From: Pontibacterium sinense
GTDB lineage: Bacteria; Pseudomonadota; Gammaproteobacteria; Pseudomonadales; Balneatricaceae
Assembly: GCF_015209595.1 (NCBI RefSeq)
Contig: NZ_JADEYS010000001.1
Coordinates: 1 to 64,000, forward strand
DNA: 64,000 bases
Direction of reading: 5' to 3'
The notes under the pieces were generated by a model that saw only the letters and a list, made by a program, of their open reading frames with translations, was not told the DNA's origin and did not search any database. The position numbers and the translations under genes were made by a program. Shown piece by piece: positions 1-64,000 of the stretch (position 1 is the first letter of the stretch; every line of letters begins with the position of its first letter).

Positions 1-150
1 CAACACCAACGGATCCAACACCAACGGATCCAACACCAACGGATCCAACACCAACGGATCCAACACCAACGGATCCAGCACCAACAGATCCAACACCAAC
101 AGATCCAACACCAACGGATCCAGCACCAACGGATCCAGCACCAACAGATC
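1..150 (+). repeat. 15-bp tandem repeat, ten copies, coding
   Basis: Ten consecutive 15-bp units fill the first 150 bases. The consensus is CAACACCAACGGATC, with A/G variation at the second base of some units and ACG/ACA variation. In the frame of the following coding region each unit encodes Thr/Ala-Pro-Thr-Asp-Pro, so the array is a Pro/Thr/Asp-rich stalk or linker inside a large surface protein. The array continues off the left edge of the window, so its full copy number is unknown. Confidence 0.95.
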
Positions 151-1043
151 CGACACCTCCGGTTCCTCCGCGCGATAACGTGGATAGGCAGCCGGTAGCA
201 CCCGCAGGTCAAGAGCGAACTCCGGTTGACCCGGGAACGCCAGAATTACCAGGAGCAGGTGACGATCCGATTCGTCCGGTCAAGCAGCCATTGCCTGATT
301 TGGCATTGGATTTCGGTAACGATGCACCAGACAACACACCCGCTGCTCCGGCGCCAGCCCCTGCAAACGGTGAACAACCATTTGATCCAAATCCGTTTGG
401 TCCTACAGCTGCTGGTGGAGAGCGTGATACGACTGCGCCACGGGGCACTGAACGGGCACTTCTGCCCGATGGTCAGTTCATCGAAGTCCTGCCACGTAAC
501 GCTAATCTGACCGATTACACACTGGATATTGGTCTGAATCTGGATGATCAGCTGGGATTGGTGAATACCCGATTCAGCTATGAAGTACCTGCCGCCGCAT
601 TTGTCTTTACTTCCGGCGGTGAAAGCTTCGTCGGAGAGCTGAGCTTACGTGCGGTACAGGTGGATGGTTCCCCATTACCTGCGTGGCTGAGTTTCGATGA
701 CGAAGGAGCGGTATTTAGCGGGGTTCCCGGTGAGAACGATGAAGCAGTGATCGAGATTCGAGTGATTGCCGAGTCGGCTGATGGTCAGAAAGCATCAGCC
801 GTGTTCCAGATAAAGGTGAGTGATCAGCCGGGTGAAAACCCACAGGCCTCAGCACCTGAAAATACCGAGCAGGCCGGGGAAGAACTGGCCTCAGAGCAGA
901 CTGTCGACATGGAAATCGTCGCAGGTAAGGCGGGACTCAGTGATCAACTGGCGCAGCATGCTGCACTGGAGACCACGGCCACAGAGCAGCAGTTGCTTAA
1001 GCAACTGGCTCAGTTCAACTTTGACCAGACGCCTGCGTCGTAA
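3..1043 (+). CDS. Large repeat surface protein, C-terminal part (5' truncated by window)
   Basis: The reading frame is open from the first bases of the window, so this is the end of a longer gene. It starts with ten TPTDP-type pentapeptide repeats. A Pro/Ala/Asp-rich, low-complexity segment follows. Next comes a module of about 110 residues containing PAWLSFDDEGAVFSGVPG, the pattern of a putative Ig/cadherin-like (He_PIG-type) domain. An acidic Gln/Glu-rich tail ends in DQTPAS. No glycine-rich RTX nonapeptides or clear type I C-terminal signal are visible. It lies only 24 bp from the TolC-like gene that heads a set of four export genes, which suggests it is their substrate or partner. Assignment as a secreted or surface adhesin is inference; the domain call is by pattern. 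Confidence 0.8.
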   Translation, partial: TPTDPTPTDPTPTDPTPTDPTPTDPAPTDPTPTDPTPTDPAPTDPAPTDPTPPVPPRDNVDRQPVAPAGQERTPVDPGTPELPGAGDDPIRPVKQPLPDLALDFGNDAPDNTPAAPAPAPANGEQPFDPNPFGPTAAGGERDTTAPRGTERALLPDGQFIEVLPRNANLTDYTLDIGLNLDDQLGLVNTRFSYEVPAAAFVFTSGGESFVGELSLRAVQVDGSPLPAWLSFDDEGAVFSGVPGENDEAVIEIRVIAESADGQKASAVFQIKVSDQPGENPQASAPENTEQAGEELASEQTVDMEIVAGKAGLSDQLAQHAALETTATEQQLLKQLAQFNFDQTPAS

Positions 1044-1067
1044 CCTACAAGAAAAAGATTCCGAGCC

Positions 1068-2933
1068 ATGAATAAACGTATTTTTACACTTGCACCACTC
1101 AGCCTTGCCATGCTTTTAGCGGGATGCAGCATTGCACCGCAACCGATGAGCGTACAGGAGCTTGATACCCGTATGCGCGACGATCGCATTCGGATGTTTG
1201 CCAACCAGCCCCAGCGGATCGAAAACCTGACACTGGAGCAAGCGATCGATATGGCGGTGAATAACAACTTCGATCTGCGTCAGAAAATGATGGAAGAGGC
1301 GATTGCCAACCGTCAGTTGGATCTGGCGCACTACGACATGTTGCCTGAACTGGCTGCCTCAGCGGGTTATACATCGCGTAGCAATCAGGCGCTGTCTCGC
1401 AGCGTGGATGCCAATGGCAACGCGTCTAACACCTTCTCGACCTCTCAGGATCGCGATATCACCACGGCCAGTTTGAGCACAGTGTGGAACGTGTTGGATT
1501 TTGGTGTGAGCTACTATCAGGCGCAACAGTCGGCAGATCAGGTGTTAATTGCAGAGCAACGTCGCCGTAAGATCGTGCAGAATCTGGTGCAGCAAGTGCG
1601 ATCTATGTATTGGAATGCCGTGGGCGCTCAGTACCTACAGTCCAAAGTTGACCCGCTTCTGATCAATGCACGTGAAGCCTTGGCGAAGGCTGAAAAAGTC
1701 GGTGCTGAGCAGCTGATGAATCCGCTGGATTCACTGCGCTATCGTAAGGACCTGCTCGAAATTATCCGTCAGTTGGAAGGCCTGCGTGACGAGCTGAGCA
1801 AAGCCCGTCCTGAACTGGCAACACTGCTGGGATTGGCGCCGGGGACTAACCTGGAACTGGCGGTGCCTGCCCAGTTCACGCTGTTGCAGCCGGAACTGAA
1901 ATACTCCCTCGAAGAGATGGAAGATATCGCGCTGAGCAGCCGGCCGGAGTTGATCGAGGCAAACTATCAGCGCCGTATTTCAGCATTGGATACACGTAAA
2001 GCGATGGTGCGTTTGTTGCCGGGGATCGAGGTGGATCTGGGGCACTATTACGACAGCAACAGCTTCCTTGAAAACAGTGACTGGAGTCAGGGTGGTGTCC
2101 GCATCTCTTGGAACTTGTTCAACCTGCTGCGTGGCCCGAAAGATGTCGATTTGGCCAAAGCCCGCGAAGCGCTGGTAGACAGTCAGCGTATGGCGATGAA
2201 CATGGCAGTGTTGTCTCAGGTGCACGTATCTTGGCTCGACTATCAGAGCCTGTCGCGTGAGTATGATCGTGCCCGTGAGTTGTCTGAAATCGGGACTGAA
2301 ATCCATGCCCGGATGAAAGACCGTCAGGCCGGTTCTGTGCAGTCGCGTATGGAAGAGATCAAGTCGGCGACCAGTGCATTGACCGAAGAACTGCGCATGT
2401 TCCGCGCGTACGCCGGATTGCAGGAAGCGTACGGTCGTGTGAAAGCAACGTTGGGCAAAGATGATATGAACGATGTTGTGGGTGGCTTTTCTATCCCGGA
2501 ACAGTCGCCCGTGGTTGTTGAACAACAGCCAGACACTGAGCAGGCTGTTGCTGCTGTGATTCCTGAAACACCGGAATATGATGCTGAACAGGCGTCTGCC
2601 GAGTTGTTGGCAACCATCGATCGTTGGGCTGATGCGTGGCGCAACAAGGATGTATCAACCTACCTGAATCAATACACATCGGACTTTCCGGGCAATGCCC
2701 GTGCACACAGTCGCTGGGCGAAAGAGCGTAGCATGCGTTTGCAGGAACCGCGCTATATCGAGCTGGAACTGGATAAAACCATGATCCAGGAGCAAAGTGC
2801 AGACGCGGCGATGGTTTCGTTTGAGCAGCTTTATAAATCCAATCTGTACAACGACCGTGTGCGTAAAGTGCTACGCCTGAAACGTGAGCAGGACGAGTGG
2901 AAAATCGTCGCTGAAGTCGCACAGGATCGTTAA
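1068..2933 (+). CDS. TolC-like outer-membrane factor lipoprotein with NTF2-like tail
   Basis: A 621-residue outer-membrane efflux protein (OEP/TolC fold). The N-terminus carries a lipobox (L17-A18-G19-C20), so it is probably a lipoprotein anchored in the outer membrane. Residues about 55-475 show the long helical pattern of the OEP repeats (for example LTLEQAIDMAVNNNFDLR, then a second repeat near residue 285). After an acidic linker, residues about 512-621 form an extra domain of NTF2-like/SnoaL pattern (W-x3-W, then D-x3-Y), which TolC homologues normally lack. It is 24 bp downstream of the repeat protein, and its stop overlaps the next start (TAATG), so the genes are translationally coupled. 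It would form the outer-membrane channel of the export apparatus encoded here. Confidence 0.88.
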   Translation: MNKRIFTLAPLSLAMLLAGCSIAPQPMSVQELDTRMRDDRIRMFANQPQRIENLTLEQAIDMAVNNNFDLRQKMMEEAIANRQLDLAHYDMLPELAASAGYTSRSNQALSRSVDANGNASNTFSTSQDRDITTASLSTVWNVLDFGVSYYQAQQSADQVLIAEQRRRKIVQNLVQQVRSMYWNAVGAQYLQSKVDPLLINAREALAKAEKVGAEQLMNPLDSLRYRKDLLEIIRQLEGLRDELSKARPELATLLGLAPGTNLELAVPAQFTLLQPELKYSLEEMEDIALSSRPELIEANYQRRISALDTRKAMVRLLPGIEVDLGHYYDSNSFLENSDWSQGGVRISWNLFNLLRGPKDVDLAKAREALVDSQRMAMNMAVLSQVHVSWLDYQSLSREYDRARELSEIGTEIHARMKDRQAGSVQSRMEEIKSATSALTEELRMFRAYAGLQEAYGRVKATLGKDDMNDVVGGFSIPEQSPVVVEQQPDTEQAVAAVIPETPEYDAEQASAELLATIDRWADAWRNKDVSTYLNQYTSDFPGNARAHSRWAKERSMRLQEPRYIELELDKTMIQEQSADAAMVSFEQLYKSNLYNDRVRKVLRLKREQDEWKIVAEVAQDR

Positions 2934-3736
2934 TGATGACGTTATTCATGGGACGGGTCTTCGGACTCGTCGTATTGCTTGTGCTGCTGACTTCGGTGGT
3001 CAGGGCTGAAGCGTTAGCCGACAGCGAAAAACTGCTGGCGAATACTTCAGACTCTCAAGCCCCAGGTGTGATGAGAAAGCAGGGGATTCGGGCACAAATC
3101 ACTTCTCTGCAACGGATCACTCTCTCGTCAGAAATGCCGGGCCGGATCACCCGACTGAAAGGTTTACCGGGGGATCGTTTCAAGAAAGGTTCGACGCTGG
3201 TCAGCTTTGACTGTACCGAGCAGAAAGCGCTGTTACGTAAAGCACAGGCGATGGAGAAGTCAGGCGTGACTGAGCTGGCCGTTCAGAAACGTCTGCTGGA
3301 GCTGGATGCTGGCAGCACGATGGAGATGAGCAAAGCAGAAGCCCGTCTGGCAGAAAGCCGGGCCGAAGTGTCCGTGATGAAGGCACGCGTGTCTCGTTGT
3401 CAGATTAAAGCGCCGTTTGCAGGTCGCGTAGCGCAACGGGAAGCGTCTGAGCATGAGTATGTACGTGTGGGTACGCCCTTGCTGGAAGTGTTTGCCAAAA
3501 GTTCGCTGGAAATACGTTTGATCGTACCGTCGCGCTGGTTGGCAAAAATGAAAAAGGGTGATCCGTTTCAGGTTGCCGTAGAAGAAACCGGACGGGTGTA
3601 CGCTGCGGAAGTAATTCGCACCGGTGCAGTGGTTGATCCGATCAGCCAGTCGGTTGAAATTGCCGGGCGCATCAAAGATAAAAGCAGCGAACTGCTACCC
3701 GGTATGAGTGGTTGGGCCCGCTTGCCGTATGAGTGA
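2933..3736 (+). CDS. HlyD/RND-type periplasmic adaptor
   Basis: A 267-residue membrane-fusion (periplasmic adaptor) protein. It has an N-terminal signal or membrane segment (GLVVLLVLLTSVVRA), a first half lipoyl motif (PGRITRLKGLPGDRFKKG), a short helical hairpin, a second half lipoyl motif (CQIKAPFAGRVAQR) and a C-terminal beta-barrel ending in PGMSGWARLPYE. It is shorter than most RND adaptors because the helical hairpin is short. Two start codons are adjacent (ATGATG); the first overlaps the stop of the TolC-like gene. It should bridge the TolC-like channel and the inner-membrane proteins encoded downstream. Confidence 0.87.
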   Translation: MMTLFMGRVFGLVVLLVLLTSVVRAEALADSEKLLANTSDSQAPGVMRKQGIRAQITSLQRITLSSEMPGRITRLKGLPGDRFKKGSTLVSFDCTEQKALLRKAQAMEKSGVTELAVQKRLLELDAGSTMEMSKAEARLAESRAEVSVMKARVSRCQIKAPFAGRVAQREASEHEYVRVGTPLLEVFAKSSLEIRLIVPSRWLAKMKKGDPFQVAVEETGRVYAAEVIRTGAVVDPISQSVEIAGRIKDKSSELLPGMSGWARLPYE

Positions 3737-5057
3737 AGAGATCGTTGCACTGCAACGGCAGGTGACGGGGTTAAGTCGCTTGCATCAGCTGCAGAAAAAG
3801 TTACGTGAAAGTCAGTCTGTCGCCCAGATTGGCTTTTTGATGGTGAATGACACCCAACAGCTGGTGGCCTATCGGCAAGCGGTGTGGTGGCAGCCGGGTA
3901 AAGGTGTCAGTCATGCCTCCGGTTTGGTCGATGTCGAAAAGAATTCTCCCTATATCCGCTGGTGGAACAAAGTCTGTGCTCAGTTAGCGACGGATCAGAT
4001 TGCCCCTGTGGATAAGTCCATGCTATCGGCTGATCTGGCCGAGCAGTGGGATGAATTTCTACCTGCCCATGCTATCGCCATACCTGTGTTATTGGCGGGA
4101 GGCGACGACAAGCGTGGTTTGTTGGTCCTGGCGCGTGATCTGCGCTGGCAGGATCATGAAATAGGTCTGTTGGCTGAGCTGGCCGATATCTATCGGTTTG
4201 CACTTCGGGGTCAACGTCGTCTACCGCGAAAACAGATCTCCACGCTGCGTAAACGTTTTCTGCCCGCTGCGCTTATTGCCGCTGTGGTACTGAGTTTTAT
4301 ACCGATCCGTATCACCGTACTGGCGCCAGCTGAGGTGGTTGCCAAGGATCCGCTGCCAGTGCGTGCTCCGTATGAAGGTGTAGTGGAAGAGCTTCACGTC
4401 CGTCCTAATCAGAGTGTGAAGCCGGGTGATCTGCTGATGTCACTGGACGGTACGGATCTGGAGAACCGGCTCTTAATCGCCCGTCAGGCCTTACAGATCG
4501 CGAACACCGAGTTTCGGCAGGTGGCGCAGCAGGCGGTATTCGATGAGAAAGGTAAGCTGGAGCTGGCCATTCGTCGCGGCATGGTCGAAAAGAGTGTGTC
4601 TGAGGTGAAATACCTGCAGTCCCTGTTACAACGAACTGAAGTGCGTGCAACCGTCCCAGGTATAGTGGTGTTGTCGGATGCAACAAGTTGGATCGGGCGT
4701 CCGGTAGCGCTGGGTGAGCAGGTGATGACATTGGCGGATCCGGCGTTGGCCGAGTTACGGGTGGAGTTGCCGGTGCGTGACGCGATCCCGCTGGAAATCG
4801 GATCGGATGTGCGTTTCTTTATGAATATAAGCCCGGATCAGCCGCTGGATGCGCGTCTGAACTGGCTTGCCTATAAGGCAACAGAGAACGATCAGAGGCA
4901 GCTTGCTTACAGTGGACGTGCCCATTTCGACGGGGAAAAAACATTGCCACGCATCGGTTTACGCGGCACAGCGCGGCTATACGGCGACCGTGCTCCGGTG
5001 ATCTATTATCTCCTGAGACGACCTTTGGCCGCGCTACGTCAATGGGTTGGCTTCTGA
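3729..5057 (+). CDS. GAF-like / transmembrane / HlyD adaptor fusion
   Basis: A 442-residue protein with an unusual order of domains. Residues about 20-160 resemble a cytoplasmic GAF domain (AQIGFLMVNDTQQLVAYRQA, later AIPVLLAGGDDKRGLLVLAR). A single membrane segment lies at about 177-194 (ALIAAVVLSFIPI). It is followed by a biotinyl-lipoyl-like half motif (APYEGVVEELHVRPNQSVKPGD), a helical hairpin, a second half motif (VRATVPGIVVLSD) and a barrel domain. The start was taken at the ATG encoding MSEEIVAL, which overlaps the upstream stop by 8 nt; an in-frame ATG 21 nt upstream is less likely. The GAF part could sense a ligand or act as a docking module for the inner-membrane complex. That is inference. 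Confidence 0.8.
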   Translation: MSEEIVALQRQVTGLSRLHQLQKKLRESQSVAQIGFLMVNDTQQLVAYRQAVWWQPGKGVSHASGLVDVEKNSPYIRWWNKVCAQLATDQIAPVDKSMLSADLAEQWDEFLPAHAIAIPVLLAGGDDKRGLLVLARDLRWQDHEIGLLAELADIYRFALRGQRRLPRKQISTLRKRFLPAALIAAVVLSFIPIRITVLAPAEVVAKDPLPVRAPYEGVVEELHVRPNQSVKPGDLLMSLDGTDLENRLLIARQALQIANTEFRQVAQQAVFDEKGKLELAIRRGMVEKSVSEVKYLQSLLQRTEVRATVPGIVVLSDATSWIGRPVALGEQVMTLADPALAELRVELPVRDAIPLEIGSDVRFFMNISPDQPLDARLNWLAYKATENDQRQLAYSGRAHFDGEKTLPRIGLRGTARLYGDRAPVIYYLLRRPLAALRQWVGF

Positions 5058-5058
5058 T

Positions 5059-7173
5059 ATGGAAGCGGTGCTGAATGCGCCCGTTGATCTGCGGCCATTA
5101 CGCGAAGAACTTAGTGTCCATCCTGCGGCACCGGGGCCTGATGGTGCACCGCGATGGGTCATTGAAGACCCGATAACCCATCGCTTTTATGAACTGGACT
5201 GGAGCAGCTTCGAAATATTACGTCGCTGGTCACTCCCACCAGAGCAGATCGTCACCGAGATTAATGCGCAGACATCCCTCGATCTCAGCCTTGAAGATGT
5301 GGAAGCAGTGCACGAGTATCTGGCGAAATCTCAACTGTTGCAGCCGGAAGTCGGGCAAGCCTTGTTTGAGCAATGGCAGCAAGGTCGTCGTTCATACGTC
5401 AGTCGGTTACTGCACGGTTATCTGTTTTTTCGTGTCCCGCTGATCCGCCCGGATAAGATGCTGACACGCATTGCCCCGGCATTTAGCGTCTGTTACCAAC
5501 CGGGGTTCTGGTATCTCCTGCTGGCGATCTCGATGTTGGGCCTGTTTCTGGTGATGCGTCAGTGGGATCAGTTTGTGGGTACATTTGCAGGATACGGTCA
5601 GTTGCAGGACTGGGTCTGGTTTGGTCTGGCATTGGTGATCAGTAAATGTAGCCATGAGTTAGGCCATGCCTTGTCAGCCCATCGGTACGGCTGTCGTGTG
5701 CCGAGCATGGGGATCGCTTTTCTGGTGCTTTGGCCTGTGCTTTATACCGATACAAATGAAGCATGGAAGCTACAATCCCGCCGCTCAAGGCTGGTTATAT
5801 CGGCCAGTGGGATGGCCGCTGAACTGGCACTCGCATCCGTGGCAACACTGGCGTGGAGTCTGACACCGGAAGGGCCGCTAAGCAGTGCGCTGTTTTTCCT
5901 CGCTTCCACCGCATGGATCATCACGTTGGGGATCAACCTGAACCCGTTTATGCGCTTTGACGGCTATTTTTTGCTGTCTGACTGGTTGCGGCAGCCCAAT
6001 ATGCACAGCCGGGCCTTTGCCGTTGCCCGCTGGTGGGTGAGGCGTACGTTATTTGGTTTAGACGATCGTCCACCCGAAGCGATGTCGTCAAAAACTCAAC
6101 GCTTTATGATTTGGTTTGCGTTAGGGACCTGGTTGTATCGTCTGGTGCTGTTTCTAGGCATCGCGTTGATGGTCTATCACCTGTTTTTTAAACTGCTCGG
6201 TATCTTTCTGATGGTACTGGAGTTGGTGTGGTTTATTGGCCGTCCGGTCAGTAATGAGTTACTGGTCTGGTGGCAGAGGAGAGATGAAATTCGTTCACAG
6301 CGCCGTACTTTATTTCCGTTACTTGTCTTGCTGAGTGTGTTGATTGTCTTACTGTGGCCCTGGTCTCGCTCTGTACAGGCACCTGCTGTGGTTAAGCCGT
6401 TACAGCAACAGTCATTTTATGCAACGACACCGGGCATTGTGGTTCAGCTGCAGGTGCAGAAGGGCGATCAGGTCAAAGCCGGTCAGGTGTTACTCACCCT
6501 GGAATCGCCGGATCTGGCATTTGAACAGGCCCAGAGCCAGAAAGAGATCAATTTATTACAGTGGCAGCTGGATCATCAGACCAGCTCTGAGCGTCTGATG
6601 CAGCAGGGCGATCTGATCCGTGAACGTCTGACACAGGCATACTCGGAGTTGCATCGCATTCAGGATCAGCAAAGCAAGTTGATCTTTAAGGCGCCGTTTT
6701 CTGCAACGGTGACTGAGTTGAATGAAGGCTTACAAACTGGGCTTTGGGTTGCCGCACAAGAGCCGTTATTAACACTGGCTCAGCCGGTCGCCTTACACAT
6801 CGAGATTCTGATTGAAGAGAGTGCTTTAGGTCGGCTTAGCAGTAACAAGCCGGTCGCGCTATATCCTGAACAGCCTGAGCTGGACGCATTTACCTGCTCG
6901 CAAACGGAAGTTGAGACATTGGCACTGTCGGAGTTGAGTACAGGGCATCTGGCATCCGTATACGGCGGCCCGATTGCGGTGAACCCGGCAGCAGAGGGCA
7001 AGCTGGTGCCCGATCAGGGCATCTATCGTCTGACCGCGTCAGGCTGTAACTCGACGGATATTGTTTTGCGTGAGCAGTTGGCAACCGCTCATCTGGTCGG
7101 GGAACCGTACAGTGTATTGAGCGGTTTGTGGCGGCGGATTCAGGGAACGTTTATTCGCGAAACAGGCTTCTAA
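5059..7173 (+). CDS. M50 (site-2-protease-like) membrane protein fused to HlyD domain
   Basis: A 704-residue polytopic inner-membrane protein. Residues about 30-100 look like a PqqD/RRE-type winged helix (YELDWSSFEILRRW, then PEQIVTEINAQ and VEAVHEYLAKSQLLQ). Several membrane segments follow, with a zinc-protease HELGH motif (H199-E200-x2-H203) and a third-ligand region LNPFMRFDGYFLL (D301), as in peptidase family M50. Residues about 450-580 carry a lipoyl/HlyD module (TPGIVVQLQVQKGDQVKAGQ and FKAPFSATVTEL). The ATG start lies 1 nt after the upstream stop; a TTG 12 nt earlier is possible. This is the last gene of the operon. It may process and hand over the repeat protein. Whether the protease is active cannot be told from sequence. 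Confidence 0.85.
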   Translation: MEAVLNAPVDLRPLREELSVHPAAPGPDGAPRWVIEDPITHRFYELDWSSFEILRRWSLPPEQIVTEINAQTSLDLSLEDVEAVHEYLAKSQLLQPEVGQALFEQWQQGRRSYVSRLLHGYLFFRVPLIRPDKMLTRIAPAFSVCYQPGFWYLLLAISMLGLFLVMRQWDQFVGTFAGYGQLQDWVWFGLALVISKCSHELGHALSAHRYGCRVPSMGIAFLVLWPVLYTDTNEAWKLQSRRSRLVISASGMAAELALASVATLAWSLTPEGPLSSALFFLASTAWIITLGINLNPFMRFDGYFLLSDWLRQPNMHSRAFAVARWWVRRTLFGLDDRPPEAMSSKTQRFMIWFALGTWLYRLVLFLGIALMVYHLFFKLLGIFLMVLELVWFIGRPVSNELLVWWQRRDEIRSQRRTLFPLLVLLSVLIVLLWPWSRSVQAPAVVKPLQQQSFYATTPGIVVQLQVQKGDQVKAGQVLLTLESPDLAFEQAQSQKEINLLQWQLDHQTSSERLMQQGDLIRERLTQAYSELHRIQDQQSKLIFKAPFSATVTELNEGLQTGLWVAAQEPLLTLAQPVALHIEILIEESALGRLSSNKPVALYPEQPELDAFTCSQTEVETLALSELSTGHLASVYGGPIAVNPAAEGKLVPDQGIYRLTASGCNSTDIVLREQLATAHLVGEPYSVLSGLWRRIQGTFIRETGF

Positions 7174-7216
7174 GCCCGGCTAAGCAGTCTGTAAACGTTC
7201 CCCTCTGAAAGGTGTC

Positions 7217-8134
7217 TTACGACTCCTTATCCAACTGATACGGCGTGATCTGGTATACGTAGTAGTTCAGCCAGTTGGTGAACAACAGGTTGGCATGACT
7301 GCGCCACACATTGGTGGGTGTGTTTTCCGGATCATCACTGGGAAAGTAGGACTCAGGAATAATCGGTGAGATCCCGGCATCCTGATCACGCCAGTATTCC
7401 TGTGATAATGTTTCCGCATCATATTCCGGATGTCCGGTCACAAAAACCTGGCGGCGACAGGAACTGGCAAACAAATATCCGCCCGCATCCTCTGATGATG
7501 CCAGCATATTTAGATCGGTGTGATTGCAGATGAAGTTAACCGGGAAGTCCGCGTTACGCGAGTGGGGCACCAGAAACTCATCATCGAAGCCACGTGTCAG
7601 TGGCTCATGCGGATTCAGCACGCGGTGTTTGTACACACCTGAAAGTTTTTTATCACGCGTCTGTTTTGGCAGATCATAGAGTACATTCAATGCGGCTTGT
7701 GCGGCCCAGCATAAGAACAACGTTGAGGTGACGTGATCCTGTGACCAGCGGATGATTGTCTGGATCTTTTCCCAATAGGAAATATCTTCAAACTGCACCA
7801 ACCCTAACGGCGCTCCTGTGATGATCAGGCCATCATAGTTGCTGTCTTTTACCTCATCGAAATCGCGATAAAAGCTGTCCAGATGCTGGCGAGGAGTATT
7901 TTTACTCTCGTGATTGTCGATACGAAGCAGCTCAATGCCCACCTGTAGCGGTGTATTTGAAAGCATACGAATCAGCTGATTCTCTGTCTCGATCTTTTTT
8001 GGCATCAGATTGAGCAGCAGCAGTTTCAGCGGACGTACATCCTGATGGGCAGCCCGGGTTTCGGTCATCACAAAGATGTTCTCGGAACCCAAAACATCAA
8101 CAGCTGGCAGTAAGTCAGGAATCTTAATTGGCAT
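7217..8134 (-). CDS. metA: Homoserine O-acyltransferase (MetA)
   Basis: MetA acylates homoserine (usually with succinyl-CoA), the first committed step of methionine synthesis in the cytoplasm. The 305-residue length is normal for the family. The catalytic Cys142 lies in [12 protein letters not shown], and His235 and Glu237 lie in VTGHPEYD, matching the known triad numbering. The start at [10 protein letters not shown] was chosen because it fits the family and has an AGGT ribosome site 7 nt upstream; a TTG six codons earlier is less likely. Acyl-donor choice (succinyl versus acetyl) cannot be decided by eye. No methionine riboswitch or convincing MetJ array is visible in the 130-bp leader. Confidence 0.97.
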
Positions 8135-8265
8135 TAGTTTTACCTCGGACAATCACACCCCAACCCGAATCATCGTGGGGCTTTCAGCAAAGTTCAGCGT
8201 TCCAGACTAGTAAATCCGTCTCGTTGCATCAACCTAAAGTTGAATAAATACGCTAAATTGCAGGC

Positions 8266-9201
8266 TTATAGGTCGTGTACGGACAGATCTTCGGCGAAAT
8301 TGACTGGTCCTGCGTAGTGTTTACGGATCTGATCCAGCGTTTGTGGTTCGCGTTCTAACGTCCGTAACATGCGGTGCGACAGCACCAGCTTTTTAACACT
8401 GGCCTGTGCGGCCACTTCACCAATCCGTGACGGTGGCATATGCAGACGTCGCGCTACACCCCGTGCTGATTCGGGGGTGGCGTTATGGGCGACGAGCATG
8501 TCTGCTGAGGTTGCAAGGCGAGTCAGGTTTTCGCTGCTGGCACTGGTATCGCCACTGAAGACAATCGAACATCCGGCTAACTCGACCCGCCATGCGACAG
8601 CGGGTAATGGACCATGATTGACGTTCAGGGCTTTAAGGTTGATTCGCTCCAGCGACTGAAACCACACGCCTTCGTCGGCATTGATGACGGTTGCGGGCAG
8701 TTTGTATTCAGAGCGTTCGGAGTTATCCAGATAGTTGCTTAGATAGGGCCACGCTTGAGAAAGCAGAGCTTCCTGAAATTTATCCACAGCAGGCAGATTG
8801 GAATTGCCGTAAGGCCCATACACAGGCAAGTCCCGATCACGTCCGGTGAAAAATCCGGCCTTAACGTAAACGGGCCAGTCGGCGCTATGATCTACATGTA
8901 AGTGGCTAAACAACACCGCATCTAAGTCACTGAACTGTGCGCGAGATTTTTCGAAGTTCAGGCTACTGCCACCCCCGGCATCCACCATGACGCGGGCTTT
9001 TCCATCAAGCCAGACAAGATAGCTGCTGGATGCCCGTTGATCGCCCAACTCCGGTCCGCCACTGCCTAAGACCTGGAGTTTCACGCGGTCAGACTGACAA
9101 CTATTGGCCGCTAAGGCGGTTGGGCTGGATAGACCGGCCAGTAACAGAAGCAGCATGGTGATGCGGAAATTGGGTAGAGCCAATACAGTCACGGCAGGCA
9201 C
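8266..9201 (-). CDS. Periplasmic metallo-beta-lactamase-fold hydrolase
   Basis: A protein of up to 311 residues with a signal peptide (MLLLLLAGLSSPTALA). It carries the metal-binding motif H100-x-H102-x-D104-H105 (SHLHVDHSAD), plus later metal-ligand regions FSGDTSAS and LSHRM. The arrangement is that of the RNase Z-like/arylsulfatase-like branch of the superfamily, here exported to the periplasm. The substrate is unknown. The start is uncertain: a GTG gives the longest form, while a second GTG three codons later and an ATG just before the hydrophobic stretch are alternatives. It is transcribed toward metA but separated from it by more than 100 bp. Confidence 0.85.
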   Translation of the reverse strand: MPAVTVLALPNFRITMLLLLLAGLSSPTALAANSCQSDRVKLQVLGSGGPELGDQRASSSYLVWLDGKARVMVDAGGGSSLNFEKSRAQFSDLDAVLFSHLHVDHSADWPVYVKAGFFTGRDRDLPVYGPYGNSNLPAVDKFQEALLSQAWPYLSNYLDNSERSEYKLPATVINADEGVWFQSLERINLKALNVNHGPLPAVAWRVELAGCSIVFSGDTSASSENLTRLATSADMLVAHNATPESARGVARRLHMPPSRIGEVAAQASVKKLVLSHRMLRTLEREPQTLDQIRKHYAGPVNFAEDLSVHDL

Positions 9202-9282
9202 CTGAAAAATAGATGTTGAGATAGAGCCATTTTAAATGCCCTGAAGCATGGGGTGTAGTACCAAAACTAGAACACCGCGCCG

Positions 9283-9292
9283 ACCGATCGGT
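9283..9292. promoter_or_regulatory. Palindrome, possible operator
   Basis: A perfect 10-bp palindrome ACCGATCGGT sits about 80 bp upstream of the hydrolase start. Such spaced ACCG/CGGT half-sites are common in TetR-family operators, but no regulator gene is adjacent. Function is a guess. Confidence 0.3.
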
Positions 9293-9340
9293 GCCTATAA
9301 GAGATCTCGATTGCAGAACATTCGAAAGATGGAGGGGCTT

Positions 9341-9401
9341 AGCAGGTAGAGCTCCTCTATCAGTACGTCTTAAGTGTGATGACAGAGGAACTCTACCTGC
9401 T
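9341..9401. repeat. 18-bp inverted repeat downstream of nhaA
   Basis: Arms AGCAGGTAGAGCTCCTCT (9341-9358) and AGAGGAACTCTACCTGCT (9384-9401) are reverse complements except for one base. The 25-nt loop contains a further ATCA/TGAT pairing. There is no flanking run of T on either strand, so it is not a typical intrinsic terminator. It lies between the end of nhaA and the start of the hydrolase gene, both on the minus strand. It could be a structured RNA, an RNA-processing site or a small non-autonomous repeat. Confidence 0.75.
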
Positions 9402-9453
9402 GAAAGTTTGCTCAGGACTCAACCTGCGCTGTTTTATGACGGAGAGTCTAACT

Positions 9454-10875
9454 CTAAGTGAGTGACTGATTATCTGCCGGTTTATCTTCTATCGGTTGCG
9501 GATCATCCAATGGTTTTTCTTTTTGGGCTGTCAGATATAACCAGATAAACCCAGTCAGGCCGGCAGTTAATGACGCAAACAGGATTCCAGTTTTAGCCAT
9601 TAACAGGTCCTCTGGATGATGGGCAAATCCCAGCTCAGCAATGAATATCGACATGGTGAAACCGATACCACCCATGAAGGCCACACCAATGATGTGGTGG
9701 AGGTTCAGTCCCTTAGGTAAATCGCAGATTCCTGCTTTAACCGCAACCCAGGTAAATCCGGCTATACCAATTAGCTTACCCACCACCAGCCCTAGCCCGA
9801 TGCCCATTGCGACGGGGTGAAACACAATCCCGTCAATATTCGACCAGTCTATTGGCACACCCGCATTCGCCAGCGCAAAGATAGGAATTATCAGATAGGC
9901 GGACGGCAGGTGAATCTTGTATTCCAGAATCTGAGCAGGCGCCTGTACCAGATTCACCCCCTCACCTAATGCACGGACTCTGGAGCGAAGTGTGTCGTTG
10001 ACGATGATATTTTCGTTCTTTCTATAGGCGTTTTTGATGTTTTGGACACTGTTGTTAATGAGTGACAAGAAGCGCTTTGGGTCATATTTGGGTTTCATGG
10101 GAATAATAAATGCGAGGATAACGCCGGCAAGCGTGGCGTGAACGCCACTTTTTAACATCGCAACCCAGAGGAACGCTCCAATAATGAGATAGGTAGACAA
10201 CTTACGTACGCCGCCGAGGTTCAGGCAAATGAGTGTAAATATGAACAAACCCGCTAACGCTAAGGCCGCCATATTCAGCGTATCGGTATAGAACAGGGCG
10301 ATAACAACTACGGCACCTAAATCATCAACAATCGCCAGTGCAACCAGAAACATCAGCAGGCTCTGGGGAATCCGTTTACCTAATAGCGCCAACGCACCCA
10401 GTGCAAAGGCGATGTCCGTTGCCATCGGAATTCCCCAACCGTTGGCGGTATGACCGCTGGGATTGATTGTGAAATAGATCAGAGCCGGTACTAACATCCC
10501 TCCGACAGCTGCGATGATCGGAAGCATTGCTTGTTTGATGTTAGCGAGTTCGCCAACTAAGAGTTCACGCTTCAGCTCTAGCCCGACCACGAGAAAGAAG
10601 AGAGCCATAAAGCCATCATTGATCCAGTGGTGAAGTGATTTCGAGAGCTGGAAATTCTCCAGACCTATTGTCATATAGAGCTGAAAGAAGTGGTGATAGG
10701 CATCGGCCCATTGGCTATTCGCAATGAACAATGCAACTACAGCACAGAGCATCAGCAAAACACCACTGGTTGTCTGCCTGTGAATAAATACTTCTATCGG
10801 GGATAGAACCCTATCAAGAGCACGTTCCCAGGGAGCAACGTGCTCTTTTCCCGAAAGCCTACGTTTACCTTTCAT
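9454..10875 (-). CDS. nhaA: Na+/H+ antiporter NhaA
   Basis: An inner-membrane antiporter that exports Na+ in exchange for H+, important for pH and salt homeostasis. It has 473 residues with about 12 hydrophobic segments. The functional aspartates are seen in ATDIAFALG (D154) and AIVDDLGAVV (D184-D185), equivalent to the E. coli D133 and D163-D164 positions. It is longer than E. coli NhaA because of a basic N-terminus and an approximately 60-residue inserted loop near residues 265-325. The ribosome site (AGGAGA) is intact, but the insertion sequence begins directly upstream of it. The native promoter is therefore displaced, and expression must depend on the element or be reduced. Confidence 0.95.
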   Translation of the reverse strand: MKGKRRLSGKEHVAPWERALDRVLSPIEVFIHRQTTSGVLLMLCAVVALFIANSQWADAYHHFFQLYMTIGLENFQLSKSLHHWINDGFMALFFLVVGLELKRELLVGELANIKQAMLPIIAAVGGMLVPALIYFTINPSGHTANGWGIPMATDIAFALGALALLGKRIPQSLLMFLVALAIVDDLGAVVVIALFYTDTLNMAALALAGLFIFTLICLNLGGVRKLSTYLIIGAFLWVAMLKSGVHATLAGVILAFIIPMKPKYDPKRFLSLINNSVQNIKNAYRKNENIIVNDTLRSRVRALGEGVNLVQAPAQILEYKIHLPSAYLIIPIFALANAGVPIDWSNIDGIVFHPVAMGIGLGLVVGKLIGIAGFTWVAVKAGICDLPKGLNLHHIIGVAFMGGIGFTMSIFIAELGFAHHPEDLLMAKTGILFASLTAGLTGFIWLYLTAQKEKPLDDPQPIEDKPADNQSLT

Positions 10876-10911
10876 TGCAATCTCCTGGTTTTACCCCGTT
10901 TCCACGGACAG

Positions 10912-11754
10912 TCAGTTAAGAGCCGTTTGAGTCATTTTGGGTAACTTACATTTTTTGCGTTGGTTATAAAAGCGTTCAATGTAATCGAACACATCGGTCC
11001 GAGCTTCTGATCGGCTGCGATAATTACGACGATTGACTCGTTCCCGCTTCAGTAAACCGAAGAATCTTTCAGCTGTTGTATTGTCGTAGCAACTACCTAC
11101 TGCACTCATACTCGAGACGACGTTGTGGTCCTTTAGAAAGCGCTGATACTCATGGCTAGTAAATTGTGATCCCTGATCGTAGTGGAGAATGACAGGCTCT
11201 TGCTGCTTTTTCTGCCACAACGCTATGAGTAGGGCTTGTATCACCAGTTGCTTCTCCATTGTATGGCTCATAGACCAGCCGACAACAATCCCCCTAAACA
11301 AATCAATGACAACCGCTAGGTACAACCAACCTTCTCGAGTTGGAATATAGGTAATATCCGTCACCCATTTCGCATTCGGTTGCTGTGCCGTGAAATCCCG
11401 TTCCAGATGATTCAGTACATAATCAGGTCGTTGTTCTGATTTCCTTTTACGCCATTGTCTCGTCGCGGGGATGCCCACGATATTATTGACCTTCATCAGG
11501 CGGGCTACACGGTTAAGGCTACAGCGTTCGCAGTCATGCTGAAGGTCTTCCCAGATACGTGGACTGCCAAACACATTGTCACTGGCCTGGTGCAACTGGT
11601 GTATTTTTCTGACAAGCCGTGCATTGTCCTGCTGTCGCTGGCTTGGCTTACGCACACGCCAGTCGTAGTAACCACTCGCAGATACCTTGAGTAAGTGGCA
11701 CATCATTCGGACAGGAAAGGCGTCGCGGCAGCGTTCAATTATGTGAAACTTCAC
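10912..11754 (-). CDS. IS3-family transposase OrfB (DDE)
   Basis: The 280-residue catalytic part of an IS3-family transposase. The N-terminal HTH_21-like segment (YYDWRVRKPSQRQ) is followed by an rve-type catalytic core with D133 (WVTDITYI), D193 (HYDQGSQFTS) and E229 (DNTTAERFFGLLKRE), the D-D(35)E pattern. The annotated start is a GTG overlapping the end of orfA in another frame. In live elements OrfA and OrfB are joined by a programmed frameshift. Because orfA is broken here, the element is probably unable to move by itself. Confidence 0.93.
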   Translation of the reverse strand: MKFHIIERCRDAFPVRMMCHLLKVSASGYYDWRVRKPSQRQQDNARLVRKIHQLHQASDNVFGSPRIWEDLQHDCERCSLNRVARLMKVNNIVGIPATRQWRKRKSEQRPDYVLNHLERDFTAQQPNAKWVTDITYIPTREGWLYLAVVIDLFRGIVVGWSMSHTMEKQLVIQALLIALWQKKQQEPVILHYDQGSQFTSHEYQRFLKDHNVVSSMSAVGSCYDNTTAERFFGLLKRERVNRRNYRSRSEARTDVFDYIERFYNQRKKCKLPKMTQTALN

Positions 11755-12032
11755 TTGGATGTTTGGCGAAGTACGCTGCCGCTTCTCTTAAAAAGTCCCG
11801 TTCCTTTTTGACTTGAGCAAGCTCCCGCTTCAGCTTGGCAAGCTCTTCATCTCTAGGATTCCCGTGGCCTGTAAATGCGGGGGAATCAGGTGACTGAGAT
11901 TCCTTGATCCAACGGTGAAGATTACCTGAATTGATTCAGAGGCTTCGGGCAACTTCAGCTATCATGCTGTAGGGCAAGTGCTATCGCTTCGCGCTTGTAC
12001 TCTGCGGAATATTTTCTTCTGGAATTGGACAT
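11734..12032 (-). pseudogene. IS3-family OrfA, broken by frameshift and stop
   Basis: Read from an ATG just inside the right terminal repeat, the frame gives MSNSRRKYSAEYKREAIALA and then hits a stop. A shift of one base restores MIAEVARSL, then an in-frame TGA, then INSGNLHRWIKE and a leucine-zipper region (DEELAKLKRELAQVKKERDF). These are the two halves of a normal OrfA helix-turn-helix protein. One frameshift and one nonsense change are therefore needed to explain it. The 3' end overlaps orfB by about 20 bp, as is normal in the family. Confidence 0.85.
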
Positions 12033-12170
12033 CTAAACACCTCGTGGAAGTAGATTATCTACTCTTAACTAGGTGTCCGACAAATCGGGGTAAAACCATG
12101 TATCGGTCGGATAGGCTAGGAGTTATCAGAGTCTGGCAATTCAACTGAATAAATGCAAAGTCAGAGCCCA

Positions 12171-12340
12171 GAAACAAAAAAGGCCTGCAACAAGTGCAAG
12201 CCTCTAGTGTAGAAATAAGTGGTGCCCGGACGCGGAGCGATGGCCAGCGGCCATCACAACATCGCCCTTGTGGCGATGGCCCGAAGGGTGAGCCATGTAA
12301 TGGTGAATAATCAACGAACGTAGTTCGATGAAGCTCCCCG
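12171..12340. repeat. tRNA-tip tandem repeat, unit 1 (170 bp)
   Basis: The unit starts with the minus-strand tRNA-Phe terminator hairpin (AGGCCTGCA...TGCAAGCCT). It continues through the last 17 or so bases of tRNA-Phe (TGGTGCCCGGACGCGGA) and then diverges into about 100 bp that is not tRNA. That segment holds three hairpins: GATGGCC-AGC-GGCCATC, CATCGCC-CTTGT-GGCGATG and CGAAC-GTA-GTTCG. Unit 2 is nearly identical. Confidence 0.9.
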
Positions 12341-12508
12341 GAAACAAAAAAGGCCTGCAACAAGTGCAAGCCTCCAATGTAGAAATAAGTGGTGCCCAGA
12401 CGCGGAGCGATGGCCAGCGGCCATCACAACATCGCCCTTGTGGCGATGGCCCGAAGGGTGAGCCATATAATGGCGAATAATCAACGAACGTAGTTCGATG
12501 AAGCCCCG
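12341..12508. repeat. tRNA-tip tandem repeat, unit 2 (168 bp)
   Basis: A near-identical copy of unit 1, with a 2-bp deletion near its end and a few substitutions. One of these restores the tRNA-like CCCAGACG in place of CCCGGACG. A third, partial unit follows and runs directly into the 48-bp tRNA-Phe remnant. Confidence 0.9.
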
Positions 12509-12516
12509 GAAACAAA

Positions 12517-12543
12517 AAAGGCCTGCAACAAGTGCAAGCCTCT
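12517..12543 (-). terminator. Copy of tRNA-Phe terminator
   Basis: On the minus strand an AGGCTTGCA / TGCAGGCCT stem is followed by TTTTTTG, a canonical intrinsic terminator. It follows the tRNA-Phe remnant, as it would follow the complete gene. This was probably the original chromosomal terminator of the tRNA before the island inserted. Copies occur in each tandem unit. Confidence 0.75.
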
Positions 12544-12557
12544 AATGTAGAAATAAG

Positions 12558-12605
12558 TGGTGCCCAGACGCGGAATCGAACCACGGACACGGGGATTTTC
12601 AATCC
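12558..12605 (-). repeat. attL: 48-bp tRNA-Phe 3' end duplicate
   Basis: All 48 bases are identical to 31513-31560, the CCA end, acceptor, T arm and part of the anticodon stem-loop of tRNA-Phe. Beyond this the sequences diverge (TCTGCAAAACG versus CCTGCTCTACC). This is the classic left junction of an element integrated by a tyrosine recombinase into the 3' part of a tRNA gene. It is not a functional tRNA because the 5' half is absent. Confidence 0.93.
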
Positions 12606-13256
12606 TCTGCAAAACGCAGAGCCTTACATGCCTCAGCCCACGGGGTTCTGGTGACTTCAGACATCCTTCTGTCTATCAGTGAATTTCAAATGTCCTGAAG
12701 TTCCAGCATATTTCCACGTTAGCTATTATCATCTGTCAGGTGAAAACACCATCAAATCACTTTTCAGCGTTGGAGGATTGGTTTGAGGTTTCATTGCATT
12801 TAGTTTCCCCTAGATAGCGTAAAGCTCCTGTACATCCGACCAGAGAACGACCAGAGAGTCCGGTCCGAAGACGCCTGCTTTGATATAATTTGTAACCGCT
12901 CCCTCCCGAAAAATTAGCGGGGAAACCGGGGTGGCACGGACGGGCGAAGATGTGGTCTATATCAATCTACCCGACATTATGACGCAGTCTAGAAGAGCAA
13001 CCGTATAGGAGTAGCTGTAAACTATTGTTCTTTCTTTGACCGTACTCGAACAGTATTGAGTGCATTGAATCGTGTAACTAGACCGATGTAGAGTTGAAAA
13101 GAAGGCAGTCATGACCTCACTATGTCACGGTATGAAGCAATGAATTAGCAGTATCTTATGAGCGGATACATAAGTCATGCTGCATGAACAAGAAAGCACT
13201 AGCTTTGTAAAGCTTTGATGGATTGCTAGATCAAGGAATCTTAAGGATTAAGAGTT
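12606..13256. other. Gene-free left end of the island
   Basis: About 650 bp without a credible gene. It holds a small hairpin next to the att core (TCTGC-AAAAC-GCAGA) and a 25-bp sequence repeated near the right end (12832-12856). It also holds two inverted repeats shortly before the McrB-like gene: CTTATG-N8-CATAAG at 13155-13174 and AGCTTT-GT-AAAGCT at 13201-13214. These last two are candidate operators for the defence operon. Confidence 0.6.
12832..12856. repeat. 25-bp direct repeat, left copy
   Basis: ACATCCGACCAGAGAACGAC followed by CAGAG is identical to 31441-31465 and in the same orientation. A weaker shared motif (TCAAATG-Y-CCTGAAGTT) precedes both copies. Sequences repeated near both ends of an integrated element are candidates for integrase arm-type or excisionase sites, or for relics of an earlier insertion. 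Confidence 0.8.
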
Positions 13257-15785
13257 ATGAATGGACACTTACAACTGATTGTTGTTAAAGAGAAACAGTT
13301 ATCAAACCCAGATCGCGGTATATGTAAAATTCTGTTTGTACGAGATGAAAACGGTAACTTGATACCGGTAGAAAGGGAGAAGGAGTTTTCTACTGGCGGG
13401 GTATGGATAAGTAAAGGTTATGAAAGTATAGAAAATAACTTTCATGATGGTGAATTATTTTTATTAGAAAACTACTATCCCCGAGATGATTCTGATAGAG
13501 AATCAGGTGCTGACTCTAAGATTGTGCATCACTCACATTGGGCTACGGGTGGATCAGCTAAAGCACTAGATAAGAACGAACTTGTACCAATAATTAACAC
13601 TACGTTGCCTGAAGTGGGTACGGGATTATTGGAAATATATAGTCGTCCACCTAGAGGGGATTTCTTTATCAAGGAAGGTGGTGATATATATGGCCCTTTT
13701 ACAGCATCGGTTTCCGGTGAAGAAGTAATCGCTACACCATCTCAAATTAATTTCCTTAACTTGTCAACGCATCACATTGTTAAAATATCTATTAGTGATT
13801 TAGATTCAGAAGGCTACTACTTGCCGTCTTTAGGGGTTGGCGCTGAAAGTAATATTGTTGGTTATATTCCATCTCTTCGTGATTTGTCGCGGTTAGATAA
13901 AGAAAAGCGTGCGATGCGGGACTATATTAATGATTCTCAACTTGTAACCTTTGTCGCGAAGCATTCTTTTGGAAAAAGAAACTTAGTAGGCCGAAAGGGA
14001 GCTGAGGCTCTTAAACAAGGTCTATCCGAAATGAGGCGAAAGGATAAAGCTTTTGGTAGTGACGAAAGGATAGTAAGGCTAGAGAAGCTTATAGATAGAT
14101 ACCTAGCAGAAACCGATGTCGGTTCAGAGATGATTGGTAGCTATCTTTCATCTAAGGACGGCCGAGAATTTCTTAAGTCGCAGCTGGAGACTAATCCTCG
14201 ATTAGTTGAAGAGCATGCTCAAGATTTGATTCAGCATAATAAAGCTAGAGAGCAAGCCGAGGGTGAACTTAACGAAATAAAAGCACGTAAAGAAAGAGAG
14301 AAACAACAGCTTGTTGCAATTAGTGATAAGGTCGCGAAAGCTAAGCTTGAAGCTGAAGAAGAAATAGAGAAAATTCGAGAAAAAACAAAAGAGCAGGCTC
14401 AAGATCAGCTTCGAGCAATAAACCAAGATTTAGAACAGCAGATTGAAGCAAAAAGGGATGAGGTAGAGTCAATTGATCTCAAAAAAAAGGAGCTTCTCAA
14501 GGAACAACGCTTGCTTGAGAGTCTTGCAGGGATACAGGAAGAAATTCGCTATCAAGAAAGGAAAAAGAAAGAGTTAGATGATGCAGTAGACACTCAAGAA
14601 AAGGTGTTGAAAAACCCTGAGTTGCCTAAAGAAGTAACTCAGCTTAAAACTATACTTGATATACTGCATGGTCGGGTCTACGACTCTCAACTATCTGTTC
14701 CTAAGTTTGAAAGGCCTAAAAAGGCTACTAAGGTCCCTGATGATTCATCTGAACTAGTACAGCAGTTAGTTGAGCACTTTGAAGATACTGATGGTCGAAG
14801 TTTTACATTTGAAGAAATGGCTAACCTTGTAATTAGCGTTCAACAAAGCTTTTTAACTGTATTGAAAGGACGTCCAGGTACAGGAAAGACTTCTACCGCT
14901 ATTCGTTTATCGCAAGCCTATAACTTATCCCCTGAATTCTCCTGTAGCGATAGCTTTTTGAACATTCCTGTAAGTCGGGGGTGGATGTCAGGAAGGGATT
15001 TTCTTGGATTTTATAATAGCTTAAAGGGTATTTACCAAGCTTCTAAAACTGGGATTTATCAGTTCTTAAGGCAAGGAGAGATTGAAGGTGCTAATGACTT
15101 TCTACGCATGGTGCTTCTGGATGAGGCTAACTTGAGCCCAATAGAGCATTATTGGTCGGATTTCTTGGCAATGTGTGATCCAGAAGGACGATATAGAAAA
15201 ATTGATACGGGTGCTTCTGGAGCTGATAGGTTTCTCTCTGTTCCTGAAAACCTGAGGTTCATTGCAACCATCAATAATGACAATACAACTGAGCCGCTAT
15301 CTCCACGATTATGCGATAGGGTTCCTGTAATATCGATGGATGTCTCTGGTGGTAATGGTGAAATAGTTGCAGCGGCAACTTCCATATTGGACGGTGCTGT
15401 TCCTTACACGACGCTAGACAACATGTTTGGGTGCCGCAGTGAAATTGAGTCAGAGATGCCTTTGGATCTAGTTAACTTTATTTCTCAAATGGAGCTAAGA
15501 GATAATTCTCTGGGATCCCCAATTATTGTAAGTCAGCGTAAGCGCAATGCTATGCATGCCTATTGCGATCGTGCTCAAAACTTAACAAACAGTCGTACTG
15601 CTGTAGATTTCGCACTTTCTCAACATGCATTGCCATTGGTAAACGGTCATGGAAAGGCATTCAAAAGCAGGCTAGAAAAGCTGCATGAACATGCTAGTAA
15701 TAATTCCTTGGTGAGAACCGCTTCTCTACTTGAAGTAGTTTTATCTGACGGGGAGAACTTCGTCGGTAATTATTCCTTTCTCTAA
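13257..15785 (+). CDS. McrB-like AAA protein with long coiled coil
   Basis: An 842-residue protein. The first 300 residues have no family I recognise. Residues about 310-455 are a strongly charged coiled coil. Residues about 500-830 are a McrB/dynein-type AAA domain with a Walker A near 538 (GRPGTGKTS), a Walker B near 620 (MVLLDEANLSP) and the downstream signature INNDNTTEPLSPRLCDR. The canonical McrB GTPase signature (MNxxDR) is not present as such, so nucleotide preference is open. It is 12 bp upstream of a McrC-like nuclease gene, forming a two-gene McrBC-type (type IV restriction-like) pair. The coiled-coil fusion recalls the coiled-coil nuclease tandem ('CoCoNuT') class. AT-rich compared with the chromosome, hence acquired. 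Confidence 0.85.
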   Translation: MNGHLQLIVVKEKQLSNPDRGICKILFVRDENGNLIPVEREKEFSTGGVWISKGYESIENNFHDGELFLLENYYPRDDSDRESGADSKIVHHSHWATGGSAKALDKNELVPIINTTLPEVGTGLLEIYSRPPRGDFFIKEGGDIYGPFTASVSGEEVIATPSQINFLNLSTHHIVKISISDLDSEGYYLPSLGVGAESNIVGYIPSLRDLSRLDKEKRAMRDYINDSQLVTFVAKHSFGKRNLVGRKGAEALKQGLSEMRRKDKAFGSDERIVRLEKLIDRYLAETDVGSEMIGSYLSSKDGREFLKSQLETNPRLVEEHAQDLIQHNKAREQAEGELNEIKARKEREKQQLVAISDKVAKAKLEAEEEIEKIREKTKEQAQDQLRAINQDLEQQIEAKRDEVESIDLKKKELLKEQRLLESLAGIQEEIRYQERKKKELDDAVDTQEKVLKNPELPKEVTQLKTILDILHGRVYDSQLSVPKFERPKKATKVPDDSSELVQQLVEHFEDTDGRSFTFEEMANLVISVQQSFLTVLKGRPGTGKTSTAIRLSQAYNLSPEFSCSDSFLNIPVSRGWMSGRDFLGFYNSLKGIYQASKTGIYQFLRQGEIEGANDFLRMVLLDEANLSPIEHYWSDFLAMCDPEGRYRKIDTGASGADRFLSVPENLRFIATINNDNTTEPLSPRLCDRVPVISMDVSGGNGEIVAAATSILDGAVPYTTLDNMFGCRSEIESEMPLDLVNFISQMELRDNSLGSPIIVSQRKRNAMHAYCDRAQNLTNSRTAVDFALSQHALPLVNGHGKAFKSRLEKLHEHASNNSLVRTASLLEVVLSDGENFVGNYSFL

Positions 15786-15797
15786 GGGAAGCAAGAA

Positions 15798-17600
15798 ATG
15801 GAACTATATGCAGAAATCCTCAACGGAAAGAGGAGAGGTAATAGTTTTAGGCTGCCACTTGTTGGTGAAGCGGCTGTTGAAGCAATACCTTATGTGCTAG
15901 AGACAGAGGCCATAGCGTTTCATCTCAAAGTAGATGAGCCTTGCGATCATGTGGAACTGATGTTGGAGCAGTTAAATTACAGCATGCATCCACAAATGAA
16001 CGGAGATGATAGCTGTATCTACAGCTTGCTCCCCAACAGAACCTTGAAAGGCTACTACGAAACCCTCTTCTTCAATTACTTCGGATTAGCTTCCTTAGCA
16101 TTGAAGGTTTCTAAGGGAGGGGAAACTATCATCTACGAAGTTTGCCCTTTTGAAGTACTTGCGCGCCAGTTGTCGGCTGATCAAGCGGAAAGAATGCTGA
16201 CATATCTTCTGAGGGATACTGAAGCTGATCTGTTGAAAGCACTTGGAGCAACACGATTGGGAGCTGACCCGAACGGATCTGGGGACAATCCAGAAAAGCT
16301 TCTTGAGCAGTTGCTACAGCATATTGCCCTGCTAGAAGACGTAGCGCCTTATATTGCTCACAGACCGCTTACAGCCCTGACTGCACGTGCTGAATTGGTG
16401 GATGGCGTGAGTGTGGATGCCATTGATGAGAATGGTGTTGGCTGGTTGTTGGAAAATCTTTCTGTATTGGAAGAAACCGACGACCCTGATAAGGCACATC
16501 TTGAGAACGATGGGATTTATCTAAGTGCAGCAGAGTTGCAAACGACGGTAATTCGAGAAGACACCGATATACTGGAAAACAGAGCGTTGCATGGGTACGT
16601 TAGAAGCATGCAGGAGTTTGTGCATGAGCTGTTGTCAGGCTATCAAGGTTCTGAGTATCCGACCTCTAACAATTCGCATGATGGCTACGTTAGTTTTTTC
16701 ACCGCGATGCAGAGATGGATTGGAAAGCTAGCAGGAATTCGAGTTGAGAGCTTACGTGATTGTGAGTTACGTTTAAGGAAGCTAGATGCGACATTTTGCC
16801 AGTACTTACCTGTCAGGCAGGACGTCATAGGTATTCCTCAATTCTCTCAACGTATTAAATCTAACACTCACTACTTAACTGTCTTTAAATCTGCATCAAG
16901 TTGGTATCAGCGTAATAAAATTGATTGGCGGACTCATCAAATGTTGCTTGCCATTAATAGTGTGCCAAAACTCTGGGAGTACTATACGGTAGTAAGGATG
17001 CAACGTTGGTGCAAACGGTTCGGAGAGGGAATCTCATCCAGTTGTGATTCTCTATGGTCTGGCAGTTTCTCGAATTGGACAGCCCACTTGTACTATGAAC
17101 CATATTATTGGATGACAGGTCACCGGAATGCTGGAGTGGTTGTGAATAGTCAGCTACGTAGTGCTATTCGAGCAAGGCAGGACTACCCTGGGAGAATTCG
17201 GCAAGGTGAATACAATCGTCGAGTACCTGACATAATCATCGAGTTAAGACCACCAGAAGACTCTACTCTGCCAACGAAGTTACTGGCTTTTGATGCAAAG
17301 TATACGTCTCGAGAGAAAGCCTTCGAGCACTATCTGCCAGATGTTACCTTAAAATACGTACATGGTATTTCACATAAAAGCCAGGGCGCATGCATAGAAT
17401 CGATGCTTGTGCTATATCCTGATGTTGATGATGCGCTGATGGATTTTCATGCTCATCCCTACAACTTATTTGGTTCGCGGCCTCATTTTCCTGTTTTGGG
17501 AGCTCAAGCTATGTCGTTAGGGCATGGAGATGAAGAATCTCACTGGCAGTTTGAGAGAACATTAGAACGTCTTATTGAGCTTGCTATTGATCGGGAATAG
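15798..17600 (+). CDS. DUF2357 / McrC-like PD-(D/E)XK nuclease
   Basis: A 600-residue partner of the McrB-like protein. The N-terminal 300 residues fit the DUF2357 pattern. The C-terminal part holds a PD-(D/E)XK nuclease core with D in RRVPDIIIEL (about residue 478) and D-x-K in LLAFDAKYTS (about 498-500), followed by a conserved-looking YVHGISHKS helix. In McrBC-type systems the AAA protein translocates or remodels and this subunit cleaves the target nucleic acid. A ribosome site (AAGGGAAG) lies close before the ATG. The target (modified DNA, or RNA) cannot be read from sequence. Confidence 0.85.
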   Translation: MELYAEILNGKRRGNSFRLPLVGEAAVEAIPYVLETEAIAFHLKVDEPCDHVELMLEQLNYSMHPQMNGDDSCIYSLLPNRTLKGYYETLFFNYFGLASLALKVSKGGETIIYEVCPFEVLARQLSADQAERMLTYLLRDTEADLLKALGATRLGADPNGSGDNPEKLLEQLLQHIALLEDVAPYIAHRPLTALTARAELVDGVSVDAIDENGVGWLLENLSVLEETDDPDKAHLENDGIYLSAAELQTTVIREDTDILENRALHGYVRSMQEFVHELLSGYQGSEYPTSNNSHDGYVSFFTAMQRWIGKLAGIRVESLRDCELRLRKLDATFCQYLPVRQDVIGIPQFSQRIKSNTHYLTVFKSASSWYQRNKIDWRTHQMLLAINSVPKLWEYYTVVRMQRWCKRFGEGISSSCDSLWSGSFSNWTAHLYYEPYYWMTGHRNAGVVVNSQLRSAIRARQDYPGRIRQGEYNRRVPDIIIELRPPEDSTLPTKLLAFDAKYTSREKAFEHYLPDVTLKYVHGISHKSQGACIESMLVLYPDVDDALMDFHAHPYNLFGSRPHFPVLGAQAMSLGHGDEESHWQFERTLERLIELAIDRE

Positions 17601-17817
17601 CTGAGCGCCAAAAGCTAGGTAGTACGCTGTTGCTGGAATGAGTCAAACTAAGATGCGTATGGGGTAAGTCTACCGCTCTTAACTGAACTTCCGGGGAGTC
17701 TAGGTACAATCAATAACTCTCAATGCAGGGCCATTCGAGGAGAGGGTGGTTCCTGTTTGGGACGTGATCGAACGTGCTTGCGCCTTCGCAAGTTCCTAAT
17801 AGCCACAGGGATTGGCA

Positions 17818-19488
17818 ATGAGCAAATTACTTATTCCATATGGATTTAAGGACGGGCGCTACTTCTCGCCGTTCGAAGTGGAGAACGGTGATCACTGTGG
17901 TTGCATATGTCCAGGTTGTGAGAAGCATCTGAGAGCGAATCATGGTAAGGGGCGCAAGCGGCCTTACTTTTCCCACCAAACCAATGCTGAGTGCACTGCA
18001 GGTTATGAAACAGCAGTGCATAAGGTTGCTAAGCAGATCATCCAGGATGAGGGGCTAGCTTACCTCCCTGAGCATATCATTTCGTTTCCCTCGCTGTTGC
18101 TGCCTAGCGGTAGGAGCTTCACTCGTGAGCCGCTAGTCATTTCAGGACATAGCCCTGCATTTGAGTTAGTCGAGCTAGAGAAGACAGTTCATCCCTACCG
18201 TCCAGATATCACTGCTCATACGTCCACAGATGTAATCTATATCGAAATTTTCGTCACGAATTCCACCAGTTACGAAAAATCAAACCACTTTAAACACAGT
18301 AACTTAGTCGAGATCGATTTGAGCCAGGCAGAAAGGGACGTTGTATTCGATCTTGAACGGTTTAAAGAGTTGGTATTGCATCAGGCTAGCCGGAAGTGGA
18401 TTCACTGTAGTTTGTATGACGACAGAAAGAACAGGGCGCTGGAATCATTTCACAGTGAGTTCGAAAAGCAAAAGAAACAGGAGATAGATCGCCTAGAGGC
18501 TCGCCGGAGAAGCCAAGAACAGTTTAATAAAAATAGAGAAAAGGCCCGAGAGCCTTATCTTGAAGCGTTAACAGAACTCAGCCAGGTTATGACGAATGAG
18601 GGACTGCAACACCGCGTAAGTAACCTCAAACGAGAATCAGGGGAGACGTTAGCAAAGGCTAAGGCTTTCTTAGGCTTTCACCAAGGCTGGCCTGATCCAA
18701 TAGGCTACTGCACAGTACATTGCTGGATTTTCAATACTCACTGGATTGTTTGGCAAGCATATATCTACGCAAATTATGTTAAGGGTAAAACTCGGGGCAC
18801 CGTTGTTGATGCATTCAAGGTAAAAAAAGATGTGGTTGAACGCTATGGAGTGATGGACTGTGTCTTTTCATTGAATAATGCAAAGCAGGCGGGAAAGCGA
18901 CAAGGAAGGATGCGAGAGAAATACTATGCAGACGTGGGGGCATGGTTTTTTTCTGATAGCGAGAACAAGCAGATTCCTAGCCCTTATGTACCGGTGATCC
19001 AGTTTCTGGAGGAACTAAAGCGCCTAAATATTTTGCGTTCTGGGGCGTCAGACCATCTGTTCTATGTGCAGCAAAATGATTTAGCGGTAGCACAGGAGAG
19101 GCGTTTACAGCAGCGGAGAGCTATTGAAGTGGAAAATGCTAAGCGACGAGAGGAGGCAGAGCGTTTGGCTCAGGTGGCAGCAGAGGAGCGCGAAAAGAAG
19201 CGTATCGCAGACCGAGCTGAGCAGGAAAAGCTGCGAAAAATAGATGCGGAATTAGCACACCACCGAATCCAGACCAGGATAAAAAGAATTACCGAGGAAG
19301 TTCTGGAACTCTATCAGTCTGGCTGTAATGTAGGTTTCCGATGCAACTATTGTTCATCAATCAAAGATCGGTGCGACCAAGCTTGTGAGTACTGTGGAAA
19401 GTCTCACTTTGAGCCTGTCGAGATCGATAAGGCCTTTGTCGATACTTTGGAGCATCGCCTGCTCTGCGATCCAAGAGTTGGAAGATAG
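17818..19488 (+). CDS. CoiA-like nuclease with zinc fingers and coiled coil
   Basis: A 556-residue protein. It starts with a treble-clef-like zinc motif (CICPGC at 29-34, then PYFSHQ with H53), as in competence protein CoiA. A restriction-endonuclease-like core follows with D130 (YRPDITAH) and E143 (VIYIEIFVTN). The usual lysine of ExK is replaced, as often in the CoiA group. Residues about 200-250 and 420-490 are charged coiled coils. A second zinc-ribbon-like cluster lies near the end (RCNYC and CEYCG). ATG was preferred to a TTG two codons upstream. It sits 200 bp after the McrBC-like pair with its own leader, probably as a separate defence gene. Family assignment is by motif. Confidence 0.72.
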   Translation: MSKLLIPYGFKDGRYFSPFEVENGDHCGCICPGCEKHLRANHGKGRKRPYFSHQTNAECTAGYETAVHKVAKQIIQDEGLAYLPEHIISFPSLLLPSGRSFTREPLVISGHSPAFELVELEKTVHPYRPDITAHTSTDVIYIEIFVTNSTSYEKSNHFKHSNLVEIDLSQAERDVVFDLERFKELVLHQASRKWIHCSLYDDRKNRALESFHSEFEKQKKQEIDRLEARRRSQEQFNKNREKAREPYLEALTELSQVMTNEGLQHRVSNLKRESGETLAKAKAFLGFHQGWPDPIGYCTVHCWIFNTHWIVWQAYIYANYVKGKTRGTVVDAFKVKKDVVERYGVMDCVFSLNNAKQAGKRQGRMREKYYADVGAWFFSDSENKQIPSPYVPVIQFLEELKRLNILRSGASDHLFYVQQNDLAVAQERRLQQRRAIEVENAKRREEAERLAQVAAEEREKKRIADRAEQEKLRKIDAELAHHRIQTRIKRITEEVLELYQSGCNVGFRCNYCSSIKDRCDQACEYCGKSHFEPVEIDKAFVDTLEHRLLCDPRVGR

Positions 19489-19515
19489 AGTGTGTTTAAA
19501 AGACTATGGTAGCCG

Positions 19516-19869
19516 TCAATCCGTGGTCAGGAAAAGCAGGTCTTGGGGATGCCACTTACCCCGATTCTTACGTTGGGTGATCAGTTGTTTATAGCTGACG
19601 GGATCGGGCGCTGATGAACGTTGGTGTCGTTTCGCATTACAGAACCGGCAAGCCGCAACGATGTTCTTCTGCGTATCTTTTCCACCATCACATCTAGCAA
19701 CCAGATGTTCGGAAGTACATTGGAATCGACTGGCTTGTTTAGCAGTGATCTGATGGTTGCCAGAAAACGTGTTGGGATCAGTTAGCCACATGAGGGCATT
19801 GCAGTAGTAGCAGCGACCTTTCTGGCGATTAAAAGCACGGTTTTTAAGTTTGGATTTGCGAGTTGGCAT
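19516..19869 (-). CDS. HNH endonuclease
   Basis: A 117-residue HNH nuclease. CYYCNA forms the first zinc knuckle, the catalytic motif is SEHLVARCDGGKD, and N of KNIVAACRFCNAKRH completes the HNH fold with the second zinc pair. It is basic throughout, as expected for DNA binding. The start at MPTRKSK has a GGAG site 6 nt upstream; a ten-residue longer version is possible. It is convergent with the CoiA-like gene. It could be a homing-type, restriction or phage-like nuclease; no neighbouring methylase is present. Confidence 0.88.
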   Translation of the reverse strand: MPTRKSKLKNRAFNRQKGRCYYCNALMWLTDPNTFSGNHQITAKQASRFQCTSEHLVARCDGGKDTQKNIVAACRFCNAKRHQRSSAPDPVSYKQLITQRKNRGKWHPQDLLFLTTD

Positions 19870-20056
19870 GTAGGGCTCCGTTGTAAGTGAAGCCCGCATG
19901 CCCTCAGGACAGTGGCGGGAACCAGCCGATCATTCGTACTGGCTATGCTGCTGATCCTATGGATACAGCAGGGGCTAGATTAGCGAATTTGGATTGTGGT
20001 GTGCAAGTAGCCCGCCACCACTCTCCTTGAGCGGTAGCGGGGAATGTGGGGCTGGA

Positions 20057-21823
20057 TTATGCGGAGGACTTACGTTTAGCTGTTACTACGGGGTCGTCAG
20101 GCTCGGTGGGTTGAGGTTCTCCGATGAAGGAGTTGTGTACAGCGTAGACTCGCGGTTCTTTATCCTTAATGAATCCTGGTATGGCTCGTTTCACTTTCAA
20201 ACGTCTTGCTTCGTCTGTATGTAACAAACCCTGATCTCTTAGAGTTTTGGCTACAGTCGTTGGAGTAACATGGTCAATCACCTTTTTGATTTGCTCGTCC
20301 GTGAAGTAGTAGAAATTTCTGTCCGCGTAGCACACTGGTGGAGCACTGGATTGGTAATCTGTCCGTAGGTAATGAATTCGCTGAGGGTTCTCTATCACAG
20401 AAGAGCGTAGTGCATTTACTGCTCGCTCTGCGTCAGACGGTGCTTCTAGTCCTTCGAGCCATGCCTGAATAGCGGATTTCACTGCCCCCTGCACTTGCTC
20501 TACGGTATAGGGAAGGATTCCCAGATCGACCGCTATCTCACCAGCAGTTTGAATGAGTGCGAACTTGGGCAGTACTCGCTGCACAGCGTTCCCTTTATTG
20601 AACAGAGGTGCCAACTCTGCGCCAATCTCGTCCATCAGCGCACCTACTTTGTTCCTGAGTTCATCCAGTGACGAGCTCGATTCGAACAACCTTCGCACAT
20701 ACTCAGGACCAGCGGTTCCATACTGCGTGTTCAGTGCGTGTCTTAGCCGGTCAGCTTCCGCTGAGGTGAGAGTAACTTCAGAATCGCTGTTCATCTCCAT
20801 CATGGGGAGGTCCAGTAAACGAATCTGAGCGCCCATGTAGACTGCACCGCCGGTCATTCGCGTCATTGAAGCCGCTGAGAATTCGCCGGTACTAATAACG
20901 TTTACAAACCAGCTAAGCTCCTGGACGCGCTGAAGGTCACCATTCATGCGGGTTTTTCCTTTCCCGTCGAAAATGGTGTAGGTAACAGCCTCAAATCGAC
21001 CGTTAAACTGCCGCAACTCGTCCAAAATAAGGGTTAGACCGTCACGCGCCTTGCACTTGAGTTCTATACCATTATCAGACGAATACCACTTATCTATAAA
21101 GCTGGCACCCTCAAGGCCAGGGTTGCCAAAGACACTTGCCGCAATACGCGCAGAGTTGGTCTTGCCATTTGATGATCCCCCGTAAGCGTGCACACCGATA
21201 GCCTCTGCGTTCATCAACCTGCTAATTACACACGTGAAGGCTAGGCTCAGCATGAAGATATTTAGCGGTGTGCCCGCTTGTGCAATGATCGCTTGCCACT
21301 CCTCGAACGATCCTGCTTGGTGTATTGCACCCACATCTTGGGCTCGCTCTGCACTGAGTTCAGGAACAGGTTGGGTAGCCCATGATGGGATGATAGTTTC
21401 CTGTGGAAGCAAGAAGGCTCCGCTTCCCAAGTGCAGCCCGAATTGATCAACCGTTGGCTGAGGTGGAGTAGCAGCCCCAAGCATGAGGTACTTGATGAAC
21501 TCTCTTCGAAGCTGTAAGTCGGGTGATACATAGACCCCCAATTTCCCCAGCTGCGAGCACACGGCATTGTGGTTTCCAGCAAGGTCTCCCGCTGAAATCA
21601 GACACTGCTGCTCGAAACCGGCATTGGTCCGGAATGAGAGTCTTGTAAACCAGTTGCCACCGCTATCGTTATCGTAGATCTGCCTATCAACCCAGACGGG
21701 CTGATAGGCGAGTTGTACAAGCTTTGGTGGTTGGTCTTTCTTGCCAGATGGCACAAGTTTAAATGTGCCATCTTCGTTGAGTTCGTAACCTTCACGGACT
21801 GGTGGAAATGCCAACTGATTCAT
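20057..21823 (-). CDS. DUF927-type P-loop protein
   Basis: A 588-residue protein of the DUF927 kind found in islands and phages next to integrases. A P-loop GGSSNGKT lies at residues 215-222, followed by an acidic Walker B-like LTLILDELRQF. DUF927 proteins are usually regarded as helicase- or primase-associated ATPases acting in element replication; I infer the same here. The start overlaps the stop of the AlpA-like gene (ATGA), with GGAGG 9 nt upstream. An earlier in-frame start ten codons upstream would lie inside alpA. It is the last gene of the integrase operon. Confidence 0.82.
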   Translation of the reverse strand: MNQLAFPPVREGYELNEDGTFKLVPSGKKDQPPKLVQLAYQPVWVDRQIYDNDSGGNWFTRLSFRTNAGFEQQCLISAGDLAGNHNAVCSQLGKLGVYVSPDLQLRREFIKYLMLGAATPPQPTVDQFGLHLGSGAFLLPQETIIPSWATQPVPELSAERAQDVGAIHQAGSFEEWQAIIAQAGTPLNIFMLSLAFTCVISRLMNAEAIGVHAYGGSSNGKTNSARIAASVFGNPGLEGASFIDKWYSSDNGIELKCKARDGLTLILDELRQFNGRFEAVTYTIFDGKGKTRMNGDLQRVQELSWFVNVISTGEFSAASMTRMTGGAVYMGAQIRLLDLPMMEMNSDSEVTLTSAEADRLRHALNTQYGTAGPEYVRRLFESSSSLDELRNKVGALMDEIGAELAPLFNKGNAVQRVLPKFALIQTAGEIAVDLGILPYTVEQVQGAVKSAIQAWLEGLEAPSDAERAVNALRSSVIENPQRIHYLRTDYQSSAPPVCYADRNFYYFTDEQIKKVIDHVTPTTVAKTLRDQGLLHTDEARRLKVKRAIPGFIKDKEPRVYAVHNSFIGEPQPTEPDDPVVTAKRKSSA

Positions 21824-21981
21824 ACCCCTACCTCCATGTTGCTCATGATCCACTGTTCTACCGTCTGCTCATCGTATCTAACCGATCTGCCGATTCTCAC
21901 GTGAGCCCGAAGCTTCTCAATTGCCGACTTGCTAACGCCCAGACGCGCCGCTAGCCATTTAGTGTCCTTCAGTTGTTTCAT
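21820..21981 (-). CDS. AlpA-like excisionase/regulator, 53 aa
   Basis: A short gene encoding MKQLKDTKWLAARLGVSKSA and onwards to SNMEVGV. It has the MerR/AlpA-type winged helix-turn-helix pattern (WLAARLGVSKSAIEKLR, then IGRSVRYDEQTVEQWI). Such proteins act as excisionases or activators of the integrase gene. It lies 4 nt after the integrase stop, with GGAGG as ribosome site, and overlaps the next gene by 4 nt (ATGA). Integrase, AlpA and DUF927 are thus one translationally coupled operon. Confidence 0.88.
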   Translation of the reverse strand: MKQLKDTKWLAARLGVSKSAIEKLRAHVRIGRSVRYDEQTVEQWIMSNMEVGV

Positions 21982-21985
21982 CGTT

Positions 21986-23119
21986 TTAACCTCCATGTTG
22001 AGTAGGTTGGCTGATTTCGACAGCGTGTCTGAGATGTTCAGCGGATAGGTGGGCGTAGCAGGATGTGGTGTCTACGTTGCTGTGCCCTAACAGTTCTTTA
22101 ACGGTGTAGATAGAAACACCGTTCTGAACGGCAGAGCTTGCAAAGTCATGGCGAAGATCATGGAATCGGAACTCTGCAGGGATGTTGGTTTCCCGTTTAA
22201 TCCGTTTCCACTGGCTACGAGGTTCAGGAATTGGTCTACTGCCATCTCCCGCAGAGAAGACATAACCGGTTGAGGTAGCATTCATTGCTCTCTCCTTCAA
22301 CAAAGCCAGAGCTTCAGTCGAAAGATAGACCTCTCGAGAGCGCCCTGACTTGGATTGTTCGATTCGCACAATACCTGCATGCCAATCAATCTGGTCGAAC
22401 GTCAGGAGTCGGGCTTCACTAAGCCGCATCCCAGTTACCCAGAGGATGTAGATCAGGTCATGTACGGGGTTTAGTTTTTGGGTCTTGAGGGTATTAGCGA
22501 GTCGTTGCCTTTGGGCATCAGTCAGGTATCGAACAAGTGTATTGTTCTCCTGGAGCGACTTGATGCCATGTACTGGCGACTCTTCGATGTAGCCGAGCTC
22601 TTTGGCTTGGCGGAAGATAGCTTTCATCAGGTGCAGAAATTTATTAACGGTGGCGGTTGCCAAATTCTGCTGAAGCTGGGTCAAGAATGGATGTATTTCC
22701 TTATGGGAGATACTCTTGACCGGTAGGAGCCATAAGGAATCTGGAATAGATTTCATGCGGCTCAGGTCTGTGCGATGAGACCTTAGGGTGTTCTCCCGAC
22801 TCGGTATGAATACCGTATCGACGAACTCTTTCAGAGTGATGTTGTTTGTTTGTACAACATCTCCGTACTCTAAAATTTGGTATCTGAGATCGACAGCTTT
22901 CTGTCGAGCTGCTTCAAGACGTAGAGAGGGATGCTCTCCTAACTTGATCTTATGTCTCTTCTTCTCGTGTTCCATGAAGAAGTAGAAGGACTTTCGTCCT
23001 GTCGGATATACGATGAGTACAAGTCCTGCTGCGAGGCTGTCTCTGTATTCCGCTTGTCGCTTACCGCTGGAACATTGTAAGCGCTTGAGGAGGGATTCAC
23101 TGAGCTTGCGTCGGCTCAT
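21986..23119 (-). CDS. Tyrosine integrase of the island
   Basis: A 377-residue phage-type integrase. The N-terminal part resembles the DUF4102/arm-binding region (AGLVLIVYPTGRKSFYF), followed by a core-binding helical domain. The catalytic domain has R232 (TGMRLSEARL), H320-x2-R323 (FHDLRHDFAS), H346 (LLGHSNVDTT) and Y355 (SCYAHL). All catalytic residues are present, so it is probably active and the enzyme that inserted the island into tRNA-Phe. It lies in the middle of the island rather than beside an att site, which is unusual. It starts 2 nt after the upstream small gene. Confidence 0.93.
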   Translation of the reverse strand: MSRRKLSESLLKRLQCSSGKRQAEYRDSLAAGLVLIVYPTGRKSFYFFMEHEKKRHKIKLGEHPSLRLEAARQKAVDLRYQILEYGDVVQTNNITLKEFVDTVFIPSRENTLRSHRTDLSRMKSIPDSLWLLPVKSISHKEIHPFLTQLQQNLATATVNKFLHLMKAIFRQAKELGYIEESPVHGIKSLQENNTLVRYLTDAQRQRLANTLKTQKLNPVHDLIYILWVTGMRLSEARLLTFDQIDWHAGIVRIEQSKSGRSREVYLSTEALALLKERAMNATSTGYVFSAGDGSRPIPEPRSQWKRIKRETNIPAEFRFHDLRHDFASSAVQNGVSIYTVKELLGHSNVDTTSCYAHLSAEHLRHAVEISQPTQHGG

Positions 23120-23121
23120 AA

Positions 23122-23586
23122 CTACTGTCTAATCTGGCCGCTTTGCAACGTTTCCCCTCTTACTAGAATCTTCCGGATTTCCTTCAGTTTTTCTTCTGGA
23201 TCTTGGCCCGGTGTTGCGGTGCTGAGGTTGGGGTAAGCTTCATCACCGTATGCTTTAAGAAGTTCCAGCCATCTTAGGGCGGCAGCGACAAATCCGTAAT
23301 CATTATTTGCCATTTCTTGGTTGCCCCGAAGAATTGCTCTTGCAGAAGAAGGTTGGTTGCCTTCTAAAAGAAGCTTCTTTACAGCGAGAACTATCTTTTC
23401 CAGTGAGAAGCGTTTCTTGCTGGTGTTTCCTGTTTCTGTTACCGGAGAGAGGAGCGTTTCTTCAGCTGTACATTGGATGACGTACTGCAAGACGCGAGTC
23501 TCTTTATTCGGTGCGAGATGTTTAGGGACACCTATCGTTTCCATATCAAAGCGTTGTTCCGCAATGATTGTTGATTGGGAAGTCAT
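23122..23586 (-). CDS. Hypothetical protein upstream of the integrase
   Basis: A 154-residue soluble protein that I do not recognise. It is predicted mostly helical and has no signal peptide, membrane segment or zinc motif. Its stop is 2 nt from the integrase start, so it is the first gene of the integrase-alpA-DUF927 operon and probably acts with it, for instance as a regulator. It is preceded by an unusual structured leader (23616-23692). Confidence 0.7.
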   Translation of the reverse strand: MTSQSTIIAEQRFDMETIGVPKHLAPNKETRVLQYVIQCTAEETLLSPVTETGNTSKKRFSLEKIVLAVKKLLLEGNQPSSARAILRGNQEMANNDYGFVAAALRWLELLKAYGDEAYPNLSTATPGQDPEEKLKEIRKILVRGETLQSGQIRQ

Positions 23587-23615
23587 AAGTTTTATCTCTA
23601 AATAATTGTAATTTT

Positions 23616-23649
23616 GATACGTTGACCCAGATAAAGTATCTGGCGTATC
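23616..23649. promoter_or_regulatory. Two-part inverted repeat in integrase operon leader
   Basis: GATACG and CGTATC bracket an inner stem CCAGATA-AAG-TATCTGG. Together they make a long imperfect palindrome 30 bp before the start of the operon's first gene. It is a candidate operator or leader hairpin controlling integrase expression. Confidence 0.55.
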
Positions 23650-23656
23650 ACGGGGT

Positions 23657-23692
23657 GCCGATCTAAAAAGCCATTCGGGTTTTTAGATCGGC
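23657..23692. terminator. Perfect 13-bp hairpin, terminator-like
   Basis: GCCGATCTAAAAA (23657-23669) and TTTTTAGATCGGC (23680-23692) are exact reverse complements around a 10-nt loop. The A/T part of the stem would act as the U tract only if transcription ended inside the stem; no T run follows outside it. It lies upstream of the integrase operon and could be an attenuator, an insulator or an operator. Confidence 0.5.
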
Positions 23693-24021
23693 GAAAAAAA
23701 CTAAAATGTTAAGGAGCGTAGGAAGAGTGTTTTCTTCCTGTCAGCAATGCTGAATTCATTGCATGCTATGTCTTGGTTTTGTTTTGGTCAAGCTCTTTGT
23801 TTTTTATATCGTGCTGCCAAAATCTTTTAATATGACGCTAAAATCTTTTAATGTGATGCTAAGATTCGATGGCGTGATTTGTGGTTTTGTTTGAATTTAT
23901 GGTGGGTAAAGTGAAAGGTCCTGAAGTTGGAGGGGATAATGAGTTGGTTGTTTGTTGAAGTGTTTGATTAAAAGGCTTTGTAACGCGTAATCGGTTGAAT
24001 GAGACCAATGAAATACCGTAT
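23693..24021. other. AT-rich gene-free region with short direct repeats
   Basis: No convincing gene is seen. The stretch is AT-rich and contains a tandem 21-bp repeat at 23819-23860 and a third degenerate copy. It separates the integrase operon, which reads away from it, from the 3' end of the TM2-domain gene. It could include the integrase promoter and possibly a replication or recombination site. Confidence 0.5.
23819..23860. repeat. 21-bp tandem direct repeat (2+ copies)
   Basis: AAAATCTTTTAATATGACGC plus T is followed at once by AAAATCTTTTAATGTGATGC plus T. A third, weaker copy (AAGATTCGATGGCG) follows. The 21-bp period, two helical turns, is typical of iterons and regulator-binding arrays. 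Confidence 0.7.
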
Positions 24022-24068
24022 AAAAAAATTAGATACCCACCGACCTTGGAAGGTCGGAGGGTATCTAA
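24022..24068 (-). terminator. Strong intrinsic terminator after the TM2 gene
   Basis: A stem of about 19 bp (TTAGATACCC-A-CCGACCTT pairing with AAGGTCGG-A-GGGTATCTAA) is followed on the minus strand by TTTTTTT. It directly follows the TM2-domain gene and should end its transcript. Confidence 0.92.
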
Positions 24069-24084
24069 TTTCAGGCTGAAATCC

Positions 24085-24696
24085 TTACCACTTAAACTCA
24101 AACGGCTTGATCTGGCAGTAGTTGTACTTCTCGTTGAAATCATTCTCGTTGAGCATGAAATAACGAATCCCTTCGACGAGAGCTATTACCATTGCCAATC
24201 CTGGAATAACGAACGAGCTGATCAGGTAGGCTAACCCCAGTCCCCAACTGCCGATGTAGAACTTGTGCGCACCAAGGCCTCCGAGAAGCACAGCTAGGAT
24301 GCCCGCCATGACTTTGCTTTTCCCACGGTTCATGACTGAGTCACTACCCATCCGAGGAGGCTGATCAGCAGCTTCAGGAGCGCTGATTCCCTGAATGGCC
24401 CGTATAATTTCCATCGCTTTCTTCTGACCTGCACCCGTCGTATCGAAGGAGTCTTTAAACCCTCCTTTAACGTTAAGCTCTATCGTGTTGTCGTCCAGTG
24501 TTCGGAACTGGATGGTGACGCGAAGACCAAACGGATTCAGACCGTACCGCCAAGCAGCCTCTAATAGTCCATCCTGAAGGTTTTCTTTCTTCAACTTTCC
24601 ACCGGCTTTAAGCAGCGTTTCGCGCACATACTGAAAGGTATCAGAGTAGTTGGCAGTGGTTTGTAGGGTCGTATCAGATACTTTTTCAAATTCCAT
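24085..24696 (-). CDS. TM2-domain membrane protein
   Basis: A 203-residue protein. Residues 1-110 form a soluble domain without a family I recognise. Residues about 127-190 are a TM2 domain: KSKVMAGILAVLLGGLGAHK, then FYIGSWGLG and two membrane segments. TM2 proteins are small membrane proteins of unclear role, often in stress or defence contexts. It is a single-gene unit with its own terminator. Confidence 0.85.
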   Translation of the reverse strand: MEFEKVSDTTLQTTANYSDTFQYVRETLLKAGGKLKKENLQDGLLEAAWRYGLNPFGLRVTIQFRTLDDNTIELNVKGGFKDSFDTTGAGQKKAMEIIRAIQGISAPEAADQPPRMGSDSVMNRGKSKVMAGILAVLLGGLGAHKFYIGSWGLGLAYLISSFVIPGLAMVIALVEGIRYFMLNENDFNEKYNYCQIKPFEFKW

Positions 24697-25165
24697 TGTT
24701 CATGTCCTTAATGTTGGGTGTCTTCATGACATTCCTATTGAGTTAACGGGGCCGCTCAGTCGGGTTTTAATTAAACGGCGAATAAAATTTCCCAAGATGG
24801 GATATTTAACAAACCCACTTACATTGCTTCGTATGGCAAAGATATTGTGGGAACCAAGGCAGCAGGCTTTTCGCGATGCGTTGTGGGCGATGCGAAAAGC
24901 GGCTTGTCCGAATCAGGTGGAAATGGTTAAGAAGCTAGGTAAGTCTCAGAACTTCGAAATATGAAAGCGGCGAGCACCGCTTGGAGTACGCAGAGGAGGA
25001 ATGATTTGTCACACTTACGGCAAGATATTGAGTGAGTTTGCAGGACAGTTTGAGAGTGACAATCCGTTTTAAATCGTCTTGAATGTAAGAACCATAACGC
25101 ATAGCCTTGAGCGATAAACACGCTCATATTGAGTACGACTGGAACTGATTACTAAAGGGACTTTT
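24697..25165. other. Intergenic region, mostly non-coding
   Basis: About 470 bp between the divergently read TM2-domain and cysteine-protease-like genes. It should hold both promoters. One possible small ORF is listed separately. Near 25005 an AGGAGGA sequence abuts an ATG with a 23-codon frame, but the spacing is too short to support translation. Confidence 0.5.
24797..24964 (+). CDS. Possible small protein, 55 aa
   Basis: The frame from ATG encodes MGYLTNPLTLLRMAKILWEP and a basic helical continuation ending in KSQNFEI. The composition is protein-like (amphipathic, balanced), but no good ribosome site precedes the ATG and I recognise no family. It may be a remnant. Low confidence. Confidence 0.25.
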   Translation: MGYLTNPLTLLRMAKILWEPRQQAFRDALWAMRKAACPNQVEMVKKLGKSQNFEI

Positions 25166-25774
25166 ATGAAGATTTTGACTCAGGGAATCTTTGATGGGTT
25201 TTGCCTGCATTATTCCATTTTTAACGCGTTCAAAGCGTTAAACTCCCCATCTTCAAGCGCAATAGAATTCTCCGCTAATCACCTGACGAAGTGGGAGAAG
25301 ATGATCGGACTATCTCCGTCTTTACAGAGCTTCGCATCTGGTGAGGGTAGTGACTTTGGCCCTCTAAGAGATGTAACGGATGTTCAGGTTAAGCGGAATT
25401 TCATCGCATCATGCTTTAATGTGGTCAATGAGAAGAATCTGAAGAAAGATTACAGGCCAAGCTCAATCAGTCTGGATGACCTTTGGGATGTAGATTTTCA
25501 ATCCGCAGTCGTAATCCTGTGCCTGCAAGAGAATGCCATTCTGGAGCACCCTGATTTAGGTGATCATTGGGTGACAATTATCGGGAAGGATGATGAGACA
25601 GAGCGATTCCTAATTGCTTGCTCCTACACTCCTCATCTACACAACGATACTGAAGAAAAAGACGCTGTGACAAAGCGGTTTTTCAATAACTCCATTCGTT
25701 ATGCGGAGCTCCAAGTTACTTGTATCTATCCTGAGAGTATCCAACTAATCGAGGTGTCAAACCGAAAATCCTGA
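25166..25774 (+). CDS. Putative papain/C39-like cysteine protease-fold protein
   Basis: A 202-residue protein without signal peptide. The N-terminus (TQGIFDGFCLHYSIFNAF, Q6 and C13) followed 120 residues later by LGDHWVTIIGKDD (H134) has the order and spacing of the Gln-Cys...His of papain-like and C39 peptidases. A convincing third catalytic residue is not clear. The gene lies 58 bp before a PD-(D/E)XK nuclease gene, in the same direction, and the pair ends in a terminator. Function is unknown; a protease-nuclease pair would fit a defence or toxin role, but this is inference. Confidence 0.5.
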   Translation: MKILTQGIFDGFCLHYSIFNAFKALNSPSSSAIEFSANHLTKWEKMIGLSPSLQSFASGEGSDFGPLRDVTDVQVKRNFIASCFNVVNEKNLKKDYRPSSISLDDLWDVDFQSAVVILCLQENAILEHPDLGDHWVTIIGKDDETERFLIACSYTPHLHNDTEEKDAVTKRFFNNSIRYAELQVTCIYPESIQLIEVSNRKS

Positions 25775-25832
25775 GAATTAGCCCCTCAGGGCGTCATATT
25801 GATGGAGCATTAAATCAACAGGAGGTTGATTC

Positions 25833-26834
25833 GTGAACGCACCAAATCTATTTAGCCTGGCAACCAAGGAATTGTCACAGGATGCATTTCTTGCGTGGCT
25901 GCTACAGTGGGGAGATCCAGCACATGCTTCGGTTGATCCCTATCTTCATGAACTCGCTGTTAGGTTTATTCGACGTCTTGCCGGAAAGGATGAGGACTAT
26001 CAGGTCCATAGTGTTCAGGCTGGGCGGCAGTGGAAGAATATTGATGTCTGGGCCTTCGTCAATGACGAGCTGTGTCTGGTCATTGAGGACAAGAAGGGTA
26101 CTAAAGAGCACTCCAATCAGTTAACTCGGTATCGGGAGTTTGCTGCGAAGGAAAAGCCCAAGATGGAGCTGAGCTGCATCTACGTCAAGTTCGAAGAGCA
26201 ATCTGACCTGAGCGCTGTTCGGGCTGCTAACTACAGTGTGTTTGATCGTGAGTTGATGATCGCTTTACTGGATAAGTATCTCGCAAATACACCACAGGCA
26301 AAGCAGAACAATATCATCAGGGACTTCTTCGATTATCTTACTGGGCTGCACAATGCCATTAACAGCTATCAAGTGCTCCCGTTAGATCAGTGGGGATGGT
26401 ACGCGTGGCAGGGCTTTTTCTCTACGATTCAGAAAGAGCTGGGTACTGGCCGATGGGGCTATGTTGCTAATCCTGCCGGTGGGTTTCAGGGGTACTGGTG
26501 GCACACGCGTCGGTTCGAAGGGGTCGACTTCAGTTTCAATTGCTATCTACAGCTTGAACAAGACCAATTGATCTTCAAACAGAAGGTGGATAGCAGTGAT
26601 TCCGATGGACGTCGTGTTGCCCGTAACTTCTATCGGAAGTGTCTAAAAAGAGCCGCGTCTAATACAGATATTTCGATCGAGAAGTACGGTCGTTTAGGAA
26701 AACATATGGGGGTGGCTCGATTAACAGATGGCTATCGGATTGTGAAAGACGATGGCTTGCTGGATCTTCCCGCAACGGTTGCGAAGCTTAGAGGTATGAT
26801 GAGCTTACTAGACTCAGTGGAGTTCAGCCCATAG
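25833..26834 (+). CDS. PD-(D/E)XK nuclease family protein
   Basis: A 333-residue protein starting MNAPNLFSLATKELSQDAFL, typical of the PDDEXK_4-like group. The nuclease core is visible as IDVWAFVNDELCLVIEDKKG (D about 71, E-D-K about 85-87). The remainder has a Trp-rich segment (WGYVANPAGGFQGYWWHTRR) of unknown role. GAGG precedes the start. It is in one unit with the cysteine-protease-like gene and ended by a strong terminator. Family members are often found in defence islands. Confidence 0.78.
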   Translation: MNAPNLFSLATKELSQDAFLAWLLQWGDPAHASVDPYLHELAVRFIRRLAGKDEDYQVHSVQAGRQWKNIDVWAFVNDELCLVIEDKKGTKEHSNQLTRYREFAAKEKPKMELSCIYVKFEEQSDLSAVRAANYSVFDRELMIALLDKYLANTPQAKQNNIIRDFFDYLTGLHNAINSYQVLPLDQWGWYAWQGFFSTIQKELGTGRWGYVANPAGGFQGYWWHTRRFEGVDFSFNCYLQLEQDQLIFKQKVDSSDSDGRRVARNFYRKCLKRAASNTDISIEKYGRLGKHMGVARLTDGYRIVKDDGLLDLPATVAKLRGMMSLLDSVEFSP

Positions 26835-26859
26835 GTCGTGGCTTCTTTCCCAGATATAG

Positions 26860-26895
26860 AGCCCTACTAGCAGCACTGGTCTAGTAGGGCGTTTT
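26860..26895 (+). terminator. Intrinsic terminator
   Basis: GCCCTACTAG pairs perfectly with CTAGTAGGGC and is followed by GTTTTTG. It ends the cysteine-protease-like/nuclease unit 25 bp after the stop codon. Confidence 0.93.
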
Positions 26896-26920
26896 TGTGC
26901 GTTTCATCTCTATCCTATGA

Positions 26921-27517
26921 TCAGTGGAACGAAATAAATTCTTCCATCATCTCCCTCAGAATCAGTACAGCAAATTCCTTAGATACTGTTACAACGGACT
27001 GATCAAATTCATCTTGGATGTAATAGTGGGATTCGTCGTGATGGATGGTAATCCCTTCGTGAAGCCAGAAGACGGCAGGGCCGATCAGTGACGTTTTGTT
27101 GTTACGACGGTTCAGGTTCTTGAACAGTGTATACGGTCCACTGATCGTGACCGCTCCGTAGAGGCCGGTAGAAATTTGCTCCACGGGATGATCATCGAGT
27201 AAGTCGTTAAAGGCTTCAAGTAGATAGTCTTCCCCTACTGCGTCGTCAGCAAGTTCCCTGTTCACTAGCTCAGCCGAGCACTTGGATACTTCCAGAGTAT
27301 ATTCCTGTACCTCATCTACCATGATGAAGTTGGTCTCGCTTTCGTAAACTATTACTCCGCCGTGGAAGAAAACAAATGTTGGTTCATCCTGCCGGAGAGT
27401 GGGTGCTTTGGGATCAGAGTATGAAATTTGGTACACACCATTGATTTCGATACCGCCGTAGGTTGTTGAAACGTTAGTGACTAATTCGTTCTGAGGGGTC
27501 GGTTTGAACTGATACAT
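26921..27517 (-). CDS. Hypothetical protein of two homologous halves
   Basis: A 198-residue soluble protein with an internal duplication. Residues about 15-90 and 108-195 align: YGGIEINGVY with YGAVTISGPY, FVFFHGGVIVYESE with VFWLHEGITIHHDES, DEVQEYTLEVSK with DEFDQSVVTVSK, and ELVNREL with LILREM. Each half looks like a small beta-rich module. I do not know the family. The start at MYQFKP was preferred because GAGG lies 8 nt upstream; a form five residues longer is possible. It is a single gene, convergent with the nuclease pair. Confidence 0.75.
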   Translation of the reverse strand: MYQFKPTPQNELVTNVSTTYGGIEINGVYQISYSDPKAPTLRQDEPTFVFFHGGVIVYESETNFIMVDEVQEYTLEVSKCSAELVNRELADDAVGEDYLLEAFNDLLDDHPVEQISTGLYGAVTISGPYTLFKNLNRRNNKTSLIGPAVFWLHEGITIHHDESHYYIQDEFDQSVVTVSKEFAVLILREMMEEFISFH

Positions 27518-27532
27518 TTTGCTTATCCTCAT

Positions 27533-27818
27533 AGCTGAGCTTCTGTTAAATGATGGTGGAAGTCCCTTTCAATGTATCACGGATTTTTAATTGATCAAGA
27601 CAAGAAATGTCTAATAATCAATTACTTATATAGTGTGTTGCTGGCTTCCTAGTAACCCTGTGGCTAGTGTTCTCGAGACTGGTTAGTAAGTGGTTAGCAG
27701 TAGTATTGGACCGTGATGATATTACTAAGAGGGCAAGGTTTCTTAGTAAGGGATTGCCGCTTAATAGGTGACAAAAAGATCTAGATAGGAAGCCCTTCCG
27801 GAAGGGGAAGGGCTTAGG
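27533..27818. other. Intergenic, with hairpin after the broken integrase
   Basis: Nothing coding is seen. A hairpin AAGCCCTTCC / GGAAGGGCTT at 27790-27815 lies just past the end of the frameshifted integrase gene and may act as its terminator, although a T run is lacking. The rest is AT-rich and presumably holds the promoter of the two-halves protein gene. Confidence 0.5.
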
Positions 27819-29035
27819 TCAGGCCTGGTTACTAAACCTGAGTGCTTGTTCGACGCAGTTAGCGATCTGCTGTCCCGTTTGCTCTAGGCGATTATCGGCA
27901 TAGTGGCTATATCTTTCTGCCATGCGAGAGGATGAGTGCCCCAGAGCAGCCTGTACGTCACTGAGACTGCCGCCTGAGTTGATGATCATTGAAGCGTGTG
28001 TATGCCGAAGCTGGTGGATGCAGAATGGCCCTTTAATCCCCGCTCTTTTGAGCATGCGATTAAAGGCTTTGGTAGGGGATTGGATAGGCTGCGCATACGA
28101 GGACGGTTTCTTAGGGTTCCCTCCTGGAAACAGGTAAGGGTGGCCCGGTATGCGTTGCAGGTTATGGAGTAGTTCAGCCGCCAATCGATTCAGCCGAACA
28201 GTTCTGGACTTACCAGATTTGGTTAAGGGTATGATCCAAGTAGGCCGTTCGCCAACCAGATTAACGTCCTCCCATTTGGCGTTAGCCGCTTCTGAACGTC
28301 TTACACCGGTTAACAGCAGAAACTTAATGTACTGACCGGCGTAGTAGTTTTGATCGCTGTCCGCCGCATCGAATAAGCGCTTAATCTCAGCAGGGCTCAG
28401 GAAGCGTTCACGCTTGTTGTTTTCGATAAGCAACTTGAGTCCAGTGACAGGACTTTTTTCCAAGAACCCCACAGCACGGCCATGTTGAACATGTGGCGCA
28501 CCAAGGCCATGATTCGGTTGTTTGTTGCGGGTTTTAACTTGGCCATCAGGCGATTCTGAAACTGCTGCAAGGTCTGAATGTTAACTTCATCCAACAGCAT
28601 GGAACCGATTGCAGGCTTCACATGATGGGTAAAGCGGCTGTAGTCATTTCTAGAACTGCGTTTAGAGGATGCAGAGTGGGGCAGGTAATGTTTCACCGCG
28701 AACTCTTCCACCGTGAAGGCGGTTTGAGTTCGCAGTTTCTGTTGTTTGGGATCTTCATCCCGACTGAGCATACCTTTGTACTCATTGGCGATGCCTCGGG
28801 CATCCTGCACTGTCAGTGGCCCGTATGCACCAAGCGCGATGCTTCGCTTTCGGCCACGCCACGTGTAGCGCAATAAGAACTTCTTAGAGCCATTTTTACC
28901 AACAAGGCATTTCAGGCCTGACACATCAGCGTCGCTGTACTCCTTTTCCGTGGACTGAGCATCAGCAGGGTTGGGTGGAAGTTGTTCAATCAAGCGGTTG
29001 GTAAACCGAAATCGGGTAGGGGAAGGGCTTCGCAT
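27819..29035 (-). pseudogene. Second tyrosine integrase, frameshifted
   Basis: Two overlapping frames encode the N- and C-terminal halves of one phage integrase of about 405 residues. The first half contains a DUF4102-like arm domain (KFLLRYTWRGRKRSIALGAY) and a core-binding domain ending MFNMAVLWG. The second resumes as FLEKSPVTGLKLL. It contains the catalytic residues in TGVRRSEAANAKW, IHQLRHTHASM, LGHSSSRMAE and RYSHYAD. The break falls at GGGG (CCCC on the plus strand, 28467-28470); one extra G would restore the frame. It could be a real inactivating change, a homopolymer error, or rarely programmed slippage. Confidence 0.88.
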
Positions 29036-29252
29036 AACGCCTCCTGAACGAGTGGGGTTCTTACAATCCCCGACACCTCCTCAAACATTTCACACACGCA
29101 CACTCCATCCTCCCTAGCGGTCTGACGTTTCATGCAAACACACGAAACCGACACATCGGGTGAAACGAAAGGTTCCGGTCTATGTCCGGTCGTCTTGGTG
29201 AAAAAGTGAGTGAATGGTGCGAGAAGGGTGGGGAAAGCGGGGTAGTAGGTAT

Positions 29253-29693
29253 TTACTCAGTCTCTAATGTGACGTCGAGATGGAAGACGCGCATGTCGAT
29301 GTAGTTCATGAAATTGCCTTCCCAGATACGGTAGAAGTTGTGCATATCTTCCAATGCGTAGCGGCCAACGTATCTGACAAAACAGCAACCGGTGGTGAAA
29401 TCGAAATCCACCTCTTTATCCAGTTCACAGTCCTGGCCCGTACCGACGTAGCTGAAGTCTGTGATGTACTCCAGCGTTCCGGTTTCGCCCTGGACTTTCA
29501 CCCGAATCTCTACCGGATGGTAACCGCCTTTATCTGGAGCATAGTCGGGGTCGCGGAAGTTAAAGGTCGCAGCAGTTATGCTCCGGTCAGGGTTCTGGTC
29601 TTGCACCGCTTGGTTCAGATAATCGGTTAATAGGGTCACACACGCATGAGAGAGAGGAAGTGCATGCGCGTCGTGGGGAATTGAAAAAATCAT
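29253..29693 (-). CDS. DUF2787 family protein
   Basis: A 146-residue protein with the pattern of DUF2787 (NFRDPDYAPDKGGYHPVEIR, then ITDFSYVGTG and LDKEVDFDF). These proteins are frequent on integrative elements and plasmids of gammaproteobacteria, but their function is unknown. The start has GGAGG 4 nt upstream and overlaps the preceding stop (ATGA), so it is coupled to the gene before it. Confidence 0.85.
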   Translation of the reverse strand: MIFSIPHDAHALPLSHACVTLLTDYLNQAVQDQNPDRSITAATFNFRDPDYAPDKGGYHPVEIRVKVQGETGTLEYITDFSYVGTGQDCELDKEVDFDFTTGCCFVRYVGRYALEDMHNFYRIWEGNFMNYIDMRVFHLDVTLETE

Positions 29694-30337
29694 GGTTCCT
29701 CCGTTGAGTTAGAGTCATTTTGGGATTTTGGAGATGCAGAAGCCTTTTGGCGCTTAGCCGCCCGTCCCTTTCCGGGGGACGTCGGCGTTTGCGCCTGATC
29801 AGATGAGTCAGCGGCATCAGCTACTGTGGATGACTTGGCATTCTTACCAACGTTATCCACGGTATTTGATGATTCAGGCTGTTCGGAAATTGGTTCCAAA
29901 GCATCCAGGCTTTCCATCCAGTTCTTAACAGGATGGCCAGGTACATGGAAAAAGATCGCTTTTGGAGCCTGAAGCAATACGCCTTCAGCACGCAACGCGG
30001 CACATAGAAAACCCGCATTGTTGGCACTGCCTGCCTTGAAGAGTGATTTAAAGGCAACGGACTTAATCGGCTTATCCGATTCAGCACTTGCCAACAGTTC
30101 GGCAATGTCCGTAAGCGCAATCCACTCCTTCGAAAACAATCCACCGGAGTCGTTGTGAGCAATGCGAATCGCCAATGTCTGGTTATCCACATGCTTACCG
30201 ATCTCGTATGTGATCGAACCGGGAAAGCGTGGGCTTTGCTTTTTCGCTGGATTGGATTTCAGGATCAGGTACCGGGGTTGTACCTCAGATTCAGATGCAG
30301 CCTCTACGCTGCCTGTAGATGCAGTAACATCAGTCAT
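29690..30337 (-). CDS. Hypothetical protein with disordered basic tail
   Basis: A 215-residue protein. Residues about 20-150 appear folded (YEIGKHVDNQTLAIRIAHND, then SVAFKSLFKAGSANNAGF). Residues 150-215 are low-complexity, rich in Ser, Gln, Asp, Lys and Pro, with a basic stretch (PGKGRAAKRQKASASPKS) that could bind nucleic acid. I do not recognise the family. It overlaps the DUF2787 gene by 4 nt and so probably acts with it. Confidence 0.7.
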   Translation of the reverse strand: MTDVTASTGSVEAASESEVQPRYLILKSNPAKKQSPRFPGSITYEIGKHVDNQTLAIRIAHNDSGGLFSKEWIALTDIAELLASAESDKPIKSVAFKSLFKAGSANNAGFLCAALRAEGVLLQAPKAIFFHVPGHPVKNWMESLDALEPISEQPESSNTVDNVGKNAKSSTVADAADSSDQAQTPTSPGKGRAAKRQKASASPKSQNDSNSTEEP

Positions 30338-30402
30338 AGTGTCATCCTAAGCGTTTGGTTAGATGTGAGTGTTGAAACGTCCCAGAACGGGACAGGACAG
30401 GT

Positions 30403-30678
30403 TTAGAGATCGTGGAACTTGGCTACCACGCCGAGTACGATCGCCAGATCATCGCCGTATCCCACGTAGGGAATCATGTCGGGTACAGCATCCGTAGGAC
30501 AGAGGAAATAGAGGAGTGCGGCTATAGCTAATGCCTTGAGCCAAGCCGGGGTATCTGGGTCTTTCAGAAGCCTAAGCAAAGTCATGACCGCTTCGTACAA
30601 CTCGTATGCTTTGCCTCCAAGTTGACGGAGCTTCTCTTTGATCTCATCTTCTGGAATACCTGAATGGTAACTACTCAT
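30403..30678 (-). CDS. YkvA/DUF1232 family small membrane protein
   Basis: A 91-residue protein with the DUF1232 signature: WLKALAIAALLYFLCPTDAV, then PDMIPYVGYGDDLAIVLGVV. Members are small membrane-associated proteins of unknown role. The start overlaps the end of the upstream gene by 8 bp, so the two are coupled. Confidence 0.9.
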   Translation of the reverse strand: MSSYHSGIPEDEIKEKLRQLGGKAYELYEAVMTLLRLLKDPDTPAWLKALAIAALLYFLCPTDAVPDMIPYVGYGDDLAIVLGVVAKFHDL

Positions 30679-31288
30679 CCCTATACCCCTTTAACCCCGA
30701 AAACCCCGATTTAATTAATGGAGGGAGAGATTCATGAGCCCAATCCTGAGCGTAGAGCAGATGCACAGGATCAAAAGCTTCCAGAGAATCAGGGACTTTT
30801 TCATTAAAGGAGCCAAAGGCTAAGTGTTTCAGGACGGGAACGTTCGGACACGTTAACGCCTTGAAGGGCGTGCCGTGTCCGTTGTAACTCACAATCTCCC
30901 ATTGATCAGGAAGATCTATCCAGTACACCGCGTTTTCACAGCAATCACTGACTAATGAACTTGTTCCCGCCAGAGACCACGTATCCTCCAGTACAGCTGA
31001 CTCCCAATCCCGTACCGTTTTACCGGTATGGGAAGCTATACAGAGATTGAGTTTGATTGGTTGGGTGTGCAGGGACTTGGCTGAAAGGGTAGTAATACCT
31101 TCAGCGATGATCAGCAGAACGGGTGTTTCAGGGTTAGGGATGGACAGAGGAACGTATTTGGCGTGCTCGACGATCTCTGCGAGCAGACTGCTCATAGAGA
31201 GATGGGCTGAGCTACTGAGGCTGAGTGCCAGATCTGTAGCGTACTTACCTTCAGACAGGGCTTCATCAAGGGAAAAACCGTCACACAT
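30671..31288 (-). CDS. Hypothetical protein, first gene at island right end
   Basis: A 205-residue soluble protein that I do not recognise. The start at MCDGFSLDEAL was chosen for its AGGAG ribosome site 8 nt upstream; an in-frame GTG or longer form lacks one. It is rich in Leu and Ser, without membrane segments or catalytic motifs that I can see. It overlaps the YkvA-like gene and lies about 220 bp from the tRNA-Phe gene. Confidence 0.65.
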   Translation of the reverse strand: MCDGFSLDEALSEGKYATDLALSLSSSAHLSMSSLLAEIVEHAKYVPLSIPNPETPVLLIIAEGITTLSAKSLHTQPIKLNLCIASHTGKTVRDWESAVLEDTWSLAGTSSLVSDCCENAVYWIDLPDQWEIVSYNGHGTPFKALTCPNVPVLKHLAFGSFNEKVPDSLEAFDPVHLLYAQDWAHESLPPLIKSGFSGLKGYRDE

Positions 31289-31440
31289 GTTAAATCTCCT
31301 GAAAGTTAATTCAGGACATTGATATATGTTTAAGGGCTGCAAAAGCACGGTATTTGAGCGAAGCGTCAAATGCCCTGAAGTTTTGGTATTGGAGAGGGTG
31401 TATTGCAGTTTGTAGGAAGTAGCCAGACAGGGCTAGCAGC

Positions 31441-31465
31441 ACATCCGACCAGAGAACGACCAGAG
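31441..31465. repeat. 25-bp direct repeat, right copy
   Basis: Identical, and in the same orientation, to 12832-12856. It lies about 50 bp inside the right att site, whereas the left copy lies about 230 bp inside the left one. Confidence 0.8.
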
Positions 31466-31478
31466 CCCAGAAACAACA

Positions 31479-31504
31479 AAGGCCTGCATTTGAGTGCAAG
31501 CCTT
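31479..31504 (-). terminator. Terminator of tRNA-Phe
   Basis: On the minus strand AAGGCTTGCA and TGCAGGCCTT form a stem followed by TGTTGTTTC. The same hairpin, with a better T run, is found beside the attL copy. The version next to the intact tRNA was therefore carried in by the element. Confidence 0.75.
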
Positions 31505-31512
31505 GAAGTAAG

Positions 31513-31588
31513 TGGTGCCCAGACGCGGAATCGAACCACGGACACGGGGATTTTCAATCCCCTGCTCTACCGACTGAGCTATCTGGGC
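31513..31588 (-). tRNA. tRNA-Phe (GAA)
   Basis: A 76-nt tRNA with encoded CCA. The acceptor stem is GCCCAGA / TCTGGGC, the D arm contains GCTCAGTCGGTAGAGC, the anticodon loop is TTGAAAA with anticodon GAA, and the T arm is GTGGTTCGATTCCGC. The 3' 48 bases are the attachment site of the island (attR). The coding sequence is complete, so the insertion left the tRNA functional. Confidence 0.98.
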
Positions 31589-31608
31589 AATGTCGTAAGA
31601 CGATGCGT

Positions 31609-31637
31609 ATTAAACGGATTTCGAAGCGTCCTGTCAA
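31609..31637 (-). promoter_or_regulatory. Sigma-70 promoter of tRNA-Phe
   Basis: On the minus strand TTGACA (31632-31637) and TTTAAT (31609-31614) are separated by exactly 17 bp. They lie about 20 bp before the first base of the tRNA. The -35 box is perfect. Confidence 0.85.
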
Positions 31638-31898
31638 CAAAGAAAACAGATATTTTTCATAAATTTATCGTTGCTGTGTTGGAATTTGGGGAAATCAGGA
31701 TGTTGTGCTTGAAAAAGTTGAATCAGGCGATGTAATTAGAATGATTATTCAACCGTTTTACGTTGTATTTGAAGGGCTGTGATAAACTGGCTCAGGTCTA
31801 ACAAACCATTAAGTGGGAGTGGGTCGGTAGCCAAGATGGTCTGGATCTATATGTCGAGAAAGTGTGCTTCTTACAGATCAGCCGAACGTGATGTGACA

Positions 31899-33005
31899 AT
31901 GGGTTTGATAGGGGCTGCTGTTGCACCGAAGTATGTTGTTTCTATTCTTTTCCTCCTTCTTCTTTTCAGTAGCCCTGCATCTGCTCATCGTAGTTATGAA
32001 TCTTATTTAACCCTTTCGTTTGATCGGCAGCCAGAGTTGATTTGGGAGATCGAAAGTAACAATTTTGAATTGTTATTCAATTTAGACGATAACGGTAATG
32101 AAATTATTAGTTGGAAAGAGTTGCTAAACCATCAGCAGGAAGTTTTGGAATACGCGCTCAATGAGATATCAGTACGCTTTGATAATCAATCGTTGTTATT
32201 GGAGGTGGGTACAGTAGAAGCAAAACGACGTGGAGATCAGACGTATCTGGTCGTGCATTTTCTATTGCCTGATGATTTTCACCCCGAGAAAATGGGATTG
32301 TCTTATAAGCTCTTTTTTGATGTGGATAAGCAGCAGCGGCTTTTATTAAGTATTTATTCAGTAAAAGGTAAGGATATTTACCTGTTATCTCCTGAAGAAA
32401 GTAGTATTCAGGTCGATATAACAGTTAATAACCTGTGGTTACAGGTGCGTCAGTTTGTGAAAGAAGGGGTCTACCATCTATTCGGCGGTTACGATCATGT
32501 CGCTTTCCTGCTGATGTTGTTATTGGCACATATGAGTCGAATCGACGATCGAAACACTATGTTGGTTGGTCGTCTGATTAAAGTAGTTACGTCATTTAGT
32601 GTGGCGCATACGCTGACGCTGTTTCTGGCGGCCACTAACACCGTTGTGTTACCGATAGCACTGGTTGAGCTGGTTATCGCGATTACGGTAATGGTTTCGG
32701 CATTGAGCAATGCCTTGGGCAGGGCACAGATGCTGAGTTGGCAGGTCGCATTTGTGTTTGGGTTAATTCATGGCTTTGGTTTTGCCAATGTTCTGAATGC
32801 AATTGAGTTGCAGCAAAATCATTACATGGTTTTGTTGTTTAGTTTTAACGTGGGTTTAGAAGTTGGACAGTTACTGCTGGTTTCTGCAGTTCTCCCACTG
32901 TTGTTATGGCTGAGACGTTTCAAGAGCAGTTTTAAGCGTTTTAGGAGTATTTGTTCAATAACTACGATCGCTCTCTCTTTTGTTTGGGTGTTGCAGCGCG
33001 TTTAG
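31899..33005 (+). CDS. HupE/UreJ-type membrane protein
   Basis: A protein of about 368 residues. It has a signal peptide (FLLLLFSSPASAHRS), a periplasmic domain of about 170 residues with an EF-hand-like loop (NLDDNGNEIISWKEL) and a C-terminal six-helix membrane domain. That domain carries FGGYDHVAFLLMLLLAHM, VAHTLTLFLAA and FGLIHGFGFANVLN, the His-rich pattern of the HupE/UreJ_2 family. HupE proteins are linked to metal (nickel) uptake, but members with this long N-terminal domain are mostly uncharacterised. The start is uncertain: upstream in-frame ATGs at 31851 and 31836 are possible. It is followed at 57 bp by the exopolysaccharide operon. Confidence 0.78.
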   Translation: MGLIGAAVAPKYVVSILFLLLLFSSPASAHRSYESYLTLSFDRQPELIWEIESNNFELLFNLDDNGNEIISWKELLNHQQEVLEYALNEISVRFDNQSLLLEVGTVEAKRRGDQTYLVVHFLLPDDFHPEKMGLSYKLFFDVDKQQRLLLSIYSVKGKDIYLLSPEESSIQVDITVNNLWLQVRQFVKEGVYHLFGGYDHVAFLLMLLLAHMSRIDDRNTMLVGRLIKVVTSFSVAHTLTLFLAATNTVVLPIALVELVIAITVMVSALSNALGRAQMLSWQVAFVFGLIHGFGFANVLNAIELQQNHYMVLLFSFNVGLEVGQLLLVSAVLPLLLWLRRFKSSFKRFRSICSITTIALSFVWVLQRV

Positions 33006-33061
33006 TGATTTGACGGGTACTCATATCAGGGCCATATATTCAGCTTCAGGTTTTATTATTC

Positions 33062-34429
33062 ATGGTACAGCAGCAAACCCTAGGAAATACGGACAGTTGT
33101 ATAGTGACAGGGGAGAGGCACAGTGGGAAGTTAACGCTAGTGCTAACCTTATTAAAGAGCGCTGAGTGTTTGCGCCCTGTCTTAATTACTCCATTTGAGA
33201 AAGAAACTAACAGCCGGAAAATGGATCAGACCCGCATCTTGGCGTCCAGCTTTTCAGGTTGTGAATCTTTTGAAATCTTATATGTGAAACCGGATTGGCG
33301 CTTACGTAAGCGTGATCTTGGGTTTAATTATCTTATTGATGATCTTCAGCAGGCCGTCGAACATGTACCCGGAGATGCGATCATCCTGCATCGGATAGAA
33401 GAGTTTTTCGAAGTGCAGGATCGCATTCATATTGAACTCTTTATCAGTGCCGTGACCAGTGCCGCTAAGCAGGTGGGGAAAAAGCTCTTTATAACCCTGC
33501 AACATGATGAGGCGCATCAGCTCTATCTGGAACAAGTTGAACGCTATGTCGATTTGGAGCTGTTGGTGGAGAAACCCGTCAATGGCATCGATACTCGGGA
33601 GGTAACGGTGCTTTACTCCTCGTTGCCGGTACAACAATCGAATTTTTCACTGGTGCGCAAAGCACTTGGGCATTTTGCTCTGCAAACTTCGGCGGATATG
33701 TCGACCGAAGAGTCGGTTGATAGCGGAAAGATATTGTTGATTTCGCAAGATACCGCATTGGTCAATAATTTGACTTATCTTCTGCGAGACAGCGATTTTA
33801 GTTTGAAAGTGATTGCGCCGAGTGTGGCTGAGATCGTACACCAGCTAATTTCTCGTCCAGAACTGATTATCTTCGCCGCAGCTGAATCAGAAACAGCTGA
33901 GCTGATGCGAATTGCGCGTGACAATCATCTTAAGGTTCTGCGTATTAGCACCGAGGGTTACGTGCGTAAGCTTGACCGTTTGCAGGCTTCACAGAAGGGG
34001 TATCTGGATCTGCTGGAGAGAAACTTCTATCTGGAAGACTTCGTTCTGGTGGTGGAGCGGGCACTGCGGACACGAATTTACGATACGAGTTTCAGCGAGT
34101 TACCAGAAGAAACCCCGTACTTAGATTGTAAACGAGGCTTCTTTGAGCGTGTACAAACGTTTGTGGATAACGGTCTCTGCTTCAGCATCTTCAGCTTCCG
34201 TACACCGGGAATAACGTGTCTGGAAAATGCACAAGTATTGGCCGGGCGGCCCTATGACATGGTGTGTTATGACGAATACAGTCATACCCTGAAGTTTTTT
34301 GCGGCTAATCTGTTGGCACATAACGCTGCACTAGTGGAACGTAAAGTGCTGGCTTCAGATCCAGACGCAGAATTGCTGGCGATTCAGGAGGCGCATGAGT
34401 TTCGGGCCGGGATCCCGGTCGAATGCTGA
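33062..34429 (+). CDS. BcsE-like three-domain regulator of exopolysaccharide
   Basis: A 455-residue cytoplasmic protein with the domain order of BcsE. Residues about 5-210 are RecA-like NTPase with a degenerate P-loop (G17-x4-G22-K23-L24). Residues about 221-345 are REC-like (KILLISQDTALVNNLTYLL, ISRPELIIFAA). Residues about 350-455 resemble a degenerate GGDEF domain (FFERVQTFVDNGLCFSIFSF, RPYDMVCYDEYSHTLKFFAA) without the active motif. An RxxD sequence (R338-D341) is a possible c-di-GMP site. In cellulose operons BcsE binds c-di-GMP and stimulates synthesis; a similar role for the polymer made here is inferred. Its stop overlaps the start of the TPR-porin gene. Confidence 0.55.
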   Translation: MVQQQTLGNTDSCIVTGERHSGKLTLVLTLLKSAECLRPVLITPFEKETNSRKMDQTRILASSFSGCESFEILYVKPDWRLRKRDLGFNYLIDDLQQAVEHVPGDAIILHRIEEFFEVQDRIHIELFISAVTSAAKQVGKKLFITLQHDEAHQLYLEQVERYVDLELLVEKPVNGIDTREVTVLYSSLPVQQSNFSLVRKALGHFALQTSADMSTEESVDSGKILLISQDTALVNNLTYLLRDSDFSLKVIAPSVAEIVHQLISRPELIIFAAAESETAELMRIARDNHLKVLRISTEGYVRKLDRLQASQKGYLDLLERNFYLEDFVLVVERALRTRIYDTSFSELPEETPYLDCKRGFFERVQTFVDNGLCFSIFSFRTPGITCLENAQVLAGRPYDMVCYDEYSHTLKFFAANLLAHNAALVERKVLASDPDAELLAIQEAHEFRAGIPVEC

Positions 34430-37400
34430 AGCATTGGCTGTATATCGTGTTGTTGAGTCTGTTGCCTTGTCCGGCGATGGCAGTGGAGATTGATGCTGCT
34501 TCTCTTGAGCAGGCGGTGGCGGCAGATCCAGAAGACCTGCGTGCCAGATTGGTATTAGGTCGCTATTACCTGATGGCTGGAGAGTTTGAAAAAGCCAGAG
34601 GGCAGCTTGAAGCTGTTGCAACACTAGACCCGGACTTGCCGTTGACAGCACGACTAACGCGTCAGCTTGATGGAATCCATGAGTTTTCGGATGCTCTTAC
34701 CCAAATAGATCTTGCTAACCCATATGATCAGACGCGTCTTGAACACGTGGTTAACCGCTTGTACAGCGCGCAGGCATATGAGCAGCTAGACACTCTGCTG
34801 GATTGGCTCAAGGCGTATGACTTTAAACTTCCCGTCAGCGTGCGTGAAATTTATGTACAGCGGTTGCTGGACCACAATCGTGTGGATCAGGCGCTAAACC
34901 TACTGGAACAAGCCTCTGGAAATGAACGTAGCCCTCTACTCCTGAGGTTACGCGCTAAGGCATGTCATCGTCTGGAACGGATTGATTGTGCTGTCCACGC
35001 ATACGGACAAGTCTGGAACGCTGAGCGTCAGCTTGACGATGGTTTGCAACTTCTGGCGCTGTTGGTCGAGAAAAAAGACCGCAATAAAGCCCAAATATTG
35101 CTGCAGCAGATGCAGCCGCAATGGCCTGATCATAAGCGCATAGCCGAGTTGAAGGTGGCACTGGATCAGCAAGAACAGGACAGCCAACGTGATCTTGAAA
35201 GTGCCTTTCATCTGAGCCCAGGGGATATCACATTACGTGCACTGGTTTCGTCGTTGTACAACAACAGTCAGCGTGAAATGGCGATTGAAGTACTTGATCG
35301 ATATCTGGCGGAGTTTACCCCTGACAACGATACCCGTTATTTTGCTGCCGAGCGCTACGCTTGGGAAACTCAATACGAAAAAGCACTGACGTTGCTTAGC
35401 GATATTCAACCCAACACGGAAAAGGTTCAGTTACTTCGGGCGCGTATACACGCCTGGCGAGGCGAGCTGGATATTGCAAAGCCGCAGCTACGTCATCTCA
35501 TCGACACGGCCCGCAATCGGGAGATTTTGTTGCAGAGTCGCATGATGATGGGGTTCAGCTATTACTGGGGAGGCGACTTAGCAACAGCTGTTACTTACTT
35601 CGACCCGCTGATGAAAATTGACAGTTCAACATTGGATTATCCTGCCATGGAGGAAGTCATCCTCTTGGGAAACAGGGACTACGACCGACTGATTGAGCTT
35701 TACGAAGCCCGCCTGTTGCAGCAGCCGGACAGCACAGATCTTATGCTGCAATTGGCTAATCTGTTTGAACAAAAGAAAGCCTATTCACAAGCACAGGATT
35801 ATTACGAAGGTTATCTGAAGCTGCGACCGGATGATCATGCGGTTCGCAAGAGGCTGGGTTTGTTGTATATCGAGCACCACGAATATGTTCGTGGTTTTCT
35901 GCATCTTGAGCGGCATGCATTCCAGCAATACAGTGCCGATAGCTTATTCCAGCTGGCTCAACAGTATTATTGGTCCCGTCGTTACGCTGACGCGAAGCGG
36001 ATTCTCGATCAGTTGACTCATCAGTTTCCAGATGACAAGCGGTCGAAAAAACTTGGAGAGCAGATCCAGAAGGAAGAGAAGGGGGCTCCGCTCGCGAAAA
36101 ATATCCGTGATCCCCATCAGCTGGAGCTGGCAAGGAAAGCCTTCGAAGCGGACGATTTCAGAAGTGCTTCAGCTCAGCTTAGCGAGTACCTCCAGCAGTA
36201 CCCCGCGGATATGGAGGCACACTATCTGTATGCCTTCACGTTGGCTCAACAGGGTCAGCATACCGTGGCGGCCAGTGAGTTCTATATCGTCAGTCGCTCT
36301 TATATGAACAGCGATGAAGTGTCCTATCACTATGGCTATAACCTGTCGCGTAGCGGTAACTACCGTGCCGCCCGGACAGTGCTGAAGAAACTTGCGCTGA
36401 AGTTACGAGAGACTCTTGAGCCGTCGTTGCAGCCTGTCCCGGATGAGCTGCAGGCATTTATAGAGAGTTGGCAGCACAGCTGGCAGGCACGAGATTTTTC
36501 TGCGTATAGCAAGCACTATGCTCCGGTATATCGTGAGAATGCTCGCTGGATACAACACAAGTCCGGCTTATTGAGCCGAAACAAGGATATTCAGGTTGTA
36601 CTCAGTGAGCTGGGCGTAGTGAAAGGCGCATCCTATGGTGATGGCGGTATGCGTTATCTGGTGCGCTTTGTGCAGGATTATCGATCTGACAGGTTGAGCG
36701 ATAAAGGCTTAAAACACCTGTTAGTTGATTGTGGCAGCAAGCCTGAAACAGAAGTTAACTGTTTGATTCAAAAAGAAAGCTGGAAAACTCTTCCTGACTC
36801 TGAAAAGAGTGCGGAGGAACAAGCGTATAAGCAGGAATTGTTGAAGCAGGTTGAACAAGAGCTGGAACGATTAGAAGTGGCCGCTCTGGAAAAGTCACCT
36901 CAGGATACGGTTGTGAACACTATCTACTTCGGTGAAGGTGTCGGCAAAGTGCTAAAGCCGGAAGGGGAAGTGTTATCCAGACGTGTTGCCGTTAAAGTAC
37001 CCTCTCATCCAACAGCACAGTTTGGCTTGCTAGCTCGGGACCTGGAAGCAAAGCGAGTGCCGGATGAGGGCATTGAAACGCAGGAACAGTTTGCTTTTCG
37101 GTATCGTACGTTTAGTGACTCGGATGACGTGGAATATCGACGTCCGGAGGTATCTGTGCAAAAAAAGTGGCGTGACTATCAGCTGCAGGCCGCTCTGGCT
37201 GCGGTTGAATTTCGTCAGCCGCAGTGCCGTAACGAACGAGGCTTTCAGTTGGATCTGAACGGCCGTCGCAATGAAATTACGGTTGGGGCTCGTTTGGATA
37301 ACATGCGGGATCAACTGCATCTGATGCCTTATTTGCGCTATCAGACTCAGGCAGAGGGTGTGTTTACAACCTGGTCAATGGATTATAGCTCGCTGTTTTT

Positions 37401-37926
37401 TGACAAACTCAGCTGTGCTTCGCTGGATCGTGAGCTGACGCGTTTGCAGCTTACGTTTAATCAATACCGGGCGTTGGGCCAGAAGCGCTCACTCTGGTAT
37501 GCGTTCGCATTGGGACGTGTCAGCGATGACAATATTGAAACCATCGGCCAGTATGACTACGCATTTTATAAAGGTGAGACGGAACGGCTGGATTACGCCG
37601 CCGCACTTAACGGTTGGTATATCTGGAACAGCCAGCCAACCGATGATTATTATTCACCGGATTTCTACGATTCTAGCCGCGTGCGTCTCGAAGCAACGTT
37701 GGATTTGGGTAAGGAACTGGACCTGATTGCTAACTCCAGTGCCGGTTACACCTTCACCGAGAAGCGTGCCCTGTATGACTACGGGCTCTGGCTAAAGTAT
37801 CCGATGGAGGAACGTGGCGTTGACGCGCGTGTGGGCTGTCAAAAAAGTAACTCTGGACGGACAGCACAAGCGAACAGAGCTTATCGCAGTACGAATTGTA
37901 CGGCGTCACTGGAGTACCAGTGGTGA
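34423..37926 (+). CDS. TPR-rich outer-membrane exopolysaccharide porin (PgaA/BcsC-like)
   Basis: A 1167-residue exported protein. The signal peptide (LYIVLLSLLPCPAMA) is followed by more than ten TPR-like repeats (for example LRARLVLGRYYLMAGEFEKA and LQLANLFEQKKAYSQAQDYY) up to about residue 660. Residues about 674-800 are an NTF2-like domain (FIESWQHSWQARDFSAYSKH). A short coiled coil near 805-830 and a C-terminal beta-barrel ending in EYQW complete it. TPR scaffold plus barrel is the architecture of PgaA and BcsC, which carry polymer through the periplasm and outer membrane. The NTF2-like insert between them is unusual. It overlaps both neighbours. Confidence 0.85.
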   Translation: MLKHWLYIVLLSLLPCPAMAVEIDAASLEQAVAADPEDLRARLVLGRYYLMAGEFEKARGQLEAVATLDPDLPLTARLTRQLDGIHEFSDALTQIDLANPYDQTRLEHVVNRLYSAQAYEQLDTLLDWLKAYDFKLPVSVREIYVQRLLDHNRVDQALNLLEQASGNERSPLLLRLRAKACHRLERIDCAVHAYGQVWNAERQLDDGLQLLALLVEKKDRNKAQILLQQMQPQWPDHKRIAELKVALDQQEQDSQRDLESAFHLSPGDITLRALVSSLYNNSQREMAIEVLDRYLAEFTPDNDTRYFAAERYAWETQYEKALTLLSDIQPNTEKVQLLRARIHAWRGELDIAKPQLRHLIDTARNREILLQSRMMMGFSYYWGGDLATAVTYFDPLMKIDSSTLDYPAMEEVILLGNRDYDRLIELYEARLLQQPDSTDLMLQLANLFEQKKAYSQAQDYYEGYLKLRPDDHAVRKRLGLLYIEHHEYVRGFLHLERHAFQQYSADSLFQLAQQYYWSRRYADAKRILDQLTHQFPDDKRSKKLGEQIQKEEKGAPLAKNIRDPHQLELARKAFEADDFRSASAQLSEYLQQYPADMEAHYLYAFTLAQQGQHTVAASEFYIVSRSYMNSDEVSYHYGYNLSRSGNYRAARTVLKKLALKLRETLEPSLQPVPDELQAFIESWQHSWQARDFSAYSKHYAPVYRENARWIQHKSGLLSRNKDIQVVLSELGVVKGASYGDGGMRYLVRFVQDYRSDRLSDKGLKHLLVDCGSKPETEVNCLIQKESWKTLPDSEKSAEEQAYKQELLKQVEQELERLEVAALEKSPQDTVVNTIYFGEGVGKVLKPEGEVLSRRVAVKVPSHPTAQFGLLARDLEAKRVPDEGIETQEQFAFRYRTFSDSDDVEYRRPEVSVQKKWRDYQLQAALAAVEFRQPQCRNERGFQLDLNGRRNEITVGARLDNMRDQLHLMPYLRYQTQAEGVFTTWSMDYSSLFFDKLSCASLDRELTRLQLTFNQYRALGQKRSLWYAFALGRVSDDNIETIGQYDYAFYKGETERLDYAAALNGWYIWNSQPTDDYYSPDFYDSSRVRLEATLDLGKELDLIANSSAGYTFTEKRALYDYGLWLKYPMEERGVDARVGCQKSNSGRTAQANRAYRSTNCTASLEYQW

Positions 37927-39230
37927 TGAAGGGAGTACTCTTTCTGGCCTTTATTGCCCTGCTGGCAGGGTTGTCGATTTTCTCAGTGATCGAACTGCAT
38001 AGTCTCTATTTCGCCATGCATTCGTTTATCGGCGAGCTGGGCGTGGTGATGCTGCTGATTTTTACGTTACTGATTACTTTGCGTTATCTTGGTTTGATGC
38101 TGTTCTCCATGCTGAACAACATCCGCCGTACGGCGCGCAGGCATAAGCCGAATCGTGACTATCCTAAGGTGTCGATCATTGTTCCGGCTTATAACGAAGA
38201 CGTAGTCATTCAGAAATCGCTAATCTCCATCATGGAGCAAACATATCCGCGACTTGAGATTATTGTGGTAGATGATGGATCTGCCGATGCGACCTTCGTT
38301 AAAGCTAAGCAGTTGGAATACGACAACGGAGTATCGTCGCTAAAAGTACTCCGCAAACCCAACGGCGGTAAGGCGAAAGCGCTCAATTATGGTATGGAGC
38401 ATAGTAGCGGCGAATTGATCATGGTGGTGGATGCGGATTCGAAACTATCTGACGATGCGATAGAGCGGATGGTGCCCTACTTTGATGATATACGTGTAGC
38501 GGCAGTGGCGGGGTCGGTGTACGTAAGCAACCGCATCAATACCCTGACTCGCCTGCAGGCACTGGAATATATCGAAGGCCTTAATATGGCGCGAAACGGG
38601 CAGGCATTTTTTAAGCTTGTATCGATTATTCCAGGTCCGATCGGCGTATTCCGCAAAACCGCTCTGCAAGAGGTCGGGGGGTACGATAGCGATACCTTTG
38701 CTGAGGATGCTGACCTGACCTTAAAGCTGATCGCAGCAGGTTACCGTATCGACTTCGAACCGGAGGCGTTTGCCTATACCGAGGCGCCGGACAGTCTGCT
38801 TGATCTGCTCAAACAGCGTTACCGCTGGACCCGGGGTATTCTTCAGTCGTTGGCAAAGCATAAGAGCATGATGTTGCACGTTATGCGCCGACCAAAGATC
38901 TCTCTGGTACTCTGGTATATGTTTTTTGAATCGATACTCTGGCCATTTATGGATGTGCTGGGGGCTTTGTTTTTCATTTATGTCTCATACACATCCGGTA
39001 CCAGTGCCTTTATATTTTATTGGTGGCTGCTGTTCACTTTGCTGGATCTTGCCGGGGCGTTGTACTGTGTGTTGACTACACGTGAGAGTCTGTCTCTGAC
39101 CTGGTACGCCATTTTCTACCGGCTCTACTTTATCTCTGTGATCAATGTGTCGAAGATCTTTGCGACGATCGAAGAGTGGATGAATCTAAAAATGGATTGG
39201 GGAAAGCTCAACCGGAAGGGGAACCTGTAG
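37926..39230 (+). CDS. Membrane glycosyltransferase family 2 (PgaC-like synthase)
   Basis: A 434-residue processive glycosyltransferase. Two N-terminal membrane helices are followed by the GT-A catalytic domain with IIVPAYNEDVVIQKSL, IIVVDDGSADATF, MVVDADSKL, FAEDADLTLKL and QRYRWTRG (the Q-x2-RW motif of processive synthases such as PgaC, BcsA and HasA). C-terminal membrane helices end it. Given the neighbouring deacetylase, the product is most likely an N-acetylhexosamine polymer such as poly-GlcNAc, but this is inference. The start ATG overlaps the preceding stop by one base; a ten-residue longer form is unlikely. Confidence 0.9.
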   Translation: MKGVLFLAFIALLAGLSIFSVIELHSLYFAMHSFIGELGVVMLLIFTLLITLRYLGLMLFSMLNNIRRTARRHKPNRDYPKVSIIVPAYNEDVVIQKSLISIMEQTYPRLEIIVVDDGSADATFVKAKQLEYDNGVSSLKVLRKPNGGKAKALNYGMEHSSGELIMVVDADSKLSDDAIERMVPYFDDIRVAAVAGSVYVSNRINTLTRLQALEYIEGLNMARNGQAFFKLVSIIPGPIGVFRKTALQEVGGYDSDTFAEDADLTLKLIAAGYRIDFEPEAFAYTEAPDSLLDLLKQRYRWTRGILQSLAKHKSMMLHVMRRPKISLVLWYMFFESILWPFMDVLGALFFIYVSYTSGTSAFIFYWWLLFTLLDLAGALYCVLTTRESLSLTWYAIFYRLYFISVINVSKIFATIEEWMNLKMDWGKLNRKGNL

Positions 39231-39413
39231 ATGGATTTAATCGCATTTATGTCGATGGTGATCCTGATCATCACCATTTTGACGTTGTCATTCGGCGTAG
39301 TCGCCTATTTCCTTTACAAGCTGCGCGAGAAGCGTGCTAAAAAGCAACAACAAGTGACGTACGAAGAATTGAGAGAAGAGAGCGGTGATGACTTCATCTT
39401 CTTTGAAAAGTGA
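39231..39413 (+). CDS. Small single-span membrane protein, 60 aa
   Basis: MDLIAFMSMVILIITILTLS begins a single membrane helix, followed by a basic-then-acidic cytoplasmic tail (KLREKRAKKQQQ ... FIFFEK). Its ATG is directly adjacent to the synthase stop. It takes the place occupied by PgaD in pga operons, where a small membrane protein binds the synthase and mediates c-di-GMP control. It is shorter than PgaD, with one helix instead of two, and I see no sequence similarity. A synthase partner role is inferred. Confidence 0.7.
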   Translation: MDLIAFMSMVILIITILTLSFGVVAYFLYKLREKRAKKQQQVTYEELREESGDDFIFFEK

Positions 39414-41283
39414 GCTAGGGGAAATGATGCGTTTCAACGCTTCCAAGTTATATAGCGCAGGTATTATATTTTTCTTTGCGGTGCTGACCATGAGCAGTGC
39501 GTTGGTAACCTACCAGCTCTATGTAAACTATTATCCACAGGCGGGCGCTGGTGGCAGCGGTGCTTTGGGTGGTAGTGAAGGTGGTTCAACGCTCTACTTT
39601 TTACGTTCAGAAGATACGTTGTCAAAGCTGAATAGTCTGGGGCTTGCGGATTACAATTACATTGATCGTCTTAACACGCTGGCCGATGGATATCGGGCCG
39701 CAGGTTTTGAGGTGAAATATGTTGTTGAACGAGAGATAGCCAGTCTACCAACGAATGCGGCACTGTTTGCGTTCGATACGGTTAATCTTTCAGATACGTC
39801 GATTGCCACTATCAACACGTTTTTGCGTGATGGCGGTTACCTGTTCTTCAACTACCACTTTGGCTTCCACGATGGCGAAACCTACCGTGCTAACGCGGCG
39901 ATCAAAGAGATCACAGGGTTAGAATATTCATCAAAAGCCTCCTACGTTGATACTGAAGATCTTCTATTCATATCGCCTAAAATTCTGTCGCCGTTGAGCC
40001 AGCGGATCTATCCGAAGGGGCACAAGATCGGGGTTGAACTCTATGACCCATTACCGGTGTTTGTCTCCAAGACACTGACCCCCGATGCTATTTCTACCAA
40101 CTGGGCGGGCACTGCCCCACTAGTGGTCACTGAGAACGACGTTGAGCAGGAGCTGACGTATGAGGAGTCTGGTGTGCTTTGGCATGGTCGGTATGGGAAA
40201 GGTAACTGGGTTTACAGTTCGCTGCCTTCATATAGCTTGTTTTCAGCTCCAGAAACTCCCGCTAAGTTGACCCAGCTAATGCAAGGTATTGCACAAGCGG
40301 CCACAGAACCTCTGCCGGTGGTGCCTTATCCCTATTTGGATAAGGACAAAGTGGTATTCGTTTCTGAAGATACAGAATATAAATTTGAATCCTTTCAAGG
40401 CTTTATCAATGCAGCCAATCGCTACCGGGTGCCGGTTACCGCATTCCTGGTTGCAGAGCTGGCCGAACAGTTTCCAGAGATGGTGAGAGAGGCTGCTCGC
40501 AGCCCTTATATTGAACTGGGGTCCCACAGTTACACTCACAAGAAAATCACGGAGACGGGCGAGGCAAATATCGTCAATGAGACGAAAGGATCTAAAACGC
40601 TGATCGATAAGATAGCCAACGATGACATCATGGGGTTTCGTCCGCCGCGTGAAGAGATCGATGAGCAGATGAACAGTATTCTTTCCGGTGCGAACTTCCG
40701 TTATGTATTGGAGAAGCGTAAAGACTACAAATACCCGACGATCGAGAGCATGGAAGCACCTTTATACGTTATTCCACGAAGCGGTACTGATGATTACCAG
40801 TATCTGGTCAATCTGGATTGGGATGCTGACGCTATTTTGCAGCGAATGATTGAGGAAACCGAGATAATCACTTACATGGATGGGTTATATAGCCTCAGTA
40901 TTCACACTCATCTGATGGCCTATAAAAAGAATATCAAAATTGTGGAAAGGTACTTTGAGTATCTGAATACTCAGCCGCAGCTAACGCCCATGACTGGAAT
41001 TGATATTGTTACCCGCGCCCGACAGGCGAAACAGATTCGCTACGAGGTGACCCCAACCCGTAAAAACTTCCTGATCCGGGTGAGTAATGACAACGGTGAA
41101 TCAGTTGAGCGCCTGATTTTCCGTGCATATTGGCCGCAGGGTAAGGTGCTGGGTGAGATCACTGCAGAACTGGTTGGTGCTGAGATCGACTACGCTCACA
41201 ATGTTGAACAGGGGTATACAGAAGTAACGGTGCACCACCTCAGTCCGAAGTCTGCTCTGAGTTTAATCGCTTCCTATGAATAA
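39388..41283 (+). CDS. Polysaccharide deacetylase (NodB-like) with N-terminal domain
   Basis: A protein of about 631 residues with an N-terminal membrane anchor (YSAGIIFFFAVLTMSSALV). An approximately 270-residue domain recalls a ThuA/glutaminase-like fold, then comes a NodB-type deacetylase domain with FVSEDTEYKF, GSHSYTHKKI (metal-binding His pair), MGFRPPREE, LDWDAD and SLSIHTHLM. A C-terminal beta domain ends it. It would de-N-acetylate the polymer in the periplasm, as PgaB does. The start may instead be the ATG at 39427 (MRFNASKLYS), which has AGGGGA just upstream; the longer form overlaps the previous gene by 26 bp. Confidence 0.85.
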   Translation: MTSSSLKSELGEMMRFNASKLYSAGIIFFFAVLTMSSALVTYQLYVNYYPQAGAGGSGALGGSEGGSTLYFLRSEDTLSKLNSLGLADYNYIDRLNTLADGYRAAGFEVKYVVEREIASLPTNAALFAFDTVNLSDTSIATINTFLRDGGYLFFNYHFGFHDGETYRANAAIKEITGLEYSSKASYVDTEDLLFISPKILSPLSQRIYPKGHKIGVELYDPLPVFVSKTLTPDAISTNWAGTAPLVVTENDVEQELTYEESGVLWHGRYGKGNWVYSSLPSYSLFSAPETPAKLTQLMQGIAQAATEPLPVVPYPYLDKDKVVFVSEDTEYKFESFQGFINAANRYRVPVTAFLVAELAEQFPEMVREAARSPYIELGSHSYTHKKITETGEANIVNETKGSKTLIDKIANDDIMGFRPPREEIDEQMNSILSGANFRYVLEKRKDYKYPTIESMEAPLYVIPRSGTDDYQYLVNLDWDADAILQRMIEETEIITYMDGLYSLSIHTHLMAYKKNIKIVERYFEYLNTQPQLTPMTGIDIVTRARQAKQIRYEVTPTRKNFLIRVSNDNGESVERLIFRAYWPQGKVLGEITAELVGAEIDYAHNVEQGYTEVTVHHLSPKSALSLIASYE

Positions 41284-42301
41284 GAATCTCTTGAACAGGC
41301 TACATCGTTGGTTGGTGGTCTGTTCGACCATCATGATGGTCTCGATGCCGGTTGAGGCACGTTTCTATCTGGGTGTGGGGGGATATGAGGTTTGCACCGC
41401 AGAGAATCAGCTCACCGCTTACCGTGATAATTGTCCACAGGCACATGTACCGGTTACGGATCTTTTACCGGTGTTGGCTCCAAATACCAATGCAGTCTCG
41501 ATCTGGATAAACCGGGACTGGCAGGAAGACTGGTATAGCGCCGAGGATATCCAGCACAAGTATATCGATCGTGGATACACACCAGTGTTCATTTTTTACT
41601 GGTTTGCCGACGACATCAGTCCTGAATTCGTAGAAACGAACCGCGAAGCCTATCTCAAGGACCTGCAACGCTTCACCACGTTCATTCAACAGATTGATGG
41701 CGAAAAGCTGGTTATTCTAAACCCGGAATTTAACCAAAACGGTATTGGTGCATATGCTCCGTTTAATGATCTGCTGATTGAGAGTATGCAGATGGTGCGT
41801 CAGGCACCGGATACAAAGGTGAGCTTTTGTGTTGGGGACTTCGGAGACTACAGCTATGTCCGTGATCTGCAAAACTGGAAGACGTTTCATCCCAGTATAG
41901 TGAGAGCGGCGCAAGAAGCTGATTTTATAAGCTTTCAGGAGATGCGTGCCGTGACCCGAAATTCTGTGCAGGGGCTAGATCAAACGCCATACCGTGCACT
42001 GGAGTTTGCGCGGTATCTACACGAGACCTACAACAAACCGACGTTTTTTGCGTATCTGGCACTATCGAGTTACGGATCTGAGGGCGAGGATGTGCAGGAA
42101 GCTGTGTACAAGCAATTCTCTGCGTTACTGCCGATCTTTAAACAGCAAGCAGACCTGATTGGATTTAACAGTTTCCACCTGTTGGACGTGCCTTATCATC
42201 AGGGCTATTTCAAAGAAGCGGAAAAGCATTTCGGTTTGATGGATCAGCGCGGGCGAGAGAAAGGGGCGATGGAAGCATTTCGTCGCCTAAATACGAACTG
42301 A
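41276..42301 (+). CDS. Periplasmic TIM-barrel glycosidase-like protein
   Basis: A 341-residue exported protein (signal peptide WLVVCSTIMMVSMPVEA). The mature part looks like a (beta/alpha)8 glycoside hydrolase: YTPVFIFYWFADD, VILNPEFNQNG and FISFQEMRAV place two glutamates at the ends of presumed strands 4 and 7. I cannot assign a GH family by eye. In pga operons the hydrolase is fused to the deacetylase in PgaB; here it is a separate gene overlapping the deacetylase stop by 8 bp. It probably trims or releases the exopolysaccharide. Confidence 0.7.
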   Translation: MNKNLLNRLHRWLVVCSTIMMVSMPVEARFYLGVGGYEVCTAENQLTAYRDNCPQAHVPVTDLLPVLAPNTNAVSIWINRDWQEDWYSAEDIQHKYIDRGYTPVFIFYWFADDISPEFVETNREAYLKDLQRFTTFIQQIDGEKLVILNPEFNQNGIGAYAPFNDLLIESMQMVRQAPDTKVSFCVGDFGDYSYVRDLQNWKTFHPSIVRAAQEADFISFQEMRAVTRNSVQGLDQTPYRALEFARYLHETYNKPTFFAYLALSSYGSEGEDVQEAVYKQFSALLPIFKQQADLIGFNSFHLLDVPYHQGYFKEAEKHFGLMDQRGREKGAMEAFRRLNTN

Positions 42302-42324
42302 ACTGCTGCTAGACTCAGATAGCA

Positions 42325-42355
42325 AAACGCCGGAGTTCTTAAGACCCCGGCGTTT
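42325..42355. terminator. Bidirectional terminator
   Basis: AAACGCCGG and CCGGCGTTT form a 9-bp GC-rich stem flanked by A/T-rich ends. It lies between the convergent glycosidase-like and yggX genes and can serve both. Confidence 0.8.
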
Positions 42356-42371
42356 ATCCGTGCTACAGGTA

Positions 42372-42644
42372 TTACTTAGACGGTGGTACGTAACCTTCCG
42401 CTTTTTCGTAATCTTCACCGGCCATGAACTTTTCCATTTCCTGCGTCAGAAATTCACGCGTTTTTGGGTCCATCATGCTCAGGTGTTTTTCATTGATCAG
42501 CATGGTCTGGTGATCAGTCCACTCCTGCCATGCTTTTTTGGAAACGTTGTCGTAGATATCCTGACCTTTAGCGCCGGGATAAGGGGCGCGTTCCAGCCCT
42601 TCCAGCTCTTCTTGGTATTTACGACAGAATACGGTACGGCTCAT
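42372..42644 (-). CDS. yggX: Probable Fe(2+)-trafficking protein YggX
   Basis: A 90-residue protein starting [20 protein letters not shown], with C7 and the conserved [14 protein letters not shown] and LSMMDP. It is implicated in protecting iron-sulfur proteins from oxidants and in iron handling. It lies directly downstream of mutY, an iron-sulfur enzyme, in the order usual for gammaproteobacteria. Confidence 0.97.
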
Positions 42645-42710
42645 CAGAGATCTCCAGAATACAAAATCGGTGCGTATACAAAATCAGTATGGGTCAGGAC
42701 CTGACCGGAA

Positions 42711-43766
42711 TTAAGACAATCCCGGTGACGGCAGCTTTTGCAGTAGCTTCTTAACGGGTGCTGCGAGGCCCACACTTTGTGGTTGCTCTAAGTTATACCA
42801 GAGCAGCGGCGAGCCTTCCATGACACATTCTGTAGGGCTTTTCAGTCTTGCCAGCACCGGTGTGATGTCCAGATGGAAGTGACTGAAGGTGTGACGCAGG
42901 GGAGCCAGAGCTTCAGCGCTGTCTGCGTCGATCTCCAACCCCGTTTCACCGTGGCTGTCTCGCAAGTCCTGTACCTGCGGGAAACTCCACAGGCCACCCC
43001 ATAGGCCGCTTGGCGGGCGCTGGTAGAGTAATACCTCTCCCGCATCGTTGCGGATCATCAGCATTAAGGTCTGTTTAACCGGAATAACTTTTTTAGGTCG
43101 TGGTGCCGGAAGTTTATCGGTCTTACCTTGCGCGAAGGCACTGCACTGGGGTTGCAGCGGGCAGAGCAGGCAGCTGGGTTTACTGCGGGTGCAGAGTGTT
43201 GCGCCCAGATCCATCATCGCCTGTGTGTAATCACCGACGCGTGCATCGGGCGTATTACGTTCAGCGTATTGCCACAACTCCTTTTGCACTGCGGTGGTGC
43301 CGGACCAGCCTTCAACCGCATAGAAGCGAGCGAGCACCCGTTTTACGTTGCCATCAAGAATGGCTGCACGTTTACCGGTGGAGATCGATAGCACGGCACC
43401 GGCCGTTGAGCGGCCTATACCGGGCAGATCTTCCAGTGCCTCGACAGACTGCGGAAACTCGCCGTTGTATTCACTGACGACTCGCTGTGCGGCTTTGTGC
43501 AGGTTACGGGCGCGGGCGTAGTATCCGAGCCCGGTCCAGAGATGTAAGACCTCGTCCTGCTCGGCTTCCGCCAGCGACTGCACATCAGGGAAACGTTCTA
43601 TAAAGCGCTGGAAGTAGGGGATCACTGTTGCAACCTGAGTTTGTTGCAACATGATCTCGGAAATCCAGGTGTGGTAAGCGGTCTTATTCGCCTGCCAGGG
43701 CAGGTCATGACGGCCGTGCTGATCAAACCAGTCCAGTACGGCCGTTGAGAAGTGCTCAGGTGTCAT
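42711..43766 (-). CDS. mutY: A/G-specific adenine glycosylase MutY
   Basis: Removes adenine mispaired with 8-oxoguanine. It has 351 residues. The N-terminal half shows the HhH-GPD fold: [16 protein letters not shown] with the catalytic Glu, [13 protein letters not shown] hairpin, and [13 protein letters not shown] with the catalytic Asp. The [4Fe-4S] cluster motif is C-x6-C-x2-C-x5-C in [17 protein letters not shown]. The C-terminal half is the NUDIX-like 8-oxoG recognition domain. The start overlaps the stop of the AsmA-like gene by 4 bp. Confidence 0.97.
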
Positions 43767-45907
43767 CGACCAAACAGTCCTTTCAACAGTTTTTGGCCTT
43801 CCTCTCCGCCTAATTTTTCGCCTAGCTTCTCCTTCAGCTTGTCTTTCTGCTCATCTACCTTAGCTTTTACTTTCGCCTTTGCTTTAGCTTCAAAGATGTT
43901 CTTGAAGACTGCCAGGTCTGGTTTGCATAGCTTGGCCGGATCAGTGTCGAATCCACCTTTACAGTCAACCGGGAACTCAACGCCTTCCAGGCTATCCGGA
44001 ATGGAACAGGTCTCCTTAAACAGGTTCTGTTCGATGGTCAGGCCAACGCGGTAATCCAGACTCTCTTTTGGCAGATTCACTTTACCTTTGCCATTCAGAA
44101 CCATCGCATCCAGCGCTGCTTTCAGATCTGGATTATTCACCACACCGTTGACGATTTTGGTGCTGGCGCTCAGATTGGCAAACGGCGTGGATTTATCCAC
44201 TTCCTGTGTATTGATCCCCAGTGACTTCACGGTATTCAGACCCTGACACACGGTCTGGGCCATATCGATACCTTTCAGTTCGCCATCTTTCATCTGCACG
44301 TTGGTTGTGCCGTTCAGACTATGCACGATGTCATATACGGAGCGACCGCGGGCGGTGATGTTTGCCTGAGAGTTCAGCGCGCCGGTCAACGCGTCGGTAT
44401 CTGCCGCCGCTTTCAGCATGTCGCCAACCTGAATACCTTTGATGTCTTTCTTCACGGCGATACGGATCGGTGTTTTACGCACATCCAGTGTCGCGCTGTT
44501 GCGCAGTGTGCCCTGATACATATCGGCGTTGATCTTGCTCGCTTTGATCAGGCCGTTGTGAGCGCTCACTACCAGGTCGATATTCTGGATATCCAGCTTG
44601 CTGACATGCAGTTTGCCCAAGCCCAGAGCCGCATCGATGTTCAGACCTTTCAGTGGCTCAACCGGGATGATCTTCTCTTTAGAGTAACGCTCGCCCGTGC
44701 TGGCCTGCTGTGCTTCAGCTGGCTGCTCTTTCGCCGGAGGCATGTAACGATCAGCATTCAGGCTGTCACCTTTCAGCGTTAGCTTGATGCCGCCACTGGC
44801 CAGATTAAAGGCTGCGTTACCCTTAAACGTGGTGTCGTCCAGTTTTAGGGTCAGAGCCTTAGCAGTGACTGTGTTCGCCGGTCCGCCCAACTCAGTCGAC
44901 AAACTGATCGCCTTCAGAACATCGGGATCGGTAGTTTCAATCGCAGGCTGCCCCAGAGTCCCCAACAGTTTCTGCAGATCAAAAGGTGCAACATTAACCG
45001 CACCGCTGATTGCCGGTTTAGCAAAATCGTTCACGGCCAGTTTGCCGCTCAATGCCAGATTGGCGATCGCGACTTTCAGATTTTCCAGCGTGATAGCCTG
45101 CTTTGCTGCATCGGCAGTAATATCGGCCGCTAACGTCAGCGTCAGCGGTTTACCGCCGGTTGCTTCACCCTGAACGGTAATGGAACTGTTCAGCTTCTTC
45201 GCCCAGTACTGCTGTTTGGTGAGGTTAAAGCGGACATCACTATCGAGTTTGGAGCTAACCGTCATCGCCGGTTGGGCAGAACCATTTGCGTACTGTTCGG
45301 CGCTGAAGCTGAGGGTCAGCGGGAAAACCGCATCATCCTGTACCTTACCGGTGGTCAGGTTGAGGTCTTTCACCAAGGCTTTGCTGCCTGCCTTTTTGTC
45401 TTCGAAACTCAGGTTGCCGTTGGTCACGGCGATGCTGTCGATATCCAGAGCAATGGCGGTTCCGCCTGCGGTTTCTGCAGCATTGGGTTGCTCGGTTGAC
45501 GTGTCGGCTTTATCAGAGGAGCCGGCGGGTGCCCAGTTGTTACTGCTGCCGTCCTGCACCAGATTAAGATTCAGGCCGTCAACCACAACGCTGCTCATCT
45601 GTACCTGACCGCTCAACAGAGCAGGGATACGCACCGATACCTGTGCTTTGTTCAGCGTGGCGAGCTGGGGTTGGTTTGGATATTTAACGCTGATTTGGCC
45701 GATCTCAAGCCCGAGCCAAGGAAAGACAGACCAACCAATGTCGCCACCAATATCTAGTTCGACACCGCCTTTTTCAAGCGCGACTTTTTCGATCTCGCCT
45801 TTGTATTCATTCGGGTCAAAGAAAATACCCAGAATGGCACCGCCCGCGACGATCAGTACGATCACCAGCGCAACGAGGCCTGCCACAAGTTTCATCAGCG
45901 TTTTCAT
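43763..45907 (-). CDS. AsmA-family protein
   Basis: A 714-residue protein with an N-terminal membrane anchor ([20 protein letters not shown]). It has the AsmA pattern of long periplasmic beta-rich sequence (repeated bridge-like segments), then the AsmA_2 region near the C-terminus ([20 protein letters not shown]). The family takes part in outer-membrane lipid homeostasis or transport. A Lys-rich, coiled tail ends it. It is the first gene of the asmA-mutY-yggX unit and divergent from hisB. Confidence 0.92.
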
Positions 45908-46083
45908 GAATGCCTCCTTGGCACAGTCGTATAAGTCGCATGTTAAACAGAAGGAGAAGGACTGTCATGCGTTTGACTGTGACGTTTTTGCAGATCTTGG
46001 GTTTCAGCATAGATGCAGAAGATCGGCATCGGCGGGGATTGGTTGTATAATGGTCGTTTTTTACGAACATCTCGGAGAGCAAC

Positions 46084-46677
46084 ATGGCTGAGCGTCGCGC
46101 CACGGTATCCCGTGACACGCTGGAAACCCAGATCACAGTATCCATCAACCTGGACGGAACCGGCGAATTTAAGGCCGATACGGGTGTCCCGTTTCTGGAA
46201 CATATGATGGATCAGATCGCCCGTCATGGTCTGATCGATCTTGAGGTGAACGCCAAGGGCGATACTCACATCGATGATCACCATACGGTAGAAGATATCG
46301 GTATCACTTTGGGTCAGGCCTTTAAACAGGCTGTTGGCGATAAAAAAGGGATCGTCCGTTACGGCCATGCGTATGTGCCGCTGGATGAAGCTCTGTCTCG
46401 TGTGGTTATCGATTTCTCCGGTCGTCCGGGCCTCGATTTCAAATGTGATTTCACCCGCGCCACCATTGGCCGTCTGGATACCCAGCTGTTTTGGGAGTTC
46501 TTCCAGGGCTTCGTTAATCACGCTGGTGTGACCCTGCATATCGACAACATCAAAGGGTTTAACGCGCACCATCAGGCGGAAACCATCTTTAAAGCGTTTG
46601 GTCGCGCACTGCGTATGGCGTTGGAGATCGATTGCCGCGCCGCAAACATGATGCCTTCTACCAAAGGAACTCTGTAA
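46084..46677 (+). CDS. hisB: Imidazoleglycerol-phosphate dehydratase HisB
   Basis: A 197-residue monofunctional HisB; it dehydrates imidazole glycerol phosphate in histidine synthesis. Metal-binding motifs [13 protein letters not shown] and [17 protein letters not shown] are present. GGAGAGC precedes the start. There is no phosphatase domain fusion, as in Pseudomonas-type pathways. It is 3 nt upstream of hisH. Confidence 0.98.
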
Positions 46678-46680
46678 GCG

Positions 46681-47322
46681 ATGGCAACCGTTGCAGTAAT
46701 TGATTATGGCATGGGCAACCTGCACTCTGTTTCCAAAGCACTGGAACACGTAGCGCCGGGTGTTGAAGTAATTGTCACTGCCGATCCGGAAAAAGTCCGT
46801 AACGCTGATCGAGTGATCCTGCCGGGTGTCGGTGCGATCCGTGATTGTATGGCTGAAATTCGTCGTTTGGGTGTGGACAAAGAGGTGGCTGAAGCGATCG
46901 CTTCGGGTAAACCTTTCCTTGGCATCTGCGTCGGTTATCAGGCGTTGATGCAGTCCTCCGAAGAAAACGGCGGCGTAGAGTGCCTGTCTCACTTTGATGG
47001 TGAGGTGAAGTACTTTGGCGATGATCTGTCAGAAGACGGTGAGCGCCTGAAAGTGCCTCATATGGGTTGGAATGAGGTCTATCACAACGATCACCCGCTG
47101 TGGGAAGGGATCGAAGACGGTAGCCGTTTCTACTTTGTACACAGCTATCACGTACAGGTTGAGCAACGTGATTTGGTTGCAGCCACCTGCCGTTACGGTG
47201 TGGACTTTGATGTGGCAATTGCACGTGATAACGCCTTTGCGGTGCAGTTCCATCCGGAGAAAAGCTCCAAAGTGGGTCTGCAGCTGCTGAAAAACTTCCT
47301 CAATTGGGATGGCAAACTGTAA
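46681..47322 (+). CDS. hisH: Imidazole glycerol phosphate synthase, glutaminase subunit HisH
   Basis: A 213-residue class I glutamine amidotransferase that supplies ammonia to HisF. The nucleophile is C83 in [11 protein letters not shown], and the His/Glu pair is in VQFHPEKSS. The [11 protein letters not shown] start is typical. The next gene is hisF rather than the expected hisA. Confidence 0.98.
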
Positions 47323-47356
47323 AACCATTCAGGTTTACAGTGTTCTAAATGATTGC

Positions 47357-47389
47357 GCCAGTCTGGTTCTTTTCAGTGACCAGACTGGC
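47357..47389. repeat. Perfect 10-bp inverted repeat between hisH and hisF
   Basis: GCCAGTCTGG (47357-47366) and CCAGACTGGC (47380-47389) pair exactly around a 13-nt loop; no T run follows. It occupies the position where hisA normally lies. It might modulate translation or RNA stability of hisF, or mark a deletion junction. Confidence 0.8.
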
Positions 47390-47409
47390 AATACAGAATA
47401 GGTAACAAC

Positions 47410-48183
47410 ATGGCTCTGGCAAAACGTATTATCCCTTGTCTGGACGTGGAAAATGGTCGCGTCGTAAAGGGTGTACAGTTTTTAGATATCCGCGACGCCG
47501 GTGATCCGGTTGAAGTTGCAAAGCGCTATGACGAACAGGGCGCGGATGAGATCACTTTCCTTGATATCACCGCTACCCACGAAGGTCGCGACACCATGGT
47601 TCACACCGTGGAGAAAATGGCCTCGCAGGTATTTATCCCACTGACTGTTGGCGGCGGCATCCGTACCTGTGACGATATCCGCACCATGCTTAATGCCGGT
47701 GCAGACAAAGTCTCCATCAACAGTGCTGCAGTTTTTAACCCGGAATTCGTGCGCGAAGCTGCTGATCGTTTTGGCTCCCAGTGCATCGTGGTTGCCATCG
47801 ATGCCAAAAAAGTCAGCCAGCCGGGCAAAGAAGACAAATGGGAGATCTTCACCCACGGCGGTCGCAAGCCAACCGGTCTGGACGCGGTTGAATGGGCGAA
47901 GAAAATGGTTGATCTGGGTGCAGGTGAAATCTTGCTGACCTCCATGGATCAGGATGGCGTTAAGAACGGCTATGACCTCGGCGTAACCCGTGCGATCAGC
48001 GAAGCCGTTAACGTACCGGTTATCGCTTCCGGTGGTGTCGGCAATCTGGATCATCTGGTTGAAGGTTGCATCAAGGGGAAAGCGGATGCTGTACTAGCGG
48101 CCTCTATTTTCCACTTCAACGAATACACCGTCCCTGAAGCCAAGCAGTACATGCGTGACAAAGGTATCGAAGTGCGCCTGTAA
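47410..48183 (+). CDS. hisF: Imidazole glycerol phosphate synthase, cyclase subunit HisF
   Basis: A 257-residue (beta/alpha)8 enzyme that forms imidazole glycerol phosphate and AICAR with ammonia from HisH. Catalytic aspartates are in [15 protein letters not shown] (D12) and VVAIDAKKV. The phosphate-binding loops VGGGIRT and ASGGVG are present. It ends with a strong terminator. Confidence 0.98.
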
Positions 48184-48205
48184 TCTGTACTGTTAAGATC
48201 CAATT

Positions 48206-48240
48206 AAAACCGCTGCCGGGAAACCCGCAGCGGTTTTTTT
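48206..48240 (+). terminator. Intrinsic terminator of the his genes
   Basis: AAAACCGCTGC and GCAGCGGTTTT form the stem, with an additional CGGG/CCCG inner pairing and a run of seven T. Located 23 bp after the hisF stop. Confidence 0.95.
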
Positions 48241-48291
48241 ATGTCAGACGTTTGTAGTAGAGTCGAAGTCTACTTTGCTGAAGGAACAGTT

Positions 48292-49323
48292 ATGAAGTCC
48301 GGTGTTTCTATCCCCATTTTCCTTATGTCTTTGCTCATGGCGTTGTCTGTGCAAGCGACGTCTGTACGTACGTCGACGGTAGCTGAGCTGGCGTTTTTTG
48401 TGGAGCAGAGTGCTCCGGCGAAGGTGGTCAATTATGATCACAGTTTGCTCAGTGCGCAGATTGAAGGCAGGGTGCTGGAGGTGCCTGTGCGGGTGGGGGA
48501 TCAGGTTGCGGAAGGGCAAACGCTGGTGCGTCTGGAATGCAGCGATTACGAGTACATCCGCACGCAGGCTTCATCCGCAGTGGCGGCGCTGGATGCGCGT
48601 TTGCAACTGGCGCGGCAGCAGCTCAATCGGGCGGAAAGGTTGCTTAAGCAACGTAATGCATCGCAAGAGTTACGTGATCAGCGTCGTGCGGAATTAAGCG
48701 CATTGCAGGCGGAACGCAGGAGTGCTGAGGCGGCGGTGAGTAACGCTAAGTTGAAAGTGTCCCGCTGTGAAATTAAGGCTCCGTTTGCCGGTACGGTGAC
48801 GGAGCGGCCTGTGATGCTTGGCAGTCTGGCATCTGTAGGAACACCATTGGTGAAGGTGTTGAGTGGGACTCAACCGGAAGTCTCCTCCCAAGTGCCCGCA
48901 GCTATGTTGGCCTCGTTGCAGCAGGCCTCTGTTCTCTATCTGCTGAGCGATAAGACTAGTTACCCGCTGGAAGTCAGGGTGCAGCTGCCGTTGGTGAATT
49001 CCAGTACCCGTACGCGTGAGGTGCGTCTGAACTTTACTGAACGGGCTGCGTTGACGGGTACGAGTGGCCGCCTTGTCTGGCGGAGTCGGGGTGTACAGAT
49101 ACCGGCGCAGTATGCGGTGAAGCGTAACAACGTCTTAGGTCTGATGATTTGGCTGCAGGGTGTTGTGCAGTTCTTGCCTTTGCCGGATGCATTGGAAGGT
49201 CAGGCGCTTCAGGTTGATCTGCCTGCTGACGCGCAGGTGATCATCGAAGGTCAACATGGCGTACAGAATGGTGATCGCGTAGAACGTTTGGAGCAGGCTG
49301 ATGCTGCAACGACTGCTGAATAA
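48292..49323 (+). CDS. RND efflux periplasmic adaptor
   Basis: A 343-residue membrane-fusion protein with a signal peptide (FLMSLLMALSVQA). The first lipoyl half is IEGRVLEVPVRVGDQVAEGQ, the coiled-coil hairpin is at about 90-145, the second lipoyl half is CEIKAPFAGTVTERP, and a beta-barrel follows. The start with AAGGAA upstream was chosen; an ATG 51 nt earlier lies in the his terminator and is unlikely. It overlaps the permease gene by 23 bp. Confidence 0.9.
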   Translation: MKSGVSIPIFLMSLLMALSVQATSVRTSTVAELAFFVEQSAPAKVVNYDHSLLSAQIEGRVLEVPVRVGDQVAEGQTLVRLECSDYEYIRTQASSAVAALDARLQLARQQLNRAERLLKQRNASQELRDQRRAELSALQAERRSAEAAVSNAKLKVSRCEIKAPFAGTVTERPVMLGSLASVGTPLVKVLSGTQPEVSSQVPAAMLASLQQASVLYLLSDKTSYPLEVRVQLPLVNSSTRTREVRLNFTERAALTGTSGRLVWRSRGVQIPAQYAVKRNNVLGLMIWLQGVVQFLPLPDALEGQALQVDLPADAQVIIEGQHGVQNGDRVERLEQADAATTAE

Positions 49324-52300
49324 TCATGTACTGGCCAACCTGACCTTTGCGTTGGTGTTGGTGATCGGTTTTATCGCCTACAACATGCTGCCCCGCCAGC
49401 AAGATCCCACTATCAACTTCAACTGGATTGCGATCACTACGATTCTGCCCGGTGCATCGGCGCAGGATGTGGAGCAGCGGGTGACGTTGCCGTTGGAAGA
49501 TGCGATCCGAAATATCCCGGACATGCGCTTTGTTTCATCCAACTCGCGTGAAAACGTATCCAGCTTGCTGGTGCGTTTTGAGGATATTGATGAGGATACC
49601 TTTGATAAACACCTGACAGATCTGCGGCGTGAAATTCAGAATGCTGAAAGCGAGTTGCCTAATGCAGCGCTGGATTCCTATGTTCTGGAGTTGACCAGTT
49701 CCAGCTCTTTCCCCAGCGCAACGCTGGCTGTCGTCGCTTCAGAAGATGGTGAAAACCTGCGCGTGCAGGCGCGTAATATCGAAAAAGATCTGGAGAAGCT
49801 AAAAGGCGTTGATCGGGTCGACCCCGTGGGGTTGGATGAACCCGAGATTCAGGTGAACTTTGATCCACAGCTGACGCAGGCGTTGGGGATCAGTCCGGTG
49901 CAGTTGGCGGATACGGTCCGTCAGTGGTTTCAGGATATCAGCGCCGGTAGCGTGAACGTGGGTCAGCAAGCATGGCTGGTCAGGCTGGCTGGACGGGATG
50001 CCGATCCCGATGCGGTGAAAAAGCTACCGTTGGTGGGGATGAACGGTGAGATCGAGCTGGACCGTGTGGCCGAAGTGACCTGGGGGCGAGAGAAAGCCCG
50101 GCAGGATGCCAGTGTAGATGGGCGTCCGGCGATCGTGATGCCAATCATGAAGAAAGACAACGCCAACACCATTGAGCTGGTTGGCCGAATCAAAACCTAC
50201 ATCGATCAGCGCAATCAGTTAAAGGATGTGACCGGTGTGGAGTTGGTGTTGATCGACGATCAGACCACCATGACCGAACAGGCGATCAGCCTGATGCAGA
50301 ATAATGCACTGATTGGTTTGATGTTGGTGTTGGCGGTTGCCTGGTTATTTCTCGGCGCGCGGATTGCGATTCTGACGGCGATTGGTATCCCGTTCATTCT
50401 GGCCGGGACCTTCTGGGTGCTGTGGATGACGGGGGAGACCCTCAACGTTACAGTCCTGCTGGGCGTGGTGATTGTGCTGGGGATGCTGGTGGATGATGCC
50501 GTTGTGGTGGTGGAAGCAATCTACTATCGGTTACAGAAGGGCGAGAAGCCGCTGGATGCGGCCATTTCTGCATTAGGTGAAGTGGGGCGGCCGGTGACCA
50601 CGGCAGTGCTGACCACGATGGCGGCGTTCCTGCCGCTGATGCTGCTGCCGGGCATCATGGGCGACTTTATGCGTGTGATCCCGATGGTGGTGACCATCGC
50701 CTTGGCGATCAGTCTGATCGAAGCGTTTTGGATGTTGCCGGCACATGTTGTCGTCGCAAAAATCAGTTTTGAGAAGCCGACCCGCTCCCAGCGTCTGCGT
50801 GAAAACCTGACACGCAAGGTGCAGATCTTCTACATCCGTTTTCTGATCAAAGCGATCCGTCGACCGCTGATTACACTGTTGCTGATCTTGCTGTTCTGTA
50901 TGTCAGCCTTCAGCCTGCTGGTGACCGGCAAGATCAAGATGGATTACTTTGCCTCTGATCCGTTGCGGATCTTCTACGTCAATGTGGAAATGCCGGCCGG
51001 TACTCCATTGCAGCAGAGTCTGGCAAAAGTGCAGGAGATCGAAGCACAGGTACGTCAGCATCTGAACGATGAAGATGTGCGCGCCGTGACGGTGTATGCC
51101 GGTCAGATGTTTACCGAAACCGAACCGTTTTTTGGTGAGCATTACGGACAGGTGTTGGTGGGGCTGAAACCGAAAACGCCTGAAAATCGCTCCGTTGATA
51201 ATCTGATCGACGCGATGCGGGCTGATGTAAATGCGGTACCGGGGCCGATGAACACCTCTTTCCTGCGGTTGGCTGGTGGGCCGCCTACCTCTAAACCGAT
51301 CAGCGTAAAAGTGCGCGGCGATGAGTACGCCGAGATTCGTGCAGCGGCGGATGCACTCAAAGGTTTTCTGGTAACACAGAGTGATATTACCGATATCACC
51401 GACGATGCCGGTGGTGGCCGCCTGACACTGAATATGTCACCGAACTACGATGCGATCACCCGCGCTGGTTTGATGCCGTCCGATGTGATGCGTTCGGTGC
51501 AACTGCTGGTGGATGGCGAGATCGTCGCTGACATGCAGCATGAAGGGGAAAAGGTTGAAGTGCGTGTGCGCGCAAAACCGGTCCCTCTGGCTGAGATCGA
51601 TCAGTTGCTACAGGCGCAGATTCCAACCCCCGCCGGTGAGCTGGTTTCCCTGTCCGAACTGGTCCATTTCCAGCGTGACAGCAGCCTCGGCAATATTCGG
51701 CACTATAACTTCCGTCGGGCGATTACCGTCGAAGCGGATATTGTCGAGGGTGGGATGGATACCGTGACCGCCAATCAGCTGTTGTTGGATGAATGGGATC
51801 GGATCTATCGTCAGCGTTTCCCCAATATCGATCTGGATATGACCGGTGAGCTGGATGATATTCAGGAGAGTATCGACTCTATCGGTGTCTTGTTCCTGTT
51901 TGGCCTGGGGCTGATGTATCTGATATTGGGAACGCAGTTCAGCAGTTATTGGCAACCGTTGATGATATTGGTGACGGTCCCGATGGCGTTTACCGGGGTG
52001 TTGATTGGCTTGCTGATCACCCAGAATCCGCTGAGCCTGTTTACCTTGTATGGCATCGTGGCCTTGGCGGGAATCGCTGTTAATGCTGCGATTGTGCTGA
52101 TATCTGCAGCCAACGCGCGTCTGGATGCCGGCATGAGTTTGTTGCACTCAACGCTTTATGCGGCCCGTCGTCGAGTGATTCCAATTCTGATCACCTCACT
52201 GACGACGATTGCAGGGTTATTCTCGCTCGCAACAGGGTTGGGTGGGCATTCTCTGATTTGGGGGCCGGTGGCGACTGCAATTGTGAGTGGTCTGGTGTTC

Positions 52301-52414
52301 TCCACCGTGCTGACGTTGATTGTGGTGCCGGTTTTATACCGTTTGAGTATGGCGCGGGCTGCCCGAGCAAAACACGCGCTGCGAACAGCTGAGCTGAATC
52401 AAGCATCGTTGTGA
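49301..52414 (+). CDS. RND-family efflux permease
   Basis: A 1037-residue AcrB-type inner-membrane pump with 12 membrane segments and two large periplasmic loops. The proton-relay region VVIVLGMLVDDAVVVVEAIY in TM4 contains the two Asp residues. The sequence PRQQDPTINFNWIAITTILP near the start is typical of the HAE1-like/MMPL-related group. The substrate is unknown. No outer-membrane factor lies next to it, so it must recruit a TolC from elsewhere. Confidence 0.94.
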   Translation: MLQRLLNNHVLANLTFALVLVIGFIAYNMLPRQQDPTINFNWIAITTILPGASAQDVEQRVTLPLEDAIRNIPDMRFVSSNSRENVSSLLVRFEDIDEDTFDKHLTDLRREIQNAESELPNAALDSYVLELTSSSSFPSATLAVVASEDGENLRVQARNIEKDLEKLKGVDRVDPVGLDEPEIQVNFDPQLTQALGISPVQLADTVRQWFQDISAGSVNVGQQAWLVRLAGRDADPDAVKKLPLVGMNGEIELDRVAEVTWGREKARQDASVDGRPAIVMPIMKKDNANTIELVGRIKTYIDQRNQLKDVTGVELVLIDDQTTMTEQAISLMQNNALIGLMLVLAVAWLFLGARIAILTAIGIPFILAGTFWVLWMTGETLNVTVLLGVVIVLGMLVDDAVVVVEAIYYRLQKGEKPLDAAISALGEVGRPVTTAVLTTMAAFLPLMLLPGIMGDFMRVIPMVVTIALAISLIEAFWMLPAHVVVAKISFEKPTRSQRLRENLTRKVQIFYIRFLIKAIRRPLITLLLILLFCMSAFSLLVTGKIKMDYFASDPLRIFYVNVEMPAGTPLQQSLAKVQEIEAQVRQHLNDEDVRAVTVYAGQMFTETEPFFGEHYGQVLVGLKPKTPENRSVDNLIDAMRADVNAVPGPMNTSFLRLAGGPPTSKPISVKVRGDEYAEIRAAADALKGFLVTQSDITDITDDAGGGRLTLNMSPNYDAITRAGLMPSDVMRSVQLLVDGEIVADMQHEGEKVEVRVRAKPVPLAEIDQLLQAQIPTPAGELVSLSELVHFQRDSSLGNIRHYNFRRAITVEADIVEGGMDTVTANQLLLDEWDRIYRQRFPNIDLDMTGELDDIQESIDSIGVLFLFGLGLMYLILGTQFSSYWQPLMILVTVPMAFTGVLIGLLITQNPLSLFTLYGIVALAGIAVNAAIVLISAANARLDAGMSLLHSTLYAARRRVIPILITSLTTIAGLFSLATGLGGHSLIWGPVATAIVSGLVFSTVLTLIVVPVLYRLSMARAARAKHALRTAELNQASL

Positions 52415-52531
52415 TTTCTTTCAGCCGCCGTGTGTTTTAGTGGATTTGGTCTACGCTGGCATAAGTTATGTGTGCACTCATCCTGGTCTATAGGTTTGAG
52501 TGCCGTTCTGAGCAATGCCGGGAGAGGCTGT

Positions 52532-52849
52532 ATGGATATGGAAAACAATCGTCTGCTGATGCAGTTGGATAAATACCGCCGTGAGATAAATCGTGAAGTG
52601 CTGAACCCGGAAATACCGGATCTGGCGCTGGAAGATCTGAAACCGATGCTGGGTATGGTCGCCAGTGCACGAGTGCAGTACATCTCTGAGCTGCTTGAAA
52701 TTGCGAAGCTGTCAGGTGATAGCCTGCCGACACCGGAACAGATTCGGCAACTGAAAGTCTGCCGTGAAACTTATGATGAGTTGGTGGCTGCCGCAAACGC
52801 GCTGGAGGCTGTTATCCAGCGTGGTTATCTGGACGTGAAAAGTAGCTGA
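52532..52849 (+). CDS. Hypothetical protein, 105 aa
   Basis: A 105-residue helical protein starting MDMENNRLLMQLDKYRREIN, without signal peptide, membrane segment or recognisable domain. The start was chosen for GGGAGAGG upstream; a longer in-frame version would begin in the preceding intergenic region. It is 117 bp after the RND pump gene and may have its own promoter. Confidence 0.65.
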   Translation: MDMENNRLLMQLDKYRREINREVLNPEIPDLALEDLKPMLGMVASARVQYISELLEIAKLSGDSLPTPEQIRQLKVCRETYDELVAAANALEAVIQRGYLDVKSS

Positions 52850-52871
52850 AGGTTTGCCGACGCAGGGACGA

Positions 52872-52898
52872 CGCAGGGACGTAGTATCGCTCCCTGCG
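52872..52898. repeat. Hairpin between convergent genes
   Basis: CGCAGGGA and TCCCTGCG are exact complements around an 11-nt loop. A direct repeat ACGCAGGGACG precedes it. There is no T run, so it is at best a weak terminator for the converging genes. Confidence 0.45.
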
Positions 52899-52922
52899 AA
52901 AACCTGTCTGATGAGCGGTTGC

Positions 52923-53849
52923 TTAAAACTCGTAGCTGAGTTCCAGGTTATAGCGCCGTTCACCTTGATCACCACCGTTAAGGTGTTGCTCTATAGCGAA
53001 CTCCATTTCGAAGCCGGGCATCGGTGCTTCATACTCAAGCTTGACCTGAGCGATCCAACGCTCATCGTCGTCCCAGACCCAGTCCTTTTCGTCATCGGCG
53101 CGTTCTGCGTCCAGCTCTCTCTGCCAATAGGGCCCGGTGGTGAGTTCCCAGCCGTCCAGTGGTGTTATCCAACTGAGAAACAGACCCGCTTCGTACTGCT
53201 GTTCCATTTCAGCTTCTTGGATTTTGTCGCGTGTATCATCGTGCCAGAGATTCAGGCGTTCCTGCTTATATTCCACGAACGGGTGCAGATAGATGCCCGG
53301 CCAGTGGGTAGAATATTCACCTTCAGCTTTTACCGACCACTCGTACCCCTTTAGATCGCCGCTGCGGGCTTTGGCGTCTTCGTGGAGTTGATTCGCGCCG
53401 TAGGATACGTGCAAATAGCGGTCATAGCGTGCTTTCAGTAACCAGCGATCCGCGCCCAAAATCCGACCCGTGTCGTAACGCAGGCCCAGCCCGGCATAAG
53501 TGATCCGTTCAAACTCGGTACGGGTTTTGTCTTTTTTCAGGCTGCCATCGTCTTTCAGCTGTAAGTCTTTGTCTTTGGTGTGCTTAAACAGGTGACCAAC
53601 ACGCCCGATATATTCGAGCTCAGGCAGTGTGCTTTCAACGGTGTAGGTAAGCAGGGTTTCCAACTGAGTTTTACGTTTCTGCTTAACTTTACGTTTATCA
53701 AAGTCTCCGGCGCTATCGTACGAGGTAATATCGGAGCCTGAACCGTCGGTATATTTTAGGTCGGTTTTAAGCTCCCATTGTCCAGCGGTCGCCGTTGAGG
53801 TGAGCAGACAGGCACTGCATAACAGCAACAGTGTGTCAGAGTGGTTCAT
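52923..53849 (-). CDS. Outer-membrane beta-barrel protein
   Basis: A 308-residue exported protein. After the signal peptide (LLLLCSACLLTSTATA) it consists of alternating amphipathic strands (GQWELKTDLKYTDGSG, ARYDRYLHVSYGAN, GIYLHPFVEYKQERL) and ends in ELSYEF, the terminal Phe of outer-membrane barrels. It is unusually charged. It overlaps the GGDEF/EAL gene by 14 bp, which implies joint expression. Specific function unknown. Confidence 0.8.
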   Translation of the reverse strand: MNHSDTLLLLCSACLLTSTATAGQWELKTDLKYTDGSGSDITSYDSAGDFDKRKVKQKRKTQLETLLTYTVESTLPELEYIGRVGHLFKHTKDKDLQLKDDGSLKKDKTRTEFERITYAGLGLRYDTGRILGADRWLLKARYDRYLHVSYGANQLHEDAKARSGDLKGYEWSVKAEGEYSTHWPGIYLHPFVEYKQERLNLWHDDTRDKIQEAEMEQQYEAGLFLSWITPLDGWELTTGPYWQRELDAERADDEKDWVWDDDERWIAQVKLEYEAPMPGFEMEFAIEQHLNGGDQGERRYNLELSYEF

Positions 53850-55983
53850 GTACGGATTCCTTGTCCAGGATATGGGTAAGTTGTTCTAGCGGTGCAGGCT
53901 TGGCAAAGAGATAGCCCTGACCGTAATGACCACCTCGACTTTGCAGAAATTGTTGCTGGATGGTGGTTTCGATCCCTTCTGAGATGGTTTCGATACCCAA
54001 TGAGTGAGCGAGTGTGATGATGGTTTCTACAACCTGATTCCCTTCTATCTGAGTGATATCTGTGATGAAACTGCGGTCGATTTTCAGGCCATCAATTGGC
54101 AGGCTATGGAGATAACTCAAGGATGAGTAGCCGGTGCCAAAGTCATCAATCCAGATATCGGCACCGGTCCCTTTCCAGTTGTAGAGAATATCGGCACAGG
54201 ACTGAATATTCTCCATCATACTGGTTTCGGTAAGCTCCAGATGCAACGTATGTGCAGGTAACGCGTAGCTGCTAATGATCTGATGGATCTTGTCGCGAAT
54301 AGATTGTTCCTTCAGTGCGGCACCCGAGATATTCACCGACAATTTAAAGCAAGGTCGGCGAGGCAATAGGTGATTCGTCAGGTCCTTACAGGCTCTCTCC
54401 AGTGTCCATAACGTGAGAGGCAGAATCAGGTCAGTTTTTTCGATCAGTGGAATAAAGCTATCCGGTGGAATGTTGCCTTTTTCCGGATGGTGCCAGCGGA
54501 TCAATGCTTCGGCTCCCAGTATCTCGCCTGACTGAAGGTCAACAATAGGCTGATATGCCAGATGCAGATCGTTACGTGCCATCGCATCGCGCACCCCCTG
54601 CTGTATCAACATCTTGCTGATCACTGCGGTGTTCATATCGGGCTTGAAGAAGCGATGGCGTTTACGGCCGGAGTGTTTGGCCGCATACATGGCAATATCC
54701 GCTTGTTTGAGCAGTTCGGTGACGGTGCTGCCGTGTTCAGGGAAAAGCGTAATGCCTACGCTGGCGGAGACGTTATAGCGGCGGTCTTCGATGGTGAAAC
54801 TGTTGTCGAGCCGATCGGCGATCTGCGTGGCTATACGATCGATCTGCTGCAGGTCGGCATATGCGGGTAACAACAAAACAAATTCATCGCCGCCAAGGCG
54901 CGAGAGAAGGAGGCTTTCAGGCACCGGGAAATCGAGTTCGTCGGCTAACGAAGCAACCAGATTGCTCAGGCGATGCGCAGCCTGAATCAATAGTTTGTCT
55001 CCCACCTCATGCCCGGCAACATCGTTCACTTGCTTAAAGTGGTCCAGATCGATAAATAGTACTGCAACATGACTACCGTGGCGCTCAGCCCAGTGAATCA
55101 ACTTGCTCAGCTCTTCGTTGAACATACGGCGATTGGGTAGCTGGGTGAGCGGATCGTGATAGGCCAGCTGTTCAACCTGCCGCTGTGAGTGGTTGATTGA
55201 ATCCTTCATCTCTTCCAGTGCTTCGCCCAGAAGTCCGAATTCGTCGTCGCGCTCCAATTGGAAGTGGATCTGCGTTTCACCGCCAGCGTAAGCCCGGCAG
55301 CGTTCGGCCAGACGTTTTACGGGCGACAGTAAATGCTGAGAGAGCAGGAAGATGATGGAGGTCGCGACGGCCAGTAGCACCGCGATAATCATCAGCGAGG
55401 TCACCAGAATATTGTTACGCAGTTGTTGTCCTTGATTCTCCAGGTCAGTGCTCAGGTTCTGAATATCAGATTCAGCGTCTTTGTAAGTGATAGCCAGTCG
55501 GAGCATGGCAAAGGTTGTATCACCGGAGGTAATTGGCTGGGCAATATGAATATAACGCCCGATTTTCTGAGTGTCCTTGGTCTGATCAGCGCTCAGTCCC
55601 GGTGGCAAGAATTCGCTGACGGGTAGACCGTAAGTGCGCAACTCAGTAGATCCATCGTGAATGATCAGACCTTGTTGATCATAGATATAGACATAGGGCA
55701 CGCTACTTTGTTGGGTGAGTGCTTCAAGCTGTTCCTGAATTGCGCTGAAATCAGAGTTATACACAGCCGCATCCAGGTTGTTGGCGACTGTCGTTGCAAC
55801 CAGCTCCGCATCCCTGATCAGCTGCTGTTCTACGGCTGTTGACAGATGCTGCTGGCCAGAAGCGATTGAGGCTCTGGCATAGTGCTCCAGATAGTAAAGG
55901 TTGACCACTAACACGCAGCAGCCAACAAACGCTGTCATTGCCGCAAGTAGGACGCCATAACGGGTTGCGAGCGAGTGCTTCAT
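53836..55983 (-). CDS. Membrane GGDEF/EAL c-di-GMP enzyme
   Basis: A 715-residue protein. TM1 lies at about 12-30, followed by a periplasmic sensor of about 160 residues, TM2 at 191-214, HAMP at about 215-268, GGDEF at about 275-445 and EAL at about 455-705. The diguanylate-cyclase motif GGDEF (364-368) is intact. RxxD of the inhibitory site is absent at the expected place (PESLLLSR), so product feedback may be lost. The phosphodiesterase motifs EAL (492-494), DDFGTGYSSLSYL and KIDRSFI are intact. Its start overlaps the stop of the PhnD-like gene (ATGA), so it probably receives the periplasmic signal bound by that protein. Confidence 0.95.
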   Translation of the reverse strand: MKHSLATRYGVLLAAMTAFVGCCVLVVNLYYLEHYARASIASGQQHLSTAVEQQLIRDAELVATTVANNLDAAVYNSDFSAIQEQLEALTQQSSVPYVYIYDQQGLIIHDGSTELRTYGLPVSEFLPPGLSADQTKDTQKIGRYIHIAQPITSGDTTFAMLRLAITYKDAESDIQNLSTDLENQGQQLRNNILVTSLMIIAVLLAVATSIIFLLSQHLLSPVKRLAERCRAYAGGETQIHFQLERDDEFGLLGEALEEMKDSINHSQRQVEQLAYHDPLTQLPNRRMFNEELSKLIHWAERHGSHVAVLFIDLDHFKQVNDVAGHEVGDKLLIQAAHRLSNLVASLADELDFPVPESLLLSRLGGDEFVLLLPAYADLQQIDRIATQIADRLDNSFTIEDRRYNVSASVGITLFPEHGSTVTELLKQADIAMYAAKHSGRKRHRFFKPDMNTAVISKMLIQQGVRDAMARNDLHLAYQPIVDLQSGEILGAEALIRWHHPEKGNIPPDSFIPLIEKTDLILPLTLWTLERACKDLTNHLLPRRPCFKLSVNISGAALKEQSIRDKIHQIISSYALPAHTLHLELTETSMMENIQSCADILYNWKGTGADIWIDDFGTGYSSLSYLHSLPIDGLKIDRSFITDITQIEGNQVVETIITLAHSLGIETISEGIETTIQQQFLQSRGGHYGQGYLFAKPAPLEQLTHILDKESVHEPL

Positions 55984-56876
55984 TCAGGCCATGTCCTGCT
56001 GGTGGCGTATATATCTTCCAGCAGTTGGGGAACTTCGGGAGTCAGCACTTCAAAACCATCGGTCTTTTCATAGCGAGATAACAACTTGCCATGACTTTCC
56101 TGCGTCATACTAAGCAGCAGCTTTTTTAAAGCCGTGGCACGTTCTTCTGACAGTTTGGAGCTGACGAGCTCTAATGCTCGGGGGTAGGGTTCAGAGCGGT
56201 AGATGATACGTAATTCGGACTTGAGCTCCTCAGGTACTCGTCCCTTATTCTCCCAGTCACCGTCATTGAGCGCACCGGCTTCAACCAGCCCTTTGTGTAC
56301 CCACAGGAGGTTGTTTTTTTCGTTCCGACTGAAAAGATAATTGATCTTGTCAGAGGCACGGGGAGCGTTAAACCCCTCTATCTTCGTAGCGGATATGCCC
56401 TGCTTGTGGAGAAGAAGACGGGGGAGGTAATAACTGCTGAACGAGTTGTTATGTTCGAAGGCGATTCGTTTACCCAGCAAATCTCCCAGACTGGTTAACT
56501 GTGAATCTTTGTGGGTGTAGATCAGTGTCTGATACCGCTTTTGACGTGATTTCCACTTCATCACCAACGGAATAGCATCACCCTCATGTACCAGTACTGA
56601 TGCGGTATAAGGTGTTTCGGTGACCCAGTGTACCTCTCCGTTTTTGACTGCCTCGGTCAGTTCGTCCAGTTCGGAGAAAAGCCTGACCTCTCCCCGCGTG
56701 ATGCCTAAAGACTGCAGTTGAGATGCAACATATTTCGCCATTGGACGTAGCTGTTTGAAGTCTTTCTTGGGGCGGTCGCTGAGCTGAGCAAGCACCAGCG
56801 TATCAGCGATGGCGGGCGAGGTGTAAATAAGAGCAAGCCCGATTAGTGCCGGTGACAAAAGGCGGTGCAGCATCAT
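55980..56876 (-). CDS. PhnD-like periplasmic binding protein
   Basis: A 298-residue exported protein (signal peptide LIGLALIYTSPAIA) with the fold pattern of phosphate/phosphonate-type binding proteins (PhnD family): KQLRPMAKYVASQL, VHWVTETPYTASVLV, LLGKRIAFEHNNSFSSYYLP. No ABC permease or ATPase gene is near. Instead it is coupled to a membrane GGDEF/EAL gene, so it is probably a sensory binding protein that signals to the cyclase/phosphodiesterase. The ligand is unknown. Confidence 0.85.
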   Translation of the reverse strand: MMLHRLLSPALIGLALIYTSPAIADTLVLAQLSDRPKKDFKQLRPMAKYVASQLQSLGITRGEVRLFSELDELTEAVKNGEVHWVTETPYTASVLVHEGDAIPLVMKWKSRQKRYQTLIYTHKDSQLTSLGDLLGKRIAFEHNNSFSSYYLPRLLLHKQGISATKIEGFNAPRASDKINYLFSRNEKNNLLWVHKGLVEAGALNDGDWENKGRVPEELKSELRIIYRSEPYPRALELVSSKLSEERATALKKLLLSMTQESHGKLLSRYEKTDGFEVLTPEVPQLLEDIYATSRTWPE

Positions 56877-56921
56877 AACTTCCTTGGCGTATGCAGTGAC
56901 ATGCTCTTACATATTGTCCGA

Positions 56922-57575
56922 TCAGGCCATTTCAATCACGGCATCGACCAGCTTGTTGATGCCGGTTGCCGCTTCGGTGATCGATTCTGCCAGCATATAG
57001 GCTGGGGTCGTCACGACTCTTTTCTCGGTATCGATGATCATTTCATCCACAGGGCAGCTCTGGTGTTGTCCACCCATAGCCTCAATCGCTGCTGCAGTGT
57101 CAGTGTCGGTACCGATCGTGCATTGTGTGCCTTCTCCAAACAGCAATGGCGTCATTGCAGGAGCGATACAGATCAGCCCCACCGGTTTGCCCGCTTTGTG
57201 AATTTCCCGCGTGAAACGGGCAACCGTTTCATTTATTTCGCACTGGGCGCCGTTAACGGCAAAGTCGCATAAATTCTTCGCTGCACCAAAGCCGCCTGGA
57301 ATAATCAGAGCGTCGTAATCAGCTGCGTTCACCGTGGACAGATCCAGAATGTCACCTCGTGCCAAACGTGCGGCTTCAACCAGAACATTGCGGCTTTCGC
57401 CTTCCGCAACATCGCCTTTAAGGTGATCAATGACGTGTAGTTGTTCGATATCAGGAGCCATGCACTGGTACTGAGCGTTGTTCTGTTCGATACGTAGGAG
57501 GGTCAGTACCGACTCGTAGATTTCTGATCCATCAAATACACCACAACCTGAGAGAATAACGGCGATTTTTTTCAT
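56922..57575 (-). CDS. elbB: ElbB-type glyoxalase / DJ-1-like protein
   Basis: A 217-residue DJ-1/PfpI-superfamily protein. The start MKKIAVILSGCGVFDGSEIY and the sequence IIPGGFGAAKNLCDFA and GLICIAPAM are typical of ElbB, which shows glyoxalase activity and has been linked to isoprenoid metabolism. It is divergent from the hemB-ppk operon. Confidence 0.95.
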   Translation of the reverse strand: MKKIAVILSGCGVFDGSEIYESVLTLLRIEQNNAQYQCMAPDIEQLHVIDHLKGDVAEGESRNVLVEAARLARGDILDLSTVNAADYDALIIPGGFGAAKNLCDFAVNGAQCEINETVARFTREIHKAGKPVGLICIAPAMTPLLFGEGTQCTIGTDTDTAAAIEAMGGQHQSCPVDEMIIDTEKRVVTTPAYMLAESITEAATGINKLVDAVIEMA

Positions 57576-58906
<1,331 letters not shown>

Positions 58907-58955
58907 GCAGTAGCCCGACTTCGAAGGGCTGCTGACCACTACAGGAGTAGAGAAG

Positions 58956-61118
58956 ATGGTTGAAGAGACCGCTGTAGCGCAGAGTGAAGCGGCAGTAGCC
59001 CTGCTGGAAAGCCGGGAAAGTGTGCCGATTACGGATGAACCGGTGGAAGAGCCGCCGGTCGACCTTAAAGCGCCCGAGCTTTATATCAACCGTGAACTGA
59101 GCCACTTGCAGTTTAATATCCGCGTGCTGGAACAGGCGCTGGATGAGAAACATCCGTTGCTGGAACGTCTGATGTTCCTGCTGATTTTCTCCAGCAATCT
59201 GGATGAGTTTTTTGAAATTCGTGTCGCCGAGCAGCTGCATCAGCTCAAATACGGTCGCGAAGCGGTGGGTCCTGATGCGATGCATCCGGAGAAGATCATC
59301 AGCCGTATCGCGGAGATCTGTCATGCGCAGATCGAGCGTCAGTATCAGATTCTCAACGAAACTTTGTTCCCGGAGATGGAGAACGAAGGTATCCACTTCC
59401 TGCGTCGCCGCATCTGGACCGACAAGCAGCGTGAGTGGATCAGAACCTACTTCAACGATAATGTTGTTCCTGTTATTAGCCCGGTCGGGCTTGATCCCTC
59501 ACACCCGTTCCCACGCTTGGTGAACAAAAGCCTTAACTTTATCGTTGAGCTGGATGGTAAGGATGCGTTTGGTCGTCAGACCGGTATGGCGATCATCCCC
59601 GCGCCACGTTCTTTGCCACGTTTGGTGCGTTTACCGAACGAGATCTGTGAAGGTGATGGCGATCATCTTATTTTCCTCTCCTCACTGATCCATGAGTTTG
59701 CGGATGATCTGTTCCCGGGCATGAAAGTGAAGGGCTGCTTCCAGTTCCGCATTACCCGAAATGCCGATTTAACGTTCGATTTCGAAGAGATTGAAGATCT
59801 GGCGAATACCCTGCGTGGCGAGCTGCATTCGCGTAAATATGGTGATGCGGTGCGGCTTGAGGTTGATAACCGTACCCCGGAAGAGCTGATTCACTTCCTG
59901 CAACAAGAGTACACGCTGAACGAAAGTCAGACCTATCGTGTGAATGGGCCGGTTAACCTGACGCGTTTGATGGCGGTGCGTGATCTGGTCGAACGTAATG
60001 ACCTGCGCTGGAAACCGTTCTCTCCGGGTATACCGGGAAAAATTAAAGATCAGAAAGATATCTTTAAAGCCCTGAAACAGAGTGACCAGCTGTTACTGCA
60101 CCCGTTCCAGTCGTTCATTCCGGTCGTCGATTTGCTGCGTCAGTCGGCGAAAGATCCAAATGTGGTGGCGATAAAACAGACGTTGTACCGTACTGGTGTG
60201 AAATCCGACATCGTTAATGCGCTGGTGGAAGCCGCGCGTAGCGGTAAGGAAGTCACCGTAGTCATCGAGCTGCGGGCACGTTTTGACGAAGAGAGTAACC
60301 TGCATCTGGCAAGCCGTCTGCAGGAAGCTGGTTGTCTGGTGGTCTATGGCGTGGTGGGCTACAAATGCCACGCCAAAGCGATGCTGATCGTGCGTCAGGA
60401 AAACGGCAAGTTGGTGCGTTATTCCCATTTAGGCACAGGTAACTATCACTCCGGTACCGCACGTTTATACAGTGACTACAGTTTCCTGACGGCCGACCAC
60501 GAGGTGGGTGAAGACGTACACAAAGTCTTCCAGCAACTGACGGGTATGGGCAAGATTCAGAAACTGAAGAAGCTCTACAACGCCCCGTTCACCCTGCATG
60601 CGAAGATGCTGGAAATGATCCAACGTGAAACGCGTTTGGCCAAGTCTGGCAAAGACGCACATATTATGGTGAAGGTAAATGGACTGACAGAGCCAAAGAT
60701 GATTCGTGCTCTCTATGATGCATCACGTGCCGGGGTGAAGATTGATCTGATCATCCGTGGTATGTGCCGCTTGCGCCCTGGGATTCCTAAACTGTCCGAA
60801 AATATCCGTGTCCGCTCCATCATCGGCCGTTTTCTTGAACACACCCGCGTTTGTTATTTTGCCAATAATGGTAAGCCGGAAGTGTTTGCTGCCAGCGCCG
60901 ACTGGATGGAACGTAACATGCTTAATCGTGTAGAAACCGGCTTTCCGCTGTTTGGTAAAAACGCCGACCGCATGAAGAAAGAGCTGGATTACTACATGAT
61001 GGATAACTGCCAGAGTTGGGAGTTGCACGCTGATGGTAGTTACACCCAAAATCATCCGGAAGAAGGTGAAGAGCGTTTCTCAGCGCAAGACCGGCTGATG
61101 GATGACTTTGCTCGCTGA
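58956..61118 (+). CDS. ppk: Polyphosphate kinase 1
   Basis: A 720-residue PPK1; it reversibly transfers the gamma-phosphate of ATP to polyphosphate at the inner membrane. The N-terminal domain begins YINRELSHLQFNIRVLEQAL. The autophosphorylated His region is YSHLGTGNYHSGTARLYSDY, with a second His in YKCHAKAMLIV. It is preceded by AGGAG. Probably co-transcribed with hemB under the upstream PHO box. Confidence 0.98.
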   Translation: MVEETAVAQSEAAVALLESRESVPITDEPVEEPPVDLKAPELYINRELSHLQFNIRVLEQALDEKHPLLERLMFLLIFSSNLDEFFEIRVAEQLHQLKYGREAVGPDAMHPEKIISRIAEICHAQIERQYQILNETLFPEMENEGIHFLRRRIWTDKQREWIRTYFNDNVVPVISPVGLDPSHPFPRLVNKSLNFIVELDGKDAFGRQTGMAIIPAPRSLPRLVRLPNEICEGDGDHLIFLSSLIHEFADDLFPGMKVKGCFQFRITRNADLTFDFEEIEDLANTLRGELHSRKYGDAVRLEVDNRTPEELIHFLQQEYTLNESQTYRVNGPVNLTRLMAVRDLVERNDLRWKPFSPGIPGKIKDQKDIFKALKQSDQLLLHPFQSFIPVVDLLRQSAKDPNVVAIKQTLYRTGVKSDIVNALVEAARSGKEVTVVIELRARFDEESNLHLASRLQEAGCLVVYGVVGYKCHAKAMLIVRQENGKLVRYSHLGTGNYHSGTARLYSDYSFLTADHEVGEDVHKVFQQLTGMGKIQKLKKLYNAPFTLHAKMLEMIQRETRLAKSGKDAHIMVKVNGLTEPKMIRALYDASRAGVKIDLIIRGMCRLRPGIPKLSENIRVRSIIGRFLEHTRVCYFANNGKPEVFAASADWMERNMLNRVETGFPLFGKNADRMKKELDYYMMDNCQSWELHADGSYTQNHPEEGEERFSAQDRLMDDFAR

Positions 61119-61133
61119 TCTCACATAAACCAC

Positions 61134-61162
61134 GGCCGATAAAACCCCCGCTTTTATCGGCC
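61134..61162 (+). terminator. Terminator of hemB-ppk
   Basis: GGCCGATAAAA and TTTTATCGGCC form an 11-bp stem with a 7-nt loop, then AATATGTTTTTG. Located 16 bp after the ppk stop. Confidence 0.8.
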
Positions 61163-61348
61163 AATATGTTTTTGCCCATCCCATTTCTTTACTCTTTTTT
61201 TGTGCTACAAGTATTTTCTTTCAATGATGGTTTTTCGTATCACTAATACCAAAGTGGATGCTGAATGGTTGACTGTTGCTGTTTATTTATCACTTGGTAG
61301 CCGGTACTTTGTAATTGTGAGCATTCATGAATAAGCGAGGGACCGTTG

Positions 61349-62491
61349 ATGTTGGATCAGAAGCAGATCGAGATACTGGATCAACTCTATAAATGTATCC
61401 TTAAACCCGACCATTGGGGTGACCTGATGGAGCGGATCAACGATGACCTGAATGCCAACGGTACCAATGTGTTCGTCGGCGACCGCATATTTCAGGAGCT
61501 TCATAACAGCTGGATTACCACGGATATGCAGACGACGTTTCAGGGTTTTATGGAAAATGGCTTTGTTAAGTACGAGTTGCCGCTGGGCGAAACCCTCTCG
61601 CGTATCACGCCCTCTCCACAGTTCCGCTTGATGCCGGAAATTGAAACTGAGCACAACAAACTATCAGAACATAAGATGGATAATGGCTTTATCCACGACT
61701 GGTTGTATCAACACCATCAGATCAGGCATCGTTACCTCTCTCCGCTCAATCACCACCCCACCCACTTCGATTCGATCTGTGTCAGCTTCCAAGACCGCCC
61801 AGAGGTTGAGATCGAACGGGGTATTCAACGGGGTAACTTCTACCTGCCCCATATTGCCAACCTGATCAACGTTTCCCGCCCGTTTATGCTGCTGCAGGCG
61901 CGTTTTAACGGGGTGCTGGAAGTGCTGGATCGGTTGCGATTGGGTGTTTTCCTGCTCTCCTTTGACGGTGAATCAATCGAGAAAAACTCAGCAGCAGAGA
62001 ATGTACTGGATCAACAGGACGCCCTCTTCCTTGATGGCAAACAGATCCTGCGCTTTAGCGATCCCGATACACAGACAGGCTTTACCCAGGCCATGGCACA
62101 ACTATCAGCCTTTGAAGGCGGTGATGTCGCTCAGGCGAAACAGCGCTTCCTGGTGCCCAGGGCGTCCGGAAAGCGGAACTATCTGATTGAGCTATCGCCC
62201 CTGCTGCATGATGACATGCCCCTGGGTGTACTGATGATCGTTGCCGATCCTGACGAAAAGACACTGGTCGACACCGCACACTTTGGTGACCTGTTTGGCC
62301 TCACTGAAGCCGAACAGACGGTTTGCCAGCTGTTGGTTGAAGGCCACAAAGCCGGTGATATTGCCGATATACGCAGCACGCGGGTGGATACCGTGCGTGG
62401 GCAGGTTAAATCGATCCTCACCAAAACCGAAACCTTCCAGCAAACCGAGCTGATCCGCCTGGCGTTGTCGATCAATATTCCGGTGGATTAA
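61349..62491 (+). CDS. LuxR-type transcriptional regulator, copy 1
   Basis: A 380-residue regulator. Residues 1-310 form a sensor region of two parts without a family I can name (a PAS-like segment around 195-310: LDRLRLGVFLLSFDGESIEK). Residues about 315-375 are a LuxR/GerE helix-turn-helix (GLTEAEQTVCQLLVEGHKAG, then DTVRGQVKSILTKTETFQQT). The ATG with AGGGA upstream was chosen over a TTG one codon earlier. A near-full-length paralogue follows 86 bp downstream. Confidence 0.87.
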   Translation: MLDQKQIEILDQLYKCILKPDHWGDLMERINDDLNANGTNVFVGDRIFQELHNSWITTDMQTTFQGFMENGFVKYELPLGETLSRITPSPQFRLMPEIETEHNKLSEHKMDNGFIHDWLYQHHQIRHRYLSPLNHHPTHFDSICVSFQDRPEVEIERGIQRGNFYLPHIANLINVSRPFMLLQARFNGVLEVLDRLRLGVFLLSFDGESIEKNSAAENVLDQQDALFLDGKQILRFSDPDTQTGFTQAMAQLSAFEGGDVAQAKQRFLVPRASGKRNYLIELSPLLHDDMPLGVLMIVADPDEKTLVDTAHFGDLFGLTEAEQTVCQLLVEGHKAGDIADIRSTRVDTVRGQVKSILTKTETFQQTELIRLALSINIPVD

Positions 62492-62577
62492 TCCCTGGAG
62501 CCGAGGCCGCTTCTCATTCAATCGAACTCATGCCCGTGACTTGAGTGGAAGGGCGGGCAGTAAAAGGAAAAACCGGG

Positions 62578-63723
62578 ATGTTAGATCAAAAGCAGTTAGC
62601 GATTCTGGATCGGTTATATAAGTGTATTCTCAACCCCGAAGGCTGGGGTGACCTAATCGAATGTATTAAGGACGATGTTGGAGCCTATGGGACCAATATT
62701 TTTGTGGGCGACAGGATATTCTTCGAACTGCAAAACAGTTGGTTGACACAGGATATTCAAGCGAAATTCCCGGCATTCGCAGAGCAAGGTTTTATTCAGC
62801 GGGAAATACCCGTGAATGAAACGGCAATCAAGATTGTGCCGCAACCCAAGTTCATCTTGATGACCGAGATTGAAGACGCCCATAATCGCATTTCCGACAA
62901 CAAAGTTGACAATCGCGAGGTGCATGACTGGTTATACGCCAACGAGGGGATTCGGCATCGATATGTTACCCCCATGAACTACCATCCAACACACTTCGAC
63001 TCTATCTGCATCAGCTACAGAGATGGATCTCAGGCGGCCATCGAACAGGGTGTATCCCGTGGCAATTCCTATCTGCCACACTTGGCCAACCTGATCAACG
63101 TATCACGCCCCTTTCTGCTGCTGAAAGCGCGCTTTAACGGCGTTATGGAGGTGCTGGACCGCTTTCGATTGGGTGTCTTCCTGCTCACACTGGATGGTAC
63201 CTTGGTGGAGCAGAATGAAGCCGCCCGTAATATCCTTGATGCGAAGGATGCTATCCGGCTGGGCCAGAAGCACCGGCTGACGCTATCTGATATGGATAAA
63301 CAGCGCGAGCTTCAGCATGTCATAAAACAAATGGCATCCACTGAGCAGGGAGCCAAGGGTGCTTTGCAACACAGAATGCAAATACCGCGCGCAGCAGACC
63401 AGCGGGATTTACTGCTAGAGGTTGCACCCCTCCTACATAAAGATCTCCCCATCGGTGCCATTGTTATCGCGATAGATCCGGATACCAAAGCACTGATCAA
63501 TACGTCTCACTTTGGCGAGTTGTTTAGCCTCACTGATGCCGAGCAATCCGTCTGCCAGTTGCTACTGGAAGGCCACAAATCCGGGGATATTGCCGATATG
63601 CGTAGCACCCGGGTAGATACAGTGCGCAGCCAGGTGAAATCCATCCTCACCAAAACTGAAACCTACCAGCAAACTGAACTAATCCGCCTGGCATTGTCGA
63701 TCAATATCCCTGTGGATAAGTAA
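62578..63723 (+). CDS. LuxR-type transcriptional regulator, copy 2
   Basis: A 381-residue paralogue of the preceding gene, alike over its whole length (MLDQKQLAILDRLYKCIL, VSRPFLLLKARFNGVMEVLD, C-terminal LTDAEQSVCQLLLEGHKSGD and DTVRSQVKSILTKTETYQQT). The DNA-binding helix differs little from copy 1, so both may bind related sites. The start follows AAAGGAAAA; a version 11 residues longer is less likely. It lies 182 bp before the start of a large secreted-protein gene and may control it. Confidence 0.87.
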   Translation: MLDQKQLAILDRLYKCILNPEGWGDLIECIKDDVGAYGTNIFVGDRIFFELQNSWLTQDIQAKFPAFAEQGFIQREIPVNETAIKIVPQPKFILMTEIEDAHNRISDNKVDNREVHDWLYANEGIRHRYVTPMNYHPTHFDSICISYRDGSQAAIEQGVSRGNSYLPHLANLINVSRPFLLLKARFNGVMEVLDRFRLGVFLLTLDGTLVEQNEAARNILDAKDAIRLGQKHRLTLSDMDKQRELQHVIKQMASTEQGAKGALQHRMQIPRAADQRDLLLEVAPLLHKDLPIGAIVIAIDPDTKALINTSHFGELFSLTDAEQSVCQLLLEGHKSGDIADMRSTRVDTVRSQVKSILTKTETYQQTELIRLALSINIPVDK

Positions 63724-63772
63724 AAATCGAATACTAAGTACTACGAAGAATTTCGTGTTTTGCAACGGCGTA

Positions 63773-63784
63773 CCCCATATGGGG
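63773..63784. promoter_or_regulatory. Perfect 12-bp palindrome, candidate LuxR/NarL-type operator
   Basis: CCCCATATGGGG, within TACCCCATATGGGGGAT, lies between the second LuxR-type gene and the large-protein gene. The TACCCCAT/ATGGGG halves resemble the TACYYMT heptamers bound by NarL-group helix-turn-helix proteins. It is about 120 bp before the start codon of the following gene. Confidence 0.5.
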
Positions 63785-63905
63785 GATGAAGCCGTTGTAG
63801 AGCCGTTGTTAAAGTTGCCTCAATTCTAACCTTATTACCCAAATTCTCACTTCACTGCGTTTTGTGCTGTAAGCAGGAAGCTTGATTACTCAAAGGACCT
63901 GGACG

Positions 63906-64000
63906 ATGGCGCAGAATATTCCTACTGATAATGGTTATGTAGTTGTTTGGCAGTCCGAAGGGCAAGATGGCTCAGGTTATGGCATCTACGGGCAACGTTA
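63906..64000 (+). CDS. Start of a large secreted repeat protein (3' truncated by window)
   Basis: The frame from ATG reads MAQNIPTDNGYVVVWQSEGQ and DGSGYGIYGQR and runs off the window. VVVWQSEGQDGSGYGIYGQR is the repeated motif found in very long calcium-binding or cadherin-like exported proteins of marine bacteria. AAAGGA lies 8 nt upstream. No signal peptide is seen, which would fit a C-terminally signalled type I or related export route. Assignment rests on about 31 residues only. Confidence 0.65.
   Translation, partial: MAQNIPTDNGYVVVWQSEGQDGSGYGIYGQR

Follow-up and report, generated by a model that had tools for sequence, protein, structure and literature searches.

A BcsE-like leader in a probable synthase-dependent exopolysaccharide operon with separate deacetylase and hydrolase genes

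In the 64,000-nucleotide stretch of Pontibacterium sinense DNA that we analyzed (the window), a six-gene operon opens with a gene whose product is, judged by sequence profiles and a predicted structure, a relative of BcsE. We consider it likely that this is a synthase-dependent exopolysaccharide operon in which a BcsE-type c-di-GMP regulator would govern the synthesis of an N-acetylated amino-sugar polymer, which a deacetylase and a hydrolase would trim and a porin would export. The genes occupy 33062-42301 on the plus strand in the order BcsE-like protein, TPR porin, GT2 synthase, 60-aa single-helix protein, deacetylase, and TIM-barrel hydrolase, and the ORF list confirmed the observation of an earlier note on this DNA that every neighboring pair overlaps or abuts (Table 1).

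Table 1. Features of the operon and its upstream neighbor in the window
Feature	Coordinates	Strand	Basis or remark
HupE/UreJ-like membrane protein gene	31779..33005	+	PF13795, E 6.2e-40; 56-nt gap upstream of the operon
BcsE-like protein, 455 aa	33062..34429	+	AF2 model, Foldseek, hhalign with decoys, REC sequence matches
R302-K-L-D305 motif	33965..33976	+	Aligned with the E. coli BcsE REC* I-site motif R306ATD
R396-P-Y-D399 motif	34247..34258	+	Aligned with the E. coli BcsE GGDEF* I-site R415TGD
Putative porin for export through the outer membrane, 1167 aa, with TPRs in its periplasmic part	34423..37926	+	TPR matches, syntenic homologs; barrel part inferred
NTF2-like Cds6_C domain within the porin, residues 676-770	36448..36732	+	PF24125, E 6.6e-12
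GT2 membrane polysaccharide synthase	37926..39230	+	PF00535/PF13641; ATG at 37926, ORF opens with TTG at 37896
60-aa protein with a single hydrophobic helix (by eye), a run of basic residues, and a conserved C-terminal tail	39231..39413	+	
Putative deacetylase, 632 aa, CE4-type domain and a further C-terminal part	39385..41283	+	PF01522, E 8e-16; N-terminal hydrophobic anchor by eye
TIM-barrel glycoside hydrolase, 341 aa	41276..42301	+	Export signal by eye; AF2 pLDDT 89.6; Foldseek/VIA TIM-barrel glycosidases

Operon conservation and the BcsE-like leader

To follow the gene order beyond the window, as the earlier note had proposed, we surveyed homologous loci and found the identical six-gene order in 15 of 16, the remaining locus ending at a contig end. 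Because it recurs in this way, the arrangement is not a chance one. The loci belong to Gammaproteobacteria, Campylobacterota, and one unclassified MAG, carriers that we take from their names to be marine and sulfur- or vent-associated bacteria. Duplicates were counted once (L028 with L005, L034 with L029), and L032 is incomplete at its 5′ end. The porin is split over two ORFs, counted unjoined, in L030, L031, and L068, and in L026 the tail of the small protein lies in a different frame after an A-run, which we left unmended. The HupE/UreJ-like gene upstream is possibly an accessory gene of the operon; a HupE-like homolog adjoins or lies within the operon in four more loci (L027, L030, L031, and L068), separating genes 5 and 6 in L068. 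A scan for promoters and terminators returned sites no more numerous than in shuffled sequence, and a plasmid search gave no match.

In the AF2 model, the leader consists of a RecA/KaiC-like N-terminal domain (residues 1-213), a degenerate REC domain (~220-337), and a degenerate GGDEF domain (~355-450). The five best PDB chains in a Foldseek search with this model were all E. coli BcsE (E 1.6e-14 to 1.2e-13, 480-491 columns). Since the model leaves the placement of the domains relative to one another uncertain (pTM 0.49; whole-chain Foldseek TM about 0.3, rmsd 19-28), we take the evidence for a BcsE-like fold domain by domain, together with the domain order. VIA-align matched the N-terminal domain to KaiC (Z about 16) and residues 220-337 to the REC domain of KdpE (Z 15.6, rmsd 2.3, 115 residues), and REC matches were also obtained by sequence (best E 2e-6); the GGDEF-like assignment draws on the AF2 model, the match to BcsE, and the alignment of the motif. 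BcsE is absent among the 50 VIA-align matches listed for the leader, which proves nothing, as the N-terminal domain fills that list.

Profile comparison with hhalign pointed to the same relationship. The leader and BcsE profiles aligned over 335 columns, from residue 87 of the window protein on, with Prob 74.7, a single-pair E of 2.6e-5, and a score of 49.1, compared to 22.2 for the best of 100 shuffles and 16.9 for the reversed profile. Like halves matched each other (N-terminal, E 4.9e-5, Prob 67.8, 73 columns; C-terminal, E 7.8e-4, Prob 24.9, 154 columns), while the crossed controls gave 0.25 and 0.27. The match reached significance only when query and target were both profiles: against E. 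coli BcsE as a single sequence the Prob was 0.4, and the two proteins are about 12% identical (40 identities in 327 residue pairs). The curated BcsE model PF10995 (CBP_BcsE) did not match the window leader, and one of eight orthologs reached E 0.16; we therefore call the protein a divergent relative of BcsE and not BcsE. Divergence is also high among the orthologs themselves, whose alignment covers 15 of the 16 loci and in which 13 of the 14 others are 17-25% identical to the window protein. Scanning genome contigs with the leader as a single query yielded 37 stretches, none of which was confirmed. The structure comparison suggested in the earlier note thus found the BcsE-like fold, and the NTPase-like/REC-like/GGDEF-like order read from the letters alone was borne out.

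Porin, synthase, and putative polymer-modifying enzymes

The earlier note had described the operon as pga-like, with the functions of PgaB split. Taken literally, it would be a divergent pga (PNAG) operon whose GT2 makes poly-beta-1,6-GlcNAc with the help of a reduced PgaD and a PgaB divided over two genes, a reading we regard as unlikely. The succession of porin, synthase, small protein, deacetylase, and hydrolase does follow pga logic, and PgaC/IcaA (TIGR03937) is the best NCBIfam model for the GT2, but its score of 195.5 bits is far under the cut-off of 422.3. In 200 of 200 bootstrap trees the operon GT2s and six PgaC sequences fell on opposite sides, although the branch joining the deeper groups is weak (70/67). 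This tree held 14 of the 16 operon rows (without L062 and L032), with 14 further ungrouped rows outside the group test; with all rows, the operon branch received 94/87. Aligned with a PgaA profile built from five of six operons (none recovered from L118), a six-sequence porin profile matched with Prob 91.0 and E 1.1e-6, but the match is confined to profile columns 26-361, that is, to the TPR part; the C-terminal 330 residues gave Prob 12.8 and E 0.0022. The NTF2-like insert noticed earlier in the porin proved to be a Cds6_C domain, which is also found in the porins of L005 and L029 and was not listed for that of L027 at E up to 0.01. The small protein has, by eye, the single hydrophobic helix ascribed to it, which speaks against a pga origin; it may be a BcsF-like or PgaD-like partner.

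The deacetylase is by profile a distant relative of both PgaB (Prob 63.1, E 7e-5) and PelA, its CE domain lying slightly nearer to the PelA-like ones (Prob 92.9, E 3.7e-7). PF01522 was matched in nine of nine members. Candidate residues for CE4 motifs 2, 3, and 5 are invariant in 16 of 16 sequences, and W479 of motif 4 is kept in 15 of 16 (motif names follow general usage and the part of PMC12022489 available to us). Motif 1 reads S-E-D-T-E, in which another residue takes the place of the second Asp in the classical DD pair, and for this reason deacetylase activity is put forward here as a prediction. Among nine orthologs, Glyco_hydro_42M (five) and ABC_transp_aux (four) gave weak matches, located at residues ~53-165 in the four orthologs inspected and below the cut-offs. 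We accordingly set them aside as evidence for a PelA-like architecture; the window deacetylase itself has no match N-terminal of the CE domain, not even a sub-threshold one.

For the hydrolase, hhalign detected no relationship to PgaB (E 0.49 and 0.39). Together with the GT2 tree, the sub-threshold PgaC/IcaA score, and the presence of two genes in place of PgaB, this led us to reject membership of pga by descent. What stands of the pga-like description is its functional logic, a synthase-dependent exopolysaccharide system with deacetylase and hydrolase on separate genes. Splitting of PgaB is an analogy, given the unrelated hydrolase and the distant deacetylase.

A search of Pfam with the window hydrolase found no match at E up to 1, and among its orthologs five families were each matched by a single member (best E 0.033). 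VIA-align placed the confidently predicted TIM barrel near GH-A enzymes (Z about 21-22). E151, E222, D112, D188, and D304 are invariant in 16 of 16 sequences, the invariant Glu residues lying at strands 4 and 6 by our own count of DSSP strands; in clan GH-A, strands 4 and 7 each end in one of the two catalytic Glu residues. E151 and E222 are candidate catalytic residues. This pair differs from the Asp/Glu pair given for the galactosaminidase families GH114, GH135, GH166, and GH191 in the accessible part of PMC12054363, so we did not assign the hydrolase to any of these; it probably represents a new glycosidase family. PDB sequence searches returned nothing useful, and an order-wide search found the hydrolase in 1 of 293, its own genome alone. 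That the PgaB and PelA hydrolases are absent among the 50 VIA-align matches listed for the model proves nothing.

We also weighed a system that is Pel-like in function, making a GalNAc-rich polymer with PelA split in two, and judge it improbable; membership of pel is not supported. Besides the nearer CE domain, it could draw on a weak Spherulin4 match in one of nine hydrolase orthologs (E 0.047). However, PelF is a GT4 enzyme and the synthase here is a GT2, and the P. sinense genome has no match to the GH114 family (PF03537). The hydrolase gave E 0.59 against a PelA-like profile, or 0.38 once two remote paralogs were added (L069 and L070, used in these 18-row tests only; L071 was omitted); that profile comprises six ORFs of 768-825 aa, cut at locus ends, whose size and match to PF03537 led us to class them as PelA. 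The D-x-E spacing of motif 1 recalls D528-x-D530 of PelA, but the motif-3 arginine missing in PelA is kept here, as far as the available part of PMC12022489 describes that enzyme.

Conserved residues of the putative c-di-GMP site

According to the portion of PMC11470070 at hand, the dual site of E. coli BcsE binds intercalated c-di-GMP dimers. Both motifs of this composite site align one to one with conserved residues of the leader. R302 is present in 15 of 15 orthologs and D305 in 14 (Glu in L026), while R396 and D399 are each present in all 15; R302 and R396 are the sole invariant arginines. R338, which the earlier note had singled out as the I-site arginine, occurs in 1 of 15 orthologs and was ruled out in favor of the two RxxD motifs. 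Based on the conservation of both motifs, c-di-GMP control of the operon, also anticipated in that note, is likely. There is little likelihood that the leader is a fold relic that lost c-di-GMP sensing and now serves as an assembly or NTP-binding factor: G22-K23 of a degenerate Walker A motif are invariant in 15 of 15 and the fold matches fall mainly on the RecA/KaiC-like domain, but both RxxD motifs, with the only invariant arginines, are retained despite the 17-25% identity noted above.

Proposed mechanism and relation to known systems

In the mechanism we favor, the GT2 would polymerize an N-acetylated amino-sugar chain and carry it through the inner membrane. Trimming would fall to the anchored deacetylase and the presumably periplasmic hydrolase, and export to the TPR porin. 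The operon probably makes and exports a partly deacetylated sugar polymer. The leader would bind c-di-GMP through its composite REC*/GGDEF* site (R302xxD305 and R396xxD399), and control would presumably run from it to the synthase. BcsF is described as recruiting BcsE by beta-strand addition (PMC11470070, in the part available), and the 60-aa single-pass protein probably tethers the leader to the synthase by its cytosolic tail in the manner of BcsF for E. coli BcsE. It may work like BcsF rather than PgaD; its similarity to BcsF in sequence is not demonstrated. Since the synthase has no PilZ match and its neighboring genes code for no two-helix PgaD partner, we propose that the leader is the main c-di-GMP sensor and not an auxiliary one. 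Overall, the earlier interpretation holds for the BcsE-like leader, the separate enzymes, and likely c-di-GMP control, and fails for R338 and for descent from pga. The literature searched, part of it available only in excerpt, contained no characterized locus of this kind.

A BcsE relative at the head of a non-cellulose operon suggests that this sensor also governs other biofilm polymers. If a homolog with intact motifs acts here, BcsE-type "activation by proxy" would be a more general mode of c-di-GMP control of polysaccharide synthases, and R302 and R396 are specific residues on which sensing can be tested. The operon points to an uncharacterized biofilm polymer, which its hydrolase, of a family without a Pfam name, might degrade. 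A broader view, to which we give about even chances, is that BcsE/BcsF, rather than an accessory specific to cellulose, is one line of a c-di-GMP receptor module that is older and transferable. In this view the module would serve here, in Gammaproteobacteria and Campylobacterota, as the primary sensor for a GT2 synthase without PilZ; the product would be a deacetylated amino-sugar polymer not described so far, and the hydrolase that processes it would belong to a new glycosidase family.

The operon shares with E. coli pgaABCD a TPR porin, a GT2 synthase, a small membrane protein, a deacetylase, and a hydrolase, but differs in its BcsE-like leader, one-helix small protein, separate deacetylase and hydrolase genes, a GT2 apart from PgaC, and a hydrolase not detectably related. 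Some PgaB clades lack the hydrolase domain (Bundalovic-Torma et al., PMC7112194), and the deacetylase here likewise has none in the same chain; the six-gene operon is not described among the pga variants in the part of that paper available, and BcsE is mentioned once elsewhere in its main text. With PelA and the pel operon it shares a distantly related CE domain and a TPR porin as exporter; unlike pel, it has a GT2 synthase, a separate hydrolase gene for which the PelA-like profile above detected no relationship to the PelA hydrolase (GH166), and the motif-3 arginine (PMC12022489, as excerpted).

Work on BcsE has treated it as an accessory in cellulose secretion of the E. coli-like kind (PMC7439463 and PMC11470070, both as available in part). 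BcsB was found in 2 of 15 carrier genomes and gave no match in the other 13, P. sinense included; with completeness unstated for 12 of the 15, cross-talk with cellulose secretion is possible in some carriers. Unlike E. coli BcsE, with which it shares about 12% identity, the leader escapes PF10995 and sits in a GT2/deacetylase/hydrolase operon, mostly in genomes without a BcsB match; unlike the E. coli type II cellulose operon, the six genes include no BcsQ/BcsR-like gene. In the accessible parts of the same two papers, E. coli BcsE has the NTPase*-REC*-GGDEF* order and both I-site motifs, as the leader does. As with E. coli bcsE/bcsF, the operon also codes for a short membrane protein with a single pass, although bcsF directly follows bcsE in E. 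coli and the small gene here comes after the porin and synthase genes.

Operon layout, neighbourhood and distribution

The six operon genes (window 33062-42301) lie exactly at the coordinates assigned in the earlier note, and every adjacent pair overlaps or abuts, as had been claimed. They encode a BcsE-like leader (455 aa), a TPR-containing porin (1167 aa), a GT2 synthase, a 60-aa protein, a deacetylase and a TIM-barrel hydrolase. The NTF2-like insert noticed in the porin corresponds to a Cds6_C domain (Pfam). The same domain occurs in an OEP protein encoded elsewhere in the window, beside a HlyD-family gene. In a survey of gene order, the same succession of six genes was kept in 15 of 16 homologous loci, drawn from Gammaproteobacteria, Campylobacterota and one unclassified MAG; the exception, L032, begins within the GT2 gene because its contig ends there.

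Features of the window outside the operon
Feature	Window position	Remark	E value
OEP outer-membrane efflux protein with NTF2-like Cds6_C domain	1068-3736		4.8e-15
PADLOC candidate-defence match PDC-M26A	13257-15785		6.2e-19
Integrase domain	21989-23119		
PADLOC candidate-defence match PDC-S26	25833-26834		2.1e-15
Integrase domain	28400-29035		
tRNA-Phe	31513-31588	between operon and integrase-bearing region at lower coordinates	
HupE/UreJ-like membrane protein gene	31779-33005	56 nt upstream of operon	

The integrase genes near tRNA-Phe and the PADLOC matches indicate that the region from about 13200 to 31600 is probably a genomic island. The second integrase gene is followed by an overlapping ORF with integrase-like sequence, as judged by eye. 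HupE/UreJ-like genes adjoin the operon in 5 of the 16 loci (window, L027, L030, L031 and L068), in L068 from inside it, between the deacetylase and hydrolase genes (5 and 6); their product is possibly an unrecognised operon component. In seven loci, all on the Campylobacterota side (L029, L033 and L062-L066), the operon is preceded by a gene for a histidine-kinase-like protein of about 600 aa, as if to supply a second signal input. The L065 gene product carries HATPase_c (Pfam) and TPRs, and the other six match it by BLAST (E 8.8e-129 or better). The porin is encoded by two ORFs, a TPR part and a barrel part, in L030, L031 and L068, through either a true split or an assembly error.

Homologous operons were found in Marinobacterium jannaschii (L005), a same-class genome (L026), a Methylococcales MAG (L027), MAGs of Campylobacterales, Sulfuricurvum and Nautiliaceae together with an unclassified MAG (L029-L033), and, within the phylum of L029, seven more genomes (L062-L068). 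The distribution is sparse and uneven. Counting the window's own genome, the BcsE-like protein was present in 2 of 57 near genomes. Of 369 genomes in the class, 81 gave a deacetylase match, which ran full length in only 2 (again including the window's own); in the other 79 it was confined to parts around the CE core. The hydrolase was found in a single genome of 293 in the order, the window's own; in the phylum of L029, it matched 17 of 347 genomes, 8 strongly (E 4.8e-123 or better) and 9 through remote relatives only. In the GT2 tree, L026 clusters with L030 and L031 (support 96/94), which suggests horizontal transfer.

The leader as a BcsE relative and its predicted c-di-GMP site

The AF2 model of the leader (8-row alignment; pLDDT 79.9, pTM 0.49) comprises three domains by secondary structure, in the order RecA-like, REC-like and GGDEF-like. 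When this model was compared with the PDB by Foldseek, the five best chains were all E. coli BcsE (E 1.6e-14 to 1.2e-13; 480-491 columns), with KaiC ranking next. The whole-chain TM-score was about 0.3 and the rmsd 19-28, so the domain orientation of BcsE is not reproduced in the model. Using VIA-align, the N-terminal domain resembled KaiC/RecA (Z about 16) and residues 220-337 the KdpE receiver (Z 15.6, 115 residues, 2.3 Å). A profile of 15 leader orthologs also retrieved receiver domains by sequence (best E 2e-6).

In profile-profile comparison with seven BcsE sequences, a match of 335 columns was obtained (Prob 74.7; single-pair E 2.6e-5), with a score of 49.1 versus at best 22.2 in 100 column shuffles and 16.9 for the reversed profile. 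Like halves paired better (N-halves, E 4.9e-5, Prob 67.8, 73 columns; C-halves, E 7.8e-4, Prob 24.9, 154 columns) than crossed halves (E 0.25 and 0.27). The curated PF10995 model did not match the window leader and matched one of eight orthologs at only E 0.16; a comparison of the leader with E. coli BcsE alone gave no significant match. We conclude that the leader is very likely homologous to BcsE, and the BcsE-like domain order proposed in the earlier note is borne out by the AF2 model, Foldseek, the profile comparison and the REC sequence matches.

As described in the E. coli study (PMC11470070), BcsE binds an intercalated c-di-GMP dimer through R306ATD in REC* and R415TGD in GGDEF*, the reported dissociation constant falling from about 2.5 μM to about 140 nM when both motifs contribute. 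The alignment pairs window residues R302, D305, G313, R396 and D399 with R306, D309, G317, R415 and D418 of E. coli BcsE, respectively. R302, R396 and D399 are conserved in 15/15 orthologs and D305 in 14/15 (Glu in L026). R338, previously suggested as an I-site arginine, was rejected: it occurs in 1/15 orthologs, whereas R302 and R396, the only invariant arginines, align with the BcsE motifs. Reception of c-di-GMP by the leader is likely, given the conservation of both motifs. No GG(D/E)EF signature follows R396xxD399 in any of the 15 ortholog rows, and because of this the leader should be a receptor rather than an enzyme.

The 60-aa protein has, by eye, a single hydrophobic helix, as the earlier note had it, together with a basic stretch and a C-terminal tail ending in [IV]-[FY]-[FL] in 8 of 9 aligned sequences. 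The exception, L026, has lost the tail, and at L026:11668-11890 the conserved tail lies in a different frame past an A-run, through sequencing error or frameshift. In the same E. coli study, dimers of single-pass BcsF recruit BcsE, the BcsF C-terminal tail joining the sheet of the BcsE N-terminal domain (PMC11470070). The 60-aa protein, likewise single-pass and with its tail conserved, is encoded in the operon itself and may by analogy tether the BcsE-like receptor to the synthase. With PilZ absent from the Pfam matches of the synthase and no gene for a two-helix PgaD next to it, c-di-GMP would act on the synthase mainly through this receptor.

Synthase, deacetylase and hydrolase

By eye, each end of the GT2 synthase has hydrophobic stretches. 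Its nearest curated model was PgaC/IcaA, at 195.5 bits against a cut-off of 422.3. A branch split 14 operon GT2s from 6 PgaC sequences in all 200 bootstrap trees, ungrouped rows being left out of the count. When every row was included, support was 94/87 for the operon branch; the deepest branch was weak (70/67).

The deacetylase carries PF01522 (Pfam), and its CE domain matched the PelA-like profile (Prob 92.9, E 3.7e-7, 128 columns) and the PgaB profile (Prob 63.1, E 7e-5, 152 columns). N-terminal of this domain, only sub-threshold matches were seen, in some orthologs. H381, H385, R419, H507 and H509 are invariant in 16/16 sequences, as is motif 1, S-E-D-T-E. Its D-x-E spacing recalls D528-x-D530 of PelA, but the operon deacetylase retains the motif-3 arginine that PelA lacks, according to PMC12022489.

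The hydrolase model (pLDDT 89.6) resembles glycosidases of the TIM-barrel type, for example 6gpa (E 1.1e-10 by Foldseek; Z 21.1 by VIA-align). No sequence-family match was obtained from Pfam (E up to 1), PDB sequences, or the PgaB or PelA-like profiles. Two glutamates, E151 after strand 4 and E222 within strand 6, are unchanged in 16/16 hydrolases and also in two remote paralogs. Remote relatives that are not part of the operon occur in the phylum of L029 (L069, L070 and L071; ORFs of 417-876 aa, E 1.7e-35 to 5.0e-32). A Pfam scan of those from L069 and L070 gave nothing at E up to 0.01, a hint that there is a broader glycosidase family still lacking a name.

Comparison with known polysaccharide systems

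Of the earlier pga-like reading, the exopolysaccharide logic stands, but the tests for pga itself failed at the synthase, which scored below the PgaC/IcaA cut-off and grouped apart from PgaC. This split, with a hydrolase lacking a PgaB-profile match, led us to reject a pga operon by descent. A pel operon was not supported either, the hydrolase lacking a PelA-like match. BcsB had no match in 13 of 15 carrier genomes (exceptions, G686 and G687), so the operon is apparently not tied to cellulose.

Searches of the open-licence PMC literature, covering titles, the openings of abstracts and text passages, gave no earlier description of such an operon and no characterised locus of a known polymer to which it corresponds; among the papers found, no title or abstract opening placed BcsE, or its GIL domain, in an operon for anything but cellulose. 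Its novelty is provisional, since coverage was of open-licence articles. The operon probably functions as a synthase-dependent exopolysaccharide system would, with a switch of the BcsE/BcsF type.
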